Shown here one piece after another: positions 1 through 64,000 of a stretch of 64,000 bases of DNA. The first letter of the stretch is position 1. Each line of letters begins with the position of its first letter. The DNA comes from Verrucomicrobium sp. GAS474 (GTDB lineage: Bacteria; Verrucomicrobiota; Verrucomicrobiia; Methylacidiphilales; GAS474): assembly GCF_900105685.1 (NCBI RefSeq), contig NZ_LT629781.1, positions 3,460,611-3,524,610 of the forward strand. Reading direction: 5' to 3'. The translations under genes were made by a program, and so were the position numbers. The notes beneath the pieces were generated by a model, which saw only the letters and a list, made by a program, of their open reading frames with translations, ran no database searches and had not been told where the DNA came from.

Positions 1-681
1 CCGGCCCGTGAGGCCGAATTCCGCCAGCCCCTCCCGCCACGCCGCGATGCGGGCCTCGATCACCGGATCGAGGGGCTGCGCGTTGACGCAATCGACCCGC
101 CGATGGCCCAGGTCCCGCAGGTGCTCGAGGAGCTTCCACTCGGCCCGCGCCGGGAAGACCGAGATCGAGGGCAGGCCGTAGGCGGTCCAGTCGAAATCGA
201 GAATCGCCACCCGGCACCGGGAGGAACGGAGCCGCTCCCCCAGCCACGGCGAGGCACTTTCCCTCGACGGATGGAGGAAGATCCCGTCGAACGCCTCCAG
301 CGCCGCCGCGAGCGCCGGATCGCCGAAGTGGTCGAAGGAAACCTCCCGCACCGTCGCCCGTCCGTCGACGGCCCGGGTGATCCCGTTCAGCCAAAACGCA
401 TTCTCCTGGGATCCCTCCGCGCGCCGGACGAACCCGATCTCCGGCCGCCGCGCGCTCCCCTCCCTCCCGGCAGCGGCCCCGATCCGCCCGTTCGGCAGCC
501 GGGCCAGGCATCCCTCGCGCTCCAGCTGCCCGATCGCGCTCCGCACCGTCTGGCGGCTCACCCCCAGCTCGATCGCCAGCTGCCGCTCCCCCGGCATCCC
601 CCGGAGCGCGTCGCTCCCGTGGGCAATCCGCGCCCGGATCACCTCCACCACCGCCCGGAGCTTGTCAGCGGGTCTCGCCAT
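1..681 (-). CDS. GntR-type winged-helix regulator with LacI-like sensor domain (3' end outside window)
   Basis: The minus-strand frame opens at ATG 681 and stays open to the window edge, giving 227 residues. Residues 1-70 form a GntR winged helix: MARPADKLRAVVEVI, then an RQLAIELGVSRQTVRSAIGQLEREG recognition region, seen here in two parts. From about residue 85 the sequence (EIGFVRR, FDGIFLHPS, AILDFDWT, LRDLGHRRVDCVN) resembles the periplasmic-binding-protein fold of LacI regulators. This fusion is known for sugar-responsive GntR proteins in Verrucomicrobiota and Planctomycetota. The inferred role is a carbohydrate-responsive repressor. It lies beside another sugar regulator (AraC type) and the GH4 gene. 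The C-terminal ligand-binding half is missing only because the window ends. Confidence 0.8.
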   Translation of the reverse strand, partial: MARPADKLRAVVEVIRARIAHGSDALRGMPGERQLAIELGVSRQTVRSAIGQLEREGCLARLPNGRIGAAAGREGSARRPEIGFVRRAEGSQENAFWLNGITRAVDGRATVREVSFDHFGDPALAAALEAFDGIFLHPSRESASPWLGERLRSSRCRVAILDFDWTAYGLPSISVFPARAEWKLLEHLRDLGHRRVDCVNAQPLDPVIEARIAAWREGLAEFGLTGR

Positions 682-709
682 GATTCTTCAAAGGATAACG
701 GGAAGGCTC

Positions 710-1573
710 TTACCGAATCGCCTTGGCCGACGCCAGCCGCTTCTGCTTCGGCCCCGGCTTCCCCGCTTCGCTCCGGTTCCGCCGACGATAGAGCGTCGGG
801 GAGAGCCGGTTCCGCCGCTTGAAGAAGACCCCCATCTGCGTCGCCGAGGCGAAGCCGCTCCGGAAGGCGACCTCGGCCACCGGCAGCTCCGTCGTCCGCA
901 GCAGGCGGGCCGCCATCTCCAGCCGGATCTGCCGGAGGAAGAGCGCCGGGCTCACCCCCATCTGCTTGAAGAAGAGCCGGGTGAAGTGTTCCCGGCTCAT
1001 CTCGACCAGCGCCGCCACCTCCTTGATCCGCAGCGGCGTCTGGTAATGGTTCCGCAGGTGGGCGATCGCCCGGGCCAGCGGCTCCGCCGTCTTCCGCTGC
1101 ACCGGCCGCACATGCCGGAGGACCTCCAGGTAAAAGCGGTACGCGTCGCCGCTCACCTCGTAGGGATCGCGCCAGGCGCGGCTCCGCGCCCGCGCGATCA
1201 GCGCCTCCAGCAGCCGCACCGCCGCCGGGGCCAGCGCCACCACCGGGCCGCCCCGCTCCCGCAATCCGCCCCAGAGCCGGAACGCCAAGTCCCCGTAGAA
1301 ATTGATCCAGGAAAAGACCCACTCCCCCTTTTCCTCCGGCGGATAGTAATAGCGGCTCGCCTCCGGGATCATCGCGATGAAGGCGTGCCCCGGCGGCACG
1401 TCATAGGCCTTCCCGCCGAACTCGATCGTCCCCCGGCCCCGGTAGGTGTACTGGAATATCACAAAAAAATCGTCCCCTCGCGCCTGGTTGTCCCAGGAAT
1501 AACGGGGCCCACCCTGTTTCTCCATGGAAATACCGAACGGCACCAGAATCAGATCTTCGACCTCATTTCCCAT
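710..1573 (-). CDS. AraC-family transcriptional regulator
   Basis: The protein has 287 residues. Residues 35-100 resemble the AraC cupin-like arm/sensor region (FFVIFQYTYRGRGTIEFGGKAYDVPPGHAFI). Residues 165-266 are the paired helix-turn-helix domain: LRIKEVAALVEMSREHFTRL is the first HTH and the second follows with LPVAEVAFRSGFASATQMGVFFKR. A basic tail ends the protein. It is transcribed divergently from the GH4 alpha-galactosidase gene across an 81-bp gap that holds a 21-bp-spaced direct repeat, so it most likely activates that gene in response to an alpha-galactoside. Start ATG 1573 is the only one giving a complete arm domain. The inducer is not visible from the sequence. Confidence 0.9.
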   Translation of the reverse strand: MGNEVEDLILVPFGISMEKQGGPRYSWDNQARGDDFFVIFQYTYRGRGTIEFGGKAYDVPPGHAFIAMIPEASRYYYPPEEKGEWVFSWINFYGDLAFRLWGGLRERGGPVVALAPAAVRLLEALIARARSRAWRDPYEVSGDAYRFYLEVLRHVRPVQRKTAEPLARAIAHLRNHYQTPLRIKEVAALVEMSREHFTRLFFKQMGVSPALFLRQIRLEMAARLLRTTELPVAEVAFRSGFASATQMGVFFKRRNRLSPTLYRRRNRSEAGKPGPKQKRLASAKAIR

Positions 1574-1585
1574 GACCCATCTATA

Positions 1586-1612
1586 TCACAAAAATGATAA
1601 ACCATGTCACAA
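1586..1612. promoter_or_regulatory. Direct repeat, candidate AraC-type operator
   Basis: TCACAA occurs at 1586-1591 and again at 1607-1612, exactly 21 bp apart, in the short AT-rich gap between the divergent AraC-family gene and the GH4 gene. AraC-family activators typically bind two direct half-sites about 21 bp apart, so the spacing fits. Binding by the adjacent regulator is inference. Confidence 0.5.
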
Positions 1613-1654
1613 GTATTTTCTGGCCCCGGGGCCGCTTCGTGACAGCGTGGAACC

Positions 1655-3832
1655 ATGAGCCTCAAGATCACCCTCATCGGTGCCGGATCGGTCGTTTTCG
1701 CCAAGAACCTCATCAGCGACGTCCTCCAGTTCGCCGAACTTTCCGACGCCACCCTCTGCCTCATGGACATCGATCCCGCCCGCCTCAAGGTGGCGAAGGT
1801 CATGGCCGAACGGATCGTCGCCGCCCTCGGCGTGAAGGCCACGGTCACCGCCACCCTCGACCGCCGCGAGGCCGTCCGCGGCGCCCGCTACGTCATCTGC
1901 ACCGTCCAGGTCGGCGGCTACAAGCCCGGCACCGTCATCGACTTCGAGATCCCCCGCAAATACGGACTCCTCCAGACCATCGGGGACACCCTCGGCGTCG
2001 GCGGCGTCTTCCGCGCCCTCCGCACCATCCCCGTCATCAACCGCATCGCACAGGACATCGCCGAGGTCGGCGCCCCCGATTGCCTCCTGCTGAACTACAC
2101 CAACCCGATGGCGATGAACTGCACCGCCGTTCACCGCGCCGTCGGCATCCCCCACGTCGGCCTCTGCCACTCCGTCCAGGGCACCTCCCAGCAGCTCGCC
2201 ACCCTCGCCGGGCTCCCCTTCGAGGACGTCACCTACAAGGTCGCCGGGATCAACCACATGGCCTTCTTCCTGAAGTTCGAGTACAAGGGCCAGGACGCCT
2301 ACCCCCTCCTCTTCGCCCTCCTCGACAAGCCCGGCTTCAATGCGGAGAAAGTCCGCTTCGAGATGATGCGCCGCACCGGCTACTTCGTCACCGAGTCGAG
2401 CGAACACCAGAGCGAATACGTCCCCTACTTCATCCACCACGGGAAAAAGGTGATCGAGCGGTTCGACGTCCCCATCGACGAATACCTCCGCCGCTGCGAG
2501 GCGATCATCGGCACCTGGGAAAAGACCGAGGCCGAGCTCCTCGGCGGCAAGGACGGCATCGTCGTCCACCCCCAGTCCCACGAATACGGCTCCTACATCA
2601 TCCACTCGCGGGAGACCGACACCCCCCGCGTCATCTACGGGAACGTCCCCAACCGGAACCTCATCGACAACCTCCCCGCCGGGGCCTGCGTCGAGGTTCC
2701 CTGCCTCGTCGACGCCCAGGGCATCCAGCCGACCCACGTGGGAACCCTCCCGCCCCAGCTCGCCGCCCTCTGCCAGAGCAACATCAACGTCCAGGACCTC
2801 ACCGTCGAAGCCGCCCTCACCGGAAAGCGGGAACACATCTACCACGCCGTGATGATGGACCCCCACACCGCCACCGTCCTCCCCCTCGACAAGATCTGGG
2901 CCATGTGCGACGACCTCATCGAAGCCCACCAGAAAGTCGGCCTCCTCGGCGACTTCGCCCCCGTCATCCCCCACACCGGCCGCGCCTGGGCCGGCACCGG
3001 AGACCGCCTCATCGCCGACATCCGCCTCGACGAAAAAGCCACCAGCAGGAAAAAGGATGGCACGCTCCACGCCGAGGTCGTCGTCATCAACCCCCGCCCC
3101 AAGGCCGTCACCGCCTCCCTCGAGCTCCGCGCCACCCCCTACGGAAGCCGCCTCTCCTCCCGGCCCCCGCTCAAGCTCAAGATCGCCGTCCCCGCCGGGA
3201 AGACCGTCCGCAAGCCGGTCACCCTCCCCCACGGGACGCCCCTTTCCCAAGGCCTCGCCCTCCGCCTCGAAAGCCCCTCCTCCGACATCCTCACCAAAGA
3301 CTACCTCGTCCGCCCCCGCACCGTCCTCCAAGCGGGAGGAGAGGGAGCCCGCTTCGAGCTGAAGCTCGCCGGATTCCCCGCCGCCGAAGGAACGCTAAAA
3401 GTCAAAAACCGGTCGATCCATTTCCGCATCGCCGTCGACGACTCGAAGATCACCCCCTCCGCCGTCACCTGGGAAGGATCGACCGTCGAACTCTTCTTCG
3501 CCGCCTCGGACAGCGATCCGATCACCCCGTTCTTCCTCCTCCCCCAGCCCGGCGCGAAGAAAGTCACCTGCCTCTCCAGCGCACGGAAACCGTTCCCCGG
3601 CCTCGCCCCCCGCATCACCCCGAGCCGGAAAGGCGCGGGCTACGAGATCGAGATCGAGATCCCCTTCGCCACCGCCGGAATCAGCTCCACGGCGGAGAGC
3701 CTCCTCTTCGACGTCTACGCCAACGTCACCGCCCTCGGCGACGCCCACAGCGGCGGCCGCACCTCCCTCGGCGGCCACTTCGACTCCCACGCCAACCCCA
3801 ACCACTTCACCCGCGTCGAGTTCGCCCGATAA
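1655..3832 (+). CDS. melA: GH4 family alpha-galactosidase with C-terminal carbohydrate-binding extension
   Basis: The protein has 725 residues. Residues 1 to about 445 are a complete GH4 enzyme. They carry an N-terminal NAD-binding glycine loop (ITLIGAGSVVFAKNLI), NYTNPMAM, the metal-ligand motif LCHSVQGT (Cys171) and GINHMAFF (His201). GH4 enzymes use NAD+ and Mn2+ in a redox-elimination mechanism; the CHSV motif is the MelA-type alpha-galactosidase signature. The usual GH4 length is about 440 residues, so roughly 280 residues are extra. The segment from about 565 to the end (SIHFRIAVDDSKI, WEGSTVELFFAASDSD) resembles a CBM9-like beta-sandwich. No signal peptide is visible, so it is probably cytoplasmic. 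It is divergent from the AraC-type regulator. Confidence 0.88.
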   Translation: MSLKITLIGAGSVVFAKNLISDVLQFAELSDATLCLMDIDPARLKVAKVMAERIVAALGVKATVTATLDRREAVRGARYVICTVQVGGYKPGTVIDFEIPRKYGLLQTIGDTLGVGGVFRALRTIPVINRIAQDIAEVGAPDCLLLNYTNPMAMNCTAVHRAVGIPHVGLCHSVQGTSQQLATLAGLPFEDVTYKVAGINHMAFFLKFEYKGQDAYPLLFALLDKPGFNAEKVRFEMMRRTGYFVTESSEHQSEYVPYFIHHGKKVIERFDVPIDEYLRRCEAIIGTWEKTEAELLGGKDGIVVHPQSHEYGSYIIHSRETDTPRVIYGNVPNRNLIDNLPAGACVEVPCLVDAQGIQPTHVGTLPPQLAALCQSNINVQDLTVEAALTGKREHIYHAVMMDPHTATVLPLDKIWAMCDDLIEAHQKVGLLGDFAPVIPHTGRAWAGTGDRLIADIRLDEKATSRKKDGTLHAEVVVINPRPKAVTASLELRATPYGSRLSSRPPLKLKIAVPAGKTVRKPVTLPHGTPLSQGLALRLESPSSDILTKDYLVRPRTVLQAGGEGARFELKLAGFPAAEGTLKVKNRSIHFRIAVDDSKITPSAVTWEGSTVELFFAASDSDPITPFFLLPQPGAKKVTCLSSARKPFPGLAPRITPSRKGAGYEIEIEIPFATAGISSTAESLLFDVYANVTALGDAHSGGRTSLGGHFDSHANPNHFTRVEFAR

Positions 3833-4275
3833 GGCCGGGCTTCACCCCTTCATCGTTCAGTAAAACCTCACGCAACCCACTCAAAGCTCACAACAGCCCT
3901 AGGGCCGTCAAGGGAACCTTGCCCTCTAGCGAGGAGAAACGAAGCGAAGGCCCGCGAGGCGGCGGGAGGAGGCAGCCCGAAGGAGAACGACGACGAGCAT
4001 AGGGGAGCCGTAGAGAGGCTTTCGCTCAAGCACACCGCCCGAAGAAGGGCGGCACCTCTCACCTATTTATGGGCCCAGATTGTTATAGTCTTCGTTGAAG
4101 CGCGAGCCTGCCTCTCGAAAACTTGACGCTTTGCCGTTTCGAGGCTTCAATGAGGCCGCGCAAAAGGGCGCATCCCGGTCCGCGGAAAGGACGTTGTCCA
4201 CTTGACGAAGAAGCAGCGCCGTTCAACCTTTGTGCGGCCTGACGGCGGACCCCAGGCACCACGCATGGAGGTCTT
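3833..4275. other. Intergenic region, no gene seen
   Basis: These 443 bp separate the GH4 gene from the next plus-strand gene. The first half is purine-rich with scattered small inverted repeats, for example CCGCCC (4035-4040) pairing with GGGCGG (4047-4052). Short open frames on both strands lack start signals and family features. Just before 4276 a GGAGG sits seven bases upstream of the ATG of the next gene and decides its start. No repeat-family or RNA gene was recognised. Confidence 0.5.
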
Positions 4276-6837
4276 ATGTCCGGATCGCAGCCCGATTTCC
4301 CTCGTCCCAGCGGTTCCCCTACACGGCAATTGCCGCCCCGTCCCAACCTCGATTTCTACAGGAACGAGGCCAAATCTCTGCTGAAGGCCCACGCGACGGG
4401 AGCCCCCGAAGCTCTGGCGCGTTTTGTCTCCCTACGAGGAGCGAAGGAGGAGCCGCCCGCGCTGAATGACGCGCAATGGGTGATCGCCCGGGAACATGGC
4501 TTCAAGAATTGGGCTGAATTCAAGGAGGCGGTCCTTTCCAGAACCCGGACGGAGGGAGGTATGCTGTTTCGCGTCGTCGATCCTGAAACGGGAGAGCCGA
4601 TTGTCGGTGCTGTTCTTTCCATCGAGGCAAGTCCTGCGGCGAAAAACCAACTCAAGACCGGGGCCGACGGGACGGCGGTGGTGCCTCCCCTCGCTTCTGG
4701 CTCTCAGTATCTGAGCATCCGGGTCGTCCATTCGGAGCGGGTGCCGCGCCTGGTTTCCTGGAGCTGGAATCGACAGACAGCGCGATTGCCCGAGACCTTT
4801 GTCCTAACAATGGAACGGCGGCGGACGATCGGGGGCGTGGTCCGAAATCGCCGGGGAGAGCCGGTCGGCCATGCCCGGGTGGTCCTGATTCTGCGAGGTT
4901 CCTCCGGGGACCGCGAGGGCGCGCAGGTCTTCAATGATCTGTGGGAGCGGGAGGCGGTGACCGATGCGGAAGGACGCTGGACTTTCTCCGAGGCTCCGTC
5001 CGATCTCATCCGCATGAGTGTAGCCGTCGCCCACCCAGAGTATGTCCGGGAACGAATCGACCCGCTCCCTCCTGCCGAGGCGTTCCGCGCCAGAGAGGCG
5101 GTGCTGATCGTGAGGGACGGCTCCGTCTGTGAGGGAACGGTTATCGATGCGGCGGGAGTTCCCTTGAACGGGGTCGAGGTCTTTTTCGGGGAGGCGGGGT
5201 CCGATTCGGTGACGCGGCCTTCGACGATCACCGATGTGGCGGGGCGGTTTCGCTTCGGAGCCCTTTCCCTCGAAGGAGGCCGGGACCGGCCGATTCTGAC
5301 CTTCATTGCGCCGGGATATGCGCCCGAGTTGATCGAGCTTTTCATCGATGTCCCTTCGGTGCCGCTGCGGGTGGTCCTTTCCGAGGGGACGCCGATTCGA
5401 GGGCGGATTGTCGATGCCGAGGGGAAGCCGGTGGCCGGGGTTCACCTTGGGCCGCATAGTTGGCGCGGACATCGCTCGCTGCGAAACTGGTTTGCCGATT
5501 CGGATGAGAACGGTGAGTTCGTCTGGGAACATGGGCCGGACGATTCCGTCTGGTGCCTTCTCGTTCACGAGGACTTCGAGGTCCAGATGGGAGAGTTGCG
5601 GGTTCAGGCCGATCCGCTGGTCTTTCGCATGCGGCGACCTCTTCGCGTGGAAGGGAGCGTCGTCGACGCGCGGACGGGGCTGCCGATTCCGATCTTCACG
5701 TTGCTGGCAGGGAAAGAGTTCGGGGGACAGACGGTGCCATTTTGGAATGATCCCCGCCTTCGCCGCCCTGTCGAGTATCGGGAGGGAAGGTATCTCCATC
5801 ACTTCGGACGATACGACTTCTTGAGCGTGGGTCATGGCGGGGGACCAGGGGAAGAGCCGTTTCAACGGATTCGGATCGAGGCGAATGGGTATCTTCCCTC
5901 CGTTTCCCGGCGCATTGCGCGTGGAGAAGGGAATGTCGTGATCGACTTTCCATTGTCGCCCATTGCCGATGTTTCTGGAACGGTGGTTTCGCCCGAAGGG
6001 AAGCCTGTTGAAGGCGCACGGTTGACCGTGGTCGGGACCGGAGGTGTCGCCACGATCCGAGCGGGAAGGGTTATCCAGGAGGATGAGCATTGGACCGTAG
6101 AGACAGACGAGAAAGGGAGCTACGACTTTCCTGCGCAGGAAGCGAACTTTCCAGTCGTCGTTCTCCATCCCGATATCGGTTATCTCGTAACGACCAGCGA
6201 AGAAGTGCTGGGGACTTCCGTGCTCCGACTCCAGGCGTGGGCCGGTGTCCGAGTTAAGACCTCTCCTTTACCTGTCGGCAGCCATATCTCACTCTTTTTT
6301 CCCGATGAAAAAGGTCCAACGGCCCTACCGGCGATCTTGCTTGAAAAGCAGGCTACGGCGGAAGAGGGGGGCCTTTTCTTCGGCCATTTGCGGGCCGGTT
6401 TGGCTCAGATGGCGGTAGCGGGGTTGGCTTGGGGCCACATGCCGTTTATCGAGGTGGTCGAGGGCTCAGTGACGGAGATCGACCTGCGGGGGAGAGGTGA
6501 AGGATCGATCTGCGGTAGGCTGACGCTCCCCGGCGACATGTCGCGTTTCGAGCCTCTGGCGATCCAAGGACGGTTGATGCCGTGCTTTTCGGGGGCTGCC
6601 TTCACTGGGGCTTTCGAGATCGATCCCGATGGAGTGTTCCATGTTGATGGCGTGGCTCCCGGCAAGTACCGCCTTGTGATTCACTTCCGTTCGCCACGAC
6701 CGGCCACGGCAGAGGGGATGCCTGTTTATATCGCGACGACCGAGTTCACTCTCGGCGAGGAAACGAAGCGGCTCGACCTAGGAACGATGCAGCCCGAATT
6801 AAAGATAGCAACAGTGAGCAAGCCACCAATCCCTTAA
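4276..6837 (+). CDS. Large protein with repeated carboxypeptidase-regulatory-like (Ig-like) domains
   Basis: The protein has 853 residues; the start is fixed by a GGAGG seven bases upstream. Residues 22-95 (LDFYRNEAKSLLKAH, then NDAQWVIAREHGFKNWAEFK) match the short helical module often found in front of ankyrin repeats in soil bacteria, but no ankyrin repeats follow. From about residue 95 on there are several beta-sandwich units of carboxypeptidase-regulatory type. They recur as 'G.V....G.PV.GA.V' (GVVRNRRGEPVGHARVVL, GTVIDAAGVPLNGVEVFF, GRIVDAEGKPVAGVHL, GTVVSPEGKPVEGARLTV). No signal peptide or membrane anchor is evident. Base composition is less extreme than in neighbouring genes. The function is unknown; a scaffold or binding role is only a guess. 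Confidence 0.75.
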   Translation: MSGSQPDFPRPSGSPTRQLPPRPNLDFYRNEAKSLLKAHATGAPEALARFVSLRGAKEEPPALNDAQWVIAREHGFKNWAEFKEAVLSRTRTEGGMLFRVVDPETGEPIVGAVLSIEASPAAKNQLKTGADGTAVVPPLASGSQYLSIRVVHSERVPRLVSWSWNRQTARLPETFVLTMERRRTIGGVVRNRRGEPVGHARVVLILRGSSGDREGAQVFNDLWEREAVTDAEGRWTFSEAPSDLIRMSVAVAHPEYVRERIDPLPPAEAFRAREAVLIVRDGSVCEGTVIDAAGVPLNGVEVFFGEAGSDSVTRPSTITDVAGRFRFGALSLEGGRDRPILTFIAPGYAPELIELFIDVPSVPLRVVLSEGTPIRGRIVDAEGKPVAGVHLGPHSWRGHRSLRNWFADSDENGEFVWEHGPDDSVWCLLVHEDFEVQMGELRVQADPLVFRMRRPLRVEGSVVDARTGLPIPIFTLLAGKEFGGQTVPFWNDPRLRRPVEYREGRYLHHFGRYDFLSVGHGGGPGEEPFQRIRIEANGYLPSVSRRIARGEGNVVIDFPLSPIADVSGTVVSPEGKPVEGARLTVVGTGGVATIRAGRVIQEDEHWTVETDEKGSYDFPAQEANFPVVVLHPDIGYLVTTSEEVLGTSVLRLQAWAGVRVKTSPLPVGSHISLFFPDEKGPTALPAILLEKQATAEEGGLFFGHLRAGLAQMAVAGLAWGHMPFIEVVEGSVTEIDLRGRGEGSICGRLTLPGDMSRFEPLAIQGRLMPCFSGAAFTGAFEIDPDGVFHVDGVAPGKYRLVIHFRSPRPATAEGMPVYIATTEFTLGEETKRLDLGTMQPELKIATVSKPPIP

Positions 6838-6906
6838 GCAGGATTGTTAAAGAGAGAGTTTTCGCCACGAAGAGGACAGAAAAGCTGGTGCCACCTAGAC
6901 GCGCTG

Positions 6907-6924
6907 CTCTGGATGATTCCAGAG
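6907..6924. terminator. Small hairpin after the 853-residue gene
   Basis: CTCTGGA (6907-6913) pairs perfectly with TCCAGAG (6918-6924) around a four-base loop, about 70 bp after the stop codon of the preceding plus-strand gene. No U-tract follows, so it is at best a weak or factor-dependent terminator. Confidence 0.3.
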
Positions 6925-6977
6925 TTCCCCTGATTACTCCCCCTTAGAGAGGAGTCTTTCCCTCAGAGAGAGAAAAA

Positions 6978-7003
6978 GTTGCCGCGCTAGGACTCGAACC
7001 TAG
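6978..7003 (-). repeat. Displaced 3' end of tRNA-Gln (candidate att site)
   Basis: Read on the minus strand, these 26 bases contain a complete T-arm (CTAGG TTCGAGT CCTAG), the 3' acceptor strand CGCGGCA, the discriminator A and the first C of CCA. They are identical to 46733-46758 in the same orientation. The sequence beyond cannot form the rest of a tRNA, so this is a fragment and not a gene. Confidence 0.7.
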
Positions 7004-7104
7004 TTGCCCTCAGAGTAAAAACGCATTTACCAAATTTTTGGGCTCTTTTTTGGGCATTAAAAGAAAGATGCAGTACTCTTTCCCGAAAAGCCCGAATTCG
7101 CAGA

Positions 7105-7737
7105 TCAGGGCATCACTACTTCAAACGACTTTCCGGTAATCCCGCGGTAAACCGTGCGGGCAAGGATGCCTGCTCCCTCCTGATTCGGATGGAGTTTGTC
7201 GGGGAAAAGCGCTCCCTTGTCGCCAGTGACCGCATGGTTGTCGATTTCTGGCAGACCCGTTTCCGTCGCGACTTGGTCGATGAGGGGCAAGAGCTGCTCA
7301 AGGCCCTCTTCCGTGTCTCCCCCGCTGTCTGCTCGAAAGATGAAGGGAGGACGACAGAGGAAGATACGTGGCTTCGTGTCGAGTTTTTGGAAAAGAGCGA
7401 TCAACGCCTTGTAGTCGCCGACGAAATCGCCCTTGAGCTTGAGGTATTCTTGTTTCGTGTCGTTCGTCCCGAGCTGGATGACCACGACATCGGGCTTGAA
7501 GGCAAGGGCCTTGTTCAACGCGCCGGTCTTCCAATAGGGAGCCAGGGTATTCTTGAGAAGAGTCTTGCCGGAACTGCCGAAATTCCCGACTTCCCAACCT
7601 TCCCCCAGTAATTTTCCAAGCTGGGCCGGATACGATTGGGCCGTGGAAGGCAGTCCGTAACCCGCCGTGATGCTGTCCCCAACGCAGGCAACGCGAATCC
7701 GCTTGGGTGCTTCGATGGGATCTCCGGAAGCGGCCGC
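7105..7737 (-). CDS. SGNH/GDSL hydrolase module, downstream part of a frameshifted bimodular esterase
   Basis: About 210 residues form a full SGNH hydrolase: block I VACVGDSITAGYG with the nucleophile Ser, block III QLGTNDTK, and block V DKLHPNQEGAG with the Asp/His pair. No ATG, GTG or TTG in this frame lies near the domain start. The frame upstream is the antisense-like shadow of the esterase. If one A is restored in the A4 run read at 7741-7738 on the minus strand, the preceding esterase reads straight into this domain (EEK-AAASGDPIEAPKRIRV). The native product was therefore probably a secreted two-domain esterase, and this part may not be translated now. The likely substrate is acetylated pectin fragments. 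Confidence 0.7.
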   Translation of the reverse strand, partial: AAASGDPIEAPKRIRVACVGDSITAGYGLPSTAQSYPAQLGKLLGEGWEVGNFGSSGKTLLKNTLAPYWKTGALNKALAFKPDVVVIQLGTNDTKQEYLKLKGDFVGDYKALIALFQKLDTKPRIFLCRPPFIFRADSGGDTEEGLEQLLPLIDQVATETGLPEIDNHAVTGDKGALFPDKLHPNQEGAGILARTVYRGITGKSFEVVMP

Positions 7738-8723
7738 TTTTCTTCGCTTTTCTCCGCCCCGCTTCCCGACGGAGGGAGGGATTTCTCTTCCTTGGTCGAT
7801 GTCGAATCGGTGGAAGCGGGCGAGGAGGACGACTCCGGCGGGGATGTCGAGACGAGAGAAATTCCCTGCTCGTTCAGCCAGCGAGCCACGGCGTCGAGCC
7901 AGCCGACGGGAGAAGAAGGCCTTCCCCATCCGAAGCCATGGCCACCTTTCGGATACTCCTGAAGCGTCGAGGGAACTCCCGCCTTCTGCAAGGCGGCGAG
8001 CATGAGGTTCCCATTCCCGGGGTCGACCGACTTGTCATCGACGGCCCGGACGATCAGCGTGGGCGGCGTCCGGGAGGTCACCTGGGTCTCGTTCGAGAGC
8101 GATGCCACCAGCACCGGATCGGGAGAGGGACCCAGGAGGTTCGCCTTCGAACCCGCATGGGCGACGCCGTCCGTCATCGAGATCACCGGATAAACCAACA
8201 CGGCGAAGTCGGGACGGCAATCGATGCGCTCCACCGGATCGGCCGACGCGGGATCACCTCCGTCGTAATGGGTTTCCAGCGTCGATGCCAAGTGACCTCC
8301 GGCCGAGAATCCCATGATCCCGACGCGCTGCGGACTGAAATGCCATTCCTCGGCATGACTGCGGACGAGGCGCAGCGCGCGCTGGGCGTCCTGCAAGGGG
8401 GCGGGATGCCGGTAGCCCTCCCCCGGCAATCGGTACCGCAACACGGCGGCGGCCACGCCGTGCGCTTGCCACCACCGAGCCACATTCGTCCCCTCGGTCT
8501 CCATCGAAAGATGGGCATAGGCTCCGCCCGGGCAGATGACGACGGCTCCGGAGGCGTCGCCCTCCGGAAGGAAGACGAGGAGGTACGGCTTATCGACCTC
8601 GCCTTCCCCATGGCTTCCCGGCGCGGGGCCGTCGTACAGGGCGATCTTCTGCTGGGCGCCCGCCGCGCAGAGCCCCCCCAGCATCACCCCCAGAACAAGA
8701 GCCCCTAGGAACGCCGTTTTCAA
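7515..8723 (-). CDS. Secreted alpha/beta-hydrolase esterase (acetyl-esterase-like), with frameshifted C-terminus
   Basis: Translation probably starts at TTG 8723, which overlaps the upstream stop codon as TTGA. It yields a signal peptide (MKTAFLGALVLGVMLGG and on to about residue 23). The catalytic region has an oxyanion HGG-like CPGGAY, the nucleophile elbow GFSAGGH and the late His in KGGHGFGW. This is the pattern of BD-FAE/acetyl-xylan-esterase-like enzymes. A Ser/Thr/Pro/Glu-rich linker follows. At the T-run 7738-7741 the frame diverges, and the last 75 or so residues to 7515 are probably nonsense. It is the fourth gene of a minus-strand operon with two CE12-like esterases and an MFS transporter. 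The inferred role is removing acetyl groups from rhamnogalacturonan outside the cytoplasm. Confidence 0.72.
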   Translation of the reverse strand: MKTAFLGALVLGVMLGGLCAAGAQQKIALYDGPAPGSHGEGEVDKPYLLVFLPEGDASGAVVICPGGAYAHLSMETEGTNVARWWQAHGVAAAVLRYRLPGEGYRHPAPLQDAQRALRLVRSHAEEWHFSPQRVGIMGFSAGGHLASTLETHYDGGDPASADPVERIDCRPDFAVLVYPVISMTDGVAHAGSKANLLGPSPDPVLVASLSNETQVTSRTPPTLIVRAVDDKSVDPGNGNLMLAALQKAGVPSTLQEYPKGGHGFGWGRPSSPVGWLDAVARWLNEQGISLVSTSPPESSSSPASTDSTSTKEEKSLPPSGSGAEKSEEKRPLPEIPSKHPSGFALPALGTASRRVTDCLPRPNRIRPSLENYWGKVGKSGISAVPARLFSRIPWLPIGRPAR

Positions 8724-9613
8724 GGATTGGAAGCCGTCGGCGCCGGTGCCGAAGCCGCTTCCGCGATGGGGGGAGCGACACTGACGGCGGCACCCTTGTC
8801 CGAGAAGAACGACGCCAGAGGATTGTCGGCAAGGCCCTTGAGGCCCATCACGACCGACTCGGCGTTGATCTCCGCCCCGGCGGCGTTGGTGTGGGTGTGC
8901 TCGTCGGCGAAGAGGGTGTCGACCTTCTCCTTCCCCATCGCGTTGTAGCGGTCGGCGATGATCCCGTTGAGATCGATGAAGAGACCCCCGGCGGCTTTGG
9001 CCGCGTCCTGGGCCCAGGCCCCGTAATCGGTGGAATGGCCGATCTTGCCTTCGCTTCCCCACAGCTTGCGGGGAATCAGGGAGCAGACGATAGGCGTCGC
9101 ACCCTTCGCCTTGGTGTCGGAGACATACTGACGCATATACCAGCCATAGGAATGGACGACGACTTCCTGCTGGTTCTTGGGGTTCACGGCATTCACCGTG
9201 TCGTCTCCTCCCCCCTTGAGGGTGGCGCGGTCTCCGCGCTTCGGATCGCTCGGGGAGCCGCCGTCATTGTGGCCGAACTGGACGAGGAGGAAGTCGCCCG
9301 CCTTCATCTTGGAGAGGACAGCCGCCCACCGGCCTTCCTCGATGTAGGAACGGCTGCTTCGCCCGCCAATCGCCATATTGACGACGTTGATCTTCTTGAG
9401 GTCGAAATAGGAGACCAAGGGCTCGCCCCAGCCGACGTGCCCGGCATTGCCGTTCTCGACCGTCGAATCGCCGACAATGAAGAGGGTCGGGAGAGAAGGA
9501 TCAACCTGCCGCTTGGTCGGAGTCGGTTCCTTCTCGACGGGATTGATCTCATTCTGGGCCAGTACCGAGGAAAGGGCGAGGAAGGGCAGGAAGAACAGGA
9601 GCGTTTTTTTCAT
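8720..9613 (-). CDS. SGNH hydrolase, rhamnogalacturonan acetylesterase-like (CE12)
   Basis: The protein has 297 residues with a signal peptide of about 19 (MKKTLLFFLPFLALSSVLAQ). Catalytic blocks are FIVGDSTV (Ser50), NMAIGGRSSRSY, VQFGHND (Asn116) and LFADEHTHTNAAGAE near 235-249. The family normally has DxTH in the last block. Here the aligned position is Glu239 before HTH, with an extra Asp one position earlier, so the acid residue is unusual. CE12 enzymes deacetylate galacturonic acid in rhamnogalacturonan I. The stop codon overlaps the TTG start of the next esterase. A run after residue 265 is Ala/Pro-rich and looks like a disordered tail. Confidence 0.85.
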   Translation of the reverse strand: MKKTLLFFLPFLALSSVLAQNEINPVEKEPTPTKRQVDPSLPTLFIVGDSTVENGNAGHVGWGEPLVSYFDLKKINVVNMAIGGRSSRSYIEEGRWAAVLSKMKAGDFLLVQFGHNDGGSPSDPKRGDRATLKGGGDDTVNAVNPKNQQEVVVHSYGWYMRQYVSDTKAKGATPIVCSLIPRKLWGSEGKIGHSTDYGAWAQDAAKAAGGLFIDLNGIIADRYNAMGKEKVDTLFADEHTHTNAAGAEINAESVVMGLKGLADNPLASFFSDKGAAVSVAPPIAEAASAPAPTASNP

Positions 9614-9625
9614 AGGGGAGTGAGG

Positions 9626-11011
9626 TTAGATTTCGGGCGGCCGGTAGCCGGAAGGCCCGCCCAAGGCGACGAAACGGCGATAGAGGAAGAGGCCTGCGAT
9701 CACGGCAAGGATCGTCATCGCGACGCTGACGTGGAAGGTGTGGACGTAACCGTGCCCCGTCCGGTCGAGAAGCAATCCGAGCGCCGGGGCGAACCCGAAT
9801 TGGACGAGGCTGAAGAGAGCGCTGGTGACGGAGACCATCTCGGAGAACTTCGACCTCGGCAAAAGACGCTGCCCCAAGGATGCCGCGGCGGTCATGGCCA
9901 CTCCGGAAAGGACGCCATGAACGACCAGCGCCACGCCGAACGACGTGGCATCGTGGACGTAAAGAGGGCAGATCGCCATCGCCGCGGCATAGAGAACGAG
10001 CCCCGCGATGGTCACGCGCAGGGGATGGAAACGATCGGCCAAGGCGCCCAGGGGATAGGCCAGGAGCAAGGAAATGCCGAAGGTCAGGGCGATGCATTTC
10101 CCATAGGAGTCCATGCTCATGCCGACACTGTCCGCATAGAAGAGGGAAAAGAGATTGAACGCGAGCGGAGAAAGGCAGATGAGCACCACCGTCGCGAAGT
10201 AGAGTCGGTAATAGCCGAGCCCGAAATTTTCCCGACAGTATCCCGCCAAGCCGCCGCCCTCGGTCGCAGCCGGAGACTCCGGAGGCGGAGGATAGCCTCC
10301 CTCCTTCACGCGCAGGCACATCATCGTGAGGCCGACGCCGTAGAGGACGGCGACGGCCAGGAGGATCCCGATGTAATGGGTCTTCGCCATGCCCATCATT
10401 CCGTAATTGAAGACGATCCCCGCGCCGAGGCTGAAGGCGCGAACGAGCCCCATGACCCGCCCCATGACCTCTTGCGGAACGACGTCGTTCAACAGGCCCT
10501 GATAGATCGGCGTCAACGTGACGCAGCACATCTCGAAGAAAAACCAGAAGGTGCCCAGCATACCGAGCGAGCACGCCCCGAGCCCCGGCGAGCGACTCCC
10601 CAGGAGTACGTGAAGCGACGCTCCCAACTGGGAGCAGAACGCCATCCCGACCATGGTGAGGACGATGAAGGGGGTCGTCCCCAGAAGAAACGGAATGCGG
10701 CGTCCGAGTCGGGAGCGGTAACGGTCCGACCAATACCCCATGATCGGCCCGACGGTGAGGCCGAGCAGGGACGGCAGCGAGGAGTAAAGGATGCCGACCG
10801 TCGTGTCGGAAGCTCCGAAACGCTTGAAGAGGAGTTGGACGATCGGCACCACGGCGCGGTCGCGGAGGGAAAGGGCGAAATCCCCCCACAGCAGCCAAGC
10901 CAGGAGAACTGCCAAACCAGCGCTCCCGTACGCCAGCGTTCCCACCCTCCATTGACGGGGCTGCGACGGTGCCGGGTTCGGCTCGTCGGGAACAATGACG
11001 GAGGACTCCAT
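9626..11011 (-). CDS. MFS transporter, sugar/cation symporter-like
   Basis: The protein has 461 residues. ATG 11011 is preferred because the 42 codons upstream of it are arginine- and serine-rich and overlap the preceding gene. About 12 hydrophobic segments can be traced. The loop between helices 2 and 3 reads MGYWSDRYRSRLGRRIPFLLG, the pattern of SLC45/GPH-like sugar transporters. It sits between two CE12-like esterase genes on the same strand (12 bp and 22 bp gaps), so it most likely imports a deacetylated pectin oligosaccharide or sugar. It is one of three putative sugar importers in the island. Confidence 0.85.
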   Translation of the reverse strand: MESSVIVPDEPNPAPSQPRQWRVGTLAYGSAGLAVLLAWLLWGDFALSLRDRAVVPIVQLLFKRFGASDTTVGILYSSLPSLLGLTVGPIMGYWSDRYRSRLGRRIPFLLGTTPFIVLTMVGMAFCSQLGASLHVLLGSRSPGLGACSLGMLGTFWFFFEMCCVTLTPIYQGLLNDVVPQEVMGRVMGLVRAFSLGAGIVFNYGMMGMAKTHYIGILLAVAVLYGVGLTMMCLRVKEGGYPPPPESPAATEGGGLAGYCRENFGLGYYRLYFATVVLICLSPLAFNLFSLFYADSVGMSMDSYGKCIALTFGISLLLAYPLGALADRFHPLRVTIAGLVLYAAAMAICPLYVHDATSFGVALVVHGVLSGVAMTAAASLGQRLLPRSKFSEMVSVTSALFSLVQFGFAPALGLLLDRTGHGYVHTFHVSVAMTILAVIAGLFLYRRFVALGGPSGYRPPEI

Positions 11012-11033
11012 ACTCGATTTCGCTCTGAACGGC

Positions 11034-12347
11034 TCAATTTCCGGCCGGCTTTTCGACCGACTGGGAGAGACTGGGCGGGATGCCGAGGCTCGACGGCGCG
11101 TCGGGCTTGGCCGGATCGAAGGTTCCGATTCCCTCACGCAGAAAGGGCGCGAGGGCAGGAACCTGCGCCCGGATTCCCTCGACGATGCACCGGGCCAATT
11201 CGTAGGCGCCGTAGGCGTTGTGGTGAGTATTGTCGGCCAGGGGCTTGTCCTGGCCCGGGAAGGTGTTCGCCGGATAATGGACGAAGGCCTGCTTCGACGG
11301 CTCCGGCCCGAGCGCCTTGTAAAAGACCATGCTCATCGCATTGAGATCGATCACCGGCACATTCATCTCCTGCCCCACCTGCCTCACCGCGTCGGCATAG
11401 GCTCCCAGGCTGGGCTGGAATTCGTCCCCCTTCCAGAGCCGCCGCTCCATCGAGGTGACGAGGACCGGCAGCCCTTCCTTCGCTCGGACCGCCTCGACAT
11501 AGCGCTTGAGATCGGCGGTGTAGGTCGTCGCTGCTCCGGCTCCTGGACGCTTGTCCTTCTGGTCGTTATGGCCGAACTGAATGAAGAGGTAGTCCCCCTT
11601 TTTCATCGTCGCGAGGATCTTCTGGAGACGCTTCTGTGACTCAAAACTGAACAGGGCGAGCCCCGAGTGCGCCTGATTCGAGACGGCGATGCCGGGCTGA
11701 AGGAAAGACGGCAGCATCATGCCCCAGCCCGACCACGGCTCGTTCGGCTGGTCGGTGACGGTCGAATCTCCCGCGATGAAGAGCGTGACAGCGGAGGGTG
11801 CCTCGGAAATCTCAACCGAGGCGATGCAGGGACGCTTCCCGTTGAATTCGAGCGTCAGCTTGTCGTCCCAGTCGGGCGTCCCTTTTTCCCGGGCATCGAT
11901 GGCGGCCTCGCCGCCGCCGGGAATGGCAGGCGTGCGGACATTGAGCGTGAAGGTGCGGGACTCGATCTGCCCTGCCGTCGTGGGAGTCTCCGCCAGAAGA
12001 AGGCGGCGCGCCTCGGCCTTGATCGCCGTCGAGGCCGCCTCGGCCGGATCGCCGAAGGTAACCTTCACGTCGTAGTTCCCTTCGGGCAGGTCGACGGCGA
12101 AGACGAAGGGCGAGGACGCCGTGCAGAAGCTGCCACGGGAGCCCTCGGTCTTGCGGTCGACGCCCGAAACCTCCGACGCGTCGAGGAAGCCGTAGCCCAC
12201 CTCCTTCGAGTACGTCGATGTCGCCAAAACCTGCACATGCCCGTCCTGAGCCGGGGCGGGACCGAAATCAAATTTCCACTCCTTGGCAGCGGAAGAAGCG
12301 ATCGGAAAGAACGCCAGAAGGGCAAAGAAGGCCAGGCGGGACAACAT
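11034..12347 (-). CDS. Two-domain rhamnogalacturonan acetylesterase (malectin-like/CBM35-type domain plus SGNH)
   Basis: The protein has 437 residues with a signal peptide ending near residue 21. Residues 24-180 form a beta-rich N-terminal domain (WKFDFGPAPAQDGHV, LPEGNYDVKVTFGD) as in malectin/CBM35-like modules fused to bacterial rhamnogalacturonan acetylesterases. Residues 187-410 are the SGNH domain with LFIAGDSTVTDQ (Ser195), FIQFGHNDQKD (Asn261) and ADNTHHNAYGA (Asp/His). It is the first gene of a minus-strand operon (about 12.3 to 7.1 kb) with an MFS transporter and further esterases. A TTGACT/TAGTGT promoter and a phased TTGCAA element lie 80-150 bp upstream. Confidence 0.88.
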   Translation of the reverse strand: MLSRLAFFALLAFFPIASSAAKEWKFDFGPAPAQDGHVQVLATSTYSKEVGYGFLDASEVSGVDRKTEGSRGSFCTASSPFVFAVDLPEGNYDVKVTFGDPAEAASTAIKAEARRLLLAETPTTAGQIESRTFTLNVRTPAIPGGGEAAIDAREKGTPDWDDKLTLEFNGKRPCIASVEISEAPSAVTLFIAGDSTVTDQPNEPWSGWGMMLPSFLQPGIAVSNQAHSGLALFSFESQKRLQKILATMKKGDYLFIQFGHNDQKDKRPGAGAATTYTADLKRYVEAVRAKEGLPVLVTSMERRLWKGDEFQPSLGAYADAVRQVGQEMNVPVIDLNAMSMVFYKALGPEPSKQAFVHYPANTFPGQDKPLADNTHHNAYGAYELARCIVEGIRAQVPALAPFLREGIGTFDPAKPDAPSSLGIPPSLSQSVEKPAGN

Positions 12348-12434
12348 GGGACGGAAAAAGATAAGGTTGCGCCCTTTTCGGACCGAAATGTAGATGAAGA
12401 AGTCGTTGCCGACAGCGCAGCAAACACGGCAAAC

Positions 12435-12497
12435 ACACTAAACAATCGTGGCGTGAGAGTCAATTTATTTACATTTTTTTACTGCAATTTATTGCAA
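12435..12497 (-). promoter_or_regulatory. Promoter plus phased TTGCAA-box operator (esterase operon)
   Basis: The operator on the plus strand is CTGCAA-TTTA-TTGCAA at 12482-12497. On the minus strand, 18 bp further on, TTGACT (12463-12458) and TAGTGT (12440-12435) are separated by 17 bp, pointing at the esterase operon that starts at 12347. The same operator could also serve the divergent oligogalacturonate-lyase-like gene at 12587. Assuming a start site seven bases after the -10 box, the operator centre is near -61. Confidence 0.6.
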
Positions 12498-12586
12498 TTA
12501 CAATTACACTCCCCCTCACCCGGCCACTGCGCGGACGAGCATCATTCCGCCGAGTCGCCGAACGAAAACGAGACCTTCACACCGCA

Positions 12587-13807
12587 ATGAATCCCCTCCC
12601 CCTCTTCACATGGCTCCTCGTGGGAGCACTCTCCCCGCTGATCGCCCATGCCGCCGACGCCCCCCTTGCCGACGCATTCAAGGATTCCGACACGGGAGCC
12701 CAAATCGTCCACCTCTCCAAAAGCCTCGATCCCGCCGCCGGCGTCATCTACTTCACCCAGGCCAGCACCACCCCGGACAGCCGCTACACCCTCGTCCGCC
12801 ATCTCGATCCCGGCTCCGGCCATACGGCAGGGCTGATGTACCGCTACGACTTCAAGACCGGCGAACTGCGCAAGCTCACCGACCTGATGACAAAGAACCA
12901 GGTTCTGGCACCCGCCTCCGGCAACCTCTATTTCACCGGCGACAACGACCACGCGATCTACGTCACGAACCTTCTCGATTTCAAGACCAGGAAAGTCGCC
13001 GACATCCCCGCCGAGTTCGTCTGCACCGGAGGGCTGGCGGTCAATGCCGACGAGACTCTCGTCGTCGGGACCGGAGGCCTCGCCAAGGAACATCAGAACG
13101 ACAAGCCGCTCACCACGCCGCCGAATCAAAGCAAGGCCTTCAACGACATCCTCGAGCGCCATGAAACCAACCTACTCCTGGCCGCCGACATCAAGACGGG
13201 GAAGGTCACCGAACTCCACCGGATCGACACCTGGCTCGGCCACGTCCAGTTCTCGCCCACCGATCCGAAGCTCCTGATGTACTGCCACGAAGGCAACTGG
13301 GCCAAGGTCGACCGCATCTGGCTCCTCCGCATCGGCGACGGCTCGCAGCCGCAGCTCGTCCTCAAGCGCACCGAGGAGAACGAGATCGCCGGCCACGAAT
13401 TCTGGTCGAGCGACGGCACCACCGTCTGGTACGACCACCTCTACCGCAACACGCCCGACAAGCATTTCCTCGAAGGCAAGAACATCGCCACCGGGGAAAT
13501 CACCCGCTACCCGATCGTCCCCCCCTTCGGCTCGATCCATTACACGAACTCTCCCGACGGGAAATTCTTCGTCTGCGACGGGGGGACCAATAAGACGAAC
13601 CCCGCCTTGCAGGCCATGTACATCCTCGTCCCCGAAAAGGGAGCCCTTCGTCCCATCAAGCTCTGCACCATGGCCGCCAACGACTACAAGGCCGCCGAGC
13701 CCAATCCCCACCTCACCCCGGACCAGCGCTGGGTGACGTTCACCGCGACCTTCTCGGGCAAGCCGCAAGCCTACGCCGTCGAGATGCCGAAAGAGTTCCG
13801 GCGCTAA
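12587..13807 (+). CDS. Oligogalacturonate lyase-like seven-bladed propeller protein (PL22 type)
   Basis: The protein has 406 residues, with a signal peptide to about residue 23 (MNPLPLFTWLLVGALSPLIAHA), which points outside the cytoplasm. The repetitive beta-propeller pattern (GLMYRYDFKTGELRKLTDL, NLYFTGDNDHAIYVTNL) matches oligogalacturonate lyases. So do the central LGHVQFSPTDPKLLMYCHEGNW and the later AGHEFWSSDGTTVWYDHL, which carry conserved His ligands. These enzymes split unsaturated galacturonate dimers and oligomers by beta-elimination with a divalent metal. Classic Ogl is cytoplasmic, so the export signal here is a difference. It is transcribed divergently from the esterase operon across a phased TTGCAA operator. 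Confidence 0.82.
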   Translation: MNPLPLFTWLLVGALSPLIAHAADAPLADAFKDSDTGAQIVHLSKSLDPAAGVIYFTQASTTPDSRYTLVRHLDPGSGHTAGLMYRYDFKTGELRKLTDLMTKNQVLAPASGNLYFTGDNDHAIYVTNLLDFKTRKVADIPAEFVCTGGLAVNADETLVVGTGGLAKEHQNDKPLTTPPNQSKAFNDILERHETNLLLAADIKTGKVTELHRIDTWLGHVQFSPTDPKLLMYCHEGNWAKVDRIWLLRIGDGSQPQLVLKRTEENEIAGHEFWSSDGTTVWYDHLYRNTPDKHFLEGKNIATGEITRYPIVPPFGSIHYTNSPDGKFFVCDGGTNKTNPALQAMYILVPEKGALRPIKLCTMAANDYKAAEPNPHLTPDQRWVTFTATFSGKPQAYAVEMPKEFRR

Positions 13808-13822
13808 CGCCCCTCCCGACTG

Positions 13823-13843
13823 GGGAAGAGGACCCCTCTTCCC
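13823..13843. terminator. Hairpin between convergent genes
   Basis: GGGAAGAGG (13823-13831) pairs perfectly with CCTCTTCCC (13835-13843) around a three-base loop. It sits exactly between the convergent lyase-like and GH42 genes. It lacks a clear U-tract on either strand but is placed to terminate both. Confidence 0.5.
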
Positions 13844-13854
13844 GGCAGGATGCC

Positions 13855-15864
13855 TTATTCCAGCTCGATCACGGCCACGTCGCTCGCCTTCAGCAAAACG
13901 GCCTTCCCGCTCTTCCGTCCGGAGATCAAATCGGTTCCTTTCAGGCGTCCCAGCGGAAGGCGCACGGCCTTGCCATTGTGATTCAGGAGGAAGAGGAACC
14001 GCTTTCCCCCGCCCTCCCGAAGCGTGACCTCGACCCCCTTCGGAGCCTTGATCGGCGCCGCCAACTTCAGTCCGCGGGAGAGGTCGTCAAGGAGGACGCC
14101 GAGAGAAGAGTCGTCGAGAACCGTGCCGACGTAGAACGCCTGTCCCTTGCCCAGGGCATGCCGCGTCACGGCAGGTTTCCCCTTCAGGTAGCCTTCCTCG
14201 AAGGTCGCCAAAGCCTTGGCCCCCTTCAGGTGGATCACCTCGCTCCAGCGCGATCCCGAAAGGGCCTTCGCACCCAGGCGGACCTTTCGGGTCTCGGACG
14301 GGCCGAGCGGCCACCATTCCTCGATCCAGAGACCAAGAGTCTCCCGCAAATGGCCGGGATAGCCGCCAGGGACGATCCGCTCGTTCTCGTCAACGATGCC
14401 CGAGAAGCATGTGGCAAGGAACGTTCCTCCTTCTCGGACATAGCGGTCGAGATGCTTGGCGTCCTTCCCCCGCAGGAGGTAGAGCGTGGGAGCGACGACA
14501 AGACTGTAGCCGGAGAGATCGCTCTGGGGTGTGACGAAGTCGACCGCGATATTCCGCTCATAGAAGTAGCGGTGGACCGGTTCGATCGCGGCGAGGTAAT
14601 TGAACTCCGTCGGCTTCGAAGGAAGCTCCAGCGCCCACCACGTCTCCCAATCGACGACGATTGCCGCCCGGCTCCGGACGAGAGTGCCCGCCACCGGCTC
14701 CAGCTTCTTCAGCTCGGCCCCCAGCTCGCGGACTTCCTGGAAGACCCGCGTCTTCTCGGGATCGGGGCTGTGGGGAACCATCGATCCGTGGTATTTCTCG
14801 GCCCCCGAAGCCGCCTGCCGCCATTGGAAGAACATGACCCCGTCGGCGCCGCGCGCGACCGACTGGTGGCTCCAGAGACGCATCGTCCCGACCGGCTTGG
14901 CGACGTTGACCGGCCTCCAGTTCACGTGCGAGGTCACCTGCTCCATCAATACGAACGGACGGCCCGGCTTGAGCGAGCGGGTCAGGTCGTGGCCTCGCGC
15001 CCCGATCAGCTCCCCGTAGTCGAGAGGATCGGGGTAGCTGTCCCAACTCACGAAATCGAGTTCCTTGGCCCACTCGAAGTAATCGAGGGGCTTGAAGAAA
15101 CTCATCAGGTTCGTCGTGATCGGGAGATCGGGCGTCGCCTTGCGCAGGATGGCACACTCCATCTTGGCGATCTTCAGGAAGGCCGCGTTGGTGAAGCGGT
15201 GGAAGTCGAGCGTCTGAGCCGGATTGGAAAACATCGGCGTCTTGCGGGGCGGCTGGACGTCCTCCCAGGCCGAGTAGTGCTGGCTCCAGAACGCCGTCCC
15301 CCACGCCGCGTTGAGCGCGTCTAAGGTGTGATAGCGCTCCTTCAGCCAGAGACGGAACGCCTTCGCCGAGGCCTCGCCGTAACACATGTTCATGTGGCAG
15401 GCGTACTCGTTGTTGAGATGCCACGCGGCGAGGGCCGGATGCTTTGCGTAGCGGGCGGCAATTTTCTTCACCAGCGCCTCGGCGAAGCGCAGGTACGTCG
15501 GGCTGCTCGGCGAGAAATGCTGCCGCGATCCATGGGAATAGACGTGCCCGTCGACGTCGACGGCGAGGAGATCGGGATAGCGGGACATCCACGGGGGCGG
15601 CGAGGCCGTCGCCGTGGCGAGGTCGGCCCAGATCCCGTTCTCGCCGAGGAGATACATCAGGCGGTCGAGCCATCCGAAGTCGAAGGTCTTCTCGGTCGGC
15701 TGAAGCTTCGCCCAGGAAAAGATGCCGATGCTCACGAAGTTCACCCCCGCAAGGCGCATCAGCCGCATGTCCTCCTTCCAGACGCTCTCAGGCCACTGCT
15801 CCGGGTTGTAGTCCCCGCCGTAGAGAATCTGGCCGGTCTTCGCGAGAATCGTGTTCTTGTTCAT
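13855..15864 (-). CDS. GH42 beta-galactosidase
   Basis: The protein has 669 residues, full length for GH42. The N-terminal YGGDYNPEQWPESVW is the family hallmark. The acid/base is Glu153 in WHLNNEYACH and the nucleophile Glu308 in RPFVLMEQVTSHVNW. A TIM barrel is followed by a trimerisation domain (from about 400, AAIVVDWETWWALE) and a small C-terminal beta domain. No signal peptide is visible, so it is probably cytoplasmic and acts on imported galacto-oligosaccharides, such as those from galactan side chains of rhamnogalacturonan I. It follows the PEP-CTERM gene by 120 bp on the same strand. That gap holds a GGAGTCG/CGACTCC hairpin (15937-15953) without a U-tract. Confidence 0.92.
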   Translation of the reverse strand: MNKNTILAKTGQILYGGDYNPEQWPESVWKEDMRLMRLAGVNFVSIGIFSWAKLQPTEKTFDFGWLDRLMYLLGENGIWADLATATASPPPWMSRYPDLLAVDVDGHVYSHGSRQHFSPSSPTYLRFAEALVKKIAARYAKHPALAAWHLNNEYACHMNMCYGEASAKAFRLWLKERYHTLDALNAAWGTAFWSQHYSAWEDVQPPRKTPMFSNPAQTLDFHRFTNAAFLKIAKMECAILRKATPDLPITTNLMSFFKPLDYFEWAKELDFVSWDSYPDPLDYGELIGARGHDLTRSLKPGRPFVLMEQVTSHVNWRPVNVAKPVGTMRLWSHQSVARGADGVMFFQWRQAASGAEKYHGSMVPHSPDPEKTRVFQEVRELGAELKKLEPVAGTLVRSRAAIVVDWETWWALELPSKPTEFNYLAAIEPVHRYFYERNIAVDFVTPQSDLSGYSLVVAPTLYLLRGKDAKHLDRYVREGGTFLATCFSGIVDENERIVPGGYPGHLRETLGLWIEEWWPLGPSETRKVRLGAKALSGSRWSEVIHLKGAKALATFEEGYLKGKPAVTRHALGKGQAFYVGTVLDDSSLGVLLDDLSRGLKLAAPIKAPKGVEVTLREGGGKRFLFLLNHNGKAVRLPLGRLKGTDLISGRKSGKAVLLKASDVAVIELE

Positions 15865-15984
15865 TTCAGGAAAGGAGGATCATGAAAAAGCGCCGTCCCT
15901 CACGCAAGGAAGCGGGGGGACGACGCAGTGGGAATGGGAGTCGTCTCGACTCCATCGTGGAGAGCAAACAGGGATCCCTCAAGC

Positions 15985-17265
15985 TCAAGCGGCGAACCGG
16001 AACCGCTTCCGGGCCGCGAAGAGCAACGCCGCGGAGCCGAACATCAGGAGGGAGACCGTCCCCGGCTCAGGAACGGCGGCCAGCGTCAGATCAATATCAC
16101 CCGCCCCGTCGTAAACAAAGGTAGCCGTATAGCCGCCATTGGTGAGGACCCATGTGCTCTCCGTCCCGGGATCAGAGGCAAGACCAGTGATGATATTATC
16201 GTAGGTGCCGGCCGCCAACGTTCCCAAAAGGGTCACTGAGAGAGCCGAGGCGAATGCATTCGTCTGCGAGTTCGTCGGTGCCGCGGCGAGAGCGAGCGTC
16301 GTATGACTAAGGTCAGAATTGACGACGAACTCCAGCGTCGATCCCGAAAGCATCTTCAGACCACCCAGGAGAGAAAGCGTCGTCCCCGTCGTCGTAGAAT
16401 CGGCTCCCGCCTGAAGAATGGCCCCGCTGGCCACTGAAACTAGACCCTGGGTGCCCGTTCCCGGACTGATGGTTCCCGTTCCCCGGAAAGTCCCTCCGGT
16501 GACATTTATGAAGCTCGACGCAATACTGCCGCTCAGCGTAAGGGCCCCGGAGGAAATGCTCGTCGAGCGGGTATAGACATTGGCTCCCGCCATCGTGACA
16601 TTCGCCCCCTGGACCGTCCAACCCCAGTTGGAACCGGTCGTGATGTTTGCGTTGAGGACGATATTGCCTCCACCCGTCAAGACCAGGGTACCTTGAGTCG
16701 TCCCGCTCGTGCTGATGGTTCCGCTATCGAAGGTGAGCGTTCGGCCTGTGGCAACATTCCACGTCTGCGTGATGGCAGCGGTTGCGGCAATGAGCTTGTA
16801 GGAAGCTCCCGTCCCCATCGCGAATTCCAAGTTCCCTCCCGCCTGGCTCATATCGATCATGTAATAGGCAGTGGAGCCGTAAGCGGAGTAGAATGTGTTG
16901 GGAGTGGCCTTGATCGAGATCGAGGCACCGCTAGAGAGCGACAGCGTCAGATTCTCAGCCAAGTTGTCGACGATATTGCCGTAGGTGAGGGAAGCTTCGG
17001 TCGAAATGGAGAGATTCGTGGGAGACCCTGCCGCGAGGTAGGAACTGTTGTCACTGAAGACCAGCGAATTGCCGCTGCTACCGAGAGTCGCCGTATCAGC
17101 TGGTGCCGAGGCACTGCCGTTGACCCAATCCGCAAGCCCATGAAGGACGTTCGTCGTCCCCGCTCCATTGTAATAATAGACGTCGGCCGAAAACGCCCTT
17201 GTCCCGAACATCAAGACTAAGGCGACCAGAACGCGGGCGGCGATTCCCAAGTTTGCTTGTTTCAT
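15985..17265 (-). CDS. PEP-CTERM sorting protein with autotransporter-like beta-helix repeats
   Basis: The protein has 426 residues. ATG 17265 is chosen because it gives a signal peptide (KQANLGIAARVLVALVLMFG, cleaved near AFSA), while the upstream frame does not. Residues 35-395 are rich in Gly, Ser, Thr and Asn with strand-turn repeats typical of passenger-like beta-helices (GTLVLTGGGNIVLNANITT, SGALTLSGSIASSFINVTGG). The C-terminus is a PEP-CTERM signal: VPEPGT, a hydrophobic stretch LLMFGSAALLF and the basic end ARKRFRF. It is predicted to be exported and processed by an exosortase that is not in this window. A TTGCAA-type operator lies about 145 bp upstream, so it may be an induced surface protein. 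The ligand is unknown. Confidence 0.82.
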   Translation of the reverse strand: MKQANLGIAARVLVALVLMFGTRAFSADVYYYNGAGTTNVLHGLADWVNGSASAPADTATLGSSGNSLVFSDNSSYLAAGSPTNLSISTEASLTYGNIVDNLAENLTLSLSSGASISIKATPNTFYSAYGSTAYYMIDMSQAGGNLEFAMGTGASYKLIAATAAITQTWNVATGRTLTFDSGTISTSGTTQGTLVLTGGGNIVLNANITTGSNWGWTVQGANVTMAGANVYTRSTSISSGALTLSGSIASSFINVTGGTFRGTGTISPGTGTQGLVSVASGAILQAGADSTTTGTTLSLLGGLKMLSGSTLEFVVNSDLSHTTLALAAAPTNSQTNAFASALSVTLLGTLAAGTYDNIITGLASDPGTESTWVLTNGGYTATFVYDGAGDIDLTLAAVPEPGTVSLLMFGSAALLFAARKRFRFAA

Positions 17266-17360
17266 AAGACGATCCGTTTTCCTGCGTATTGAGTTATCGC
17301 GTTGTCCTCCCCCCCAAAAAACATGCTGCGGAGCAGAGGATTTGCGGTTGAACCATCTCA

Positions 17361-17423
17361 AGAATCTCAAAAGCCGCTAATCATGTAAATACAATTTTAT
17401 AATTTCTCAGCAAATTTTTGCAA
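17361..17423 (-). promoter_or_regulatory. Phased TTGCAA-box operator with weak promoter upstream of PEP-CTERM gene
   Basis: CAGCAA-ATTT-TTGCAA lies at 17408-17423. On the minus strand a TTTACA (17389-17384) follows after 18 bp, the same distance as at 12.4 and 40.1 kb. A poor -10 match, GATTCT, sits 17 bp further. The operator match is good; the promoter is tentative. Confidence 0.45.
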
Positions 17424-17510
17424 AATATCTTCTGAATGGATTTCGATTTAAAAGAGTAATAATAAAAAATTGAGCATTTTCACCTATGTCTTATTTTATA
17501 TTTGTATTTT

Positions 17511-17526
17511 ATGCAAAATATTGCAA
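17511..17526 (+). promoter_or_regulatory. Phased TTGCAA-box operator upstream of oxidoreductase/GH106 genes
   Basis: ATGCAA-AATA-TTGCAA lies 42 bp before the ATG at 17569. It is too close to the gene for an upstream activator position; it would more likely overlap or follow the start of transcription. This is a roadblock or repressor-like placement, unlike the other sites. Confidence 0.5.
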
Positions 17527-17568
17527 AATAATGAACAACCCCCGGAGAATCTCCTCCACTATTCCCTT

Positions 17569-18813
17569 ATGATTCGTTTCGGACTGATCGGCGTCGGCGG
17601 CATCGGTTCCTATCATCGGGCCTCCATCGAGCGCCTCGAAAAGGCCGGAAAGGGCCGCTTGATCGCCGTGGCCGAGCCCTCTCCCCTCCCTGAGCAGAAG
17701 ACCGCCCTGGAGGCTCTCGGCATCCGCTGGTATTCGGATTACCGTTCCCTCCTCGACGAGGAGACCGAGCTCGACGCGGTGACGATCGCCACGCCGATCC
17801 CCTTCCACTATGAGATGGCCTCGGCCTGCATTCATCGCGGGCTCTGGGTGAATCTGGAGAAACCGCCCGTCCCCCTCGTCCAGCAGCTCCGCTCTCTCGT
17901 GGCCGCCGACACGGAACGCCGGGTCTCCGTGGGCTTCCAATATATCGGGTCAACCTGCATGCAGGAGCTCAAGCGCCGGATCGTCGCGGGGGACTTTGGA
18001 AGGATTCAGGAAATCCATGCGGGAGGTTGCTGGCCCCGCCTCGACGGCTATTACAACCGCTCCCCTTGGGCCGGGCGGATGATCCGCGACGGAAACCCGA
18101 TCTTCGACGGCCCGGCGACCAATGCGCTGGCCCACCTCGTCCACAACGTGATGTTCCTGGCGGGCGCGACGGAATCCGATTTCGACGTTCCCTCGGAAGT
18201 CGAGGGCGAGATGTATCGGGCGCGCCCCATCGAGAGCTACGACACCGCCTGCCTGAGGGGGAAGTTCGGCCGCAGCGGCATCCGCTTCGCCTTGGCCGTG
18301 ACCCACGCCACCGAGCAATGCCTCCCCTTCCGGATCGACGTGCGCGGATCGAAGGGCTGGGCCCGGCTCGGCAACGACGGTGCCACGCTCGAGACCAACC
18401 TGGGCCCCGGCCTGAACCGTCCCGAGACGACCCAGGAACTCCTCGACCGCAACTACGACGCCTTCGTCGACGTGCTGCGCGGGGATCGCGACCATTTCGA
18501 GACGCGGCTCCAGGATACCCTGGGCTACGTCTCCGCCACGAACGGCATGCTCCTCTCCTCCGGGGGCATCCACGACATCTCCCGCGCCCATATCCGGCAC
18601 TACACGAAGGAAGAGCAGACGGGCTTCTCCGTCGCCTTCCTGCACGAGGCCGTGAAGCACACCCTTCTCAACGGAAAGCTCTTCTCGGAGCAGGGCATCC
18701 CCTGGGCCACGGCGAAGCCGCGCCCCGTCCGTCTCGCGGAACTCACCCATTTGCTCCTCGATGGGGACTTGACGGCGCGGACCGATGCGCACCCCGTCCA
18801 GGTGGCCGCCTAA
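17569..18813 (+). CDS. Gfo/Idh/MocA family oxidoreductase
   Basis: The protein has 414 residues. ATG 17569 is chosen because the Rossmann fold starts at once (MIRFGLIGVGGIGSYH), and a GGAG lies about 20 bases upstream. The NAD(P)-binding loop is GVGGIG. The EKPP segment (WVNLEKPPVPL) corresponds to the family EKP motif with the catalytic lysine. The C-terminal alpha/beta domain contains IQEIHAGGCWPRLDGYYNRSPWAG. Such enzymes oxidise or reduce sugars or sugar acids, and the substrate cannot be read from the sequence. It is followed after 90 bp by the GH106 rhamnosidase gene on the same strand and preceded by a TTGCAA-type operator. A role in processing a released sugar is inferred. It lacks a signal peptide. 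Confidence 0.85.
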   Translation: MIRFGLIGVGGIGSYHRASIERLEKAGKGRLIAVAEPSPLPEQKTALEALGIRWYSDYRSLLDEETELDAVTIATPIPFHYEMASACIHRGLWVNLEKPPVPLVQQLRSLVAADTERRVSVGFQYIGSTCMQELKRRIVAGDFGRIQEIHAGGCWPRLDGYYNRSPWAGRMIRDGNPIFDGPATNALAHLVHNVMFLAGATESDFDVPSEVEGEMYRARPIESYDTACLRGKFGRSGIRFALAVTHATEQCLPFRIDVRGSKGWARLGNDGATLETNLGPGLNRPETTQELLDRNYDAFVDVLRGDRDHFETRLQDTLGYVSATNGMLLSSGGIHDISRAHIRHYTKEEQTGFSVAFLHEAVKHTLLNGKLFSEQGIPWATAKPRPVRLAELTHLLLDGDLTARTDAHPVQVAA

Positions 18814-18903
18814 GACGGTCCGCTTCAAACGGATCGGCGATAGCGCAGACCGACTCTTTCCGATACGCTAAAAGAGAAGCGGCAAGCGGCATTCCTCCTG
18901 TCC

Positions 18904-21459
18904 ATGACAAAGCCCGTTCTCCTCCTCCTCGCAGCTTGGTCAACAGCTCTCCTGCCCTTGAGCGCCCAGGATGCCACCCCCGTCTGGCCTCCCGTCACCG
19001 AAACCCAGAAGCCGTGGGCGTTCTGGTGGTGGATGGGGAGCGCGGTCGACAAGGAGAATCTGACCCGGGAACTGACGCGCTATCGGGATGCCGGAATGGG
19101 CGGGGTCCAGATCATTCCCATCTACGGGGCGAAGGGATCGGAAGGCAGCTACATCCCGTTCCTCAGCCCGCAATGGATCGGGATGCTCCAGTACACCGTC
19201 GCCGAAGGAAAGCGGCTCGGCCTGGGCATCGACATGACGCTCGGATCGGGTTGGTGCTTCGGCGGGCCGGGCGTCACCAAGGAGGAGGCCTCGGCCAAGA
19301 TCGACTTCAAACAGCTCTTGGCGGCGAACGGCGATTCCTCCGCCGTCCGCACGCAGCCGAGCGACAAGGTGAAGCGCGCCGGCCCCGGCGGCGAGGGCTG
19401 GATGATCAATCCCTTCTACGGCAAGGCGATGGACGATTACCTCAAGACCTTCGACGGCCCCCTCGGCAGCCTGGGCGACCTCAAACCCCGAGCCGTCCAC
19501 CAGGATTCCTACGAGTACTTCGGCGCGAACTGGAGCCCCGATTTCCCGGAAGCCTTCGAGAAACGCCGGGGGTATCGCTTCCAGGACGAGCTACCGGCCC
19601 TGCTCACCACACCGTCCGACGACCATGCCTCCCGCGTCCGCTCCGATTACCGCGAGACCCTCTCCGACCTGATGTGCGAGGTCACCATGCCGAAGTGGGT
19701 CTCCTGGTCACACGATCACGGCTTCCTTGCCCGCTATCAGGCCCACGGAGCCCCCGCGAACCTGCTCGACCTCTACGCCCTCGCCGACATCCCGGAGACG
19801 GAGATGTTCAACAAAGCCCGGAACCGGCTCTTCTCGAAGTTCGCCTCCTCGGCCGCGCACGTGGGAGGGCATCCCCTCTGCTCGGGCGAGACCGGAACCT
19901 GGCTCGCCGAGCACTTCACCGAAACTCTGGCCGACATGAAAAACCTCGTCGACGACATGTTCCTCTCCGGCATCAACCACATCGTCTACCACGGAGTCTG
20001 CTACTCCCCCGACGAGGTCGCCTGGCCCGGCTGGGTCTTCTATGCCTCCACCGAGATGAACCCGCGCAACTCGATCTGGCACGACGTGGGGACACTCAAC
20101 GCCTACATCACGCGCTGCCAATCGGTCCTCCAGGCAGGCCAGCCGGACGGCGATCTTCTCCTCTATTGGCCGGTCTACGACGCCTGGAGCGAAGCGGGCA
20201 AGAGCCTCGTCCATCCGTTTGCCGTCGACGACAAGACGATCTTCGAAGGCCAATCCTTCGGACGGGCCGCGGCGAAGCTCTACGAGCGGGGCTATCAGTT
20301 CGACTACGTTTCCGACCGGCAGATCGCGCGCCTCCAGACGGAGAAAGGCCGCATCGCGATCGGCGACGTCCGCTATCGGGCCCTCGTCGTTCCGAAGTGC
20401 AAGCTCATGCCCGAAGGAACGTTGGAAACCCTCCTCGATCTCGCCCGCAAAGGCGCCACGGTGATCTTCGAGGAGCAATTGCCCGAAGACGTGCCGGGAT
20501 GGACACGCCTCGACGAACGGCGCGAAAAGCTCCGCACTCTGACGGCGGCGGCCCGCGGGCTCTCGGGCAAAGTCGTCGTCGGCCCCTTGCTGGCCTCCCT
20601 CGAGGGAGCGGGCGTGCCGCGTGAATTCCTGTGCGACCAGCCAGGCCTTCAATATGTGCGGCGCGCGCTTCCCGACGGGGTGTTCTACTTCATCTCCAAC
20701 AAGGGAAACCAGGCCGTCGACGGATGGATTTCCCTCGCGAAGCACGCCGAGGTCGCCTACCGCTTCGACCCGATGAGCGGCGCCATCGGATCGATCCCGA
20801 TCCGTGCCAGGGAAACGGACCTCTCCGAAGTCTATCTCCAACTCGCGCCAGGAGAATCGACGCTGGTCCGCCTCTTCTCCGAACGCAGGCCCGACGGCCC
20901 CAGCGCCGCTCTATGGCGCTCCACCGCCACGCCCGTGCCCTTGACGGGCACCTGGCACGTCCGCTTCCTGACCGGGGGCCCGGAACTTCCTCCGCCCTTC
21001 GATATGGATACCCTCGCCTCCTGGACCCAGAATGGAGGCGACACTGCACGGGCATTCGACGGCACAGCCCTCTATACTCTGACTTGGGATGCGCCTACGG
21101 GCATGGGCACCACAGCCCGCCTCGACCTCGGAAAGGTCTGCCAAAGCGCGCGCGTGCGCCTCAACGGACAGGAAATGGGAACGCTGATCGCGCCCCCCTT
21201 CCAAATCGTGATCGGTCCCCTCTTGCCGAAAGGCAATGTCCTCGAGATCGAAGTCACGAACACCTCGGCCAACCGAATCAGCGACCTCGACCGCCGAGGC
21301 GTCGCCTGGCATGAGTTCAACGATATCGGCGTCGTCGGCACCAACTACAAGCCTTTCAACGCTTCGAAGTGGCCCCTCGCCGACTCGGGGCTTTTAGGTC
21401 CGGTGACGCTCACTCCGGTGGCACCCCTTCTTCCCGCGAGCACGCCATCCGCCCCTTGA
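18904..21459 (+). CDS. GH106 alpha-L-rhamnosidase
   Basis: The protein has 851 residues with a signal peptide of about 21 (MTKPVLLLLAAWSTALLPLSAQ). The N-terminal region has the GH106 signature PWAFWWWMGSAVDKENLTRELTRY (read in two parts), then GVQIIPIYGAKGSE and IDMTLGSGWCFGGP. SGINHIVYHGVCYSPDE and the C-terminal jelly-roll (ARLDLGKVCQSARVRLNGQEMG) follow. GH106 enzymes remove terminal alpha-L-rhamnose, in particular from rhamnogalacturonan fragments, and use a metal-dependent inverting mechanism. The protein is exported and probably periplasmic. It sits downstream of the oxidoreductase and ends 7 bp from the convergent gene at 21467. Confidence 0.92.
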   Translation: MTKPVLLLLAAWSTALLPLSAQDATPVWPPVTETQKPWAFWWWMGSAVDKENLTRELTRYRDAGMGGVQIIPIYGAKGSEGSYIPFLSPQWIGMLQYTVAEGKRLGLGIDMTLGSGWCFGGPGVTKEEASAKIDFKQLLAANGDSSAVRTQPSDKVKRAGPGGEGWMINPFYGKAMDDYLKTFDGPLGSLGDLKPRAVHQDSYEYFGANWSPDFPEAFEKRRGYRFQDELPALLTTPSDDHASRVRSDYRETLSDLMCEVTMPKWVSWSHDHGFLARYQAHGAPANLLDLYALADIPETEMFNKARNRLFSKFASSAAHVGGHPLCSGETGTWLAEHFTETLADMKNLVDDMFLSGINHIVYHGVCYSPDEVAWPGWVFYASTEMNPRNSIWHDVGTLNAYITRCQSVLQAGQPDGDLLLYWPVYDAWSEAGKSLVHPFAVDDKTIFEGQSFGRAAAKLYERGYQFDYVSDRQIARLQTEKGRIAIGDVRYRALVVPKCKLMPEGTLETLLDLARKGATVIFEEQLPEDVPGWTRLDERREKLRTLTAAARGLSGKVVVGPLLASLEGAGVPREFLCDQPGLQYVRRALPDGVFYFISNKGNQAVDGWISLAKHAEVAYRFDPMSGAIGSIPIRARETDLSEVYLQLAPGESTLVRLFSERRPDGPSAALWRSTATPVPLTGTWHVRFLTGGPELPPPFDMDTLASWTQNGGDTARAFDGTALYTLTWDAPTGMGTTARLDLGKVCQSARVRLNGQEMGTLIAPPFQIVIGPLLPKGNVLEIEVTNTSANRISDLDRRGVAWHEFNDIGVVGTNYKPFNASKWPLADSGLLGPVTLTPVAPLLPASTPSAP

Positions 21460-21466
21460 TGTCTCC

Positions 21467-22174
21467 TCAATGGAGGGGCGGCTCAAAGGGAACGGCGGTC
21501 GAGCGGAAAATCACCGTATTCTCCGCCGCCACCTGCTCGAACTCGACATCGGCGTCGAAGGCATCGTTCACCGACAGGAGGGGAATCTTGTCGGCGGAGA
21601 ACGATTCGAAGACATCCTTCGACGCGTTCCCCTGGTTCACCCCCTTGGGAGGGACCTTGTTCTTCTGCTTCGGCGGAGCGAGCGTCTCGGAGTAATGGAG
21701 TGCGATGCAGTTCAGATCCTTGTCGTAATAGGCGTCCGTATTGATCTGGTTCATCGTCCGCTGATAATCGGCATAGTGCTTCTCCGGGCTCTTTGGCCTC
21801 TTGTCTTCGGGAAGGCAAAACGCATCGAGCTGATCGTGAGAAAAGCGGACGTAGACATGCCACGGCGCATCGGCCTGCGTCAGGTCGACGAAGAAATCAT
21901 GCTCATGGTTCAGCGGATGCTCGTCGTGAAAATTCCGGACATGTCCCTTCACGCGGATAGGCTTGGAGGAGAGCCTTTCCACGGCGCCCTGCTCCTCCTT
22001 CTGAAAGAGCTTCACCACATCATCGGCCTGGATCACCTCTTTACCCTGGGCTGGCGGAAGCACCCCTTTTCCCGCAGGAACCGGATGAATTTCTGCTCGG
22101 AGAGACTCAGTTCCGATAACAAGGCAGAGCACGGATAACATGAAGGCAAAGGCGATTCGCGACATTTCATTCAA
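21467..22174 (-). CDS. Exported protein of unknown function, possible OB-fold (tRNA_anti-like)
   Basis: The protein has 235 residues with a signal peptide near residues 5-27 (RIAFAFMLSVLCLVIGT). The middle part, DVVKLFQKEEQGAVERLSSKPIRVKGHVRNF, is reminiscent of the tRNA_anti-like OB-fold family, in which a short helix precedes 'kGk.v.V.G.V'. The match is only by eye. The rest (HDFFVDLTQADAPWHVYVRFS, AYYDKDLNCIALHYSETL) has no recognised motif. It is alone in its transcription unit, convergent with GH106, and has three phased TTGCAA-like boxes 52 bp upstream. It is therefore likely part of the same regulon, and a role in pectin use is inferred only from location. Confidence 0.7.
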   Translation of the reverse strand: MNEMSRIAFAFMLSVLCLVIGTESLRAEIHPVPAGKGVLPPAQGKEVIQADDVVKLFQKEEQGAVERLSSKPIRVKGHVRNFHDEHPLNHEHDFFVDLTQADAPWHVYVRFSHDQLDAFCLPEDKRPKSPEKHYADYQRTMNQINTDAYYDKDLNCIALHYSETLAPPKQKNKVPPKGVNQGNASKDVFESFSADKIPLLSVNDAFDADVEFEQVAAENTVIFRSTAVPFEPPLH

Positions 22175-22225
22175 CGATGGGGTGTTGGAACCATAGGCCG
22201 TCCCCCTTGAGATACGGTATAGTTA

Positions 22226-22251
22226 TTGCAATATTTTACAATAATTTACCG
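22226..22251 (-). promoter_or_regulatory. Triple phased TTGCAA-box operator
   Basis: Three boxes, TTGCAA (22226-22231), TTACAA (22236-22241) and TTACCG (22246-22251), are separated by four-base AT spacers, so each starts 10 bp after the last. They lie 52 bp upstream of the minus-strand unknown gene at 22174 and after the end of the GH28 gene. No convincing -35/-10 pair was found next to them. Confidence 0.5.
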
Positions 22252-22287
22252 CAATTCGTCTATCGAAATGTGTCGTGAAATACTTCG

Positions 22288-23571
22288 TCAGTTACCACTC
22301 GCCTGCGGCTCGTTCCCGTAAAAAACCCCGTTGATCTTCACGTTGTCGAATTTCAAGCCGCTCACCCTCTTCGTGATCACATCGGGAGTCTTCAGGGTGA
22401 TGTCGATATTCTTGAACGTGACATTCTGGACCGTGCTTTTCTCCGGCCCATCGATCTGACCAAAGCTTTTCAAGGTTCCGGTGATATCGGAAAGCGTAAC
22501 GTCAGAAACCCATTGGCTCGGCGCAGGCTTTCCCTGCAAGTCGAAGAACTGCGTCCAGCCCTTGATTTGGATCAATTGAACCGCCGGATTGTCGATCGTG
22601 ATGTTGCGGACGACGATGCCTTCGTAATGCTGTTCCGTGTCGGGACGAAGCTTGAGCGAGACAAGGCAATTCTTCTCCTTTCCCGCAATTTTGCAGTTTT
22701 CCATCACCACATTGCGTACCGTCGTCGCCTCGCTGCCGAGGGTGAGCGCCGCGTTCCCCAGCCCGAACGTGCAGTTGGAAATATGGATGTTCTCGTCGGG
22801 CAAAATCGTCGGGTCGTCGAGAGCAGTCGGCCCCTTGCTTCCCTTGAGGCAGATGTTGTCGTCGTCCACGGAAATGAAACAACCGTCGATGCTCACATTC
22901 TGGCAACTATCGAGATCGATCCCATCGGTGCTCGGCGCTTTAAGCTGTGTACGAATATCGAGCTTCTCGATGTGCACATCCTGGCAGCGGAACAGATGCA
23001 AGTTCCAGAAACCCGATTGGCGCAGGGCGATACCGCCGAGGTAGACGTCTTTCGAATCCTGGATGAAGACGTTGCGGGGGCGCTTCACCTCGAGGTTCGT
23101 GGCGTCCTTATTGGCCGCGCGCCGTTTCCAGAAGGCGTCCCAGAAAGCTTTTCCCCCGCCCTGGATCGTCCCCTCTCCGTCGATACGGAGATGGTCGGCG
23201 TGCGCCGCGTTGACGAGAGCGGGCACCCAGGTCTGGATCTTGCCTTCGATGCGGGTTTCCCCCTCCGGATAGTCGGCGATATCCGTCGATCCCTGAAGCA
23301 CCGCGCCCTTGTCCAGATGGAGGTTCACGCCGGGCTTCAGAAACAGCGCCCCGGAAAGGAACGTCCCTGCGGGAATCAGGAGCGTCCCTCCTCCGGCGTC
23401 CGCGCACTTGTCGATGGCAGACTGGATCGCCAGGGTGTTCAGCGTCTTGCCGTCCCCCACAGCACCGTATTGGACGATGTCGACTCTTTCCGGCGAGGAG
23501 GAGGTTTCGGCCCTCCCGCAGGAGAGCAAGACAAGGACAAGGACGAAGAGGGACGAAAAAATCTGTGACAT
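22288..23571 (-). CDS. GH28 glycoside hydrolase (polygalacturonase/rhamnogalacturonan hydrolase family)
   Basis: The protein has 427 residues with a signal peptide of about 21. The start of the right-handed beta-helix is VDIVQYGAVGDGKTLNTLAIQSAID, seen in most GH28 proteins. The catalytic acids fit STDGIDLDSC and SVDDDNICLKGS. The usual GHG-His motif is replaced by GLGNAALTLGSEA, and the RxK motif is represented by VSLKLRPDTEQHY. Loss of the GHG histidine is typical of rhamnogalacturonan-type members rather than plain polygalacturonases, so the substrate is probably a rhamnogalacturonan fragment. It is the last gene of a long minus-strand operon, 15 bp after rhaT. Confidence 0.88.
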   Translation of the reverse strand: MSQIFSSLFVLVLVLLSCGRAETSSSPERVDIVQYGAVGDGKTLNTLAIQSAIDKCADAGGGTLLIPAGTFLSGALFLKPGVNLHLDKGAVLQGSTDIADYPEGETRIEGKIQTWVPALVNAAHADHLRIDGEGTIQGGGKAFWDAFWKRRAANKDATNLEVKRPRNVFIQDSKDVYLGGIALRQSGFWNLHLFRCQDVHIEKLDIRTQLKAPSTDGIDLDSCQNVSIDGCFISVDDDNICLKGSKGPTALDDPTILPDENIHISNCTFGLGNAALTLGSEATTVRNVVMENCKIAGKEKNCLVSLKLRPDTEQHYEGIVVRNITIDNPAVQLIQIKGWTQFFDLQGKPAPSQWVSDVTLSDITGTLKSFGQIDGPEKSTVQNVTFKNIDITLKTPDVITKRVSGLKFDNVKINGVFYGNEPQASGN

Positions 23572-23586
23572 GATAATGACTGGTTA

Positions 23587-24672
23587 TTAAGGCTTCGCCG
23601 CCGCGCCGAGGTAATTGCCGTAGCCCACGATCACCGTCGATCCGACAAGGGCAAAGAGGCCGAGGCCGATGAGGAGGTGAGTGCGGAAGCTCGTCCCCTT
23701 CCATTCGCGAAGGGCGATTCCCCACAACGTGCTGAAGATGATGATGCTCGCCATGTGGAGCGTCCAACTCGAGAATCCGTAGGCTCCCATGCAGGTCTCT
23801 CCCATCGAGTAAAAGAAGAACTGGAGATACCACGTTACTCCGGCGATCGCGGAGAAGACGTAATTGGCCAAGAGCGGCACGTCATGGCCGTGGCCATCCC
23901 TGCGGGAAATATAATCACCCCACGTCCGGTTCCTCAGGTTGAGGACGAGGCACCACACACCATTCGTTGCGAAACCGCCCAGGAGCACCACGACAAGGAC
24001 CGGCAGGTTCCGCCAGAGAGGCCCCGCCCCGTCCTCCGCAAGGTGCTTTGCGGCGATCTCCGCAATCGGCTTTCCCGAGGCGAAGCCGTACGACATGCAG
24101 GCGCTCATCACCCCGGAGAAGACCGCCATCCCCAGCCCTTTCGCGAAATGGAACTCCCGGATGGTCCGTCGTTTCTCCTCTTCCGAAAGCTCGCTCTCCT
24201 TCGACATCCCGGCGCACCCGCTCACGCCGATCCCGAGAAGGCACACCGCCACCCCGGAGAGAATCCACTGTCCCGAGACCGTATGGGCGATTCGTCCCAA
24301 ATCCCCGGCCACGAGAGGAGGCATCAGCGTCCCGAACGCGGCGCAGAACCCGAGGGCGATCGCCATCCCAAGCGCGATACCCAGATAGCGCATCGTGAGC
24401 CCGAACGTCAGCCCCCCCACCCCCCACAAAGTGCCGAAAAGAAACGACCAACCGACGGCCCCGCCGGGTGCCTCCCTCAGGATCGCGCCGAGATGGGGGA
24501 CGAGGAGCCACGCGAAGAGCCACGGTGCGACGATCCAACTGAAAAATCCGCCCACGATCCAATAGCTCTCCCATGCCCATTTGCGGACGCCGCGATAGGG
24601 AATATAAAAGCTGGCCGAGGCCAGGCCGCCGATCCAATGGAAGATCAGTCCGAGGAGGGGATTGGGAGTCAT
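23587..24672 (-). CDS. rhaT: L-rhamnose-proton symporter RhaT
   Basis: The protein has 361 residues. ATG 24672 is used because the 56 codons upstream of it are antisense to the preceding gene and hydrophilic. About 10 hydrophobic helices can be traced, and the family hallmarks are present: LLGLIFHWIGGLASASFYIPYRGVRKWAWESYW (in parts), FGTLWGVGGLTFGLTMRYLG and YGFASGKPI. RhaT takes up L-rhamnose with protons through the inner membrane. It lies 16 bp after the Verru_Chthon cassette gene A and 15 bp before GH28, so the cassette, rhamnose uptake and a pectin hydrolase share a transcript. No rhamnose catabolic kinase, isomerase or aldolase is in the window. Confidence 0.92.
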   Translation of the reverse strand: MTPNPLLGLIFHWIGGLASASFYIPYRGVRKWAWESYWIVGGFFSWIVAPWLFAWLLVPHLGAILREAPGGAVGWSFLFGTLWGVGGLTFGLTMRYLGIALGMAIALGFCAAFGTLMPPLVAGDLGRIAHTVSGQWILSGVAVCLLGIGVSGCAGMSKESELSEEEKRRTIREFHFAKGLGMAVFSGVMSACMSYGFASGKPIAEIAAKHLAEDGAGPLWRNLPVLVVVLLGGFATNGVWCLVLNLRNRTWGDYISRRDGHGHDVPLLANYVFSAIAGVTWYLQFFFYSMGETCMGAYGFSSWTLHMASIIIFSTLWGIALREWKGTSFRTHLLIGLGLFALVGSTVIVGYGNYLGAAAKP

Positions 24673-24688
24673 GAAAAAAGACAAATCT

Positions 24689-27600
24689 CTACTGTTGGAC
24701 GACCTCGACTTGCTTATCGAGCACCTTGCCGGTGAGGCGGTCGATCGCGAGGTGGACCCAATAGCGTCGCTCCCCCTCCATGATGAAGTCATCAGCCGAC
24801 TTCGCGGCAGTTGGATAGCGGCCTGTCTGCGAAACCACATCGATCATAAGATTCCAGACTCGCGTCTGCCCCACGGACGCCAACGGGCGGATCGCCGACT
24901 CGCGGAAGCGCTGGATGTTCGTCAGCGAGGGAGAGGCGGTGAAACCGGAGATTGCGCCAATATCGTTGCTGAACCCGTCGAACGCCTGCCCGTTGAAACC
25001 GCCCGCGTAGCCGGGGATGTACTTGCCGACCAGCTCGCTGACGTTCTGGAAAGGTCCCTTGTTCGACGCTGAAGAGGTGCTCCGGCTGATCACGGCATTG
25101 GCCAGATCCTTCACGAGCGTGGGATCGCTCATCGCGGCGATGGCGCCCGTGGGAGTTGTTGCGAGATGATTGTTCTCGTCGATACAGGCTCCCGAGAACA
25201 AGGCCTGGAGGACGGGGGCCTGGCGCGTGTTGAGATCGACCATCCCGGCCACGAGGCCCGCGGGATCGGGCGTGTCGTGGACGCAGAAGATGTCGAGAAG
25301 CGCGGCGTCTCCGCTCTCCGGAGTGAAGAAGTCGAGGTTCTTCCAGGGCGTTCCCGAAAAGACATAACCCAACTCGGCGACCGAGGCGAAAGGCCGGTTC
25401 AAAACGATCGGTCGACTCTGGCTTTGATTCTGCGCCGGCGTGACATTCACAGCCCCGTTCGCGAGGGTGCTCGCAATCGGCAGGCCGACCGTCGTGGCGG
25501 CCGGCGTCCCCCCCGAAGGAACGACATACCCCCCCATGGCGCGCCGAAGGACGCCGTCCGGATCCTGGTAGTAGGAGGCCGAACCGCCGCCGCCGGAGGT
25601 GGCGCCCGAGGTGCTCTTGCCGTCGTCGAGGGCCGTCGGGAGGTTTTGGGCGTAGAGGCCGGAACGGAAATAGGTGCTGCTACCGAACCAATTGATGCTC
25701 CCGCCCCTCGACATCTTGCCGTAACTGGCCGAAGCTGAACCGTAGGGCACCCCGTAGCCCGCATTGACTCCGGGGCGGGTGCTCAGGAGGATGCCGTTGG
25801 CCGTGTCGATCCAATCGGTGCGGGTATTGCCCACACCGTTGACCCCGCTCGCATACATCCCCGCCGGAGAGGAGAAGCGGCTGCTGCGGGGATCGACGAA
25901 GCCCGTCCACATGCAATCGGCGCCATACGTATAGATCGGCGGAAGGAGCGACCCCTGTGTCGCCGCATTCCGGTTGCCAACGGCCGTGCCCCCGCTGTTT
26001 CTAAGGCTCCCGACGGCTGTACCACTCCCGAAGGGAGTCAGGGTTTGAAGCATGGCATAAGGGGAACCCGAAACGAACTTCATGTCGTAGGTCAGCCAGG
26101 AACCGGCGGGATCCGCATTGCCGTTGTTGATGTTCGGATTGCTGCATTGCAGCCGCATTGTCATCGGGACAAGGCCTCCCCCCAACCCATTGGCGCTGGC
26201 CAGTGGAGCCCAGCTCCGATAGACATTGCCGTCGGCCACCCACTCGACGGGATAGAGGCCGATGACGAACCCGGTGAAGTTGGCGTTCGGATTGATCGCG
26301 GGCGCGGCGCTCTGGTTGAGAGGATCGGGCGTTTCGCAGCGGAGTCCTCCCGCCGAGGCATCGTACACGGCCTGCCCTGCGGCGTTCTTCAGGAGAAGCA
26401 GATCGGGATCGGACGCAATGTTCATCTTCAGGTTGCTTCCGCTGACGTTCACCTGTCCCAGCATCGTCGGCTCGCGGAACATCGTCGTCGCGGCGGCCGA
26501 AGTCGAGCCGGAGGCCGGGATTGTGAAATTCAACGTGACGTTCGAGCCCTTCGTTGTATTGGGAGATTGGATGACGAACCCCGTCGCCTTACCCGCGTTG
26601 CCGTTGAACGCCCGGGACATCGTCGCGCCTCCCCGGCTTTGCTTGAATTGGGTGGTATCGATGGTCGTGAACGAACTGTAGGAAGAATAGACGTCGACCG
26701 TGTCGGACCCGGCGGCGGCGGAGCCAATGTAGTTCGTCGGCTCCGTCTCGACGATCCCCGAGGGATAGATGCTGTCGGCCGTGACCCGGAAGTCGGCGGG
26801 AGAGGGATACCCGGGGGAGGTATTCACGTCGTGCGGATTCCAGACGTCGGGGATCATCATCAACGCGACGACGCCGGTATCGCTCACCGTGTTGCCCGAA
26901 ATCGAGGTCGCCACCGCATAATTGACTGCTGTGGAGCCGTTGCTCGTGATCTTGTTCGCGTCCGGGCTCTCCATCCGCATCTTGAGCATGCCGTAATGGA
27001 ACCGGTAGAGGTAGGGGAGGTTCTTCACGCCGCGAAATTCGGTCGCCACATCCCCGGAGACGCTGCCGCTGTCGTCGAAGACGATGCGGGGAGGATAGGC
27101 GTCGAGGGTTGCCTGGGCGATGATGTTGGCACCGATCTGGAGGATGGCGTAATCGAGGGAGCCATCGAGCTGGCTCTGGACGTAGAGGGGATCGTACTGA
27201 TAGCTGGTCCCGTTGCGCGCCTTGGCCAGCGTCGGATTGGCGGCCACCTTCGCCTTCGATCCGGCGGAAACCGTTGCCTTGATCAGTTCGAAGAAATCGG
27301 GATCGCGGGCTTGGCTCCCCAGGGCGGCAATGTCCTTGAGAAGCTGGATCGAGCGCTTGCTCCCCGCCGTGGGAGACCCCGTGGTGTTGTGGTAGTCGTA
27401 GAACCACTTGTGTTGGCTGTCGGCCGGATCGACTTTCCACTCGAGACCGAAGTATTTCTTGATGTTCGCCGGTCCTCCCTGCTTCAGGAAGGTGGGCGCG
27501 AATCCGTAGGTCTCCTCCAACGTTGCGATCATCGTCGTAATTCCGGAATCACTCGCCGGATTGAGGTTGCCGTTGTCGTCCGCGATCGGTCCGGCATAGG

Positions 27601-28990
27601 TGATCCAGACCAGACGATCGAGGGCGAAGCGCTTCTTGACGAGGGCATCGCCCACCGAAGCCGTGCTGCCGTCGTTGCGAGTAAACGTCCCCGACGCCGC
27701 CACCTGGGGAAAGATCGGGTTGATCGACTTGTCGAGGCCGTAACCGGTATTGCCCCCGCTTACCGCGGACAACGCTACCGTGGGAGCCGACGTGCTCAGC
27801 ACTGGATTCGAGGTCGGGGGGATGTAGCTGGGCTGGCTCACACCCCGGCTGAACGTCCCGAGGTAACGGAGGGCGTTCTGGGTCGCGCTGAGGGAATTCC
27901 CGCCGACCTTGGCGATCTGAGTCGCGAAATTGAGAAGCTGCTGGCGGCTGACGAAGACGTGGTCGGTCGTCCCCGCCGGAGCCGTTCCGACCGGGGAAGC
28001 ATTGAGGAAGCCGCTTCCGTTGCGGTTGGCCCAAACGAAGAAGTTGGTGTAAACGGCGCTCGAAGCCGTCAGGGCGAAACTGCTGGGGCCGCTACCCGAG
28101 GAGAGGAGCGTGCCGCTGTTCCGCCATGCCGCAAGCTGGTCGATCTGCTTTTGATTGAGCCCAGTCTGGGTCAGGTCGGCATAGGCGAGCGAACTTTTCA
28201 GGTCGACCTGGTTCTTGATGCCATAGCCGGTCGTCGGCTGATTGGTGACGACGGAGGGATAGCCGGCCACATTGGCGTCGAGAAGGCCTCCTTCATTGTA
28301 GACAACGTAGGCATAGCGGCCAACGACTGCCGCCGTGTCGGCGGCCGAGGAAGTCCGGATCAGGTCGGAGTTCCACGCCGTGGGATTACTACCGGAGCGA
28401 TCGACCAGGATCCAGTCGGGGGCGGTGAAATTTTTCGGCGTGAAGTCGGTGGAGGAACCGGAGGTCGCCTTGGCCATAAGGAGTGGCTTGTTCCATGCGC
28501 TCAGCGAAAGCGCGTGCCCGTTGCGGGCGGCATTCGTGGTAGAGGCGGCGATCGCCCGGGAGGCTCCACCGGAATAGAAGGACAGGCCGGATTTGCTCAC
28601 CTTCACGACGTTCTCGAGGCCCGAACCGACGATCGTCGCGCTCGTGTAGCCGGGGACAGCCAAGGCCGGGATGGCGTTCGCCGCCTTGGAGGGAAGATAG
28701 AGGATGGCCGTCCCGGCACTGGGACTGAGCGTCTTCGATCCCGCCACGATCTCGCTCTTCAGGTCGCCGATGATGCGGTTCACCGCGCCGTCGGCGAGGA
28801 TCTCGGCCGAGGTCTGGCTGGAACTGCTCTTGGAGACCTGCCGCTGGAGCTGGCTGATCGAGAAAAAGGCGAGGACGACGCCGACCAGCAACGCCATGAA
28901 GGAGAGGACGACCACCAGGGCCACGCCGCGCTCCCGACCGAGCACAGGCGGGAAAGCCTTCGGATTTTGCGAACAAGGCATCGATTTCAT
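24689..28990 (-). CDS. Verru_Chthon cassette protein A (large prepilin-like protein)
   Basis: The protein has about 1433 residues. ATG 28990 is chosen because it overlaps the stop of gene C as ATGA and places the prepilin-like leader near the N-terminus. GRERGVALVVVLSFMALLVG at about 20-40 resembles a type IV prepilin/pseudopilin signal, followed by an amphipathic helix (SQLQRQVSKSSSSQTSAEIL). The remainder is a long Ser/Asn/Gly-rich exported region with no recognised catalytic motif. The gene belongs to the four-gene Verru_Chthon cassette (order D-B-C-A here) known only from Verrucomicrobiota. The function is unknown, and assembly with B, C and D into a pseudopilus-like structure is inferred from their leaders. 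Confidence 0.85.
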   Translation of the reverse strand: MKSMPCSQNPKAFPPVLGRERGVALVVVLSFMALLVGVVLAFFSISQLQRQVSKSSSSQTSAEILADGAVNRIIGDLKSEIVAGSKTLSPSAGTAILYLPSKAANAIPALAVPGYTSATIVGSGLENVVKVSKSGLSFYSGGASRAIAASTTNAARNGHALSLSAWNKPLLMAKATSGSSTDFTPKNFTAPDWILVDRSGSNPTAWNSDLIRTSSAADTAAVVGRYAYVVYNEGGLLDANVAGYPSVVTNQPTTGYGIKNQVDLKSSLAYADLTQTGLNQKQIDQLAAWRNSGTLLSSGSGPSSFALTASSAVYTNFFVWANRNGSGFLNASPVGTAPAGTTDHVFVSRQQLLNFATQIAKVGGNSLSATQNALRYLGTFSRGVSQPSYIPPTSNPVLSTSAPTVALSAVSGGNTGYGLDKSINPIFPQVAASGTFTRNDGSTASVGDALVKKRFALDRLVWITYAGPIADDNGNLNPASDSGITTMIATLEETYGFAPTFLKQGGPANIKKYFGLEWKVDPADSQHKWFYDYHNTTGSPTAGSKRSIQLLKDIAALGSQARDPDFFELIKATVSAGSKAKVAANPTLAKARNGTSYQYDPLYVQSQLDGSLDYAILQIGANIIAQATLDAYPPRIVFDDSGSVSGDVATEFRGVKNLPYLYRFHYGMLKMRMESPDANKITSNGSTAVNYAVATSISGNTVSDTGVVALMMIPDVWNPHDVNTSPGYPSPADFRVTADSIYPSGIVETEPTNYIGSAAAGSDTVDVYSSYSSFTTIDTTQFKQSRGGATMSRAFNGNAGKATGFVIQSPNTTKGSNVTLNFTIPASGSTSAAATTMFREPTMLGQVNVSGSNLKMNIASDPDLLLLKNAAGQAVYDASAGGLRCETPDPLNQSAAPAINPNANFTGFVIGLYPVEWVADGNVYRSWAPLASANGLGGGLVPMTMRLQCSNPNINNGNADPAGSWLTYDMKFVSGSPYAMLQTLTPFGSGTAVGSLRNSGGTAVGNRNAATQGSLLPPIYTYGADCMWTGFVDPRSSRFSSPAGMYASGVNGVGNTRTDWIDTANGILLSTRPGVNAGYGVPYGSASASYGKMSRGGSINWFGSSTYFRSGLYAQNLPTALDDGKSTSGATSGGGGSASYYQDPDGVLRRAMGGYVVPSGGTPAATTVGLPIASTLANGAVNVTPAQNQSQSRPIVLNRPFASVAELGYVFSGTPWKNLDFFTPESGDAALLDIFCVHDTPDPAGLVAGMVDLNTRQAPVLQALFSGACIDENNHLATTPTGAIAAMSDPTLVKDLANAVISRSTSSASNKGPFQNVSELVGKYIPGYAGGFNGQAFDGFSNDIGAISGFTASPSLTNIQRFRESAIRPLASVGQTRVWNLMIDVVSQTGRYPTAAKSADDFIMEGERRYWVHLAIDRLTGKVLDKQVEVVQQ

Positions 28991-30141
28991 GGAGTGGGAG
29001 TGCGGGTGTGCAGGTAGAAATGCCGCTCGTAGACCCGGATCGCCCCGGCGATCCGGACAGGCAGGCCGGACGAAGTGGCAAACGAGCCCGACTGAATCAC
29101 GTCGGTCCATTTCTGGGCAGGCAGGAGCGGCGACGACTGGCCGAGATCGGAGGTCCCGATGTCGGGCAAGGCTTTCGCCGCGGCGAGGAGATCGAGCTTC
29201 ATCGAATGGATGATCCCGAGGCTCGCGTTGTCGAGCCCCGCGACAGTGACGACGACGGCGGAAACGTCACCCCAGCCCAGGGGCGTCCAGACGGCACTCC
29301 CCGACGTCGCGTCCGTGCAGATGTAGCCACGATAACCTGTCGAATCATACCAACGGGAACCTCCGGCATAGCCGGAGCCCGAATCGGAGGAACTCGTCGG
29401 CGCCCCCTTCTGGGAAGCGTAAAACGGGCTCGATCCCCATCCCGAGGGCGTCTTCTGAAGCACCGGGATCGTCGAGTAGGTGCCGTCCCGCAACAGGTAA
29501 CAGACGGAAAAACGGAAGACCCCGGCGCCGATCTGTTGGTAGAGGGTCGAGGAAGCGCCCTTCCAGGCGGCGAGGTCGGGATTCGTGGAGGGGGAAAGGG
29601 TGCTGTTCGGGAGCGGCTCGAAATTGAAAACTCCGCCGGAGGTGCTCCCCTTGGGCGTCAGGAAGACCATTCCGCTGCCGCCGGAGCCCGAGGCACTCCA
29701 GCCGACCGCGGACCCGCACCGCTCCAGGGAGTTGTAATTCGCGCTGGCCGAGGACGTATTGACGCGATACCCAACGAGGGAGACGCCGCAGGAAGCGCCC
29801 GCCGAGGCGTCGGCGTAGCCCGGGACCTCCGAGTAGAAGAGCATCTGGGCGTTCCCCGTCTGCGTGGGGAAGTAGGAGTCGACGTCGGAACGCGAGACCA
29901 TCCGCGCGAGGTCCTGCCCCAGGCAGTCCATGATGAAGCGGGCCTGCTCGTCGATGTCGAGGCGCTTTCGGGAGAGGCCGGCCGCCGCCGTCGTGTTCTG
30001 GACCAACTCGGCATTGAGGACCATCAGCAGGACGAAGACCGCCAGCGTGACCAGCATCTCGACCAGCGTGAACCCCCGGCGGCCCGCCAGCTTCGGAAGG
30101 CGGGAACGCCGGTCAGGGATTGAGAACCGTGACCACCTCAT
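28987..30141 (-). CDS. Verru_Chthon cassette protein C (prepilin-like)
   Basis: The protein has 384 residues. After a basic leader, RRGFTLVEMLVTLAVFVLLM (about residues 21-40) is a classic prepilin cleavage site (G/FTLVE) and membrane helix. The body (FIMDCLGQDLARMVSRSDVDSYF, VLQKTPSGWG, VFRFSVCYLLRDG) resembles pseudopilin J/K-like members. It overlaps gene B by 29 bp at its start and gene A by 4 bp (ATGA) at its end, so translation is coupled. It needs a prepilin peptidase and an assembly ATPase, neither of which is in this window. Confidence 0.87.
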   Translation of the reverse strand: MRWSRFSIPDRRSRLPKLAGRRGFTLVEMLVTLAVFVLLMVLNAELVQNTTAAAGLSRKRLDIDEQARFIMDCLGQDLARMVSRSDVDSYFPTQTGNAQMLFYSEVPGYADASAGASCGVSLVGYRVNTSSASANYNSLERCGSAVGWSASGSGGSGMVFLTPKGSTSGGVFNFEPLPNSTLSPSTNPDLAAWKGASSTLYQQIGAGVFRFSVCYLLRDGTYSTIPVLQKTPSGWGSSPFYASQKGAPTSSSDSGSGYAGGSRWYDSTGYRGYICTDATSGSAVWTPLGWGDVSAVVVTVAGLDNASLGIIHSMKLDLLAAAKALPDIGTSDLGQSSPLLPAQKWTDVIQSGSFATSSGLPVRIAGAIRVYERHFYLHTRTPTP

Positions 30142-30613
30142 AACTTCCCGCCTGGCCCGAGGGCCATTGATCGACCGTTTTGATCCCCGGAGCCGGCCAT
30201 GTGACGAGAATCCGTACCGCGGAGGACTTCAAGAAGGCCACGTCGAGCCGGTATTGGGCGGCTCCCGAGGCGCCGGTGAGACTGGTCGAATACGATCCGT
30301 TCGGAAAGACGTAGAGGGTCTGCGGCGCCGCGTCGGAAGAAGAGGCACTCGTCACCTTGAGCTTGAAGCGCCCGGTGATCCCGCTCGAGCCCACCGTCTG
30401 GATGTCGGCGACAGCCGCCCGGACGATCCCGGCGGCCTCGGTCTGCGCCACCGTGTCGCGATTCGTGTTCAACCCGATGGGAAGGAGCCCCATGATTCCG
30501 ATGATGCAAAAGCTGCAAATGCCAAGCGAGAGCGCCAGCTCGACGAGGTTGAAGCCTCGGCTCCCGATGCGGCGATGGCGGCTCCCCACGTTCACGGACA
30601 TTGACGCACACAT
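30113..30613 (-). CDS. Verru_Chthon cassette protein B (prepilin-like)
   Basis: The protein has 166 residues; a second in-frame ATG at 30601 is equally possible. SRGFNLVELALSLGICSFCIIG near residues 18-39 is a prepilin leader (G/FNLVE) with membrane helix, followed by LLPIGLNTNRDTVAQTEAAG. The C-terminal half is a beta-rich domain ending TVDQWPSGQAGSYEVVTVLNP. It lies 12 bp downstream of gene D and overlaps gene C. In the known cassette it is a minor pseudopilin-like component of unknown function. Confidence 0.87.
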   Translation of the reverse strand: MCASMSVNVGSRHRRIGSRGFNLVELALSLGICSFCIIGIMGLLPIGLNTNRDTVAQTEAAGIVRAAVADIQTVGSSGITGRFKLKVTSASSSDAAPQTLYVFPNGSYSTSLTGASGAAQYRLDVAFLKSSAVRILVTWPAPGIKTVDQWPSGQAGSYEVVTVLNP

Positions 30614-30625
30614 CGGGCCCCGTCT

Positions 30626-31405
30626 TTACATCTGGCCCGGGCGATAGAAACGGACGAACCCGGTGACCCCGTCGACGCGGATGAGGGAACAGTTCGCCGA
30701 GACGGTCGCGCTGCTTCCGGTAGCCGGAACCAACCCCACCGCGACGTAATGCGGCACGGTCTGTCCGGTAAGATCGGTGACGACGTTGGCGCCTCCGTTC
30801 GGCTTGAACTGGATGACGAGATCGAACGTTCCCACGGGATTGCGTCCCTGTCCGAAGCCGAGGTCCTGCGCCGTGAACGTGGTGAGGGCCGTCGTCGTCG
30901 CGGCGTCGAGGCTCGAGAACGTCATGTCGACGTTCGGCAGGTAGGTCTTGATGCTGTCGACGGGGACGAGGCTGACACCTTCGAGGCACTGGAGCTTCGA
31001 GAGGCTGACCAGCGAGGGCGTCCACGAACCGTTCTCATATCCCGAAGTGCCGTCGACCGTCGCCGCGACGCTGACGTAGACGCACGAGCCGCTGCCCCGC
31101 TTCGCGAGGTCGGCCCCCGAGGGTTTGTAAAACCCGACGTAGACGTAACTGTTGTTGGCCATGGCGTGGGACCGGGCCATCTCCAGGATCGAGACCAAAT
31201 CGCCGGTGGCCTTGCCCACCGCTTGATTCCGCCCGACGGACGAGAAGGACTGGATCGAGACTACCGCCATCACGCCGATAATGGCAACCACGATAAGCAG
31301 TTCGATCAGGCTGAATCCGCCCGATCTCCGCGCTCCCATTCCTCGTCTCTTCCGGCAAAGAGCAGAAACTCGAACCCTCGTGCAGCGATGCGTCGTGGTT
31401 TGCAT
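30626..31405 (-). CDS. Verru_Chthon cassette protein D (prepilin-like)
   Basis: The protein has 259 residues. SGGFSLIELLIVVAIIGVMA (about residues 28-47) is a textbook prepilin signal (G/FSLIE), followed by VVSIQSFSSVGRNQAVGKATGDL as in GspH-like pseudopilins. ATG 31405 is favoured: an AAGG lies at good distance before it, and the predicted transcription start lies only about 20 bp further upstream. ATG 31339 would give a leader of more usual length. It is the first gene of the D-B-C-A-rhaT-GH28 operon, under a TTGACT/TAGGCT promoter and a TTGCAA-type operator. Confidence 0.86.
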   Translation of the reverse strand: MQTTTHRCTRVRVSALCRKRRGMGARRSGGFSLIELLIVVAIIGVMAVVSIQSFSSVGRNQAVGKATGDLVSILEMARSHAMANNSYVYVGFYKPSGADLAKRGSGSCVYVSVAATVDGTSGYENGSWTPSLVSLSKLQCLEGVSLVPVDSIKTYLPNVDMTFSSLDAATTTALTTFTAQDLGFGQGRNPVGTFDLVIQFKPNGGANVVTDLTGQTVPHYVAVGLVPATGSSATVSANCSLIRVDGVTGFVRFYRPGQM

Positions 31406-31432
31406 AATTCGACCTTTTTGAAGTCTGCCCTC

Positions 31433-31484
31433 AGCCTAAAGCAGCAATTCTTGAAAGTCAATTTTATGCCGTAATTTTTTGCAA
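31433..31484 (-). promoter_or_regulatory. Promoter plus phased TTGCAA-box operator (Verru_Chthon cassette/rhaT operon)
   Basis: The operator is CCGTAA-TTTT-TTGCAA at 31469-31484. On the minus strand TTGACT (31461-31456) follows after 7 bp and TAGGCT (31438-31433) after a further 17 bp. The operator is 11 bp, about one helical turn, closer to the promoter than at 12.4 and 40.1 kb. It controls the cassette-rhaT-GH28 operon by position. Confidence 0.6.
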
Positions 31485-31645
31485 CTTTAATCCTAACTAG
31501 TTGATTTTTAAAAACTTTTAAAAAATACACCTATTGCAAATAAGTAGGAATACGAACCATACAACTGCAAATTGACTGAGTAGGAACCCTTAGAAAAGGG
31601 AGGCTGCCAGAGAGAAGAGACGCCCCGATGGGGCACAGAATGCAA

Positions 31646-31960
31646 TCAGTCGAGGTGGAAGACCTCAACCAGCGGGCAACTCACCGGACTGTGGTCCGGG
31701 TTCGAGGGCATGATCTCGCTCATGTGCGCCCACCATTTGCGGCAGATCGGCGTCTCCGCAATCGCCTTCCATCGCGTCTCATCCTCGATTTCGGCATAAC
31801 CGAAAAGCTGGCGCGTCTCCGGATGGAGGAAGATCGAGTAATTGCTCACCCCGTGTTGCCGGAGGACTTCCTCCAGTTCGGGCCAGATCGGAGAGTGCCG
31901 ACGTTCGTACTCGGCCTCGTTCCCCTCCCCCACGGACATGACGAAAGCCTTGCGGAGCAT
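31646..31960 (-). CDS. rhaM: L-rhamnose mutarotase
   Basis: The protein has 104 residues, the exact family length. MLRKAFVMSVGEG, YERRHSPIWPELEEVL, HGVSNYSIFL, CRKWWAHM and SEIMPSNPDHSPVS align by eye almost gaplessly with E. coli RhaM, including His22 of the active site. RhaM interconverts alpha and beta anomers of L-rhamnose in the cytoplasm, so rhamnose released by GH106 and imported by RhaT can enter catabolism. ATG 31960 is the start; longer frames overlap the LacI gene. It lies 4 bp after the LacI-family regulator and is surely co-transcribed with it. Confidence 0.95.
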   Translation of the reverse strand: MLRKAFVMSVGEGNEAEYERRHSPIWPELEEVLRQHGVSNYSIFLHPETRQLFGYAEIEDETRWKAIAETPICRKWWAHMSEIMPSNPDHSPVSCPLVEVFHLD

Positions 31961-31964
31961 CGGA

Positions 31965-33041
31965 TCAGGAAGCCTTGGAGGGAACAGGACCGACGGTCGA
32001 GCCCGGATAAAAATCGCTCGGGAAGAGGATGGAACGACACGATTCGGCCGGATTCTTGATCCGAATCTGGAGCCGCTTGAGCGCCGCCGCGCCGATCGCC
32101 TCGTAGGAGGCACCGACGCTGGTGAGGTCGGGCCGCGAAGACTCGGCTTGGTTAGGCCGGTGGAAGCCGGTGATCGAGACATCCTCAGGCACGCGAAGTC
32201 CTCGCGCGGTAAACCAATCGTGAAGCATCCACCCCGCGGGCTCAGTCGAGCAGACCCAAGCGGTGATCCCCGCCTTGCGCAGCTTCTCGACCTTCTCCCC
32301 ATAGCCTTCCCAGCCTGCTTCCTTGCTCGAAAGGGTATCGAAGTCGACATCGATGACCCAATCGGGCCGGTATTCGATCCCGAGGGAGGCAAGCGCGGCG
32401 ACATACCCCCCGAAGCGGGCGGTCGACCAATGGAGCTGCGAGCAGCGCCCGACGAAGGCGATCTTCCGGTGCCCCTTAGCGTAAAGCTCCCGCACCAGAA
32501 GATCCATGCCGCCCTCGTTGTCGAGGCCGACCATGTCGACGTCGGTGCCGGGATACTTGTGCATGATCGAAACCGTCGGAAGCTTCTGGCTCAAGGCGCG
32601 GACGACATCGGAGGGCCACCAGAAGATCAGGACGACGCCCGAGAGCAGCCCGGAGCGCATCGCCGTGGGCTGCTGCGCCGGGTCGAGCACACTGGCGCAT
32701 TCGCCCGGCTTCACATGATGGATCACGAGCGAGCTGTTCAGGGACATCGCCGCATCACTCAACCCCGTGAGGTAGGGATGGGACTGGGTGCCGTTCGTCG
32801 TCTCCATGAAGACGCCGATATGCTGCAAGCGGTCCTTCCCGCCGACCGTCGAACTCCGGTAGCTGCGCGGCAGGCGGTAGCCGACCTCGGAGGCGGTTTG
32901 AAGGACCAACGCCCGGGTCTCGGCATTGATGCCCGGAACCCGCCGGAGGGCGCGGGAGACGGTCGCCACCGAAAGGTTGAGCTTCTTCGCCACGTTTTCC
33001 ATCGTAGCCGAGGAATCAGTCTTCTTGCGGGTGCGTGCCAT
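31965..33041 (-). CDS. LacI-family transcriptional regulator
   Basis: The protein has 358 residues. Residues 13-60 form the LacI helix-turn-helix and hinge (TMENVAKKLNLSVATVSRAL, VLQTASEVGYRLP). Residues 75-350 are the periplasmic-binding-like ligand domain (QHIGVFMETTNGTQSHPYL, KGHRKIAFVGR, PEDVSITGFHRP). It is in an operon with rhaM. Three TTGCAA-like boxes lie 17-42 bp before its start codon, so it may regulate itself and, through the same boxes, most of the island. It is the only DNA-binding regulator inside the island, and the effector is probably rhamnose or a pectin fragment. Whether it activates or represses is not decided by the sequence. Confidence 0.92.
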   Translation of the reverse strand: MARTRKKTDSSATMENVAKKLNLSVATVSRALRRVPGINAETRALVLQTASEVGYRLPRSYRSSTVGGKDRLQHIGVFMETTNGTQSHPYLTGLSDAAMSLNSSLVIHHVKPGECASVLDPAQQPTAMRSGLLSGVVLIFWWPSDVVRALSQKLPTVSIMHKYPGTDVDMVGLDNEGGMDLLVRELYAKGHRKIAFVGRCSQLHWSTARFGGYVAALASLGIEYRPDWVIDVDFDTLSSKEAGWEGYGEKVEKLRKAGITAWVCSTEPAGWMLHDWFTARGLRVPEDVSITGFHRPNQAESSRPDLTSVGASYEAIGAAALKRLQIRIKNPAESCRSILFPSDFYPGSTVGPVPSKAS

Positions 33042-33057
33042 AGTGAACGTGGTTACG

Positions 33058-33083
33058 TTGCGTTAATTTGCAGCCATTTACAA
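33058..33083 (-). promoter_or_regulatory. Triple phased TTGCAA-box operator at the LacI-rhaM operon
   Basis: TTGCGT (33058-33063), TTGCAG (33068-33073) and TTACAA (33078-33083) are separated by four-base spacers, each starting 10 bp after the last. The nearest edge is 16 bp upstream of the LacI start codon, a position expected for autorepression. Confidence 0.5.
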
Positions 33084-33160
33084 CGTCGATTTAGAGATTT
33101 GCTGCAAAGCAAAACAAGATTCCCCCCTCAGCCTCTTTCCGACGACCATGCCCTCTTCCA

Positions 33161-34108
33161 TTATTTGGACTCAGGAAGAGTCGAAGAGGTCGAAGCCTCG
33201 GGTTGCGACATCCGGATCGGTTTGATGGTCCCATCAGCATTGTAGAAAAGGGGCTCGACGCAGGTTTGCCGCTCCCGCCGACCCGGAAAAAGAGCGGCGT
33301 GGTAAAAGAGATATGCCTGCCCTTTGAACTCCGTGATCGAGCCATGGACGTTCGGGGAATGATTGTCGATGATCTCTCCCTTGTATTCCCAGGGCCCCAG
33401 GGGATTCTTCGCCATGCTGTAGACCATCACGTTGGCCTGGGCCGCTCCGCCGGGGCGCGTGGGATAACTCGCGTAATAGATGCCATTGCGCTTATGAATC
33501 CAGACACCCTCGTAGAAGTTCGCCATGTCGAGAACCTGAATCGCTCCGTCCCGTGTGATCATGTCGTCTTTCAGCTTCACCACACCCAATTGCCTTCCCC
33601 CTCCGTAATAGAGGTAAGCATGACCGTCGTCATCGATGAAGACCGCCGGATCGATGCAATACCGGATACCGGCCTCCTTCGAGGCAATCAACGGCTTGCC
33701 GAGCGCGTCCTTGAACGGACCGGTCGGTGAATCGCCGACGGCGACCCCGATTTGCCCTCCCGCGGGAAAATAGAAGTAATATTTTCCGTTCCGCTCGATG
33801 CAATCCGGCGCCCATGCCTCCTTGTCCGCCCAAGAGATCTCCTTCAGGCTGAAAATGACTCCGTGGTCCGTCCACTTCACCATGTCATCCGTGGAGAACA
33901 CATGCCAATCGACCTCGTCCCAATGCTGCATTCCGGCGATGTCATGGGTGGGGTAAACGTAGAGCTTCCCGCCAAAGACTCTGGCCGAGGGGTCCGCATG
34001 AAAATCGGGCAAAATCGGAACCTGTGCCTGAACCTGGGGCAAGGCGAGACACACAAACAAAATGAGCAGCAGAAGAATGCTATGCCCCGCGCGGAGTCGA
34101 ATCGTCAT
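33161..34108 (-). CDS. GH43 family glycoside hydrolase
   Basis: The protein has 315 residues with a signal peptide to about 28. The five-bladed GH43 propeller catalytic residues fit: general base Asp39 in FHADPSARVF, pKa modulator Asp153 in YCIDPAVFID, and general acid Glu200 in NFYEGVWIHKRNG. These enzymes remove arabinose, xylose or galactose from side chains. An alpha-L-arabinofuranosidase, beta-xylosidase or beta-galactosidase cannot be separated by eye. The start codon overlaps the upstream SGNH stop as ATGA. It is the last gene of the GH28-GH115-ExuT-SGNH-GH43 operon. Confidence 0.9.
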   Translation of the reverse strand: MTIRLRAGHSILLLLILFVCLALPQVQAQVPILPDFHADPSARVFGGKLYVYPTHDIAGMQHWDEVDWHVFSTDDMVKWTDHGVIFSLKEISWADKEAWAPDCIERNGKYYFYFPAGGQIGVAVGDSPTGPFKDALGKPLIASKEAGIRYCIDPAVFIDDDGHAYLYYGGGRQLGVVKLKDDMITRDGAIQVLDMANFYEGVWIHKRNGIYYASYPTRPGGAAQANVMVYSMAKNPLGPWEYKGEIIDNHSPNVHGSITEFKGQAYLFYHAALFPGRRERQTCVEPLFYNADGTIKPIRMSQPEASTSSTLPESK

Positions 34109-34896
34109 GGATTTGTGGGGGGAATCGCCGGAGTCGAAGAACTCGCCGACATGGAGGGGAGAACCGCCGCCATCAACTTGGGATCAACCTTCGCCAGTTC
34201 CGTCGCCACCAGACCGGCGATGGCCTTCGCTCCCTTCGTGGTAAAGTGGGTGCGGTCGGGCTTGCCCTGCTGGTCGGCATTGCTGACGGTGTTCATCGTG
34301 AGCGTATCGCTCGCCTTCTCGCCGAGCGATTCGAAGAAGACGCCGCTCGCCTGGTAGAGATCGACGAGGGGGGTATCGACTTCCTTCGCCACCTCGCGCA
34401 TCGCCGTCACGTAGGGCTCCAGTTCCGTGGTGAGGTGGCCCGATTCGTCGAACGTCCGCCGGTGGACCGGCGTGACGAGGACCGCGACGATCCCACTCGC
34501 CCTCGCCTCGGCGATGTAACGCTTGAGGTTCTCGCGGAAGTCGGTGGCGGCGTCGGTCGCTTCCGGGCGGCTCTTCTCATGGGAATCGTTGTGGCCGAAC
34601 TGGATCAGGACGTAGTCGGGCTTGAAGTCGAGGATCTGCTTCCAGTGGGCAGCGGGAAACGTCTTCGTACTCCTCCCCTTCTCGGCGGTGTTCAGGAACG
34701 TCGTATCGGCCGAGAAATAGGAGGGCAGCTCCTCTCCCCAGCCCTCCTGCCGCGATCCGGCAGGATAATTGCACACCGTCGAATCCCCGATGATCCCGAT
34801 CTTCAGTTTCGAGGCATTCGGAACGTCCTGGGCGATGGCACAACCGCAACCGAAGGTGAGGATCAGCAAGGACCGTACCAGCATGAGGGTTTTCAT
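34105..34896 (-). CDS. SGNH hydrolase, rhamnogalacturonan acetylesterase-like (CE12)
   Basis: The protein has 263 residues from ATG 34896, which starts a good signal peptide (KTLMLVRSLLILTFGCGCA). A TTG at 34914, overlapping the upstream stop as TTGA, would add six residues. Catalytic blocks are KIGIIGDSTVCNYP (Ser39), NTAEKGRSTKTF, VLIQFGHNDSHEK and KPDRTHFTTKGA with the Asp/His pair. All residues expected for an active CE12 enzyme are present. It is the fourth SGNH-type esterase in the island. It is translationally coupled to the GH43 gene downstream. Confidence 0.88.
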   Translation of the reverse strand: MKTLMLVRSLLILTFGCGCAIAQDVPNASKLKIGIIGDSTVCNYPAGSRQEGWGEELPSYFSADTTFLNTAEKGRSTKTFPAAHWKQILDFKPDYVLIQFGHNDSHEKSRPEATDAATDFRENLKRYIAEARASGIVAVLVTPVHRRTFDESGHLTTELEPYVTAMREVAKEVDTPLVDLYQASGVFFESLGEKASDTLTMNTVSNADQQGKPDRTHFTTKGAKAIAGLVATELAKVDPKLMAAVLPSMSASSSTPAIPPTNP

Positions 34897-34910
34897 AAAA
34901 AAGGCAGACC

Positions 34911-36212
34911 TCAATCGAGGCGCACCCGCTCAAATCGGGGGGCCAGAAGATGATTCACGACAAACGCCAGGATGTAGGCACCCGAGCAAAAGCCGAAGAG
35001 GATCGCGTAGCCCTCCGTGAAGCGGTCGAGGATCACCCCCGAGACAATGGGGAAGATCATCGCCCCGATCGATCCGGCCATCCCGCCGAGGCCGACGATC
35101 GCGGCCACCGCCCGCTTCGGGAACATGTCCGAGACCGTCGAGTAAAGGTTCGCCGACCAGGCCTGGTGGGCGGCCCCGGCCAAACCGATGAGAATCACCG
35201 CCGTCCAATCCCCGACCCGCGTGGCGAAAGCGATGGGAACGACGCAGAGCGCGAAGAGCGCCATACCGGTCTTCCGCGCGCGGGTGACCGTCCAGCCCAG
35301 CTTGACGAGCCATCCCGTAACCCAGCCGCCGAAAAGGCTTAGCACCGTGACGATCCCGTAGACGCCGACGAGGAGCGCCCAGCTTCCCTTGATGTCGAGG
35401 CCGCGCGTCTTCTTGAAGAAGTCGGGGAGCCAGATCAGGAAGAACCACCAGATCGGATCGGTCAGGAACTTGCCCGCGATGAAGGACCACGCCTCGCGAT
35501 GGCGCAAGACCTCGCGCCACGTCATCGCCGCCCCGGCGTCGCCCGGATCGCCGGGGTCGGACTCGATATGGGCCAGCTCGGCCTCGGAGACGCGATCCGA
35601 ACGCGTGGGGTCGTCGAAGAAGCGCCACCAGAGGAACAGCCAGACCACGCCAGTGAGGCCGACGAGGACGTAGGCTCCGTGCCAGCCGAGCGAGAGGGCG
35701 ATGGGCGGAATGATCGCCGGGGCCAGCGTCGCCCCCACGTTCGCGCCCGAGTTGAATAGGCTCGTCGCCAAGGCCCGCTCCGCCCGGGGGAACCACTGTG
35801 CCACCGCCTTGATCGCTCCCGGGAAATTCCCCCCCTCGCCCAGCCCGAGCGCCACTCGCGCCACAGCAAAGCTGCCGATGCCGCCCACGAGCGCATGCCC
35901 GACCGCGGCGATGCTCCACGCTCCGATGGAAAGGGCGTAGCCACGCTTCGTCCCCCAGCGGTCGATCAGCCAGCCGAAGAAGAGGAGACTGACGCCGTAG
36001 GCAGCCTGGAATCCGGCGTTGATCGCGCCGAACTGGGTCGCCGTCCACCCCATCTGATCGTCGAGGATCGGCTTGAGGAGCGAGAGAATCTGGCGATCGA
36101 CGTAGAGAATCGTCGTGGCGAAGAAGAGAAGCGCGCAGATGACCCAGCGGAAGCGCGTCACTCCCATGGGGATCAGTCTGTGCGGCTGCGGGGGGAGGGA
36201 TGCGGATGACAT
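34911..36212 (-). CDS. MFS transporter, hexuronate (ExuT-like) family
   Basis: The protein has 433 residues from ATG 36212. About 12 hydrophobic helices can be traced. VTRFRWVICALLFFATTILYVDRQILSLL and the loop GWLIDRWGTKRGYA are characteristic of the anion:cation symporter group that includes ExuT. So is EGGNFPGAIKAVAQWFPRAERALATSLFNSGANVGA. Both long motifs are seen here in parts. ExuT imports galacturonate or glucuronate with protons, which fits products of GH28, the lyase-like protein and GH115 (its upstream neighbour, 17 bp away). It is the third candidate importer of the island and complements RhaT. Confidence 0.87.
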   Translation of the reverse strand: MSSASLPPQPHRLIPMGVTRFRWVICALLFFATTILYVDRQILSLLKPILDDQMGWTATQFGAINAGFQAAYGVSLLFFGWLIDRWGTKRGYALSIGAWSIAAVGHALVGGIGSFAVARVALGLGEGGNFPGAIKAVAQWFPRAERALATSLFNSGANVGATLAPAIIPPIALSLGWHGAYVLVGLTGVVWLFLWWRFFDDPTRSDRVSEAELAHIESDPGDPGDAGAAMTWREVLRHREAWSFIAGKFLTDPIWWFFLIWLPDFFKKTRGLDIKGSWALLVGVYGIVTVLSLFGGWVTGWLVKLGWTVTRARKTGMALFALCVVPIAFATRVGDWTAVILIGLAGAAHQAWSANLYSTVSDMFPKRAVAAIVGLGGMAGSIGAMIFPIVSGVILDRFTEGYAILFGFCSGAYILAFVVNHLLAPRFERVRLD

Positions 36213-36229
36213 CGTGGAAAGAGGTCGAG

Positions 36230-38716
36230 TTACAGCGTGGACCGGGAAGGCACCGGAACGTTTTCCGGAGGGCCGTAGAAAGAATAGGGCAGCGGCTGCG
36301 ACGAAAGGACGACCTTGTCGTACAGCAACCCGGGATCGAGACTCCAGACCTTGATCGTGTGCCGTCCCGGCGCGGCCAGGGTGTGGGCGCTCGCATGAAT
36401 CGCCGCGCCGCGCAGGACGTTGCCCGACCAGGCTCCCTCCTTCTTGTCGTCGGCGGAGGTCTCGATATCGACCACCGTCGGTTTCTCGTCGTCGATCGCC
36501 ACCGCATAGCGCAATTTCCGCCCGGGATAAACCGCATGGGTGGGCAGGCAATAGAGGGTGACGGTGACCGGGCCGGAGAGCCGGGTTTCGACGTCGTACT
36601 CGAGGCCGGGAGCCTGGGTCGCGATCGACTCGGGAGGGATCGCAACGAAATCGGTCGCCGGCAGGACGCCAACGGCGTTCCCCGATCGCGCCAAGCCATC
36701 GATCACCGTCCACCTCCCCGGCCCCCGATCCATCGCCCGGGCATAGTGCTCCGCCTCCATGGCCAGCGTCCCCTGAGGCCACGCCGGTTCTCCGTCCCCC
36801 GCTTCCTTCGCCGCCGGACCGAAAACCTTCTGCTTCCGGGGGGCGATATCCATCATCAGGGACCACTTCCCGTTTTCGACGGCGTTGTACGCGGCTGTTT
36901 CCTTGCGGATCGCCTCGTAGGCGGCTGTCGATTTCGCGTCGTCTCCCGCTGCGGCGGCAAGGAACTTCTGGTTCATCCGGGCCGCGCCTCGGACCGGGTA
37001 GGCGACGAGTTCGAGGAAGGACGATTTCTGGTTTGCTGCGAGCTTCGCCTCGACGACTTCGAGCTGCTCAAGCAGGCGCGCGAATCTTTCGAGCCGCGCC
37101 GCCCCCTCGGACGGCGTGAAGCGGACTTCCTTGGAGTCGAGATGCTCCGGCTTCGGGGCGTAGTTGAGCCGGTAGTACTCGTCGAGGATCGCGCCGATGG
37201 CGTCGGCATTCTCCGTTCCGAACTGCCGTCCTGCCCAGGCGGCCAGCCACTTCCGCTGGTTGAAGTCCCGCCGCCCGTCGACGTCCCAGGCGAGTTGGAG
37301 GAACCATTCCATGCCGATTTCCCCCGGCTTGATATCGCCAACGTTGGCGATCCAAACGTTGCGCGTCCCGTAATCGTAGGCCTTCGTCATCTCCTCCCAG
37401 GTCAGGGCGGGGGGCGTGGTGCAAAGCCAGAGATAGTCGGCGGGGCTGCCCCAGTAGGAGAGATGGTAGTAGACTCCCGCGCCGCCGGAACGCTTCTGTT
37501 CCCCGGCATCGGAAAGTTGGCGGATGTAGCCGTAGTTGTCGTCGACCCAGACCAGAGTGACATCCTCCGGCACACGTAGCCCCGCCTGATAGATCTTCAG
37601 CACCTCCTTGTAGGGGACGAAGATCTGGCCGACCTTCGCAAGGTCCGGGTTCACGAGGCGGGAGAGCATGTCCCGCTGGTCGGCGAAGATCTTCTCCATG
37701 AGCCGGGCCTTCTCCTCCGTCGTCCCCTTGGCGGGCATCGCGCCGTCGTGGATGCCCCGCATCCCCAGCGTGTAGAGGTTCTCGTAGGCCCCGTTCTCGG
37801 AGACGCGCTCCTCCCAGTACTTCTTCACGTTCTCTCCGTTGGTCTGGTAGTTCCATTCGCCGCGCGAGGCGGCGTCCCACTCGGTGACGTTGTCCCGCAA
37901 CATCGGTTCCGCATGGGACGAGCCCATGACGATCGCGTAGTCGTCGGCCACCCGCTTGTTCTCGGGATAGAGATTGAAGGCCTTCGTGCAAGGATGCATC
38001 GCGGGCCAGATCGTGTTCGCCCGCAGTCGGAGCAGCAGTTCGAAGATCTTCGCGTAGGTCTTGGGGCCGATGTCCTTCGTCTCAGGCTCGAACGTCTTCG
38101 CGGCCCAGGGTTGCAGCCCCCAATCCTCGTCGTTGAGAAAGATGCCGCGATACTTCACCGCCGGAGAAGCCTGGACGTAGCGCCCCGCCTTCACGAAGGC
38201 GGCGGCGCGATGGGTTGCCGGGACGTCGGCCCACCAATACCAGGGCGAGACGCCGAGGGCCTCCGAGAGGCTGAACACCCCGAACGCCGTGCCGCGCCGG
38301 TCGGCCCCGGCGATGACGAGCGCCCGATGGATGCCCGGGACGGGATCGACGACGGTGGCGACCACCCACGATTCCCACTTCCCCTTCACATCCCCCGCGT
38401 CGAACTTCCCTGCCGCCACCAGGCCGTCGATCAGCGGACTCTTGCCCAACGTCCCGACGAAGACCACGTCGGCTCCCGGCTCCGGCGCCGTCGTCCGGAC
38501 TTCGGGTTTGCTCCCTGTCACCCGCTCCACGTCCTCCGAAAGGAGCCGCACCGCGATCTGGACGACCTTGGCGTCACCCGCATCGTAATAAAGAGGCGTC
38601 GCCTTCCCTGCCGCGACGAGAGGAGCGTCCTCGGGGCTGGCTTCCTGCTCGACGATCGGCACCGCGGCGCGCGCCATCCCGACGCCGAGCACCAAAAGCC
38701 AGAGTGCCGTCCTCAT
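36230..38716 (-). CDS. GH115 family alpha-glucuronidase-like protein
   Basis: The protein has 828 residues with a signal peptide of about 17 (MRTALWLLVLGVGMARA). GH115 features include GTLGKSPLIDGL, GADRRGTAFGVFSLSEALGVSPWYWWADVP (in parts), YRGIFLNDEDWGLQPWAAKTF, LRANTIWPAMHPCTKAF, VMGSSHAEPMLRDN and the VWVDDNYGYIRQL block. The C-terminal beta domain is degenerate. GH115 enzymes remove glucuronate or 4-O-methyl-glucuronate from xylan or arabinogalactan; in a pectin locus, the glucuronate decorating arabinogalactan or rhamnogalacturonan side chains is a sensible target. Its start overlaps the upstream GH28 stop (TGATG). Confidence 0.9.
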   Translation of the reverse strand: MRTALWLLVLGVGMARAAVPIVEQEASPEDAPLVAAGKATPLYYDAGDAKVVQIAVRLLSEDVERVTGSKPEVRTTAPEPGADVVFVGTLGKSPLIDGLVAAGKFDAGDVKGKWESWVVATVVDPVPGIHRALVIAGADRRGTAFGVFSLSEALGVSPWYWWADVPATHRAAAFVKAGRYVQASPAVKYRGIFLNDEDWGLQPWAAKTFEPETKDIGPKTYAKIFELLLRLRANTIWPAMHPCTKAFNLYPENKRVADDYAIVMGSSHAEPMLRDNVTEWDAASRGEWNYQTNGENVKKYWEERVSENGAYENLYTLGMRGIHDGAMPAKGTTEEKARLMEKIFADQRDMLSRLVNPDLAKVGQIFVPYKEVLKIYQAGLRVPEDVTLVWVDDNYGYIRQLSDAGEQKRSGGAGVYYHLSYWGSPADYLWLCTTPPALTWEEMTKAYDYGTRNVWIANVGDIKPGEIGMEWFLQLAWDVDGRRDFNQRKWLAAWAGRQFGTENADAIGAILDEYYRLNYAPKPEHLDSKEVRFTPSEGAARLERFARLLEQLEVVEAKLAANQKSSFLELVAYPVRGAARMNQKFLAAAAGDDAKSTAAYEAIRKETAAYNAVENGKWSLMMDIAPRKQKVFGPAAKEAGDGEPAWPQGTLAMEAEHYARAMDRGPGRWTVIDGLARSGNAVGVLPATDFVAIPPESIATQAPGLEYDVETRLSGPVTVTLYCLPTHAVYPGRKLRYAVAIDDEKPTVVDIETSADDKKEGAWSGNVLRGAAIHASAHTLAAPGRHTIKVWSLDPGLLYDKVVLSSQPLPYSFYGPPENVPVPSRSTL

Positions 38717-39984
38717 CAGTGCTTATCCTGATCGAGCCCCGTCCCGCTCGCGTTTTCCAGCGAAAGAAACGGCCCCTTGAAGCCCGAGACGTGGATATCC
38801 CTAAGGGTCACGTTCGAGGCATTCTTGATAATCCAGGGTTCCGAACAGGTGCCAGTGATGTTCTCCAGCACGATCCCGTCGGCCGGATTGTCGGGGGTGG
38901 CCTTGATGGAGACGACGCTTTTGCCGTTCACCCGGGCGTTGGAGATGCGGATGTTCTCGAACTTCGTAAAGCCTTCCGGACCGGCGACTCCCTGGGGATC
39001 GGGGTTGTACTTGTAGTCGGTCTCGACCCAGAGCATCGGCTCGGGACCGACATCGATGTCCTCCGCGACGAAGTCCCTGATGTAGCCCGCCCTTCCCGCC
39101 CGGCTCTTCAACTGGATGGCGACCCAGCCCTGGCTGAACTTGCAGTGGCTCACCCGCACATTGCTGATCCCTCCGGAAAGCTCGCTACCCAGGGCGATGG
39201 CGGCAGCGCCCTTTACGAACGTACAATTCGTGATCGAGATGTCCTCGCAGGGACGCCCCACCTTGACGCCCTCCTGTCCCTTCCCCGACTTGATCGCGAT
39301 ATTGTCGTCGCCCGTCTCAAAGGTACAGTTGTCGATCACCACGTGGCGGCACGAATCGGGATCGACTCCGTCCGAATTCGAGCCGTAGGTCTGGACCATC
39401 AGGTTCCTCACCGTCACGTCCTCGCAGAACGTGGGATGGAAAGTCCAAATATGGGTGCTGTGGAGCGTGGGACCGTCGAGAAGGATCTTTTTGCACTCCG
39501 TGAACTCGATCAGCGTCGGAGCCCTCGGATTCCGCAGAGTGCCGATCTTTGCGTCTCCCTGAATCGTCCCCGCCCCCGTGATCGCGAGATCCTCAGCATG
39601 GTCAGCACGCAGGAGAGCCAGATAAGCAAGTGCCATCAGCCCTTCCCAACGGGCCGTCCCCAACGGGTAATCGGCCTTGTCTCCGCTGCCCTGGAGAACC
39701 GCCTTGGCATCGAGAACAAGGTGGACGTGGCTTTTGAGTTCGATACTTCCCGTCAGATACGTCCCCTCGGGGAAAAGCACTTCCCCTCCCCCGGCCTCGG
39801 CACAGGCGTCGAGAGCCTTCTGGATGGCCAAGGTCTCTTTTGTCACCCCGTCGCCGACGGCACCGAAATCTCTGACATTGAAGCGTCGGGTTTCGTCCCC
39901 CTCTCCATGGGCACCGACCGCAAGGAGAGACGCCCAACCGAAAAGACCTAATCCAGCCAGGAGGAGGGAGCGAAATATTTTCAT
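38716..39984 (-). CDS. GH28 glycoside hydrolase (second copy)
   Basis: The protein has 422 residues from ATG 39984, which opens a signal peptide (KIFRSLLLAGLGLFGWASLL). GH28 hallmarks are FNVRDFGAVGDGVTKETLAIQKALDAC, NSDGVDPDSCRHVVIDNCTF and ETGDDNIAIKSGKGQEGVKV, each seen in parts. The usual GHG histidine motif is replaced by FVKGAAAIALGSELSGG, and IQLKSRAGRAGYI stands for the RIK motif. The first half resembles exo-polygalacturonases more than the other GH28 here, so the two copies probably act on different linkages. It is the first gene of a minus-strand operon behind a phased TTGCAA operator. Confidence 0.9.
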   Translation of the reverse strand: MKIFRSLLLAGLGLFGWASLLAVGAHGEGDETRRFNVRDFGAVGDGVTKETLAIQKALDACAEAGGGEVLFPEGTYLTGSIELKSHVHLVLDAKAVLQGSGDKADYPLGTARWEGLMALAYLALLRADHAEDLAITGAGTIQGDAKIGTLRNPRAPTLIEFTECKKILLDGPTLHSTHIWTFHPTFCEDVTVRNLMVQTYGSNSDGVDPDSCRHVVIDNCTFETGDDNIAIKSGKGQEGVKVGRPCEDISITNCTFVKGAAAIALGSELSGGISNVRVSHCKFSQGWVAIQLKSRAGRAGYIRDFVAEDIDVGPEPMLWVETDYKYNPDPQGVAGPEGFTKFENIRISNARVNGKSVVSIKATPDNPADGIVLENITGTCSEPWIIKNASNVTLRDIHVSGFKGPFLSLENASGTGLDQDKH

Positions 39985-40039
39985 GAAGACACTTTCGCTT
40001 TGGGCGTCGATTATCTTAATGACACCCAGCAGCAGGGCC

Positions 40040-40102
40040 ACACTAGAACACCCTTTTTAAGGAGTCAATTTTTTACCTTCTTTTTGCTGTAATTTTTTGC
40101 AA
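40040..40102. promoter_or_regulatory. Promoter plus phased TTGCAA-box operator (divergent GH28 and GH59 operons)
   Basis: The operator is CTGTAA-TTTT-TTGCAA at 40087-40102. On the minus strand, 18 bp further, TTGACT (40068-40063) and TAGTGT (40045-40040) are 17 bp apart and drive the GH28-GH115-ExuT operon. These are the same -35 and -10 hexamers, and the same distance, as at 12.4 kb. The operator is 39 bp from the ATG of the divergent GH59 gene and may serve both directions. Confidence 0.62.
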
Positions 40103-40140
40103 TACTAATACAACCCCCGCAATTCATCCGTCCTTTTCAC

Positions 40141-42315
40141 ATGAAGCCACCCCTCTTCAGGAATCCGCATGGATGGATCATTTCCCGCGTCTTGCTGCGG
40201 CCCGCCCTCCTCGGGTGGACCCTCGTTCTCAGCCCTATCGTAGCCCACCCCACACCGGAGGAAACGTCTCCCGAAGCTCAGGCAATCGAACTTAGAGGGG
40301 ACGCCGGCGGCAGGCAGTTCGACGGGATCGGTGCCGTGAACGGAGGGGGAGCCACCTCGGTTTTGCTCAAGGATTATCCCGAACCCCAGCGGAGCCAGAT
40401 CCTCGACCTTCTCTTCAAGCCCAAGTTCGGCGCCTCGACGAGCGCGGTCCTGGTTGAAATCCCCGGCGACGCCAATTCCACCCAAGGCTCGATGCCCTCC
40501 CACATGCATGAGCGGGGAGACCTCAGTGCCAGCCGGGGCTATACGTGGTGGATTTTGCAGGAAGCCAAGAAGCGCAATCCCGCCATCACCCTCGACGCCC
40601 TCGCATGGAGCGCTCCGGGGTGGATCGGCAAGGGCCAATTCTGGTCGCAGGACATGTGCGACTACTACGTGAAATGGATTGAGGAACTCAAGAAGGCCTA
40701 CGGTCTCGATCTCGACGCCGTCGGATGCCGCAATGAAAAAGGGGTGAACCTCGATTTCCCCAAGAAACTCCGCGCCACGCTGAACGAAGCCGGCTTTCAG
40801 AAGGTCAAAATCCACGGCTTCGACAATTTCTCGAAGACCAAATTCGACTGGGCCTCCGAAATGCTGACCGACGCGGCGTTGCGCGACTCCGTCGACATCA
40901 TCAGCGCCCATACCTTCCTGGCGATGCCCGCGCCGCCCGAGGTCCGCGCCCTGGCCGACCGGCTGGGCAAGCCGATCTGGAACAGCGAGGAGCACGTCTA
41001 TAAAAAGGGGTTCGACTGCGAAATCAGCATCGTCCAGGCCATGAACGAGAACTTCATCATCAGCGGCGCGACCAAGGTCATGTTCTGGTACGACGTCGCG
41101 GGGGTCTATCCGATGGAACCCTATTCGGAAGATCCGTCCATGCTGCTGGCCCGGTCCCCCTGGAGCGGCCACTATGAGATCCGCGAGGCGCTCTGGGCTT
41201 ACGCCCACTATGGCCAATTCTCCCAGACAGGGTGGCAGTACCTCAACGGCGGTTGCGGCAACCTGAAGGGCGGCGGCACCTTCGTCACGCTGAAGTCCCC
41301 GGAAAACGACTACAGCGTGATCGTCGAAACCAAAGGCGCCCCTTCGCCCCAGCGCGTCCGCTTCACCGTCGGCGGCGGCCTCTCCAGCAAGGAACTTTGC
41401 GTCTGGCGGAGCAACGAGAAAGAGCAATTCGTCCAACAGGAGAAAATCGTTCCAGACCAGGGCAGCTTCACCCTCATTCTGGAGCCCGACTCCGTCTACT
41501 CCCTCTCCACCACCACGGGACAGCAAAAGGGCTCCTTCCCCGACATTCCGCCCGACAAACCCTTCCCCTTCCCCTACTATGAAACCTTCGAGGAATACGG
41601 CTCTCCCGAACAATGGGGATACCTGCCCCGATACACCGCCGATATCAGCGGCGCGTTCGAGATCGCCGAGCGTCCCGATCATCAAGGGAAATGCCTACAC
41701 CAGTCCGTCCCGATCCAGCCACTTTCGTGGGCTCCGGAATGGCTTCCTTACACCATCCTCGGAGATGACCGGTGGAGCGATTACGAGATCAGTGCCGACA
41801 TCTCGCTCGGCCAAGGCGAATCGGGCGGCGTCATGGGTCGCGTGAATCACGTGGGCACCGGCTACGGAACCATCCCCAAAGGCTATTTCCTCCAATTGGC
41901 ATCGGACGGTCAATGCCGCCTCGTCGTCGTTCGGGGTAAAGCCCCCAAGAAACCCGTCGGCGATGTGGAACAACAAGCACTGCTCAAGGCCCAAGGGAAG
42001 CAAGAGGGCGAATGGGGAGAAAAGGTACTGGCCACCGCTTCCCTTCCCAATATCGCCCCGGGCCAGTGGCACAACGTAAAACTCCGTTTCTCAGGATCGG
42101 CGATCACAGGGCTGGTCGATGGCGCGCCCGTCCTTTCGGCCATGGACACCCTCTATCCGCGGGGCATGGCGGGACTGATCGCCGGGGGAGGGAAAACCTT
42201 CAGCGGCGCCTATTTCGACAACCTGCTCATCCACGCCCCCGATGCTCCCCTTCCCTCGCCGACGCCGGCCAATGCAGGAACAGCCCCTCTGTATAAAAGC
42301 CAGGACAAACCCTAG
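40141..42315 (+). CDS. GH59 family beta-galactosidase (galactocerebrosidase-like)
   Basis: The protein has 724 residues with a signal peptide or anchor near residues 12-36. From residue 57 it follows animal galactocerebrosidase closely: FDGIGAVNGGGATSVLL, YPEPQRSQILDLLFKPKFGAS, EAKKRNPAITLDALAWSAPGWIG (in parts). The acid/base is Glu199 in GCRNEKGVN and the nucleophile Glu283 in IWNSEEHV; PWSGHYEIREALWAYAHYGQF follows. A beta-sandwich and a lectin-like domain (about 500-700, ILGDDRWSDYEISADISL) complete the GALC architecture. GH59 cleaves terminal beta-galactose; in this context the target is likely galactan or arabinogalactan side chains and not a lipid. It is the first gene of the plus-strand operon with PL4 and GH2. 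Confidence 0.88.
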   Translation: MKPPLFRNPHGWIISRVLLRPALLGWTLVLSPIVAHPTPEETSPEAQAIELRGDAGGRQFDGIGAVNGGGATSVLLKDYPEPQRSQILDLLFKPKFGASTSAVLVEIPGDANSTQGSMPSHMHERGDLSASRGYTWWILQEAKKRNPAITLDALAWSAPGWIGKGQFWSQDMCDYYVKWIEELKKAYGLDLDAVGCRNEKGVNLDFPKKLRATLNEAGFQKVKIHGFDNFSKTKFDWASEMLTDAALRDSVDIISAHTFLAMPAPPEVRALADRLGKPIWNSEEHVYKKGFDCEISIVQAMNENFIISGATKVMFWYDVAGVYPMEPYSEDPSMLLARSPWSGHYEIREALWAYAHYGQFSQTGWQYLNGGCGNLKGGGTFVTLKSPENDYSVIVETKGAPSPQRVRFTVGGGLSSKELCVWRSNEKEQFVQQEKIVPDQGSFTLILEPDSVYSLSTTTGQQKGSFPDIPPDKPFPFPYYETFEEYGSPEQWGYLPRYTADISGAFEIAERPDHQGKCLHQSVPIQPLSWAPEWLPYTILGDDRWSDYEISADISLGQGESGGVMGRVNHVGTGYGTIPKGYFLQLASDGQCRLVVVRGKAPKKPVGDVEQQALLKAQGKQEGEWGEKVLATASLPNIAPGQWHNVKLRFSGSAITGLVDGAPVLSAMDTLYPRGMAGLIAGGGKTFSGAYFDNLLIHAPDAPLPSPTPANAGTAPLYKSQDKP

Positions 42316-42345
42316 ACCACATTTCGTGAACCCCGACCTTTCCGA

Positions 42346-44508
42346 ATGAATACGCACCCCTCCCCCTTCCATTCCGCGAAACTTGGTTTGGCCCTGCTCC
42401 TGGTCGTCTCCGCGACCCTGTCGACGAGGGCGGCTGACGATGTCGTGCCGGTCGTTGCTCCCCCGACCGTTTCGTCGCCTGTCACCGTCAAGGACACCCC
42501 CACCGTCTGGATCCTCGACAACGGCATCGTCAAGGCGACCGTGAGCAAGAAGAACGGCAACATGGTCCAGTTGACCTATCGCGGCGTCGATCTGATCGGT
42601 CGCGGCGGCAATTGGGAGGAGACGCCATCAGGCGAGGTCAAGGCGTCGCTGACGATCGATCCCGCCTCTACCGGCGGGGACCGGGCCGAGATCTCCCTGA
42701 AGGGAGTGAATGGCAAACTCGACATCGAGACCCGCTACTGCATGGAACGCGGCGTCAGCGGCTTCTACACCTACGGCATCTTCACCCACAAGGCCGACTA
42801 CCCCGAAGTCGGCATCGGCGAAGGCCGCTTCTGCATCGAGGGCAGGCCCGTCATGGACTGGCTCTCCGTCGACGCCGACCGGAACATGCTGATGGCCTCC
42901 GGCCAGGACTTCGAGGCGGGGCCCGTCATCCACGCCAAGGAGCAGCACATCCTCGGTACCGGCGTCTACAAGAACTCGGTCGAGCACAAGTACAACTACT
43001 GCGCGATCATGTATCGAACCCCCGCCTGGGGCTGGTCGAGCACCAAGGAGCACATCGGCCTCTACTTCATGAACCCGTCGATGGAATACATCGGCGGCGG
43101 CTCCGAGAAACTCGACCTCCTCTCCCATCTTAGCGCGACCATGCTCGATTACTGGACCTCCGGTCACTACGCCGGAGGGACGAACGTCCATATCCCCACG
43201 GGCGAAGAATGGAACAAGGTCGTCGGCCCCATCTTCGTCTACTGCAACACCCTCGCCAACCCCCGCGTCCCCTCCCAGGCCGATCTCGACGCGCTGGCAG
43301 CCACATCCGGCAGCGGCAACCCGTCCGTCCCCGACGCCTGGAGGCAGAACGGCCTCGCCCTGTGGCAGGACGCCGTCGCCCAAGCAAAGATTCAGAAGGC
43401 CAAGTGGCCCTTCGATTGGGTCAACGGCGTCGACTACCCCAAGAAGGCCGAGCGCGGCACCGTCACCGGCCAGTTCATCCTCGACGATCCCCAAGCCGCC
43501 ACCGCCAAGCTTCCCAACCTCACCGTCGGCATCGCCCATCCGGACTATCAAGGCAGCGGCTCCTCCTTCCAGCTCCGGGCGGGCAACGGCACCCTCGTCA
43601 CCTGGCCCCACGACGGGAACTACTACCAGTTCTGGGCCGACGGAACCGAAGACGGCAAGTTCACCATCGAGAACATCCGTCCCGGCACCTATACCCTTCA
43701 CGCCTTCGCCAACGGCGTCCTGGGCGAATATGAGCAGGCCAACGTCACCGTCGCCGCCGGCCAGACCGTCGATCTCGGCCAGATCAAATGGACGCCCGTC
43801 CGCTACGGCAAGCAGGTGTGGGAGATCGGCTATCCCAATCGCAACGCGAGCGAGTTCTTCAAAGGCGACGGCACGAATTTCTGGCGCTGGGGCTGGTGCG
43901 TCCGCTATCCGCTCCTCTTCCCGAACGACATCACCTACACCGTCGGCCAAAGCGACTGCTCCAAAGACTGGTTCTTCGAACAGGTCCCCCATGGAGAAAA
44001 CCGGTCCTGGCTCAACCCGGCCGCCGAAGATCCCGCCAACCAGCCCTTCGGATGGGTGATGACCGGCACCGAAGGCAAGGACATGTGGAAAACCATCGGC
44101 CACGGCAAGGACACCACCTGGACCATCAAGTTCACCACGGAGGCTCCCTCGCGGGGCACCGCCACCCTGCGGCTCGCCTTGGCAGGCGCGGACAGCACCA
44201 CCCTCCTCGTCGCCGTCAACGGAAAGAAGGTGGGCGGCATCCGTCCCGTCTCCACCAACGCCATCCGCTACAATACGGACAAGGGCGTCTGGCAGGAAAA
44301 GAGCCTCCCCTTCGACGCCTCCGTCCTCCGCTCCGGCGAAAACCAGATGACGCTGACCGTTCCCGCCGGAGACCTCACCAGCGGCGTCGTCTACGACTAC
44401 CTCCGTCTCGAGGTCGATCCCGACAAAACCCCTCCCCCTCCCGGAAGCAACGACGTCACTCCCTCGACAGCGCCCCACGGCAAGCAGGACAAAGCAGACG
44501 AAGAATAA
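42346..44508 (+). CDS. PL4 family rhamnogalacturonan endolyase
   Basis: The protein has 720 residues with a signal peptide to about 29. The N-terminal beta-sandwich (WILDNGIVKATVSKKNGNMVQLTYRGVDLIG, in parts; ETRYCMERGVSGFYTYGIFTHKADYP, in parts) is typical of PL4 rhamnogalacturonan lyases. A fibronectin-III-like central domain (RGTVTGQFILDDPQ, FTIENIRPGTYTLHAFANGVLGEY) follows, then a C-terminal carbohydrate-binding-like domain (QVWEIGYPNRNASEFFKGD, LRLALAGADSTTLLVAVNG). PL4 cuts the rhamnose-galacturonate bond of the rhamnogalacturonan I backbone by beta-elimination. It lies 30 bp after the GH59 gene on the same strand. Confidence 0.92.
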   Translation: MNTHPSPFHSAKLGLALLLVVSATLSTRAADDVVPVVAPPTVSSPVTVKDTPTVWILDNGIVKATVSKKNGNMVQLTYRGVDLIGRGGNWEETPSGEVKASLTIDPASTGGDRAEISLKGVNGKLDIETRYCMERGVSGFYTYGIFTHKADYPEVGIGEGRFCIEGRPVMDWLSVDADRNMLMASGQDFEAGPVIHAKEQHILGTGVYKNSVEHKYNYCAIMYRTPAWGWSSTKEHIGLYFMNPSMEYIGGGSEKLDLLSHLSATMLDYWTSGHYAGGTNVHIPTGEEWNKVVGPIFVYCNTLANPRVPSQADLDALAATSGSGNPSVPDAWRQNGLALWQDAVAQAKIQKAKWPFDWVNGVDYPKKAERGTVTGQFILDDPQAATAKLPNLTVGIAHPDYQGSGSSFQLRAGNGTLVTWPHDGNYYQFWADGTEDGKFTIENIRPGTYTLHAFANGVLGEYEQANVTVAAGQTVDLGQIKWTPVRYGKQVWEIGYPNRNASEFFKGDGTNFWRWGWCVRYPLLFPNDITYTVGQSDCSKDWFFEQVPHGENRSWLNPAAEDPANQPFGWVMTGTEGKDMWKTIGHGKDTTWTIKFTTEAPSRGTATLRLALAGADSTTLLVAVNGKKVGGIRPVSTNAIRYNTDKGVWQEKSLPFDASVLRSGENQMTLTVPAGDLTSGVVYDYLRLEVDPDKTPPPPGSNDVTPSTAPHGKQDKADEE

Positions 44509-44578
44509 AGCGCGTCTCTGACGAAATAAGCCAAAACCAGATCACAAGAGGATGCGGAAGCGCATCGCACCAAAGCTC

Positions 44579-46576
44579 ATGAAATCGACCATCCTAGCGC
44601 TGTGCGGAACGCTTCTATTGTTCACCTCGGGAACAGCTTCCGCTCAACGCATGACAAGCCCGCTGACTTCCGGATGGAAGTTCATCAAGGCAGACGTCCC
44701 TCTGACGGCATCGACCGGCGATTGGGAAGAGATTTCCATCCCCCATACGTGGAATGCCATGGACGGACAATTAGGCAAAAAAGGGAATCCGGAAGTCAAA
44801 GGAGGCTATTACCGAGGCATCGGCTGGTATGAACGCAGTCTCGACATCCCGGCCGACTGGAAGGACAAGCGAGTATTCATCCGCTTCCAAGCCGCCTCGC
44901 TGATGCACTTCGGCTCGGCCAACGAACTGCGAGTGCAAGTCGACAATTCTCACTAGGACGACGTTCCCCCCATCGGAGGCGATTTCAACGTCGATGGCGG
45001 CATCTATCGGCCCGTCGAATTGATCGTCACCGACCCCGTTTGCATCACCCCCCTCGATTTTGCTTCGCCCGGGGCATATCTCACCACGAAATCCCTCGAA
45101 GCAGACAAGGCCTCAGTCGAAATCCGATCCCTCGTCTCCAACGGTCTCCCCGCATCGGCGAACGTGACAGTCGAATGCGAGATCACCGATGCTGGCGGAA
45201 AATCGGTAGGCAAGATCTCCACCAACGAGACCGTCGAAAGCCGAGCGACGAAGACAGCCACTGGTCTTATCACCCTATCGTTCCCTCATCCTTGGAATGG
45301 ACGCAATGATCCCTATCTCTACACCGCGACCATCCGTGTGTTGCGCGACCAGAAAGTAGTCGATGAAATCACGCAGGCCCTCGGCTTGCGGACCCTTGCC
45401 TATTCCAAAACCGACGGAATCCTCCTCAACGGAGTTCCCTACCCGATCCACGGAGTGAACCGTCATCAGGATCTTCGCGACAAAGGCTGGGCCATGAGCC
45501 CCGAAGACGAGGAACGGGATGTGCGGATCATCTCGGACATGGGCGTCACCGCGATTCGCCTTTCTCACTACCCCCAAAGCGAGCATCTTCACAACTTGTG
45601 CGATCGGGAAGGGCTGATGCTCTGGAATGAAGTCCCCCTGGTTAGTAGCATTGGCATTCGCGATACACCCGAGTTCAGCGCCAATGCGGAACTCCAGGCG
45701 AGGGAAATGGTCCTGCAACACTACAATAGCCCCGCCGCGACCTTCTGGGGCCTATTCAACGAGCTGGACATCCAAAAAGCCCCGCCGCCCGACGCTCTCC
45801 TGACCCACCTGAAGGCGGTGATTCAGGAACTCGATCCGACCCGCATCGACGTCGCCGCGACGGCTCACCCCGGCCGAACATTTAACACCATCCCTACCGC
45901 CATTTGTTTCAATACGTATCCCGGCTGGTACAAAGGGAATCCGAACGATATGGCGAAGTTTATCAGCGATCGCTTCGAAGAGATGGGCGAGCGCATCTGC
46001 ATTTCGGAATTCGGTGGAGGCGCCAACACCGACCAACATCAGGAAGGTTCGCTCGACAAGGTGAATCCCAAAGGTCCGTTTCATCCCGAGGAATGGCAAA
46101 GTTACATCCACGAGCGCATCTGGAAAACGATGCAAAACAATCAGAAGCTATGGGGATGCTTCATCTGGGTGATGTTCGATCTTCCCAGCGCAGGCCGCGA
46201 CGAAGGGGGGCAAACCGGATTGAACGACAAGGGATTAGTCACCCAAGATCGGGCAACGAAGAAGGACGCCTACTTTTTTTACAAGGCGAACTGGAATCTG
46301 CAACCCATGGTCTATATCGCCTCACGCCGATCGACGCCGAGAAAAGTCGCCGTCACCGAAGTCAAAGCTTACTCCAACAGTGCCGAGGTGGAATTGATCG
46401 TGAACGGTCAGTCTCTCGGCAAGACAAAACCGGATGCCGTGAAAATCGCGCATTGGGAAAATGTACTTCTTCTTCCGGGCAACAATCACATTGAAGTAAT
46501 CGGCTCGTCCTCGACCGAAAAACCAACCGACTCGTGCGATTGGGTTCTGGAGGCTAGCTCCGCCCCCGCTCCCTGA
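44579..46576 (+). pseudogene. GH2 beta-galactosidase interrupted by one in-frame TAG codon
   Basis: A continuous frame of 666 codons has a single TAG at 44954-44956 (codon 126). Before it is a signal peptide (MKSTILALCGTLLLFTSG) and the GH2 sugar-binding domain ending LRVQVDNSH. Directly after it, in the same frame, comes DDVPPIGGDFNVDGGIYRPVEL, the normal GH2 continuation. The rest is intact: GVNRHQDLRDKGWAMSPEDE, acid/base Glu in LFNELDIQKAP, nucleophile in ICISEFGGGAN, and a C-terminal domain. Restarting at TTG 45020 would give a protein lacking the N-terminal domain. It is either a recent pseudogene or read through. An in-frame ATG at 44552 would add nine residues. Confidence 0.75.
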
Positions 46577-46690
46577 TTGGAAGAAATCAGCGCAGCCGCC
46601 CGATCCCATGGATTAGCTCGGTTCATGCGGCAAGAGCGCCGCTCCACGAGGTTGCGCTCCCACGTCACACCAAACCCGCTTGAATACAAA

Positions 46691-46722
46691 GGAAAAGCCC
46701 GCCCTCAGATGAGGACGGGCCT
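46691..46722 (-). terminator. Rho-independent terminator after tRNA-Gln
   Basis: On the minus strand a stem of about 10 bp with one mismatch (GCCCGTCCTC pairing with GAGGGCGGGC around ATCT) is followed by TTTTCC. It lies 8 bp downstream of the tRNA CCA end. The opposite strand has only a weak T-run, but the hairpin may also end the GH2 transcript. Confidence 0.75.
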
Positions 46723-46730
46723 TTCGAAAG

Positions 46731-46806
46731 TGGTTGCCGCGCTAGGACTCGAACCTAGAACACCCAGATCCAGAATCTGGTGTGCTACCAATTGCACCAC
46801 GCGGCA
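46731..46806 (-). tRNA. tRNA-Gln (anticodon CTG)
   Basis: Read on the minus strand it is 73 nt plus an encoded CCA. It has acceptor TGCCGCG/CGCGGCA, D-arm GTGC...GCAC, anticodon stem CCAGA/TCTGG with loop TTCTGGA (anticodon CTG), and T-arm CTAGG TTCGAGT CCTAG. All stems pair. It forms the right boundary of the candidate island: its 3' 26 bp are duplicated at 6978-7003. A terminator follows directly. Confidence 0.96.
46733..46758 (-). repeat. tRNA-Gln 3' end, partner of the 6978-7003 direct repeat
   Basis: The 26 bases covering the T-arm, the 3' acceptor strand, the discriminator and the first C of CCA are identical to 6978-7003 in the same orientation. This is the expected attachment-site segment of a tRNA-targeting integrase. 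Confidence 0.7.
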
Positions 46807-46902
46807 ATGGAGGAAGAATCGTTCTACGTGAAAACGGGAACTTGGCAAGCCTGTTGCTAAAAAAATGGCCCCTCACCGGCATTTTGCCCGGCACCGGCGC
46901 AC

Positions 46903-47256
46903 TCAGCGGACGAGGACGTGCTGGTGGTAGAGACTCATCTCCCGCTCGACGAGGTCGAGGAGGGCGCGGTCGGAAAACTTTCCGACGAGGGGCTTGGCGA
47001 TGTGGTCGCGGAGGTAGGTGACGAGGTCGATCCATTCGCCTCCGGCGTAGACCTGGCCGGTGAGAGGGCAGACGGGGAGCGCCAGCTCGGCATCCCACAG
47101 GCGGAGGGCCTCCCAGACGGCCCGCTCGATCTCTTCTCCGAGGCCCTGGGGCCATTTATGCCCGGCGGCAACGGATTTCCCCTTCCCGATCGCACGGGAA
47201 TCGAGCTCCCGCCGAATCTCTTCGACGAGGTCCATCGAACGCTTGAGAACGCTCAT
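46903..47256 (-). CDS. Small protein of unknown function
   Basis: From ATG 47256 this gives 117 residues (MSVLKRSMDLVEEIRRELDS...). It is charged and largely helical by composition, with IERAVWEALRLWDAEL, VYAGGEWIDLVTYLRDHIAKPL and a final LVEREMSLYHQHVLVR. No family is recognised and there is no signal peptide or membrane helix. A longer frame from 47322 would run into the glnB terminator, so the shorter start is preferred. It stands alone between the tRNA and glnB. Codon use matches the chromosome, which supports it being real. Confidence 0.6.
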   Translation of the reverse strand: MSVLKRSMDLVEEIRRELDSRAIGKGKSVAAGHKWPQGLGEEIERAVWEALRLWDAELALPVCPLTGQVYAGGEWIDLVTYLRDHIAKPLVGKFSDRALLDLVEREMSLYHQHVLVR

Positions 47257-47300
47257 GCTTTTAGGGAAGCATCGGACGTGCCATCGCCCGGGACGCGCAA

Positions 47301-47336
47301 AATAAAAAGGGCGACCCGGCAAGCCGGATCGCCCTT
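47301..47336 (-). terminator. Rho-independent terminator after glnB
   Basis: On the minus strand a long stem (AAGGGCGA paired with TCGCCCTT outside, CCGGC with GCCGG inside, one mismatch between) is followed by TTTTTATTTT. It lies 32 bp after the glnB stop codon. Confidence 0.85.
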
Positions 47337-47367
47337 CCCATAACCTTTTAACGCGTATCTCTACGAA

Positions 47368-47715
<348 letters not shown>

Positions 47716-47799
47716 TCAGTTTTGTTTGGATCCCGGCGGAGTGGAGCGATGCGCCCCGCTCCGCGCGGGTTCCTGGATTGGATTCTTCTAAACCGAAGT

Positions 47800-49317
47800 T
47801 TAGAGGATGTAGCCCTCCTCGCCGTGATCGACGATGTCGAGACCCTGGGTTTCCTGCTCGGGGGTCGGGCGGAGACCGATGGTGAACTTCACGAGGTAGG
47901 CGATGACCGCCGTGGCGACCACGGAGAGGACGATCGTCACGCCAACCGCCTTGAGCTGCTCGTAAACCAGGGTGTGGTTCGCGATGAGGTCCTTGAGGTT
48001 GGTGTTGAGGTTGCTGTTCACGTCGGGGGTCGCAAGGACGCCGGTCAGGATGGCACCGAGGGTGCCGCCGACGGCGTGGACGCCGAAGGTGTCGAGCGCG
48101 TCGTCGTAGCCGAGCATCGGCTTGAGGAAGGTCACGGCGAAGAACGGAACCACACCGGCGGCGAGGCCGATCCAGGCGGCGCCTTCGGCATTGACGAAGC
48201 CGCAAGCAGGGGTGATCACGACGAGGCCGGCGACGGCGCCGGAGCAGAAGCCGAGGACGCTGGCCTTCTTCTTGAAGATGAATTCAAGGGCGGCCCAGAC
48301 GAACGAGGCGAAGGCGGTGGCGAGCGTGGTGGTCATGAAGGCGTTGGCGGAGACGACGTCGGCGGCGCCGGCGCTGCCCGCGTTGAAGCCGTACCAGCCG
48401 ACCCAGAGCATGCCGGTGCCGACCATGCAGAGGACGACGCTGTGGGGGGCGAAGCTCTGCGTGCCGAAGCCGAGGCGCTTGCCGACGATCAGCGCGAAGA
48501 CGAGCGCGGACCAACCCGAGGTCATGTGAACGACGGTACCACCGGCGAAGTCGATCGCCTTGATCTTGGCGTCGGCGTTCCAGACACCGTTCATGAGGCC
48601 GTCGCCGCCCCAGACCATGTGGGCCATGGGGAAGTAGACCGCGAACATCCAGAGGGTCATGAAGACCGCGATGGCGGTGAACTTCACGCGTTCGGCGATC
48701 GCGCCGACGATGAGCGCCGGGGTGATGATAGCGAACATGAGCTGGAACATCGAGAAGACGTTCTCACCGGCCCACGCGGAGTAGCCCGTGTTGGGGGTGG
48801 AGCTCACGCCGTGGAGGAAGGCCTGCGTGGTCCCGCCGAGGATGCCCTTGAGGAGGCCGTCCGAGCTGGCGGAGAAGCAGAAGCTGTAGCCGACGATCCA
48901 CCAGAGGATCGAGACGATCCCGGTGATCAGGAAGCACTGGGCCAGGACGGAGAGGACGTTCTTGCGACGGACGAGGCCGCCGTAGAAGAGCGCCAGGCCG
49001 GGGAGCGTCATGAAGAGGACGAGCGCCGAGCAGGTCATCATCCAGGCGTTGTGGCCCGGTCCGATGGAGAGGTTGGACGTCCAGGTGGTCGTCTTGTCCC
49101 CTTCGGTCGCCGTTCCGACGGCACCGTTGTTCATGTAGGCCTCGAGGTCGGCCACACGCTGTTCGAGCGTGCCGGGAGGAGGCGTGGCGGGGGCGGCGGA
49201 GGTGGCAGCGGCGTCAGCGACGATGGCCGCGGACGCTTCTTCGGCATGGGCCGCCGGGAAGCCGAGAGCCGAAAGGCCCAAGAGCAAGGAGCAACAGATC
49301 GATGCAATTTTCTTCAT
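47800..49317 (-). CDS. amtB: Ammonium transporter AmtB
   Basis: The protein has 505 residues. A signal peptide (about 1-25, SLLLGLSALGFPAAHA) and an Ala/Pro-rich stretch with a short coiled region (TLEQRVADLEAYMNN) precede the first pore helix at about residue 90. The core has family signatures (ALFYGGLVRRKNVLS, DFAGGTVVHMTSGWSAL, LGTLGAI-type GGTLGAILTG, DTFGVHAVGG). It ends with a C-terminal tail ETQGLDIVDHGEEGY, which interacts with PII in relatives. The classic operon partner glnB follows. A sigma-54-type promoter lies 270 bp upstream with a long leader, as expected for nitrogen-limited expression. Confidence 0.95.
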   Translation of the reverse strand: MKKIASICCSLLLGLSALGFPAAHAEEASAAIVADAAATSAAPATPPPGTLEQRVADLEAYMNNGAVGTATEGDKTTTWTSNLSIGPGHNAWMMTCSALVLFMTLPGLALFYGGLVRRKNVLSVLAQCFLITGIVSILWWIVGYSFCFSASSDGLLKGILGGTTQAFLHGVSSTPNTGYSAWAGENVFSMFQLMFAIITPALIVGAIAERVKFTAIAVFMTLWMFAVYFPMAHMVWGGDGLMNGVWNADAKIKAIDFAGGTVVHMTSGWSALVFALIVGKRLGFGTQSFAPHSVVLCMVGTGMLWVGWYGFNAGSAGAADVVSANAFMTTTLATAFASFVWAALEFIFKKKASVLGFCSGAVAGLVVITPACGFVNAEGAAWIGLAAGVVPFFAVTFLKPMLGYDDALDTFGVHAVGGTLGAILTGVLATPDVNSNLNTNLKDLIANHTLVYEQLKAVGVTIVLSVVATAVIAYLVKFTIGLRPTPEQETQGLDIVDHGEEGYIL

Positions 49318-49450
49318 GTTATTGTTGTTTAGTGATTAGGACCGCACAGCAGTCCGTGTTTCTTTCTGTTCATCGTCCAGGCTCCCGGCACAAAACCGAA
49401 CCCGGACGAAATGGTTTAGAACGCCTTCCTCCGGATTCCCACCCGGGGCC

Positions 49451-49475
49451 CTCCATCATGACGATGATGGGAGGA
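49451..49475 (-). other. Stable hairpin in the predicted amtB leader
   Basis: CCTCC-ATCAT pairs with ATGAT-GGAGG (one bulged G) around GACG. It lies about 130-160 nt upstream of the amtB start, inside the leader predicted from the sigma-54-type promoter. Apart from this and that promoter, nothing else was recognised in the 322 bp between amtB and the antiporter gene. Confidence 0.4.
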
Positions 49476-49593
49476 CCGAACCGCCACGGGAGCTGGGGAA
49501 GGCATCGACTTCAAAATGGGCAAAAGGGCGGAGAGGACGGCAAGCCATCCGTTCCACGTCTGTTTCCATTCCGAAATCATATGGAGGAGTTAA

Positions 49594-49609
49594 AGCAACA
49601 GTCATGCCA
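49594..49609 (-). promoter_or_regulatory. Sigma-54-type (-24/-12) promoter of amtB-glnB
   Basis: Read on the minus strand, TGGCATGACTGTTGCT matches the TGGCAC-N5-TTGC consensus with correct GG-to-GC spacing and one changed base. Transcription would start near 49582, giving a leader of about 265 nt. Nitrogen transport genes commonly use this promoter class. No clear NtrC site was found. Confidence 0.6.
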
Positions 49610-49639
49610 CTTTCCTAAGTGTTTTCGCTCGGCTCCCGA

Positions 49640-51937
49640 TTAACCGAGGAGCCACTGCTCGAACTGCGATCCCTCTTCAGGCGTGGCGAGGATCAGGAGG
49701 GCGTCCCCCGCTTTGAAAGTCTCTTTCGCCGAAGGATTTAAGAACGTTTTACCCTCGCGACGGATACCGATGATTTGCACGCCTGTTTCAGTAAAAACTC
49801 CGAGCTCGGCGAGGGTCCTTCCGAGGTGGGGACTCCCCTCGGGGATGAGGACCGTTTCGAGGGTGTTTTCCCGGAACGATTCAGCCTCGTCCTTCCCTTC
49901 CCGCTCGAGGAAGGCGCGGGTCTGGGCCGTCTCCTTTTCGCCGCCGACGAGGAGGACGCGGTCTCCCGGATAGAGGGACTGATCGGGATGGGGATTGGCC
50001 AGCTCGACGCCCTGCCGCTCGATTTCGACGACGGTGCACCCCATCCGGCTCCGGATGCCGAGGGCGCGGAGGCTCTGCCCGGCATAGGCGACCCCCTGGG
50101 GAATGGTGACCTCGACGAGGTCGACGCCCCAATCCTCCTCCCGCATCGTCTTGCCCGGGCGGAGCTTCGCGCGGGAGACCTCCTCCTTGAACGCCCGCGT
50201 CATCGAGAACTGGAGGCGGCTGTGCCACCGGATCAGCCGCTTCCGCAGGAACCAGAGGAAGGAAATCATCGCGGCGAGAAGGAGCAGCCAGCCGACCTTC
50301 CCGCCCGGGACGTAGACCGGGAAGAGCCGGTAGAAGACCCCCAGCAGCACCGCGCCGGAGCCGATCTGGATCGCCAGATCGAGGAACCGGCCGACCTTCC
50401 GCCCCTTCTCCCAGAAGAAGGCCTGCGAGACGATCATCCCGAGGGCCGCCACGTTCCGCCACGTCGCCACCGCGAGGACGAGGGCCGAGACCAGCACCAC
50501 GCCCCAGAAGGCCCACTTCAGCTCGTCCATCCACGCGCTGACGCCGAGGAACTCCGCCGTCCAGCCGACCGACCGCCGCAGCATCGGGGAGAACCCGAGG
50601 ATGCCGACGAAGAGAAGCCCCTCCAGCACCACCTGCCCGATCCTCCCCCGGGTCAGCACCCAGAGCGGGCTCCGGTCCATCCGGGCCCCGGTCTTCGTGA
50701 GCCGGTCGCGATAGCCTCCCAGCAGCCACTTCAGTGGGGCGGGCTGCCTCTTCTCCACTTCCTCCGCGATCCGCTCCGAGAACCGGACGAGGAACGGGGC
50801 GAGGAACGCCGAGATCACCGAGGCCCCCGCCGCCACGCTGTAGAAATAGAGGGGGACCGCCTTCGCGTCGACCGCCAGCTGGGCGATGATGTAGGAAAAT
50901 TCGCCGATCGGCGTCACCACCAGCGCCGTCCGGACGGCGGCGCTCAGGGGGATGCCGGTCACCAGCTGGGAGAGGGTCGCCGCCGTCGCCCGCGCGGCGA
51001 TCGAGAAGGAGGCGACGAGGAGGACGAGGCCCCAATGGGCGAGCACGTCGTGGATATTGATCAGCATCCCGACCGAGACGAAGAAGACGACGACGAACAT
51101 CGCCTTCACCCCGGTGAAGGCCTTCTCGACCCGCTCCCGGTAATTCGTCTCCGCCACCACCATCCCGAAGAGGAACGAGCCGAGCGCCACCGAGTAACCC
51201 GCCGAGGCCGCCATGTAGGCGATCCCGAGGAGAATCCCCGCCACCGCCGCCACGCGGAGGTCGACGTCGGAGACCTTCGAGAGCCCCCGGAGGAACGAGG
51301 GGACCACGAGGATCCCCGCCACCACCATCAGCGCCACGAAGCCGCCCATCAGCACCAGCATCTTGCCGAGGTCGAACTCCTCCGCCCCGCCTCCACTTCC
51401 GCCATGGGCCGCCGCCCCCTTCGTCGCCAGCAGCGCCAGCATCACCACCGCCACGATGTCCTCCAGCACCATCATGCCCATCGCCCGGCGGGCGAAACGC
51501 TCGTGCATCGCCCCCGACTCGCCGAGGGTCTTCGTGATGATGGCGGAGCTGGAGACCATCAGCATCCCGGCGACGTAGAGCCCCGCCGTCGGGTCCCAGC
51601 CGAGGGCCTGCGTCAGCCCCTGCGAGAGCCAGAAGACCCCGCCCGCCGTCCCCGCCGTGATCAGGAGGAGCGGCGCGCCGAGCTGCCGCACCCGGCGCAG
51701 GCTCAGCTCCATCCCGACGAAGAACATCAGGAAGACGAGGCCGAGTTCCGAAAGGGTGTGGATGCGGGCGATGTCGTGGACGAGGGAGAAGGGCGGCGTG
51801 TTCGGGCCGACGATCATCCCCGCCGCCAGGTAGGCGACGACGGTCGAGATGCCGATCTTCCGCAGCAACACCCCCGCCGCCGCGGCGAAGCTGAGCACCA
51901 CGGCCAAATCACGGATCAACAGCAGGCCCTCTTCCAT
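49640..51937 (-). CDS. CPA2-family monovalent cation/proton antiporter with two RCK_C domains
   Basis: The protein has 765 residues. Residues 1-390 are a Kef/CPA2 membrane domain of about 12-13 helices with VVAYLAAGMIVGPN, LGLVFLMFFVGMEL, SSSAIITKTLGE, MVLEDIVAVVMLALL and GEFSYIIAQLA. A further helical region at 440-580 could add membrane segments. Residues about 600-680 and 685-763 are two TrkA/RCK C-terminal ligand-binding domains (AGQSLRALGIRSRMGCTVVEIERQG; LGRTLAELGVFTETGVQIIGIRREG, in parts). The nucleotide-binding RCK_N domain of KefB/C is absent. It probably exchanges K+ or Na+ for H+ at the inner membrane. Confidence 0.9.
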   Translation of the reverse strand: MEEGLLLIRDLAVVLSFAAAAGVLLRKIGISTVVAYLAAGMIVGPNTPPFSLVHDIARIHTLSELGLVFLMFFVGMELSLRRVRQLGAPLLLITAGTAGGVFWLSQGLTQALGWDPTAGLYVAGMLMVSSSAIITKTLGESGAMHERFARRAMGMMVLEDIVAVVMLALLATKGAAAHGGSGGGAEEFDLGKMLVLMGGFVALMVVAGILVVPSFLRGLSKVSDVDLRVAAVAGILLGIAYMAASAGYSVALGSFLFGMVVAETNYRERVEKAFTGVKAMFVVVFFVSVGMLINIHDVLAHWGLVLLVASFSIAARATAATLSQLVTGIPLSAAVRTALVVTPIGEFSYIIAQLAVDAKAVPLYFYSVAAGASVISAFLAPFLVRFSERIAEEVEKRQPAPLKWLLGGYRDRLTKTGARMDRSPLWVLTRGRIGQVVLEGLLFVGILGFSPMLRRSVGWTAEFLGVSAWMDELKWAFWGVVLVSALVLAVATWRNVAALGMIVSQAFFWEKGRKVGRFLDLAIQIGSGAVLLGVFYRLFPVYVPGGKVGWLLLLAAMISFLWFLRKRLIRWHSRLQFSMTRAFKEEVSRAKLRPGKTMREEDWGVDLVEVTIPQGVAYAGQSLRALGIRSRMGCTVVEIERQGVELANPHPDQSLYPGDRVLLVGGEKETAQTRAFLEREGKDEAESFRENTLETVLIPEGSPHLGRTLAELGVFTETGVQIIGIRREGKTFLNPSAKETFKAGDALLILATPEEGSQFEQWLLG

Positions 51938-51959
51938 CGCGCTCTCCTCGGTCTAAGAT

Positions 51960-52982
51960 TTACTGCGGCTTTCCCGCCTGCCATTCCCGCATCGGCTGGT
52001 AGCGGCCGCCATACATCAGGCAGAGCTTCTCGAAGAGGCGGTCGGTCCCGTCCTCCATCGGCCCCGCCGTCATCCCGAAGGTGTAGAGCCGGGGCTTCAC
52101 CGGCATCGCCGCCATCTCCTCCTGCACCTTCTCGATCACCTTCCACTCCGGCTCGTTGAGGCCCCCGTCGGTCGTCAGGAATAGCGTGTCCCCGCCGTTG
52201 CGCAATGCCTCGTGGATGCCCGCCACGAAGCGGGTACTCCCGCCCATGTCGGGGAGCTTGGAAAGGAACGCCTCGGCCCGCCGCTTCGCCTCGGGCGTCG
52301 CCGGGAGGGGATCGGGGGAGAGCGAGACCGCCCCGTCGGCGAAGAAGACGATGTTGAAGGAGACCTGCGGCGGAAGCCCCCGGATCGAGCGGCGGATCTC
52401 CTCCGTCGAGACCTCGAAGCGGCTCTTCCCCGTCCCGCCCGGCGCGGCGGGATCGGAAGGCTCCTGCATGCTCCCCGAGACATCGAGGAGATAGACCACC
52501 CGGCGGGAGGAGACCGCCATGTCGAACAACGCTACCCGCCCCTCCCCGCCCTCCTGGGAGGGGGCGTCGGTCGCCGCCGGGGCCGAAGGGGACGCCGCAG
52601 CCAGCGCCGGGGCCGAGGACGCCCGGTCGGTCTTCGCTGCCGTCGCCGCCGGGGGCGGCGTCGCCGCGAGGGGGCCGGGCGTCGGGGACGGGAGGAGCGG
52701 GGCGGGGGCCGGGCGGAGGGAGGCCGGAGCGGGCGTCGCCACCGAGGCGAGGGCCGGGAGGGAGGCGCCGCCCCCCTCGATCACCACCTCGGGGACGACG
52801 GGCGGGGTCTCCTGGAGCGTGTTGAAAAGGGGGAGGCCGCGGAAGAGCCCGAAGAGGGCGAGGTAAAGGACGACGGCCCCGACGAAGAGCCACCCCGTCC
52901 GCCCGAGCCCGCCGTAGCGGCCGCCCGAGGAGGGTGCCTCCCATCGCTGGGAGCGTTCCTTCTCTTCCTTACTTAGGCCCAT
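51960..52982 (-). CDS. Membrane-anchored von Willebrand factor A domain protein
   Basis: The protein has 340 residues. A basic N-terminus is followed by one transmembrane helix (GWLFVGAVVLYLALFGLF, about 29-46), then a 110-residue Ala/Pro/Ser-rich linker. Residues about 160-335 are a VWA domain with the metal-ion-dependent adhesion site VYLLDVSGSMQEPS, GGSTRF and TTDGGLNEP. The domain likely faces the periplasm and binds a protein partner. Its start overlaps the RelE-like gene by 14 bp, and the antiporter gene begins 22 bp after its stop, so the genes form one transcript. The partner is not evident. Confidence 0.87.
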   Translation of the reverse strand: MGLSKEEKERSQRWEAPSSGGRYGGLGRTGWLFVGAVVLYLALFGLFRGLPLFNTLQETPPVVPEVVIEGGGASLPALASVATPAPASLRPAPAPLLPSPTPGPLAATPPPAATAAKTDRASSAPALAAASPSAPAATDAPSQEGGEGRVALFDMAVSSRRVVYLLDVSGSMQEPSDPAAPGGTGKSRFEVSTEEIRRSIRGLPPQVSFNIVFFADGAVSLSPDPLPATPEAKRRAEAFLSKLPDMGGSTRFVAGIHEALRNGGDTLFLTTDGGLNEPEWKVIEKVQEEMAAMPVKPRLYTFGMTAGPMEDGTDRLFEKLCLMYGGRYQPMREWQAGKPQ

Positions 52983-53331
52983 CCAGCATCTTCCAGAATT
53001 CAGGGTTTTTCTGGAGCGCCTCGTCTTCCGCCGCGAGGACGGGGAGATTCGAGCGGAAAAGGAAATCCTTCAGCGTGTTCCGGTTCAGGACGCGATGGAC
53101 GATGATGCCCCGCTCCCCCTTCTCGAAATAGATCCGGTAATCGCCGACGCGGTAGCGGTAGATCGTCCGCCCCTCGCGCTCCAGGCGGCCGTAGTCGCCC
53201 TCGCCCCCGGCGCCGAAGTGCTCCGGGATCGATTCGAGGCTCGCCGTCACCGAGAGCTGCAGCACCGTCGGCAGCGCGGCCAATTCCTCGGCGCTAATGC
53301 TGTTGAAAATAATCTGGAAGGTCTTTTTCAA
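52969..53331 (-). CDS. RelE/ParE-like protein, no antitoxin visible
   Basis: From TTG 53331 this gives 120 residues (MKKTFQIIFNSISAEELAAL...). The central YRYRVGDYRIYFEKGERGIIVHRVLNRNTL is the end of a RelE/ParE fold, in which a curved sheet with 'YR.R.GDYRi.f' is followed by a His/Arg-rich strand. An ATG at 53409 would overlap the upstream gene by 59 bp, so the TTG is preferred but not proven. No antitoxin-sized frame lies on either side; the neighbours are NamZ-like (20 bp) and VWA (overlapping) genes. It may be a domesticated nuclease fold or an orphan toxin. Confidence 0.68.
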   Translation of the reverse strand: MKKTFQIIFNSISAEELAALPTVLQLSVTASLESIPEHFGAGGEGDYGRLEREGRTIYRYRVGDYRIYFEKGERGIIVHRVLNRNTLKDFLFRSNLPVLAAEDEALQKNPEFWKMLDGPK

Positions 53332-53350
53332 AGTAAGGGTGGTCGGGGGT

Positions 53351-54925
53351 CTAGGGAGGCGTCGTCTTGTACAGGAGATACTTCTCCCGCCGAACACGGA
53401 AATCGTCAAGGAAAGGCTGCCAGCTGGCGATCAAATCGGCGACCGGCTTCCGGGCGATCAGGTGGAGCCGCACCGTGTCGCCGCCGCACAGCTTGTCGAA
53501 GAGGTCGGTGTCGGACTTGCTCATCGAGGAGAGGACCTCGTGGCCCAGCTCCGTCTGGATCTCCTCGATCAGCGCCATCGAGGTCGTCATCAGGTTCGCC
53601 TTCGCCGGATCGGTGCAGATCACCTGGACCCCGGAGAGGAGCTTGTCCTTGTTCCCGAAATAGAACGGCTGGAAGAGCGTGGGGATGAAGAGCATCCCCG
53701 GCAGCTTCCGGTCCTCCATCCCCTTCTGGAGCGCATAGCGGTCGATCGTCGCCCCGCCGACCAGGCCGAAGGGGAGCGTGTAGCCGACCCCGTTCGCGAT
53801 CCCCGGGATATCGCCCCACAGCCCCGTCAGCACATAGCCGAAGGTGCTCTCCGGCGTCGGGATGTGGGGGGACGGCGGGACCCACGCCAGGTTCGTCTCC
53901 TTCCACGTCATCTCCCGCTTCCAGCCCTTCATCGGGATCACCGTCAGCTTCTTCGGGGCCGCCTTGATCCACCCCTCCCCCACGATCATCTGGGCCAGTT
54001 CCCCCATCGTGAGGCCGTGGACGTAGGGGATCGGAAGGTTCCCGACCAGGGAGCGGGACTTCAGGTCGAGGGCCAGCGTCTTCGCCCCCAGCGGCATCCC
54101 CTCCACGCGGTTCCCCCCGATCGGATTCGGCCGGTCGAGGACCATGAATTCCTTCCCCGCCTCCCCGCAGGCCTCCATCGCCAGCGCCATCGTCCCGATG
54201 AAGGTGTAGCTCCGCGCCCCGATGTCCTGGATGTCGAGGACCAGGACGTCGATGTCCTTCAACATGTCGGGGGTCGGCTTCTTCGTGTCGCCGTAAAGGG
54301 AATAGACCGGGAGCGAGGTCCGCGTGTCGACCGAACTCGCCACGTAAAGCCCCGCATGCTCCGCCCCGTAGACCCCGTGTTCCGGCCCGTAGAGGGCGAC
54401 CAGCTTCACGTTAGGAGCCGCCCGCAACACGTCGATCGTCGAGATCCCCTTCCGGTTCACCCCCGATTGATTCGTGATCAGCCCCACCCGCTTCCCCGCC
54501 AACGCCTTGAAATCATCGGCCGCCAACACATCGATCCCGAGGCGGACGACCTTCAACCCGGAAGACGCCGAAGGAGCCGTCGAGGCGGCGGGGGGGGAAG
54601 GGGCGGGTGTCGCCACCGTCGTCGTGATCGTCGTGGTGGTCGTCGTCGTCGGGCTCGGCGGCGCGGCCGGGACGCTCGCCGCACTCGCCGCCGGGGCCGC
54701 CGTCGGCGCGGGATCGGAGGGCGCTGCGGCGGGAGCCGTCGCCGTCACCGGCCCGGGCGCGACAGGCGGAGCCGGGGCCGGAGCGGGATCGGGCGTCGCC
54801 GACGGCGCGGGGGCCGAGGCCGCTGGGGCCGCAGTCGTCCCGCTTCCCGACGCCTCCTGCGCCCGGCCCAGGACCGGGCTCAGCGCCAAAAACGGCAACA
54901 GGAACAGGAAAGGACGGAAAGACAT
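53351..54925 (-). CDS. DUF1343/NamZ-like exo-beta-N-acetylmuramidase
   Basis: The protein has 524 residues with a signal peptide to about 22. An unusual low-complexity linker (about 24-120) of Ala, Pro and Ser with a Thr run comes next. From 125 on it is a full DUF1343 protein: LGIDVLAADDFKALAGKRVGLITNQSG, LVALYGPEHGVYG, VLVLDIQDIGARSYTFIGTM, FMVLDRPNPIGG and NLAWVPPSPHIPTPES, the longer motifs seen in parts. Characterised members (NamZ) release N-acetylmuramic acid from muropeptide glycans during wall recycling. It is first in the minus-strand run toward the antiporter. The long linker suggests surface or wall placement. Confidence 0.88.
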   Translation of the reverse strand: MSFRPFLFLLPFLALSPVLGRAQEASGSGTTAAPAASAPAPSATPDPAPAPAPPVAPGPVTATAPAAAPSDPAPTAAPAASAASVPAAPPSPTTTTTTTITTTVATPAPSPPAASTAPSASSGLKVVRLGIDVLAADDFKALAGKRVGLITNQSGVNRKGISTIDVLRAAPNVKLVALYGPEHGVYGAEHAGLYVASSVDTRTSLPVYSLYGDTKKPTPDMLKDIDVLVLDIQDIGARSYTFIGTMALAMEACGEAGKEFMVLDRPNPIGGNRVEGMPLGAKTLALDLKSRSLVGNLPIPYVHGLTMGELAQMIVGEGWIKAAPKKLTVIPMKGWKREMTWKETNLAWVPPSPHIPTPESTFGYVLTGLWGDIPGIANGVGYTLPFGLVGGATIDRYALQKGMEDRKLPGMLFIPTLFQPFYFGNKDKLLSGVQVICTDPAKANLMTTSMALIEEIQTELGHEVLSSMSKSDTDLFDKLCGGDTVRLHLIARKPVADLIASWQPFLDDFRVRREKYLLYKTTPP

Positions 54926-55137
54926 GAGATAGAATACCAGAAAAAGACCGGCGCGCTTGGCTGACGCGCTTCGATCGGCCCCCGTTCTAGAGGCTGTGAT
55001 TCACTTTGAAAAGGTCGCGTTCTTTCTAAAAGACGGAGCAAGCCCCGGCAATGCCCCGCCCCCCTCCCCGCTTGCCCTTCCCCCCAAATCCCCCTAACTT
55101 CTGGCTCCCGACCCCGATCCATCCCCGTCCCGACCCC

Positions 55138-55776
55138 ATGTCCTCCCCGTCCTTCCTCCAATCCCTCTACATCTTCCTCCTCTTCATCCCGCTGGTCACC
55201 CTCCACGAGGTCGCCCACGCCTGGGCCGCCCACTGGTTGGGCGACGACGAGGCCGAGGACGAAGGCCGCCTCACCCTCAATCCCCTCAGCCATATCGACA
55301 TCTGGGGGACCCTCATCCTCCCCGTCCTGAACTTCGTCCTCAACCACAGCCTCACCCCCCTCGGCTGGGGCCGTCCCGTCCCCTTCACCCCGGACGAGCG
55401 CCAGCCCCGGCTCCAGATGGTCCTCTTCGCCGTCGCGGGGCCCCTCGCCAGCCTCCTCATCGCCGTCATCCTCACCGCCTGCCGTACCCTTTTCCTCGCC
55501 CCCGACTCGACTTGGTGCAACCTCCTCGACACCGCCGCCTTCATCTCCGGCTTCATCGGCCTCTCCCACCTCCTCATCCCCATCCCCCCCTTCGACGGCT
55601 GGCTCCTCCTCGGCGCCTTCTTCCGCCTCCCCGAGGAGCTCATGAACCCCGGCAACGTCTGGTGGTTCGTCGCCTTCTTCGTCCTCCTCTCCTTCACCCC
55701 CCTCCTTTCGGCGATCGGCGCCCTCACCTATTACGTGCTGGCCCACACCGAACACCTCATCCTTTTCCTCAAATGA
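55138..55776 (+). CDS. Site-2 protease family (M50) membrane metalloprotease
   Basis: The protein has 212 residues from ATG 55138; the frame upstream is proline-rich and unlikely. The zinc motif is LHEVAHAW in the first helix, and the third ligand lies in LIPIPPFDGW (usual NPxDG, here PPFDG). Hydrophobic helices at about 5-25, 55-75, 95-120, 135-155 and 170-195 make a compact YwhC/S2P-like protein. The substrate is unknown. The stop overlaps the Mrp-type ATPase start as ATGA, so the two are translationally coupled. Confidence 0.87.
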   Translation: MSSPSFLQSLYIFLLFIPLVTLHEVAHAWAAHWLGDDEAEDEGRLTLNPLSHIDIWGTLILPVLNFVLNHSLTPLGWGRPVPFTPDERQPRLQMVLFAVAGPLASLLIAVILTACRTLFLAPDSTWCNLLDTAAFISGFIGLSHLLIPIPPFDGWLLLGAFFRLPEELMNPGNVWWFVAFFVLLSFTPLLSAIGALTYYVLAHTEHLILFLK

Positions 55777-56879
55777 ATTCCCCCCTACGCGAAGACCAGA
55801 TCATCGCCGCGCTGAAGACCGTCAAATACCCCGGATTCAGCCGGGACATCGTCTCCTTCGGCCTCGTGAAGGGGACCGCCATCGCCCCGATCGGAACCGG
55901 GGATCGCCAAAAGATCACCCTCCGCCTCGCCCTCGCCACCGCCGACAAGGAACTGCCCCGGCAGATCGACCTCGCCGTCCGCGACGCCCTCCACACCCTC
56001 CTCCCCGGCGGGGCCGACCTCGAGATCGAGGTCGAGATCGCCGTCGCCGCGCCGCCCGCCGCCGCCCCCCACGCCCACGCGCAGGCCCCCGGGGCCACCG
56101 GTCCCGTCTCCTACAAGACCGAGATCCCCGGCGTCCGCCACATCGTCGCGGTCGCCAGCGGCAAGGGCGGCGTCGGGAAATCGACCGTCGCCGCGAACCT
56201 CGCCGTCGCCTTGCGGCAGGCCGGATGGCGCGTCGGCCTCTGCGATTGCGACATCTACGGCCCCAGCATCGCCCACATGTTCGGCACCCGGGAAGCCCCC
56301 GTCGCCGAGGACGAGACGAGGATCCTTCCCATCGAGCGCCACGGCCTCCGCCTCATGAGCATGGGCTTCCTCCTCGAGGGGGACGCCCCCGCCGTCCTCC
56401 GCGGGCCGATGGTCACCCGCTACACCCAGCAGTTCCTCCGCAACGTCGCCTGGGGCGAGCTCGACATCCTCCTCCTCGACCTTCCCCCCGGCACCGGCGA
56501 CATCCAGCTCACCATCGTCCAGACCGTCGCCCTCTCCGGTGCGATCATCGTGACGACGCCGCAGGAAGTCGCCCTCATCGACGCCCGCAAGGCCGCCTCG
56601 ATGTTCCAGAAAGTCAACGTCCCCCTCCTCGGCCTCATCGAGAACATGAGCGCCTTCCTCTGTCCCGACAACGGCAAGCGGTACGCCATCTTCGGCTCCG
56701 ACGGCGGCAAGCACGAGGCCGCCCGCCTCGGCGTTCCCCTCCTCGGCGAGATCCCCATCGAGATCGCCCTGCGCGAATCGGGCGACGCGGGCGTTCCCCT
56801 CAGCCTTCACTCTCCCGAATCGGCGACCGCCCAGGCCTTCCTCGCTGCGGCGACGGCGATTCAGAAACGGCTCGGGTAA
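55773..56879 (+). CDS. Mrp/ApbC-type P-loop ATPase (Fe-S cluster carrier family)
   Basis: The protein has 368 residues from ATG 55773 (ATGA overlap with the protease gene). Residues 5-90 are a MIP18-like N-terminal domain (IIAALKTVKYPGFSRDIVSFG). Residues 120-365 are the ATPase with deviant Walker A GKGGVGKST (130-138), CDCDIYGPSIAHMFG, LLLDLPPGTGDIQLT and FGSDGGKHEA. In this family a CxxC pair before the IFG motif binds a bridging 4Fe-4S cluster. Here it reads LCPDNGKRY, so the second cysteine is missing. ATP-dependent cluster delivery is the family role; whether this member can hold a cluster is doubtful. Confidence 0.9.
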   Translation: MNSPLREDQIIAALKTVKYPGFSRDIVSFGLVKGTAIAPIGTGDRQKITLRLALATADKELPRQIDLAVRDALHTLLPGGADLEIEVEIAVAAPPAAAPHAHAQAPGATGPVSYKTEIPGVRHIVAVASGKGGVGKSTVAANLAVALRQAGWRVGLCDCDIYGPSIAHMFGTREAPVAEDETRILPIERHGLRLMSMGFLLEGDAPAVLRGPMVTRYTQQFLRNVAWGELDILLLDLPPGTGDIQLTIVQTVALSGAIIVTTPQEVALIDARKAASMFQKVNVPLLGLIENMSAFLCPDNGKRYAIFGSDGGKHEAARLGVPLLGEIPIEIALRESGDAGVPLSLHSPESATAQAFLAAATAIQKRLG

Positions 56880-56962
56880 GACTCCATTAAAGTTTTACAA
56901 AATATTTCCCGATTTTTAGGTAAAATACCTGAGCCGGTTATTGCGTTCAGCGGCCCCGCCAC

Positions 56963-56990
56963 TTGACAAACGCCCTCTCTCGCATATACA
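56963..56990 (+). promoter_or_regulatory. Sigma-70-type promoter
   Basis: TTGACA (56963-56968) and TATACA (56985-56990) are separated by 16 bp and lie 37 bp before the small gene at 57027. The -35 box is perfect. Confidence 0.6.
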
Positions 56991-57026
56991 GTGTAACTCG
57001 AAAGTGACACCCGCTTCATCGACCTG

Positions 57027-57266
57027 ATGGACACCTCGCACGATAACGAAAAGCTCTTCCGGAACTCCGCCCTGTATCAGGAATTCCTCGCCGAACGCGA
57101 AGAAATCCTCAAGCACAAGTGGTTGGAGAGTGAAAAGGCCGGTCAGGACGTCGGCTTTGAAAAAGCCCTCCTCGACTGGATCGTCAACCACCGCGCCACC
57201 TGGCGCGAACACCGCCACGGCGTCCTCCAGCGCCGCAGCGACGGCTCCCGCATCGGCGTTTCCTAA
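57027..57266 (+). CDS. Small charged protein of unknown function
   Basis: The protein has 79 residues, highly charged and helical (NEKLFRNSALYQEFLAEREEI, KHKWLESEKAGQDVGFEKAL, LDWIVNHRATWREHR). No family is recognised. It has a strong promoter of its own, and its short, compact sequence with WREHR near the end looks like a conserved bacterial small protein rather than a random frame. It lies between the Mrp-type gene and the histidine kinase gene, with AT-rich gaps on both sides. Confidence 0.7.
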   Translation: MDTSHDNEKLFRNSALYQEFLAEREEILKHKWLESEKAGQDVGFEKALLDWIVNHRATWREHRHGVLQRRSDGSRIGVS

Positions 57267-57396
57267 CGCCTGGAGAGGGCAGCCCCTCTTCCCTCCGGCC
57301 TCCTCCGGGCCTCTTTAACTTCAAAATAACCGGCTCTTGCCTTATTTTGTTATTTAAAATACTAAATCCATAGACTAAATATAAATAAATTCCCTC

Positions 57397-59535
57397 ATGC
57401 AAGACCAGCTCCTCTCCTTCTTCTCCCTCGATTCCGTCACCACCACCCGGAGCGAACAGGAGCGGACCTCCTCCGGCTTCCTCTATCCCCTCCCCGTCCC
57501 GGCTTCCCCTATCGGGCGCGCTCCCACCGAGGAGGAGGATCGCTTCCGCCTCGCCGCCCTCGGCTCCCGCACCGGCATCTGGGATTGGGACCTCGTCACC
57601 GGCAACGCCTACTTTTCCCCCATCTACGGGGAACTCCTCGGCTACCCGCAGGACGATCCCGCCCCCGACTCCCGGATCGCCGACTTCGAGGCCCGCCTCC
57701 ATCCCGACGAGCGGGAGCGGATCCGCGACATCCACATTGCCCACCTCGAAAACCGCGCCCCCTACGATTTCGAGTTCCGCATCCGCACGCGAAGCGGGAC
57801 CTACCAGTGGTACCGCAACCGGGGCCGCGCCTTCCACGACACCGCGGGCCGCCCCGTCCGGATGCTGGGGACGATCCACGAGATCAACGCCCGCCGCCGC
57901 GTCCTCGAGGAGCTGACGCAGCGCGAGCGGAAATTCCGCTCCGTCATCGAGACCGCCGCCAGCGTCATCATCGGAATCAACCTCGACTACACGATCTTCG
58001 AGTGGAACACCGAGGCCGAGCACGTCATCGGCGTGAAGCGCGAGGCCGCCCTCGGCCAGAGCTACCTCTCCCTCGCCGTCCCCGCCGAGCTCCGGGAGGA
58101 GATCACCCGCCGCATCGCCGCCGCCTTCCACGGCCATCCCATCCGGAACTACGAGATCCCCGTCACCCCCGCCCCGGCGGCCGGGGCCACCAGCGGGAAC
58201 GTCGCCACCCCGATCCTCCTCTGGAACATCTCGCGCCTCCTCGACGCCCACGACCTCCCCTCGGGGGCGATCCTCGTCGGCCTCGACATCACGGAGCGGA
58301 AGCGGGCCGAGCAGGAGCTCCACCAGAGCCGCCGCCTGAAGGCCGTCGGCGAGCTCGCGGCGGGCGTCGCCCACGAGTTCAACAACATCCTCACCCCGAT
58401 GCTCCTCCACGTGGAGAACGTCACCGCCCAGCTCGGCGACCGCCCCGGCCTCCAGGACGACCTCGCCGCCGTCGACCGGGCCATCCACTCCGCCGCGAAC
58501 CTCGTCAGCCGCATCATGCAGATGAGCAAGCCGGGGAACGAGAAGCTCGAGCTCCTCCGCCTCTCCGACATCGCCGGGGAGACCCTCCAGTTCATCCACC
58601 GCACCCTCGATCGCCGCATCCGGATCGAGACCGCCTTCGATCCCGACCTCCCCCCCGCCCTCTACAACCGGGGCAGCCTCTCCCAGGCCCTCATCAACCT
58701 GATCCTCAACGCCAAGGACGCCCTGGTCGATAAGTTGGACAAGGCGTCCGAGGGCGGCGATCCCGCCTGGGTCCCCACCATCGTCGTCGGCACCCGCGCC
58801 CTGATCGCCCAGCCTCCGGCGACCGCCACCGCCTCCGGGAAGCCGGAGCCCTTCCAGCAGCTCTACGTCACCGACAACGGCACCGGCATGTCGACCGAGA
58901 CCCGCCAATGGGTCTTCCAGCCCTTCTTCACCACGAAGGGGCCGCGCAAGGGGACCGGCCTCGGCCTCGCCGCCGTCTGGAGCTTCGTCGAGGCCGTCGG
59001 CGGCTTCATCGACCTCGAGAGCCGGCTCGGCCACGGCACCACCTTCCGCCTGAACCTCCCCCGCCGGACCCAGTCCGAAGAGCCCGCCGGGAAAAAGCCC
59101 CCCGGCAAGGCCCAGCCCGCCGCCCCCGCCAACCCCGCCCTCGGCCGCCAGATCCTCTATGCCGAGGACGACGACTTCGTCGCCGGGGCCATCGGCGCCT
59201 TCCTCCTCCGCCAGGGATTCGTCGTCTCCCGCCAAGCCGACGGCCTCGCCGCCCTCCGCGCCTACGAGGCCGAGCCCCGGCGCTGGGACCTCGTCCTCAC
59301 CGACCTCAACATGCCGAACCTTTCCGGCCTCGACCTCATCCGCGAGCTCCGCCGCGCGCCCCGAGATTACCGGGGCAAGATCGTCGTCTTCAGCGGCATG
59401 ATCTCCGAGGAAGCCCAGCAGCAGCTCGAGGAACTCGGCGTCGCCGCCATCCTCTCCAAGCCCCTCCTCCCCCAGGCCCTCCGGGACAAGCTGTGGGAAA
59501 TCCTGACGCCCGCGGAGGATGCCTGGGATATTTGA
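57397..59535 (+). CDS. PAS-domain hybrid histidine kinase
   Basis: The protein has 712 residues and no membrane helix, so it is soluble. A first PAS/PAC domain lies at 47-170 (TGIWDWDLVTGNAYFSP, FEFRIRTRSGTYQWYRNRG) and a second PAS at 178-300, ending in GLDITERKRAEQEL. The HisKA-like dimerisation helix carries His326 (GVAHEFNNILTPM). The ATPase domain has NLILNAKDAL, VTDNGTGM and GTGLGLAAVW. A C-terminal receiver domain (about 585-705) has acidic YAEDDDF, phospho-acceptor Asp636 in LTDLNMPN and Lys in ILSKPL. No partner regulator is adjacent. The signal is unknown; PAS domains suggest redox or small-molecule sensing. Confidence 0.92.
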   Translation: MQDQLLSFFSLDSVTTTRSEQERTSSGFLYPLPVPASPIGRAPTEEEDRFRLAALGSRTGIWDWDLVTGNAYFSPIYGELLGYPQDDPAPDSRIADFEARLHPDERERIRDIHIAHLENRAPYDFEFRIRTRSGTYQWYRNRGRAFHDTAGRPVRMLGTIHEINARRRVLEELTQRERKFRSVIETAASVIIGINLDYTIFEWNTEAEHVIGVKREAALGQSYLSLAVPAELREEITRRIAAAFHGHPIRNYEIPVTPAPAAGATSGNVATPILLWNISRLLDAHDLPSGAILVGLDITERKRAEQELHQSRRLKAVGELAAGVAHEFNNILTPMLLHVENVTAQLGDRPGLQDDLAAVDRAIHSAANLVSRIMQMSKPGNEKLELLRLSDIAGETLQFIHRTLDRRIRIETAFDPDLPPALYNRGSLSQALINLILNAKDALVDKLDKASEGGDPAWVPTIVVGTRALIAQPPATATASGKPEPFQQLYVTDNGTGMSTETRQWVFQPFFTTKGPRKGTGLGLAAVWSFVEAVGGFIDLESRLGHGTTFRLNLPRRTQSEEPAGKKPPGKAQPAAPANPALGRQILYAEDDDFVAGAIGAFLLRQGFVVSRQADGLAALRAYEAEPRRWDLVLTDLNMPNLSGLDLIRELRRAPRDYRGKIVVFSGMISEEAQQQLEELGVAAILSKPLLPQALRDKLWEILTPAEDAWDI

Positions 59536-59581
59536 CGCGCCCCGTTTTTTGACATCGCCCGCTCCTGCATTACTTTTGGGC

Positions 59582-59701
59582 ATGAAATGGGCATTCCTCG
59601 CATTGGGCGTCGTGGGCTACATCCTCTACCGCAAGCTCGACCAGCAATTGCAGCTCCAGCGCCAATTCGTCCGCGACAGGTCCCGCCTCCCCCTTCCCTG
59701 A
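59582..59701 (+). CDS. Possible tiny membrane protein
   Basis: A 39-codon frame (MKWAFLALGVVGYILYRKLD...) has one short hydrophobic helix, then a Gln/Arg-rich tail (QQLQLQRQFVRDRSRLPLP). It lies in the gap between the histidine kinase and pyrR genes on their strand. There is no ribosome-binding site. The hydrophobic-then-charged pattern is suggestive but could be chance. Confidence 0.3.
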   Translation: MKWAFLALGVVGYILYRKLDQQLQLQRQFVRDRSRLPLP

Positions 59702-59770
59702 CCGCGGGCCCCCGCTAACGCTTGCAGTCCCCTGCCGGATCGGGTAGTTCCATGAGACTCTCTTTATCCC

Positions 59771-60298
59771 ATGGAAACCCGGCCCCTCCTCGACGGCGCG
59801 CAGATCGCCGCCCTGATTGAACGCCTCGCCTCCGAGGTCGCCGCTTCCGTTTCTCAGCCCCAGTCCCTCGCCCTCGTCGGCCTCCCCACGCGGGGCGTCA
59901 CCCTGGCCCGCCGCCTCGCCGACCGGATCGGGGCGATCACCGGCAGCCAGATCCCCCCCGTCGGCCAGATCGACATCACCTTCCACCGGGACGACCTCAG
60001 CCAGCACCTCCCCATCCCCCACCAGACCGAGATCCCCTTCGACCCGACGGGGAAGACCGTCCTCCTCGTCGACGACGTCCTCTTCACCGGCCGGACGACC
60101 CGGGCCGCCCTCGACGCGCTGAACGACTTCGGCCGCCCCGCCGCCATCCGCCTCCTGGCGCTCGTCGACCGGGGCCACCGCCAGCTCCCGATCCAGGCCG
60201 ACTTCGTCGGGGCGGCCTTCACCACCTCCCTCGCCGACCGCGTCACCGTCCACTTCACCGAAAACGACGGCCACGATTCCGTCCTGCTCCAATCCTGA
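59771..60298 (+). CDS. pyrR: PyrR, pyrimidine regulator / uracil phosphoribosyltransferase
   Basis: The protein has 175 residues. The PRPP-binding motif is TVLLVDDVLFTGRTTRAAL. Also typical are LVGLPTRGVTLARRLADRI, IDITFHRDDLS and LLALVDRGHRQLPIQADFVG. PyrR binds pyr mRNA in Gram-positives and has UPRTase activity. It heads the pyr operon, 5 bp before pyrB. No attenuator with terminator and anti-terminator stems was seen in the 69 bp upstream, so control may differ from Bacillus. Confidence 0.94.
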   Translation: METRPLLDGAQIAALIERLASEVAASVSQPQSLALVGLPTRGVTLARRLADRIGAITGSQIPPVGQIDITFHRDDLSQHLPIPHQTEIPFDPTGKTVLLVDDVLFTGRTTRAALDALNDFGRPAAIRLLALVDRGHRQLPIQADFVGAAFTTSLADRVTVHFTENDGHDSVLLQS

Positions 60299-60303
60299 CG
60301 CCC

Positions 60304-61281
60304 ATGCCCACCACCGCCCCAGCCCAAGCCTGGAAACGCAAAGACCTCCTCGCGATCCGCGACCTCGAATCGTGGGAGATCGAGCTCATCCTCTCGACCG
60401 CCGCCGCCTTCAAGGAAGTGCTGGGCCGGCAGATCAAGAAAGTCCCCTCCCTTCGGGGCAAGACCGTCATCAACCTCTTCGTCGAGCCGAGCACCCGCAC
60501 CCGCGCCTCCTTCGAGCTCGCCGCCAGCCGCCTCAGCGCCGACGTCCTCTCCCTCGACAGCGACCGCAGCTCCTTCACCAAGGGCGAGACCCTGAAGGAC
60601 ACCGCCCTCAACCTCCAGGCCATGGGGACCAACCTGGTCATCCTCCGCCACTCCGCCGCCGGGGCCGCCCAGTTCCTCGCGGAGCGCCTCGAGGCGGGCG
60701 TCATCAACGCCGGGGACGGCGCCCACGAGCACCCCACCCAGGGCCTCCTCGACCTCTTCACCATCCGCCAGCACTTCCCCGACCTGAAGGGGAAGAAAGT
60801 CGCCATCATCGGGGACATCCTCTTCAGCCGCGTCGCCCGCTCGAACATCTGGGCCCTGCTGAAATCGGGCGCCGAGGTCACCCTCGTCGGCCCCACCACC
60901 CTCCTCCCCCTCGTCTTCTCCCAGTTCGGCGTCGCGGGAAACCGGGTGAAGCTCAGCCACTCGATCGACGACGTCCTCGCCGAGAGCCACGTCCTCATGC
61001 TCCTCCGCATCCAGCACGAGCGGCAGCAGAAGACCCTCTTCCCCTCCCTCGGCGAATACACCGCCCTCTTCGGCCTCACGGCGGATCGCTTCAAGAAATG
61101 CCGCCCCGATGTCATGATCATGCATCCCGGCCCGATCAACCGCGGCGTCGAGATCGACAGCGGCGTCGCCGACTGCGCGAACTCGGTGATCCTCGAACAG
61201 GTCTCCAACGGCATGGCCGTCCGCATGGCCATCCTCTATCTCCTCTCCGGCGGCCAAGGCCCGCAGGGAGTCTCCGCCTAG
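60304..61281 (+). CDS. pyrB: Aspartate carbamoyltransferase catalytic subunit
   Basis: The protein has 325 residues. The carbamoyl-phosphate site is [19 protein letters not shown], followed by the catalytic loop [63 protein letters not shown] and [14 protein letters not shown] are all present. It makes N-carbamoyl-aspartate, the first committed step of pyrimidine synthesis. It is the second gene of the operon, tightly packed. No pyrI regulatory subunit is near, so it is likely a class acting with PyrC. Confidence 0.96.
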
Positions 61282-61304
61282 CCTAATTTCACGACGCGCC
61301 CTGC

Positions 61305-62623
61305 ATGAGCATCCAAGAACGTCCCGCCCCCGGCACCCAACCCCTCGCCCTGAAACTCCAGGGCGGCCGCGTCATCGATCCGGCGTCGAAGCGCGACGCC
61401 GTCGGCGACGTCCACCTCCTCGACGGCAAGGTCGTCGATCCCGCGCTCCATCCGGACGCCGCGTGGCAGACCGTCGACGTCGCCGGGAAGATCGTCACCC
61501 CCGGCCTCATCGACGTCCACGTCCACCTCCGCGAGCCGGGCGGCTCCGCGAAGGAGACCATCCGCCACGGCAGCCGCGCCGCCGCCGCCGGGGGCTTCAC
61601 CAGCATCGTCGCGATGCCGAACACCCGGCCCGCCGTCGACAGCGTCGATACCGTCGTCTGGATGCAGCAGAAGATCGCGAACGACGCCGTCGTCAACGTC
61701 TACCCCACCGGCTGCCTCTCGGTCGAAATGAAGGGCGAGCTGCTGGCCCCCATCGGCTCCCTGAAGAAGGCGGGCGTCGTCGCCATCACCGACGACGGCC
61801 ACTGCATCCAGAACAACGAGCTGATGCGCCGCGCCCTCGAATACGCGAAGATGTTCGACCTCCCCGTCCTCGACCATTGCCAGGACTACGCCCTCACCGC
61901 CGGGGCCGTCATGAACGAGGGCTACTGGAGCACCGTCCTCGGCCTCCGGGGCTGGCCCGCCATCGCCGAGGAGATCATCGTCGGCCGGAACGCCATGCTC
62001 TCCGAGCTGACCGGGACCACCATCCTCTGCCAGCACCTCTCCAGCATCGGCTCCGTCCGCATCCTCCGGGAGGCGAAGCAGCGCGGCATCCGGATCCACG
62101 GCGAGGCGATGCCCCACCACCTCCTCCTCACCGACGAGACCTGCCAGGGCTACGACACCAACTACAAGATGAACCCCCCGCTCCGCACCGAGGCCGACCG
62201 CCAGGCCCTCCTCGAGGCGGTCGCCGACGGGACCATCGAGGTCCTCGCGAGCGATCACGCCCCCCACACGAGGCACGAGAAGGAGGTCGAGTTCGACCGC
62301 GCCCCCTTCGGCATCATCGGCCTCGAGACCGAGCTCCCCGTCTTCATCAAGGCCCTCATCGAGCCGAAGGTCATCGATTGGCCGACGATGATCTCCCGCC
62401 TCACCATCGAGCCCGCCCGGATCCTCCGCCTCGACAAATTGAACAAGGGAACCCTCGCCTTCGGGGCCGACGCCGACGTCACCGTCATCGACCCCTCCCT
62501 GGAGTGGGTCGTCGACGCGGAGCAGTTCGAGTCCCGCTCCCGGAACTGCCCGTTCGACAAAATGCCCTTGCGTGGCCGCGCGGTACTCACCATTGTTAAC
62601 GGACACATCATCTGGAAACTGTA

Positions 62624-62624
<1 letters not shown>
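61305..62624 (+). CDS. pyrC: Dihydroorotase
   Basis: The protein has 439 residues, of the longer class I type. The first metal site is [21 protein letters not shown], then [46 protein letters not shown] and the catalytic Asp region [34 protein letters not shown] follows toward the C-terminus. It cyclises carbamoyl-aspartate to dihydroorotate. The stop TAA overlaps the carA start as TAATG. It is 23 bp after pyrB, and complex formation with PyrB, known for class I enzymes, is plausible. Confidence 0.95.
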
Positions 62625-63841
<1,217 letters not shown>

Positions 63842-63884
63842 AACCGCTCCCGCAGCCTCATCCAAAGAATAACGGTACCCTCCT

Positions 63885-64000
63885 ATGCCTCGTTTCATCG
63901 GCCAGAATAGCGATTTTGCGAATCAGGTTTTTGACCTCGCCGGTCAGAAGATCACCGTCGGCCGGACTCCCGACAACGCCCTCCACCTCCCCGACAACAG
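63885..64000 (+). CDS. FHA-domain protein, N-terminal fragment (cut by window edge)
   Basis: A frame from ATG 63885 runs open to the window end: MPRFIGQNSDFANQVFDLAG, then QKITVGRTPDNALHLPDN. The last part is the start of a forkhead-associated phosphothreonine-binding domain (usual 'i.iGR...n.i.l.d..vSr'). It lies 43 bp after carA on the same strand. The rest of the protein is not visible, so its effector domain is unknown. Confidence 0.75.
   Translation, partial: MPRFIGQNSDFANQVFDLAGQKITVGRTPDNALHLPDN

Follow-up and report, generated by a model that had tools for sequence, protein, structure and literature searches.

The pseudopilin cassette located in the window (the whole 64-kb stretch of DNA that was analyzed, from Verrucomicrobium sp. 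GAS474) appears to be one of ∼18 alternative GspH-I-J-K sets of this genome, which would act as sugar-induced, exchangeable tips on a shared type II secretion machine and match secretion to the polysaccharide. We consider this reading somewhat better than even, with a probability of roughly 0.57. Because the set in the window consists of four minor pseudopilins while the core machine is encoded elsewhere, exchangeable-tip function is the most likely one.

Organization of the operon

Six co-directional genes follow each other on the minus strand in the order D, B, C, A, rhaT, and GH28. D (30626–31405; 259 aa, GFSLIE motif), B (30113–30613; 166 aa, GFNLVE motif), and C (28987–30141; 384 aa, GFTLVE motif) encode putative minor pseudopilins of the GspH, GspI, and GspJ type, respectively, and A (24689–28990; 1433 aa) encodes a predicted giant tip subunit of the GspK type. 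The start of C overlaps the end of B, and an ATGA overlap joins the stop codon of C to A. The coordinates bear out the preliminary description, according to which the cassette lies directly ahead of rhaT, the gene for an L-rhamnose/proton symporter (23587–24672; 16 bp after A), and of a gene for a rhamnogalacturonidase of family GH28 whose N terminus bears a signal sequence (22288–23571; 15 bp after rhaT). RhaT passed its NCBIfam cut-off (500 versus 468 bits), as did the L-rhamnose mutarotase RhaM (151 versus 99.6 bits), encoded upstream of D on the same strand (31646–31960); beyond rhaM lies the gene for a LacI-family regulator (31965–33041, minus strand), the candidate sensor of the operon. 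The best match of the GH28 protein was the model of rhamnogalacturonidase BT4153 (E 3e-122), with a score under that model's strict cut-off. This GH28 may be a lipoprotein, and the tip would then perhaps be unnecessary for its export. No predicted promoter or terminator split the operon genes beyond chance (promoters, 4 versus 2.4 expected; terminators, 7 versus 9.5 expected). A fifth gene was considered as a member of the window cassette and rejected, as it is absent at this locus.

A hexamer scan of the window yielded seven copies of TTGCAA, all seven intergenic. Two of them precede D, a proximal one at 31479–31484 and a distal one at 31534–31539, the latter within CTATTGCAAATAAG. The others are located between genes for a GDSL esterase (11034–12347) and an oligogalacturonate lyase of family PL22 (12587–13807; copy at 12492–12497), between those for a PEP-CTERM protein (15985–17370) and a Gfo/Idh-GH106 pair (17569–21459; two copies, at 17418–17423 and 17521–17526), between the gene at 21467–22174 and the GH28 gene that follows rhaT (22226–22231), and between genes for another GH28 (38716–40041) and a GH59 (40141–42315; copy at 40097–40102). 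The operator is common to the cassette and other pectin genes of the window, just as had been claimed beforehand. Genome comparisons were sampled from stretches around cassettes and from random control loci, and the longer form WWTTGCAAWW was found six times in the 64-kb window, once in 332 kb of other cassette regions, and not in 180 kb of random loci. As the operator is thus nearly confined to the window among the genome regions sampled, its interpretation as a genome-wide promoter element was rejected.

Identity of the four subunits

Prepilin motifs of class III are present in all four proteins; those of D, B, and C have Glu at position +5, and that of A lacks it. Nearly all H, I, and J subunits have this Glu5, and K never does. 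In a profile matrix against the core type II proteins, computed with reduced sequence sets, D paired with GspH (tied with GspG), B with GspI, C with GspJ, and A with GspK. For D and B, the assignment comes from profiles only, chiefly from the N-terminal helix (E 7.5e-9 for D against GspH). The C-terminal part of A, taken alone, matched core GspK with a profile probability of 74, and the other core proteins with less than 2. The model of C resembled EpsJ, XcpW, and GspJ (Z 9.3–10.3; next unrelated fold, 3.7), and that of an A paralogue 40% identical to window A (pLDDT 84, pTM 0.88) resembled GspK/XcpX over 232–248 of 259–280 residues (Z 10.8–11.4; next fold, 5.4). Foldseek with the A-paralogue model returned nothing significant and did not list GspK, which surfaced when the Foldseek candidates were realigned with a second aligner. 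Against PDB sequences, the profiles of A, B, and C retrieved no informative match, and that of D retrieved the common pilin helix only. The curated NCBIfam cut-offs were missed for GspH (36 of 80 bits), GspJ (24 of 65), and GspK (22 of 130), with no match for GspI, and the core GspJ and GspK of the same genome likewise miss theirs.

The preliminary description had called the four genes a Verru_Chthon cassette. Four adjacent genes typed D, B, C, and A, the arrangement by which this family is recognized, are indeed present; what did not stand is the membership itself. Matching was limited to the N-terminal 55–66 residues, and the scores fell below every curated cut-off (D, 40 of 70 bits, TIGR02596; B, 40 of 51, TIGR02598; C, 25 of 256, TIGR02599; A, 31 of 332, TIGR02600), so that the sequences place the genes in a sister family, outside Verru_Chthon by these cut-offs. 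Proteins of the two families pair one-to-one (profile probability 97–99), and canonical Verru_Chthon D, B, C, and A pair with GspH, GspI, GspJ, and GspK exactly as those of the sister family do. In both cassette families, profiles equate D with GspH, B with GspI, C with GspJ, and A with GspK; by sequence and models, A of the window type is a giant GspK with large insertions.

Cassettes and secretion machinery in the genome

The ∼18 cassettes (11 of the window-type sister family and 7 canonical Verru_Chthon) are divergent and scattered over the genome, which encodes a single complete type II machine (GspD/E/F/G/H/I/J/K) with its own G-H-I-J-K. No secretin, ATPase, platform protein, or major pseudopilin was found in the window cassette or among its neighbors in the window, and the other cassettes likewise bring no motor, platform, or major pseudopilin with them. 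The idea that the cassette is a complete secretion system was rejected because these core parts are missing, and of the pseudopilus-like apparatus proposed earlier, the pseudopilus-like set persists, reduced to the minor pseudopilins GspH-I-J-K, with the core set encoded elsewhere. Across Verrucomicrobiota, H-I-J immediately precede K in 40 of ∼65 loci. As a point against the exchangeable-tip reading, cassettes are missing from 14 of 30 relatives, eight of which gave a GspD-like secretin match.

The four proteins could instead form alternative type IV pilus tips for adhesion to different polysaccharide surfaces, comparable with the PilY1/minor-pilin clusters of Myxococcus xanthus, three alternative sets that serve one pilus machine (PMC7541494). 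FimU-PilV-PilW-PilX are homologous to GspH-I-J-K, and PilQ-like and PilB-like proteins are also encoded in the genome, so the machine that the cassettes use may be another than type II. Yet A matches GspK, including by the profile of its C-terminal part, Pfam finds no PilX domain in A, and one cassette adjoins the genes for a second GspD-type secretin (52% identity to its core counterpart) and its partner (33%); we regard type IV tips as quite unlikely.

Link to sugar loci

Twelve of the 22 LacI-type sensors are encoded within 10 kb of cassettes (P 2e-6), as are 9 of the 15 PATR secreted proteins, and all four strong GPH transporters within 5 kb; at random loci, the LacI, GPH, and PATR families were not among the commonest. 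The seven canonical Verru_Chthon cassettes likewise adjoin sugar genes. A tie to rhamnose in general was rejected, most of the 18 cassettes being located at other sugar loci. In a tree of A (FastTree), window A is sister to A of Verrucomicrobium BvORR106, a member of another genus, the operon of which contains genes for a PL4 rhamnogalacturonan lyase, GDSL esterases, and a PL9-like enzyme. A second cassette lineage carries GH78, RhaT, and RhaM. Close cassette pairs from different genomes had a rare neighbor family in common in 59% of cases, versus 10%. Cassette lineage follows substrate across genomes, and the conserved neighborhoods may owe something to vertical descent. The survey of cassettes elsewhere had been set beforehand as a refuting test; it did not refute the proposal and supports a general link between cassettes and polysaccharide genes. 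The term Verru_Chthon turned up in no paper of the literature search, nor did any experiment on these cassettes.

That the cassettes are mobile or hitchhiking elements, present in sugar loci through genome structure and without functional tie to the local substrate, would be in keeping with their number, divergence, and genome-wide distribution, and with sugar loci being clustered and perhaps transferred themselves. Nevertheless, the window-specific operator common to cassette and pectin genes, the tight spacing to rhaT and GH28, the H-I-J-K order kept across orders, and the agreement between lineage and substrate render this highly improbable.

Proposed function

As an exchangeable tip, the cassette would be switched on by a rhamnose-responsive regulator. 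The common prepilin peptidase would process D, B, C, and A, which would then cap the shared machine's GspG pseudopilus as an alternative tip, where A, at the very tip, would recognize co-induced proteins (pectin-degrading enzymes or secreted repeat proteins) and drive them through the secretin. Tip swapping would thus fit secretion to the polysaccharide at hand. Published work describes a tip built from four minor pseudopilins as critical in substrate recognition (PMC6211770). Of the earlier proposal, an inducible pseudopilus-like apparatus for polysaccharide, the position of the set inside a rhamnose/pectin operon with its operator holds, and the function is here revised to that of an exchangeable tip.

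Compared with GspK, A has hundreds of extra residues; among them is a β-sandwich (model residues 539–773) similar to C2 domains and, to a weak degree, to sugar-binding modules. If this β-sandwich bound polysaccharide, the same four subunits could sit on a long extendable filament (type II- or type IV-like), retraction of which would bring the polysaccharide up to the periplasm, or inside it, to be digested there. Several cassettes, the window's included, are co-directional with the gene for an inner-membrane sugar transporter, which would suit such a role. On the other hand, sugar modules match only weakly, with a best Foldseek E of 0.15, and C2 domains score just as high; we know of no report of glycan binding by any GspK, and many cassettes adjoin genes for secreted enzymes and repeat proteins, as secretion predicts. 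Related Planctomycetes do bind dextran on pili-like fibers and take it into the periplasm (PMC5394234). Capture of glycans by the tip is a tentative alternative, and a rather unlikely one. Its extension to the phylum, in which polysaccharide-specific, sugar-induced, exchangeable tips throughout Verrucomicrobiota would bind glycan via the giant GspK and a retracting pseudopilus would carry it in for periplasmic digestion, we consider unlikely.

With the exchangeable-tip function, a curated but unexplained cassette family, Verru_Chthon, would gain a concrete role as minor-pseudopilin tips, and one secretion or pilus machine may be re-tooled per sugar through tip swapping. The choice of cargo by type II systems is a long-standing question, and ∼18 natural tip variants within a single genome, each next to presumed substrate genes, would open it to direct testing. 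Should the tip bind glycan, this would offer a lead on the way in which these bacteria deal with large polysaccharides; retracting glycan-binding tips, if real, would be a missing device for large-glycan uptake in this superphylum.

Comparison with known systems

The cassette resembles GspH-I-J-K of type II systems (XcpU-V-W-X; tip complex PDB 3ci0 and 5vtm) in its four subunit types and gene order, in Glu5 being present in H, I, and J and absent in K, and in the modeled folds of GspJ and GspK. It differs in that no gspC-G or L-M is located alongside, in the ∼18 sets per genome, embedded in sugar operons, and in the size of A (1000–1400 aa with large inserted domains, compared with ∼320 aa for core GspK). 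With Verru_Chthon A–D (TIGR02600, TIGR02598, TIGR02599, and TIGR02596), it has the prepilin-like four-gene cassette in common; gene order there is mostly B-C-A-D, as opposed to D-B-C-A in the window. The PilY1/minor-pilin clusters 1–3 of M. xanthus, for which a role in adapting the tip to the substrate has been proposed, are likewise several complete minor-pilin sets, differing in regulation, for one machine, but they serve a type IV pilus, number three, and include PilY1, and membership in polysaccharide operons is not described for them (PMC7541494, PMC9109919). For Verruconatronum alginivorum, the accessible text of the report describes a single PulG-like protein, and no H-I-J-K set, GspK, or tip function; the likeness is that this pseudopilin, too, is encoded within a verrucomicrobial polysaccharide operon and is induced (over-expressed) on alginate, and the same text counts 67 homologues of it in that genome (PMC13274419).

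A pseudopilin cassette within a pectin/rhamnose regulon

The genome of strain GAS474 is a single contig (C1; 3.76 Mb, completeness 99.9%), in which the window spans C1:3460611–3524610. On the minus strand of the window, the order of transcription is a LacI-family regulator (31965–33041), the L-rhamnose mutarotase gene rhaM (31646–31960), ∼240 bp of AT-rich intergenic DNA, the four prepilin-like genes D (30626–31405), B (30113–30613), C (28987–30141, overlapping B) and A (24689–28990, starting within the stop codon of C), rhaT (23587–24672), and a gene for a GH28 rhamnogalacturonidase-like enzyme (22288–23571). The preliminary description was right that the cassette runs into rhaT and GH28 (gaps of 16 and 15 bp, respectively), and scanning for promoters and terminators revealed no sign of a transcript break in this run. 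The enclosing pectin/rhamnogalacturonan island (∼11–44 kb of the window) encodes GDSL esterases, the oligogalacturonate lyase PL22, GH106, two GH28, GH43, GH115, and GH59.

Intergenic DNA makes up 9% of the window yet contains each of its seven TTGCAA hexamers, against 1.1 expected there from base composition: one at the PL22/GDSL pair, two at the PEP-CTERM/GH106 pair, two at the cassette (31479 and 31534), one after GH28, and one at the GH28/GH59 pair. Six copies of the extended motif WWTTGCAAWW fall in the window; the regions around the other cassettes (332 kb) have a single copy, and random loci (180 kb) have none. Because these sites are common to the cassette and the nearby pectin genes, the cassette is a member of a local pectin/rhamnose regulon, which bears out the earlier proposal of a joint operator. 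The adjoining LacI protein is the obvious candidate for its binding. The PEP-CTERM protein at 15985–17370, preceded by two of the TTGCAA copies, is a candidate cargo of the cassette.

The four proteins are of the minor-pseudopilin type

The assignment to Verru_Chthon did not hold: all four proteins score below the cut-offs of the curated models (D, 40 of 70 bits; B, 40 of 51; C, 25 of 256; A, 31 of 332), matching at the N-terminus only. Of the 18 cassettes in this genome ("own" cassettes), seven are true Verru_Chthon and 11 are of the window's kind. Among curated models, D matched GspH next best, C matched GspJ, and A matched GspK. A structure model of C (11 sequences, pLDDT 65) resembled EpsJ, XcpW, and GspJ (Z 9.3–10.2) as well as the pilin TTHA1219 (Z 10.3), the next unrelated fold scoring 3.7. 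A was modeled via its nearest own paralogue (1081 aa, 73 sequences, pLDDT 84, pTM 0.88), which aligned with GspK (3ci0_K; Z 11.4, 248 of 280 residues) and XcpX (Z 11.1 and 10.8; next fold, 5.4) over its whole chain, with large insertions including a β-sandwich at 539–773. Since GspK was not among the matches of this model when Foldseek was used alone, the GspK reading of A depends on a second aligner together with profile comparison.

When profiles were compared with the core GspG–K of the same genome and its relatives, D paired with H (in a tie with G), B with I, C with J, and A with K; outside the N-terminal helix, signal was observed only in A (GspK residues 117–171, probability 74; all others <2). 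Nearly all H, I, and J proteins have Glu5 and no K does, as in type II systems. The D, B, C, and A proteins of true Verru_Chthon cassettes matched H, I, J, and K of the window's kind one-to-one (probability 97–99), and their best core partners were likewise H, I, J, and K. The agreement between both models, the profile pairings, and the Glu5 pattern identifies both cassette families as sets of four minor pseudopilins. Gene order in the window's kind is the gsp order, H-I-J-K; four of the 11 own cassettes (L027, L028, L033, and L039) lack H.

Scanning 84,980 genomes with an A profile yielded 107 relatives, of which 80 were kept, all in Verrucomicrobiota-titled records (Spartobacteria/Chthoniobacterales, Methylacidiphilales, Verrucomicrobiales, and others). 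H-I-J lies immediately upstream of K in 40 of ∼65 testable loci. A conserved fifth gene can follow K, frequently overlapping its stop by 4 or 8 bp; its product (∼230 aa, with a secretion signal) matched nothing in Pfam or NCBIfam. It is present in three of the 11 own cassettes, the window's not among them (local coordinates L037:6544–7266, L033:3731–4471, and L032:13417–13998), and in ∼27 other loci. An 84-codon remnant adjoining a canonical cassette (L038; C1:1844849–1845073, plus strand) matches the A-family C-terminus (108 bits) and is perhaps the trace of a lost or replaced cassette.

A single core machine

There is one full type II locus in this genome, encoding GspF, E, G, H, I, J, K, proteins in the GspL and GspC positions, and D; its GspG scores above the cut-off. 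No major pseudopilin, ATPase, or platform protein was found in the own cassettes. That the cassette forms the tip of a type IV pilus, of the sort known from M. xanthus with its three minor-pilin clusters for one machine (PMC7541494), is improbable: a second GspD-type secretin (L033:13062–15724; C1:1123061–1125723) and the partner gene upstream of it (identity to the core pair, 52% and 33%) lie beside the I-J-K cassette L033 and a pair of xylose isomerase/xylulokinase-like genes, a position that links the cassettes to machines of type II, not type IV. Six of 30 relatives have no GspD-like match, and all six also lack cassettes, which occur in 16 of the 24 with a match; this is weak evidence, because five of the six belong to one family.

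Cassettes accompany sugar loci

The proposed link to polysaccharide genes proved general. The 105 neighbors of the 18 own cassettes included LacI-type sensor domains (8), GPH/MFS_2 transporters (6), PATR (passenger-repeat) proteins (5), GH2 (3), GH5 (3), and others, all absent from the 25 commonest families listed for 130 genes of 20 random loci (where single matches may be hidden). Genome-wide, there is a cassette within 10 kb for 12 of 22 PF13377 (LacI-type sensor) places (2.7 expected; P 2e-6) and for nine of 15 PATR proteins (P 1.4e-5); each of the four strong MFS_2 transporters has one within 5 kb (P 3e-5). The nearest neighbors in relatives are likewise LacI/GntR sensors, PATR, and PEP-CTERM proteins. 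The PATR and PEP-CTERM proteins enriched near cassettes are candidate cargo.

Cassette lineage follows substrate. For nine of the 11 own cassettes, the first grouping in the A tree includes cassettes from other genomes and is not limited to an own paralogue. The A of Verrucomicrobium sp. BvORR106 forms the sister branch of the window's A (support 0.998), and its cassette stands in a co-directional run with a rhamnogalacturonan lyase PL4 (Pfam match obtained on the BvORR034 copy), two GDSL esterases, a PL9-like lyase, and a PATR protein. Of the 80 loci, only those in this clade have homologues of the GDSL esterases found in the window (P 1.2e-4, post hoc). A second lineage unites L037, an own cassette that has a GH78 rhamnosidase as its neighbor, with L132 (RhaT and, judged by eye, a GH78-like protein) and L135 (RhaM); a third (L042, L117, and L107) has heparinase II/III-type genes in common. 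When close cassettes from different genomes are paired, 59% of the pairs have a rare neighbor family in common, compared with 10% at random (P ≤5e-4), a figure to which vertical descent of whole loci contributes.

A probable exchangeable tip

It is rather unlikely that A grips polysaccharide and the filament then retracts, a route recalling Planctomycetes, in which dextran is bound to pili-like fibres and then enters the periplasm (PMC5394234). With protein identities, gene order, operator, single core machine, and sugar-locus linkage shown, the most likely reading of the apparatus is a type II-like tip that can be exchanged. Rhamnose or pectin fragments would induce the operon, the four pseudopilins would cap the GspG filament in place of its housekeeping tip, and the large A subunit would recognize induced surface or secreted proteins and push them through the secretin. 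In Pseudomonas, the minor-pseudopilin tip has been described as critical for substrate binding (PMC6211770), and a study of a verrucomicrobial alginate degrader reports a pseudopilin that is up on alginate and one encoded in the alginate operon (PMC13274419).
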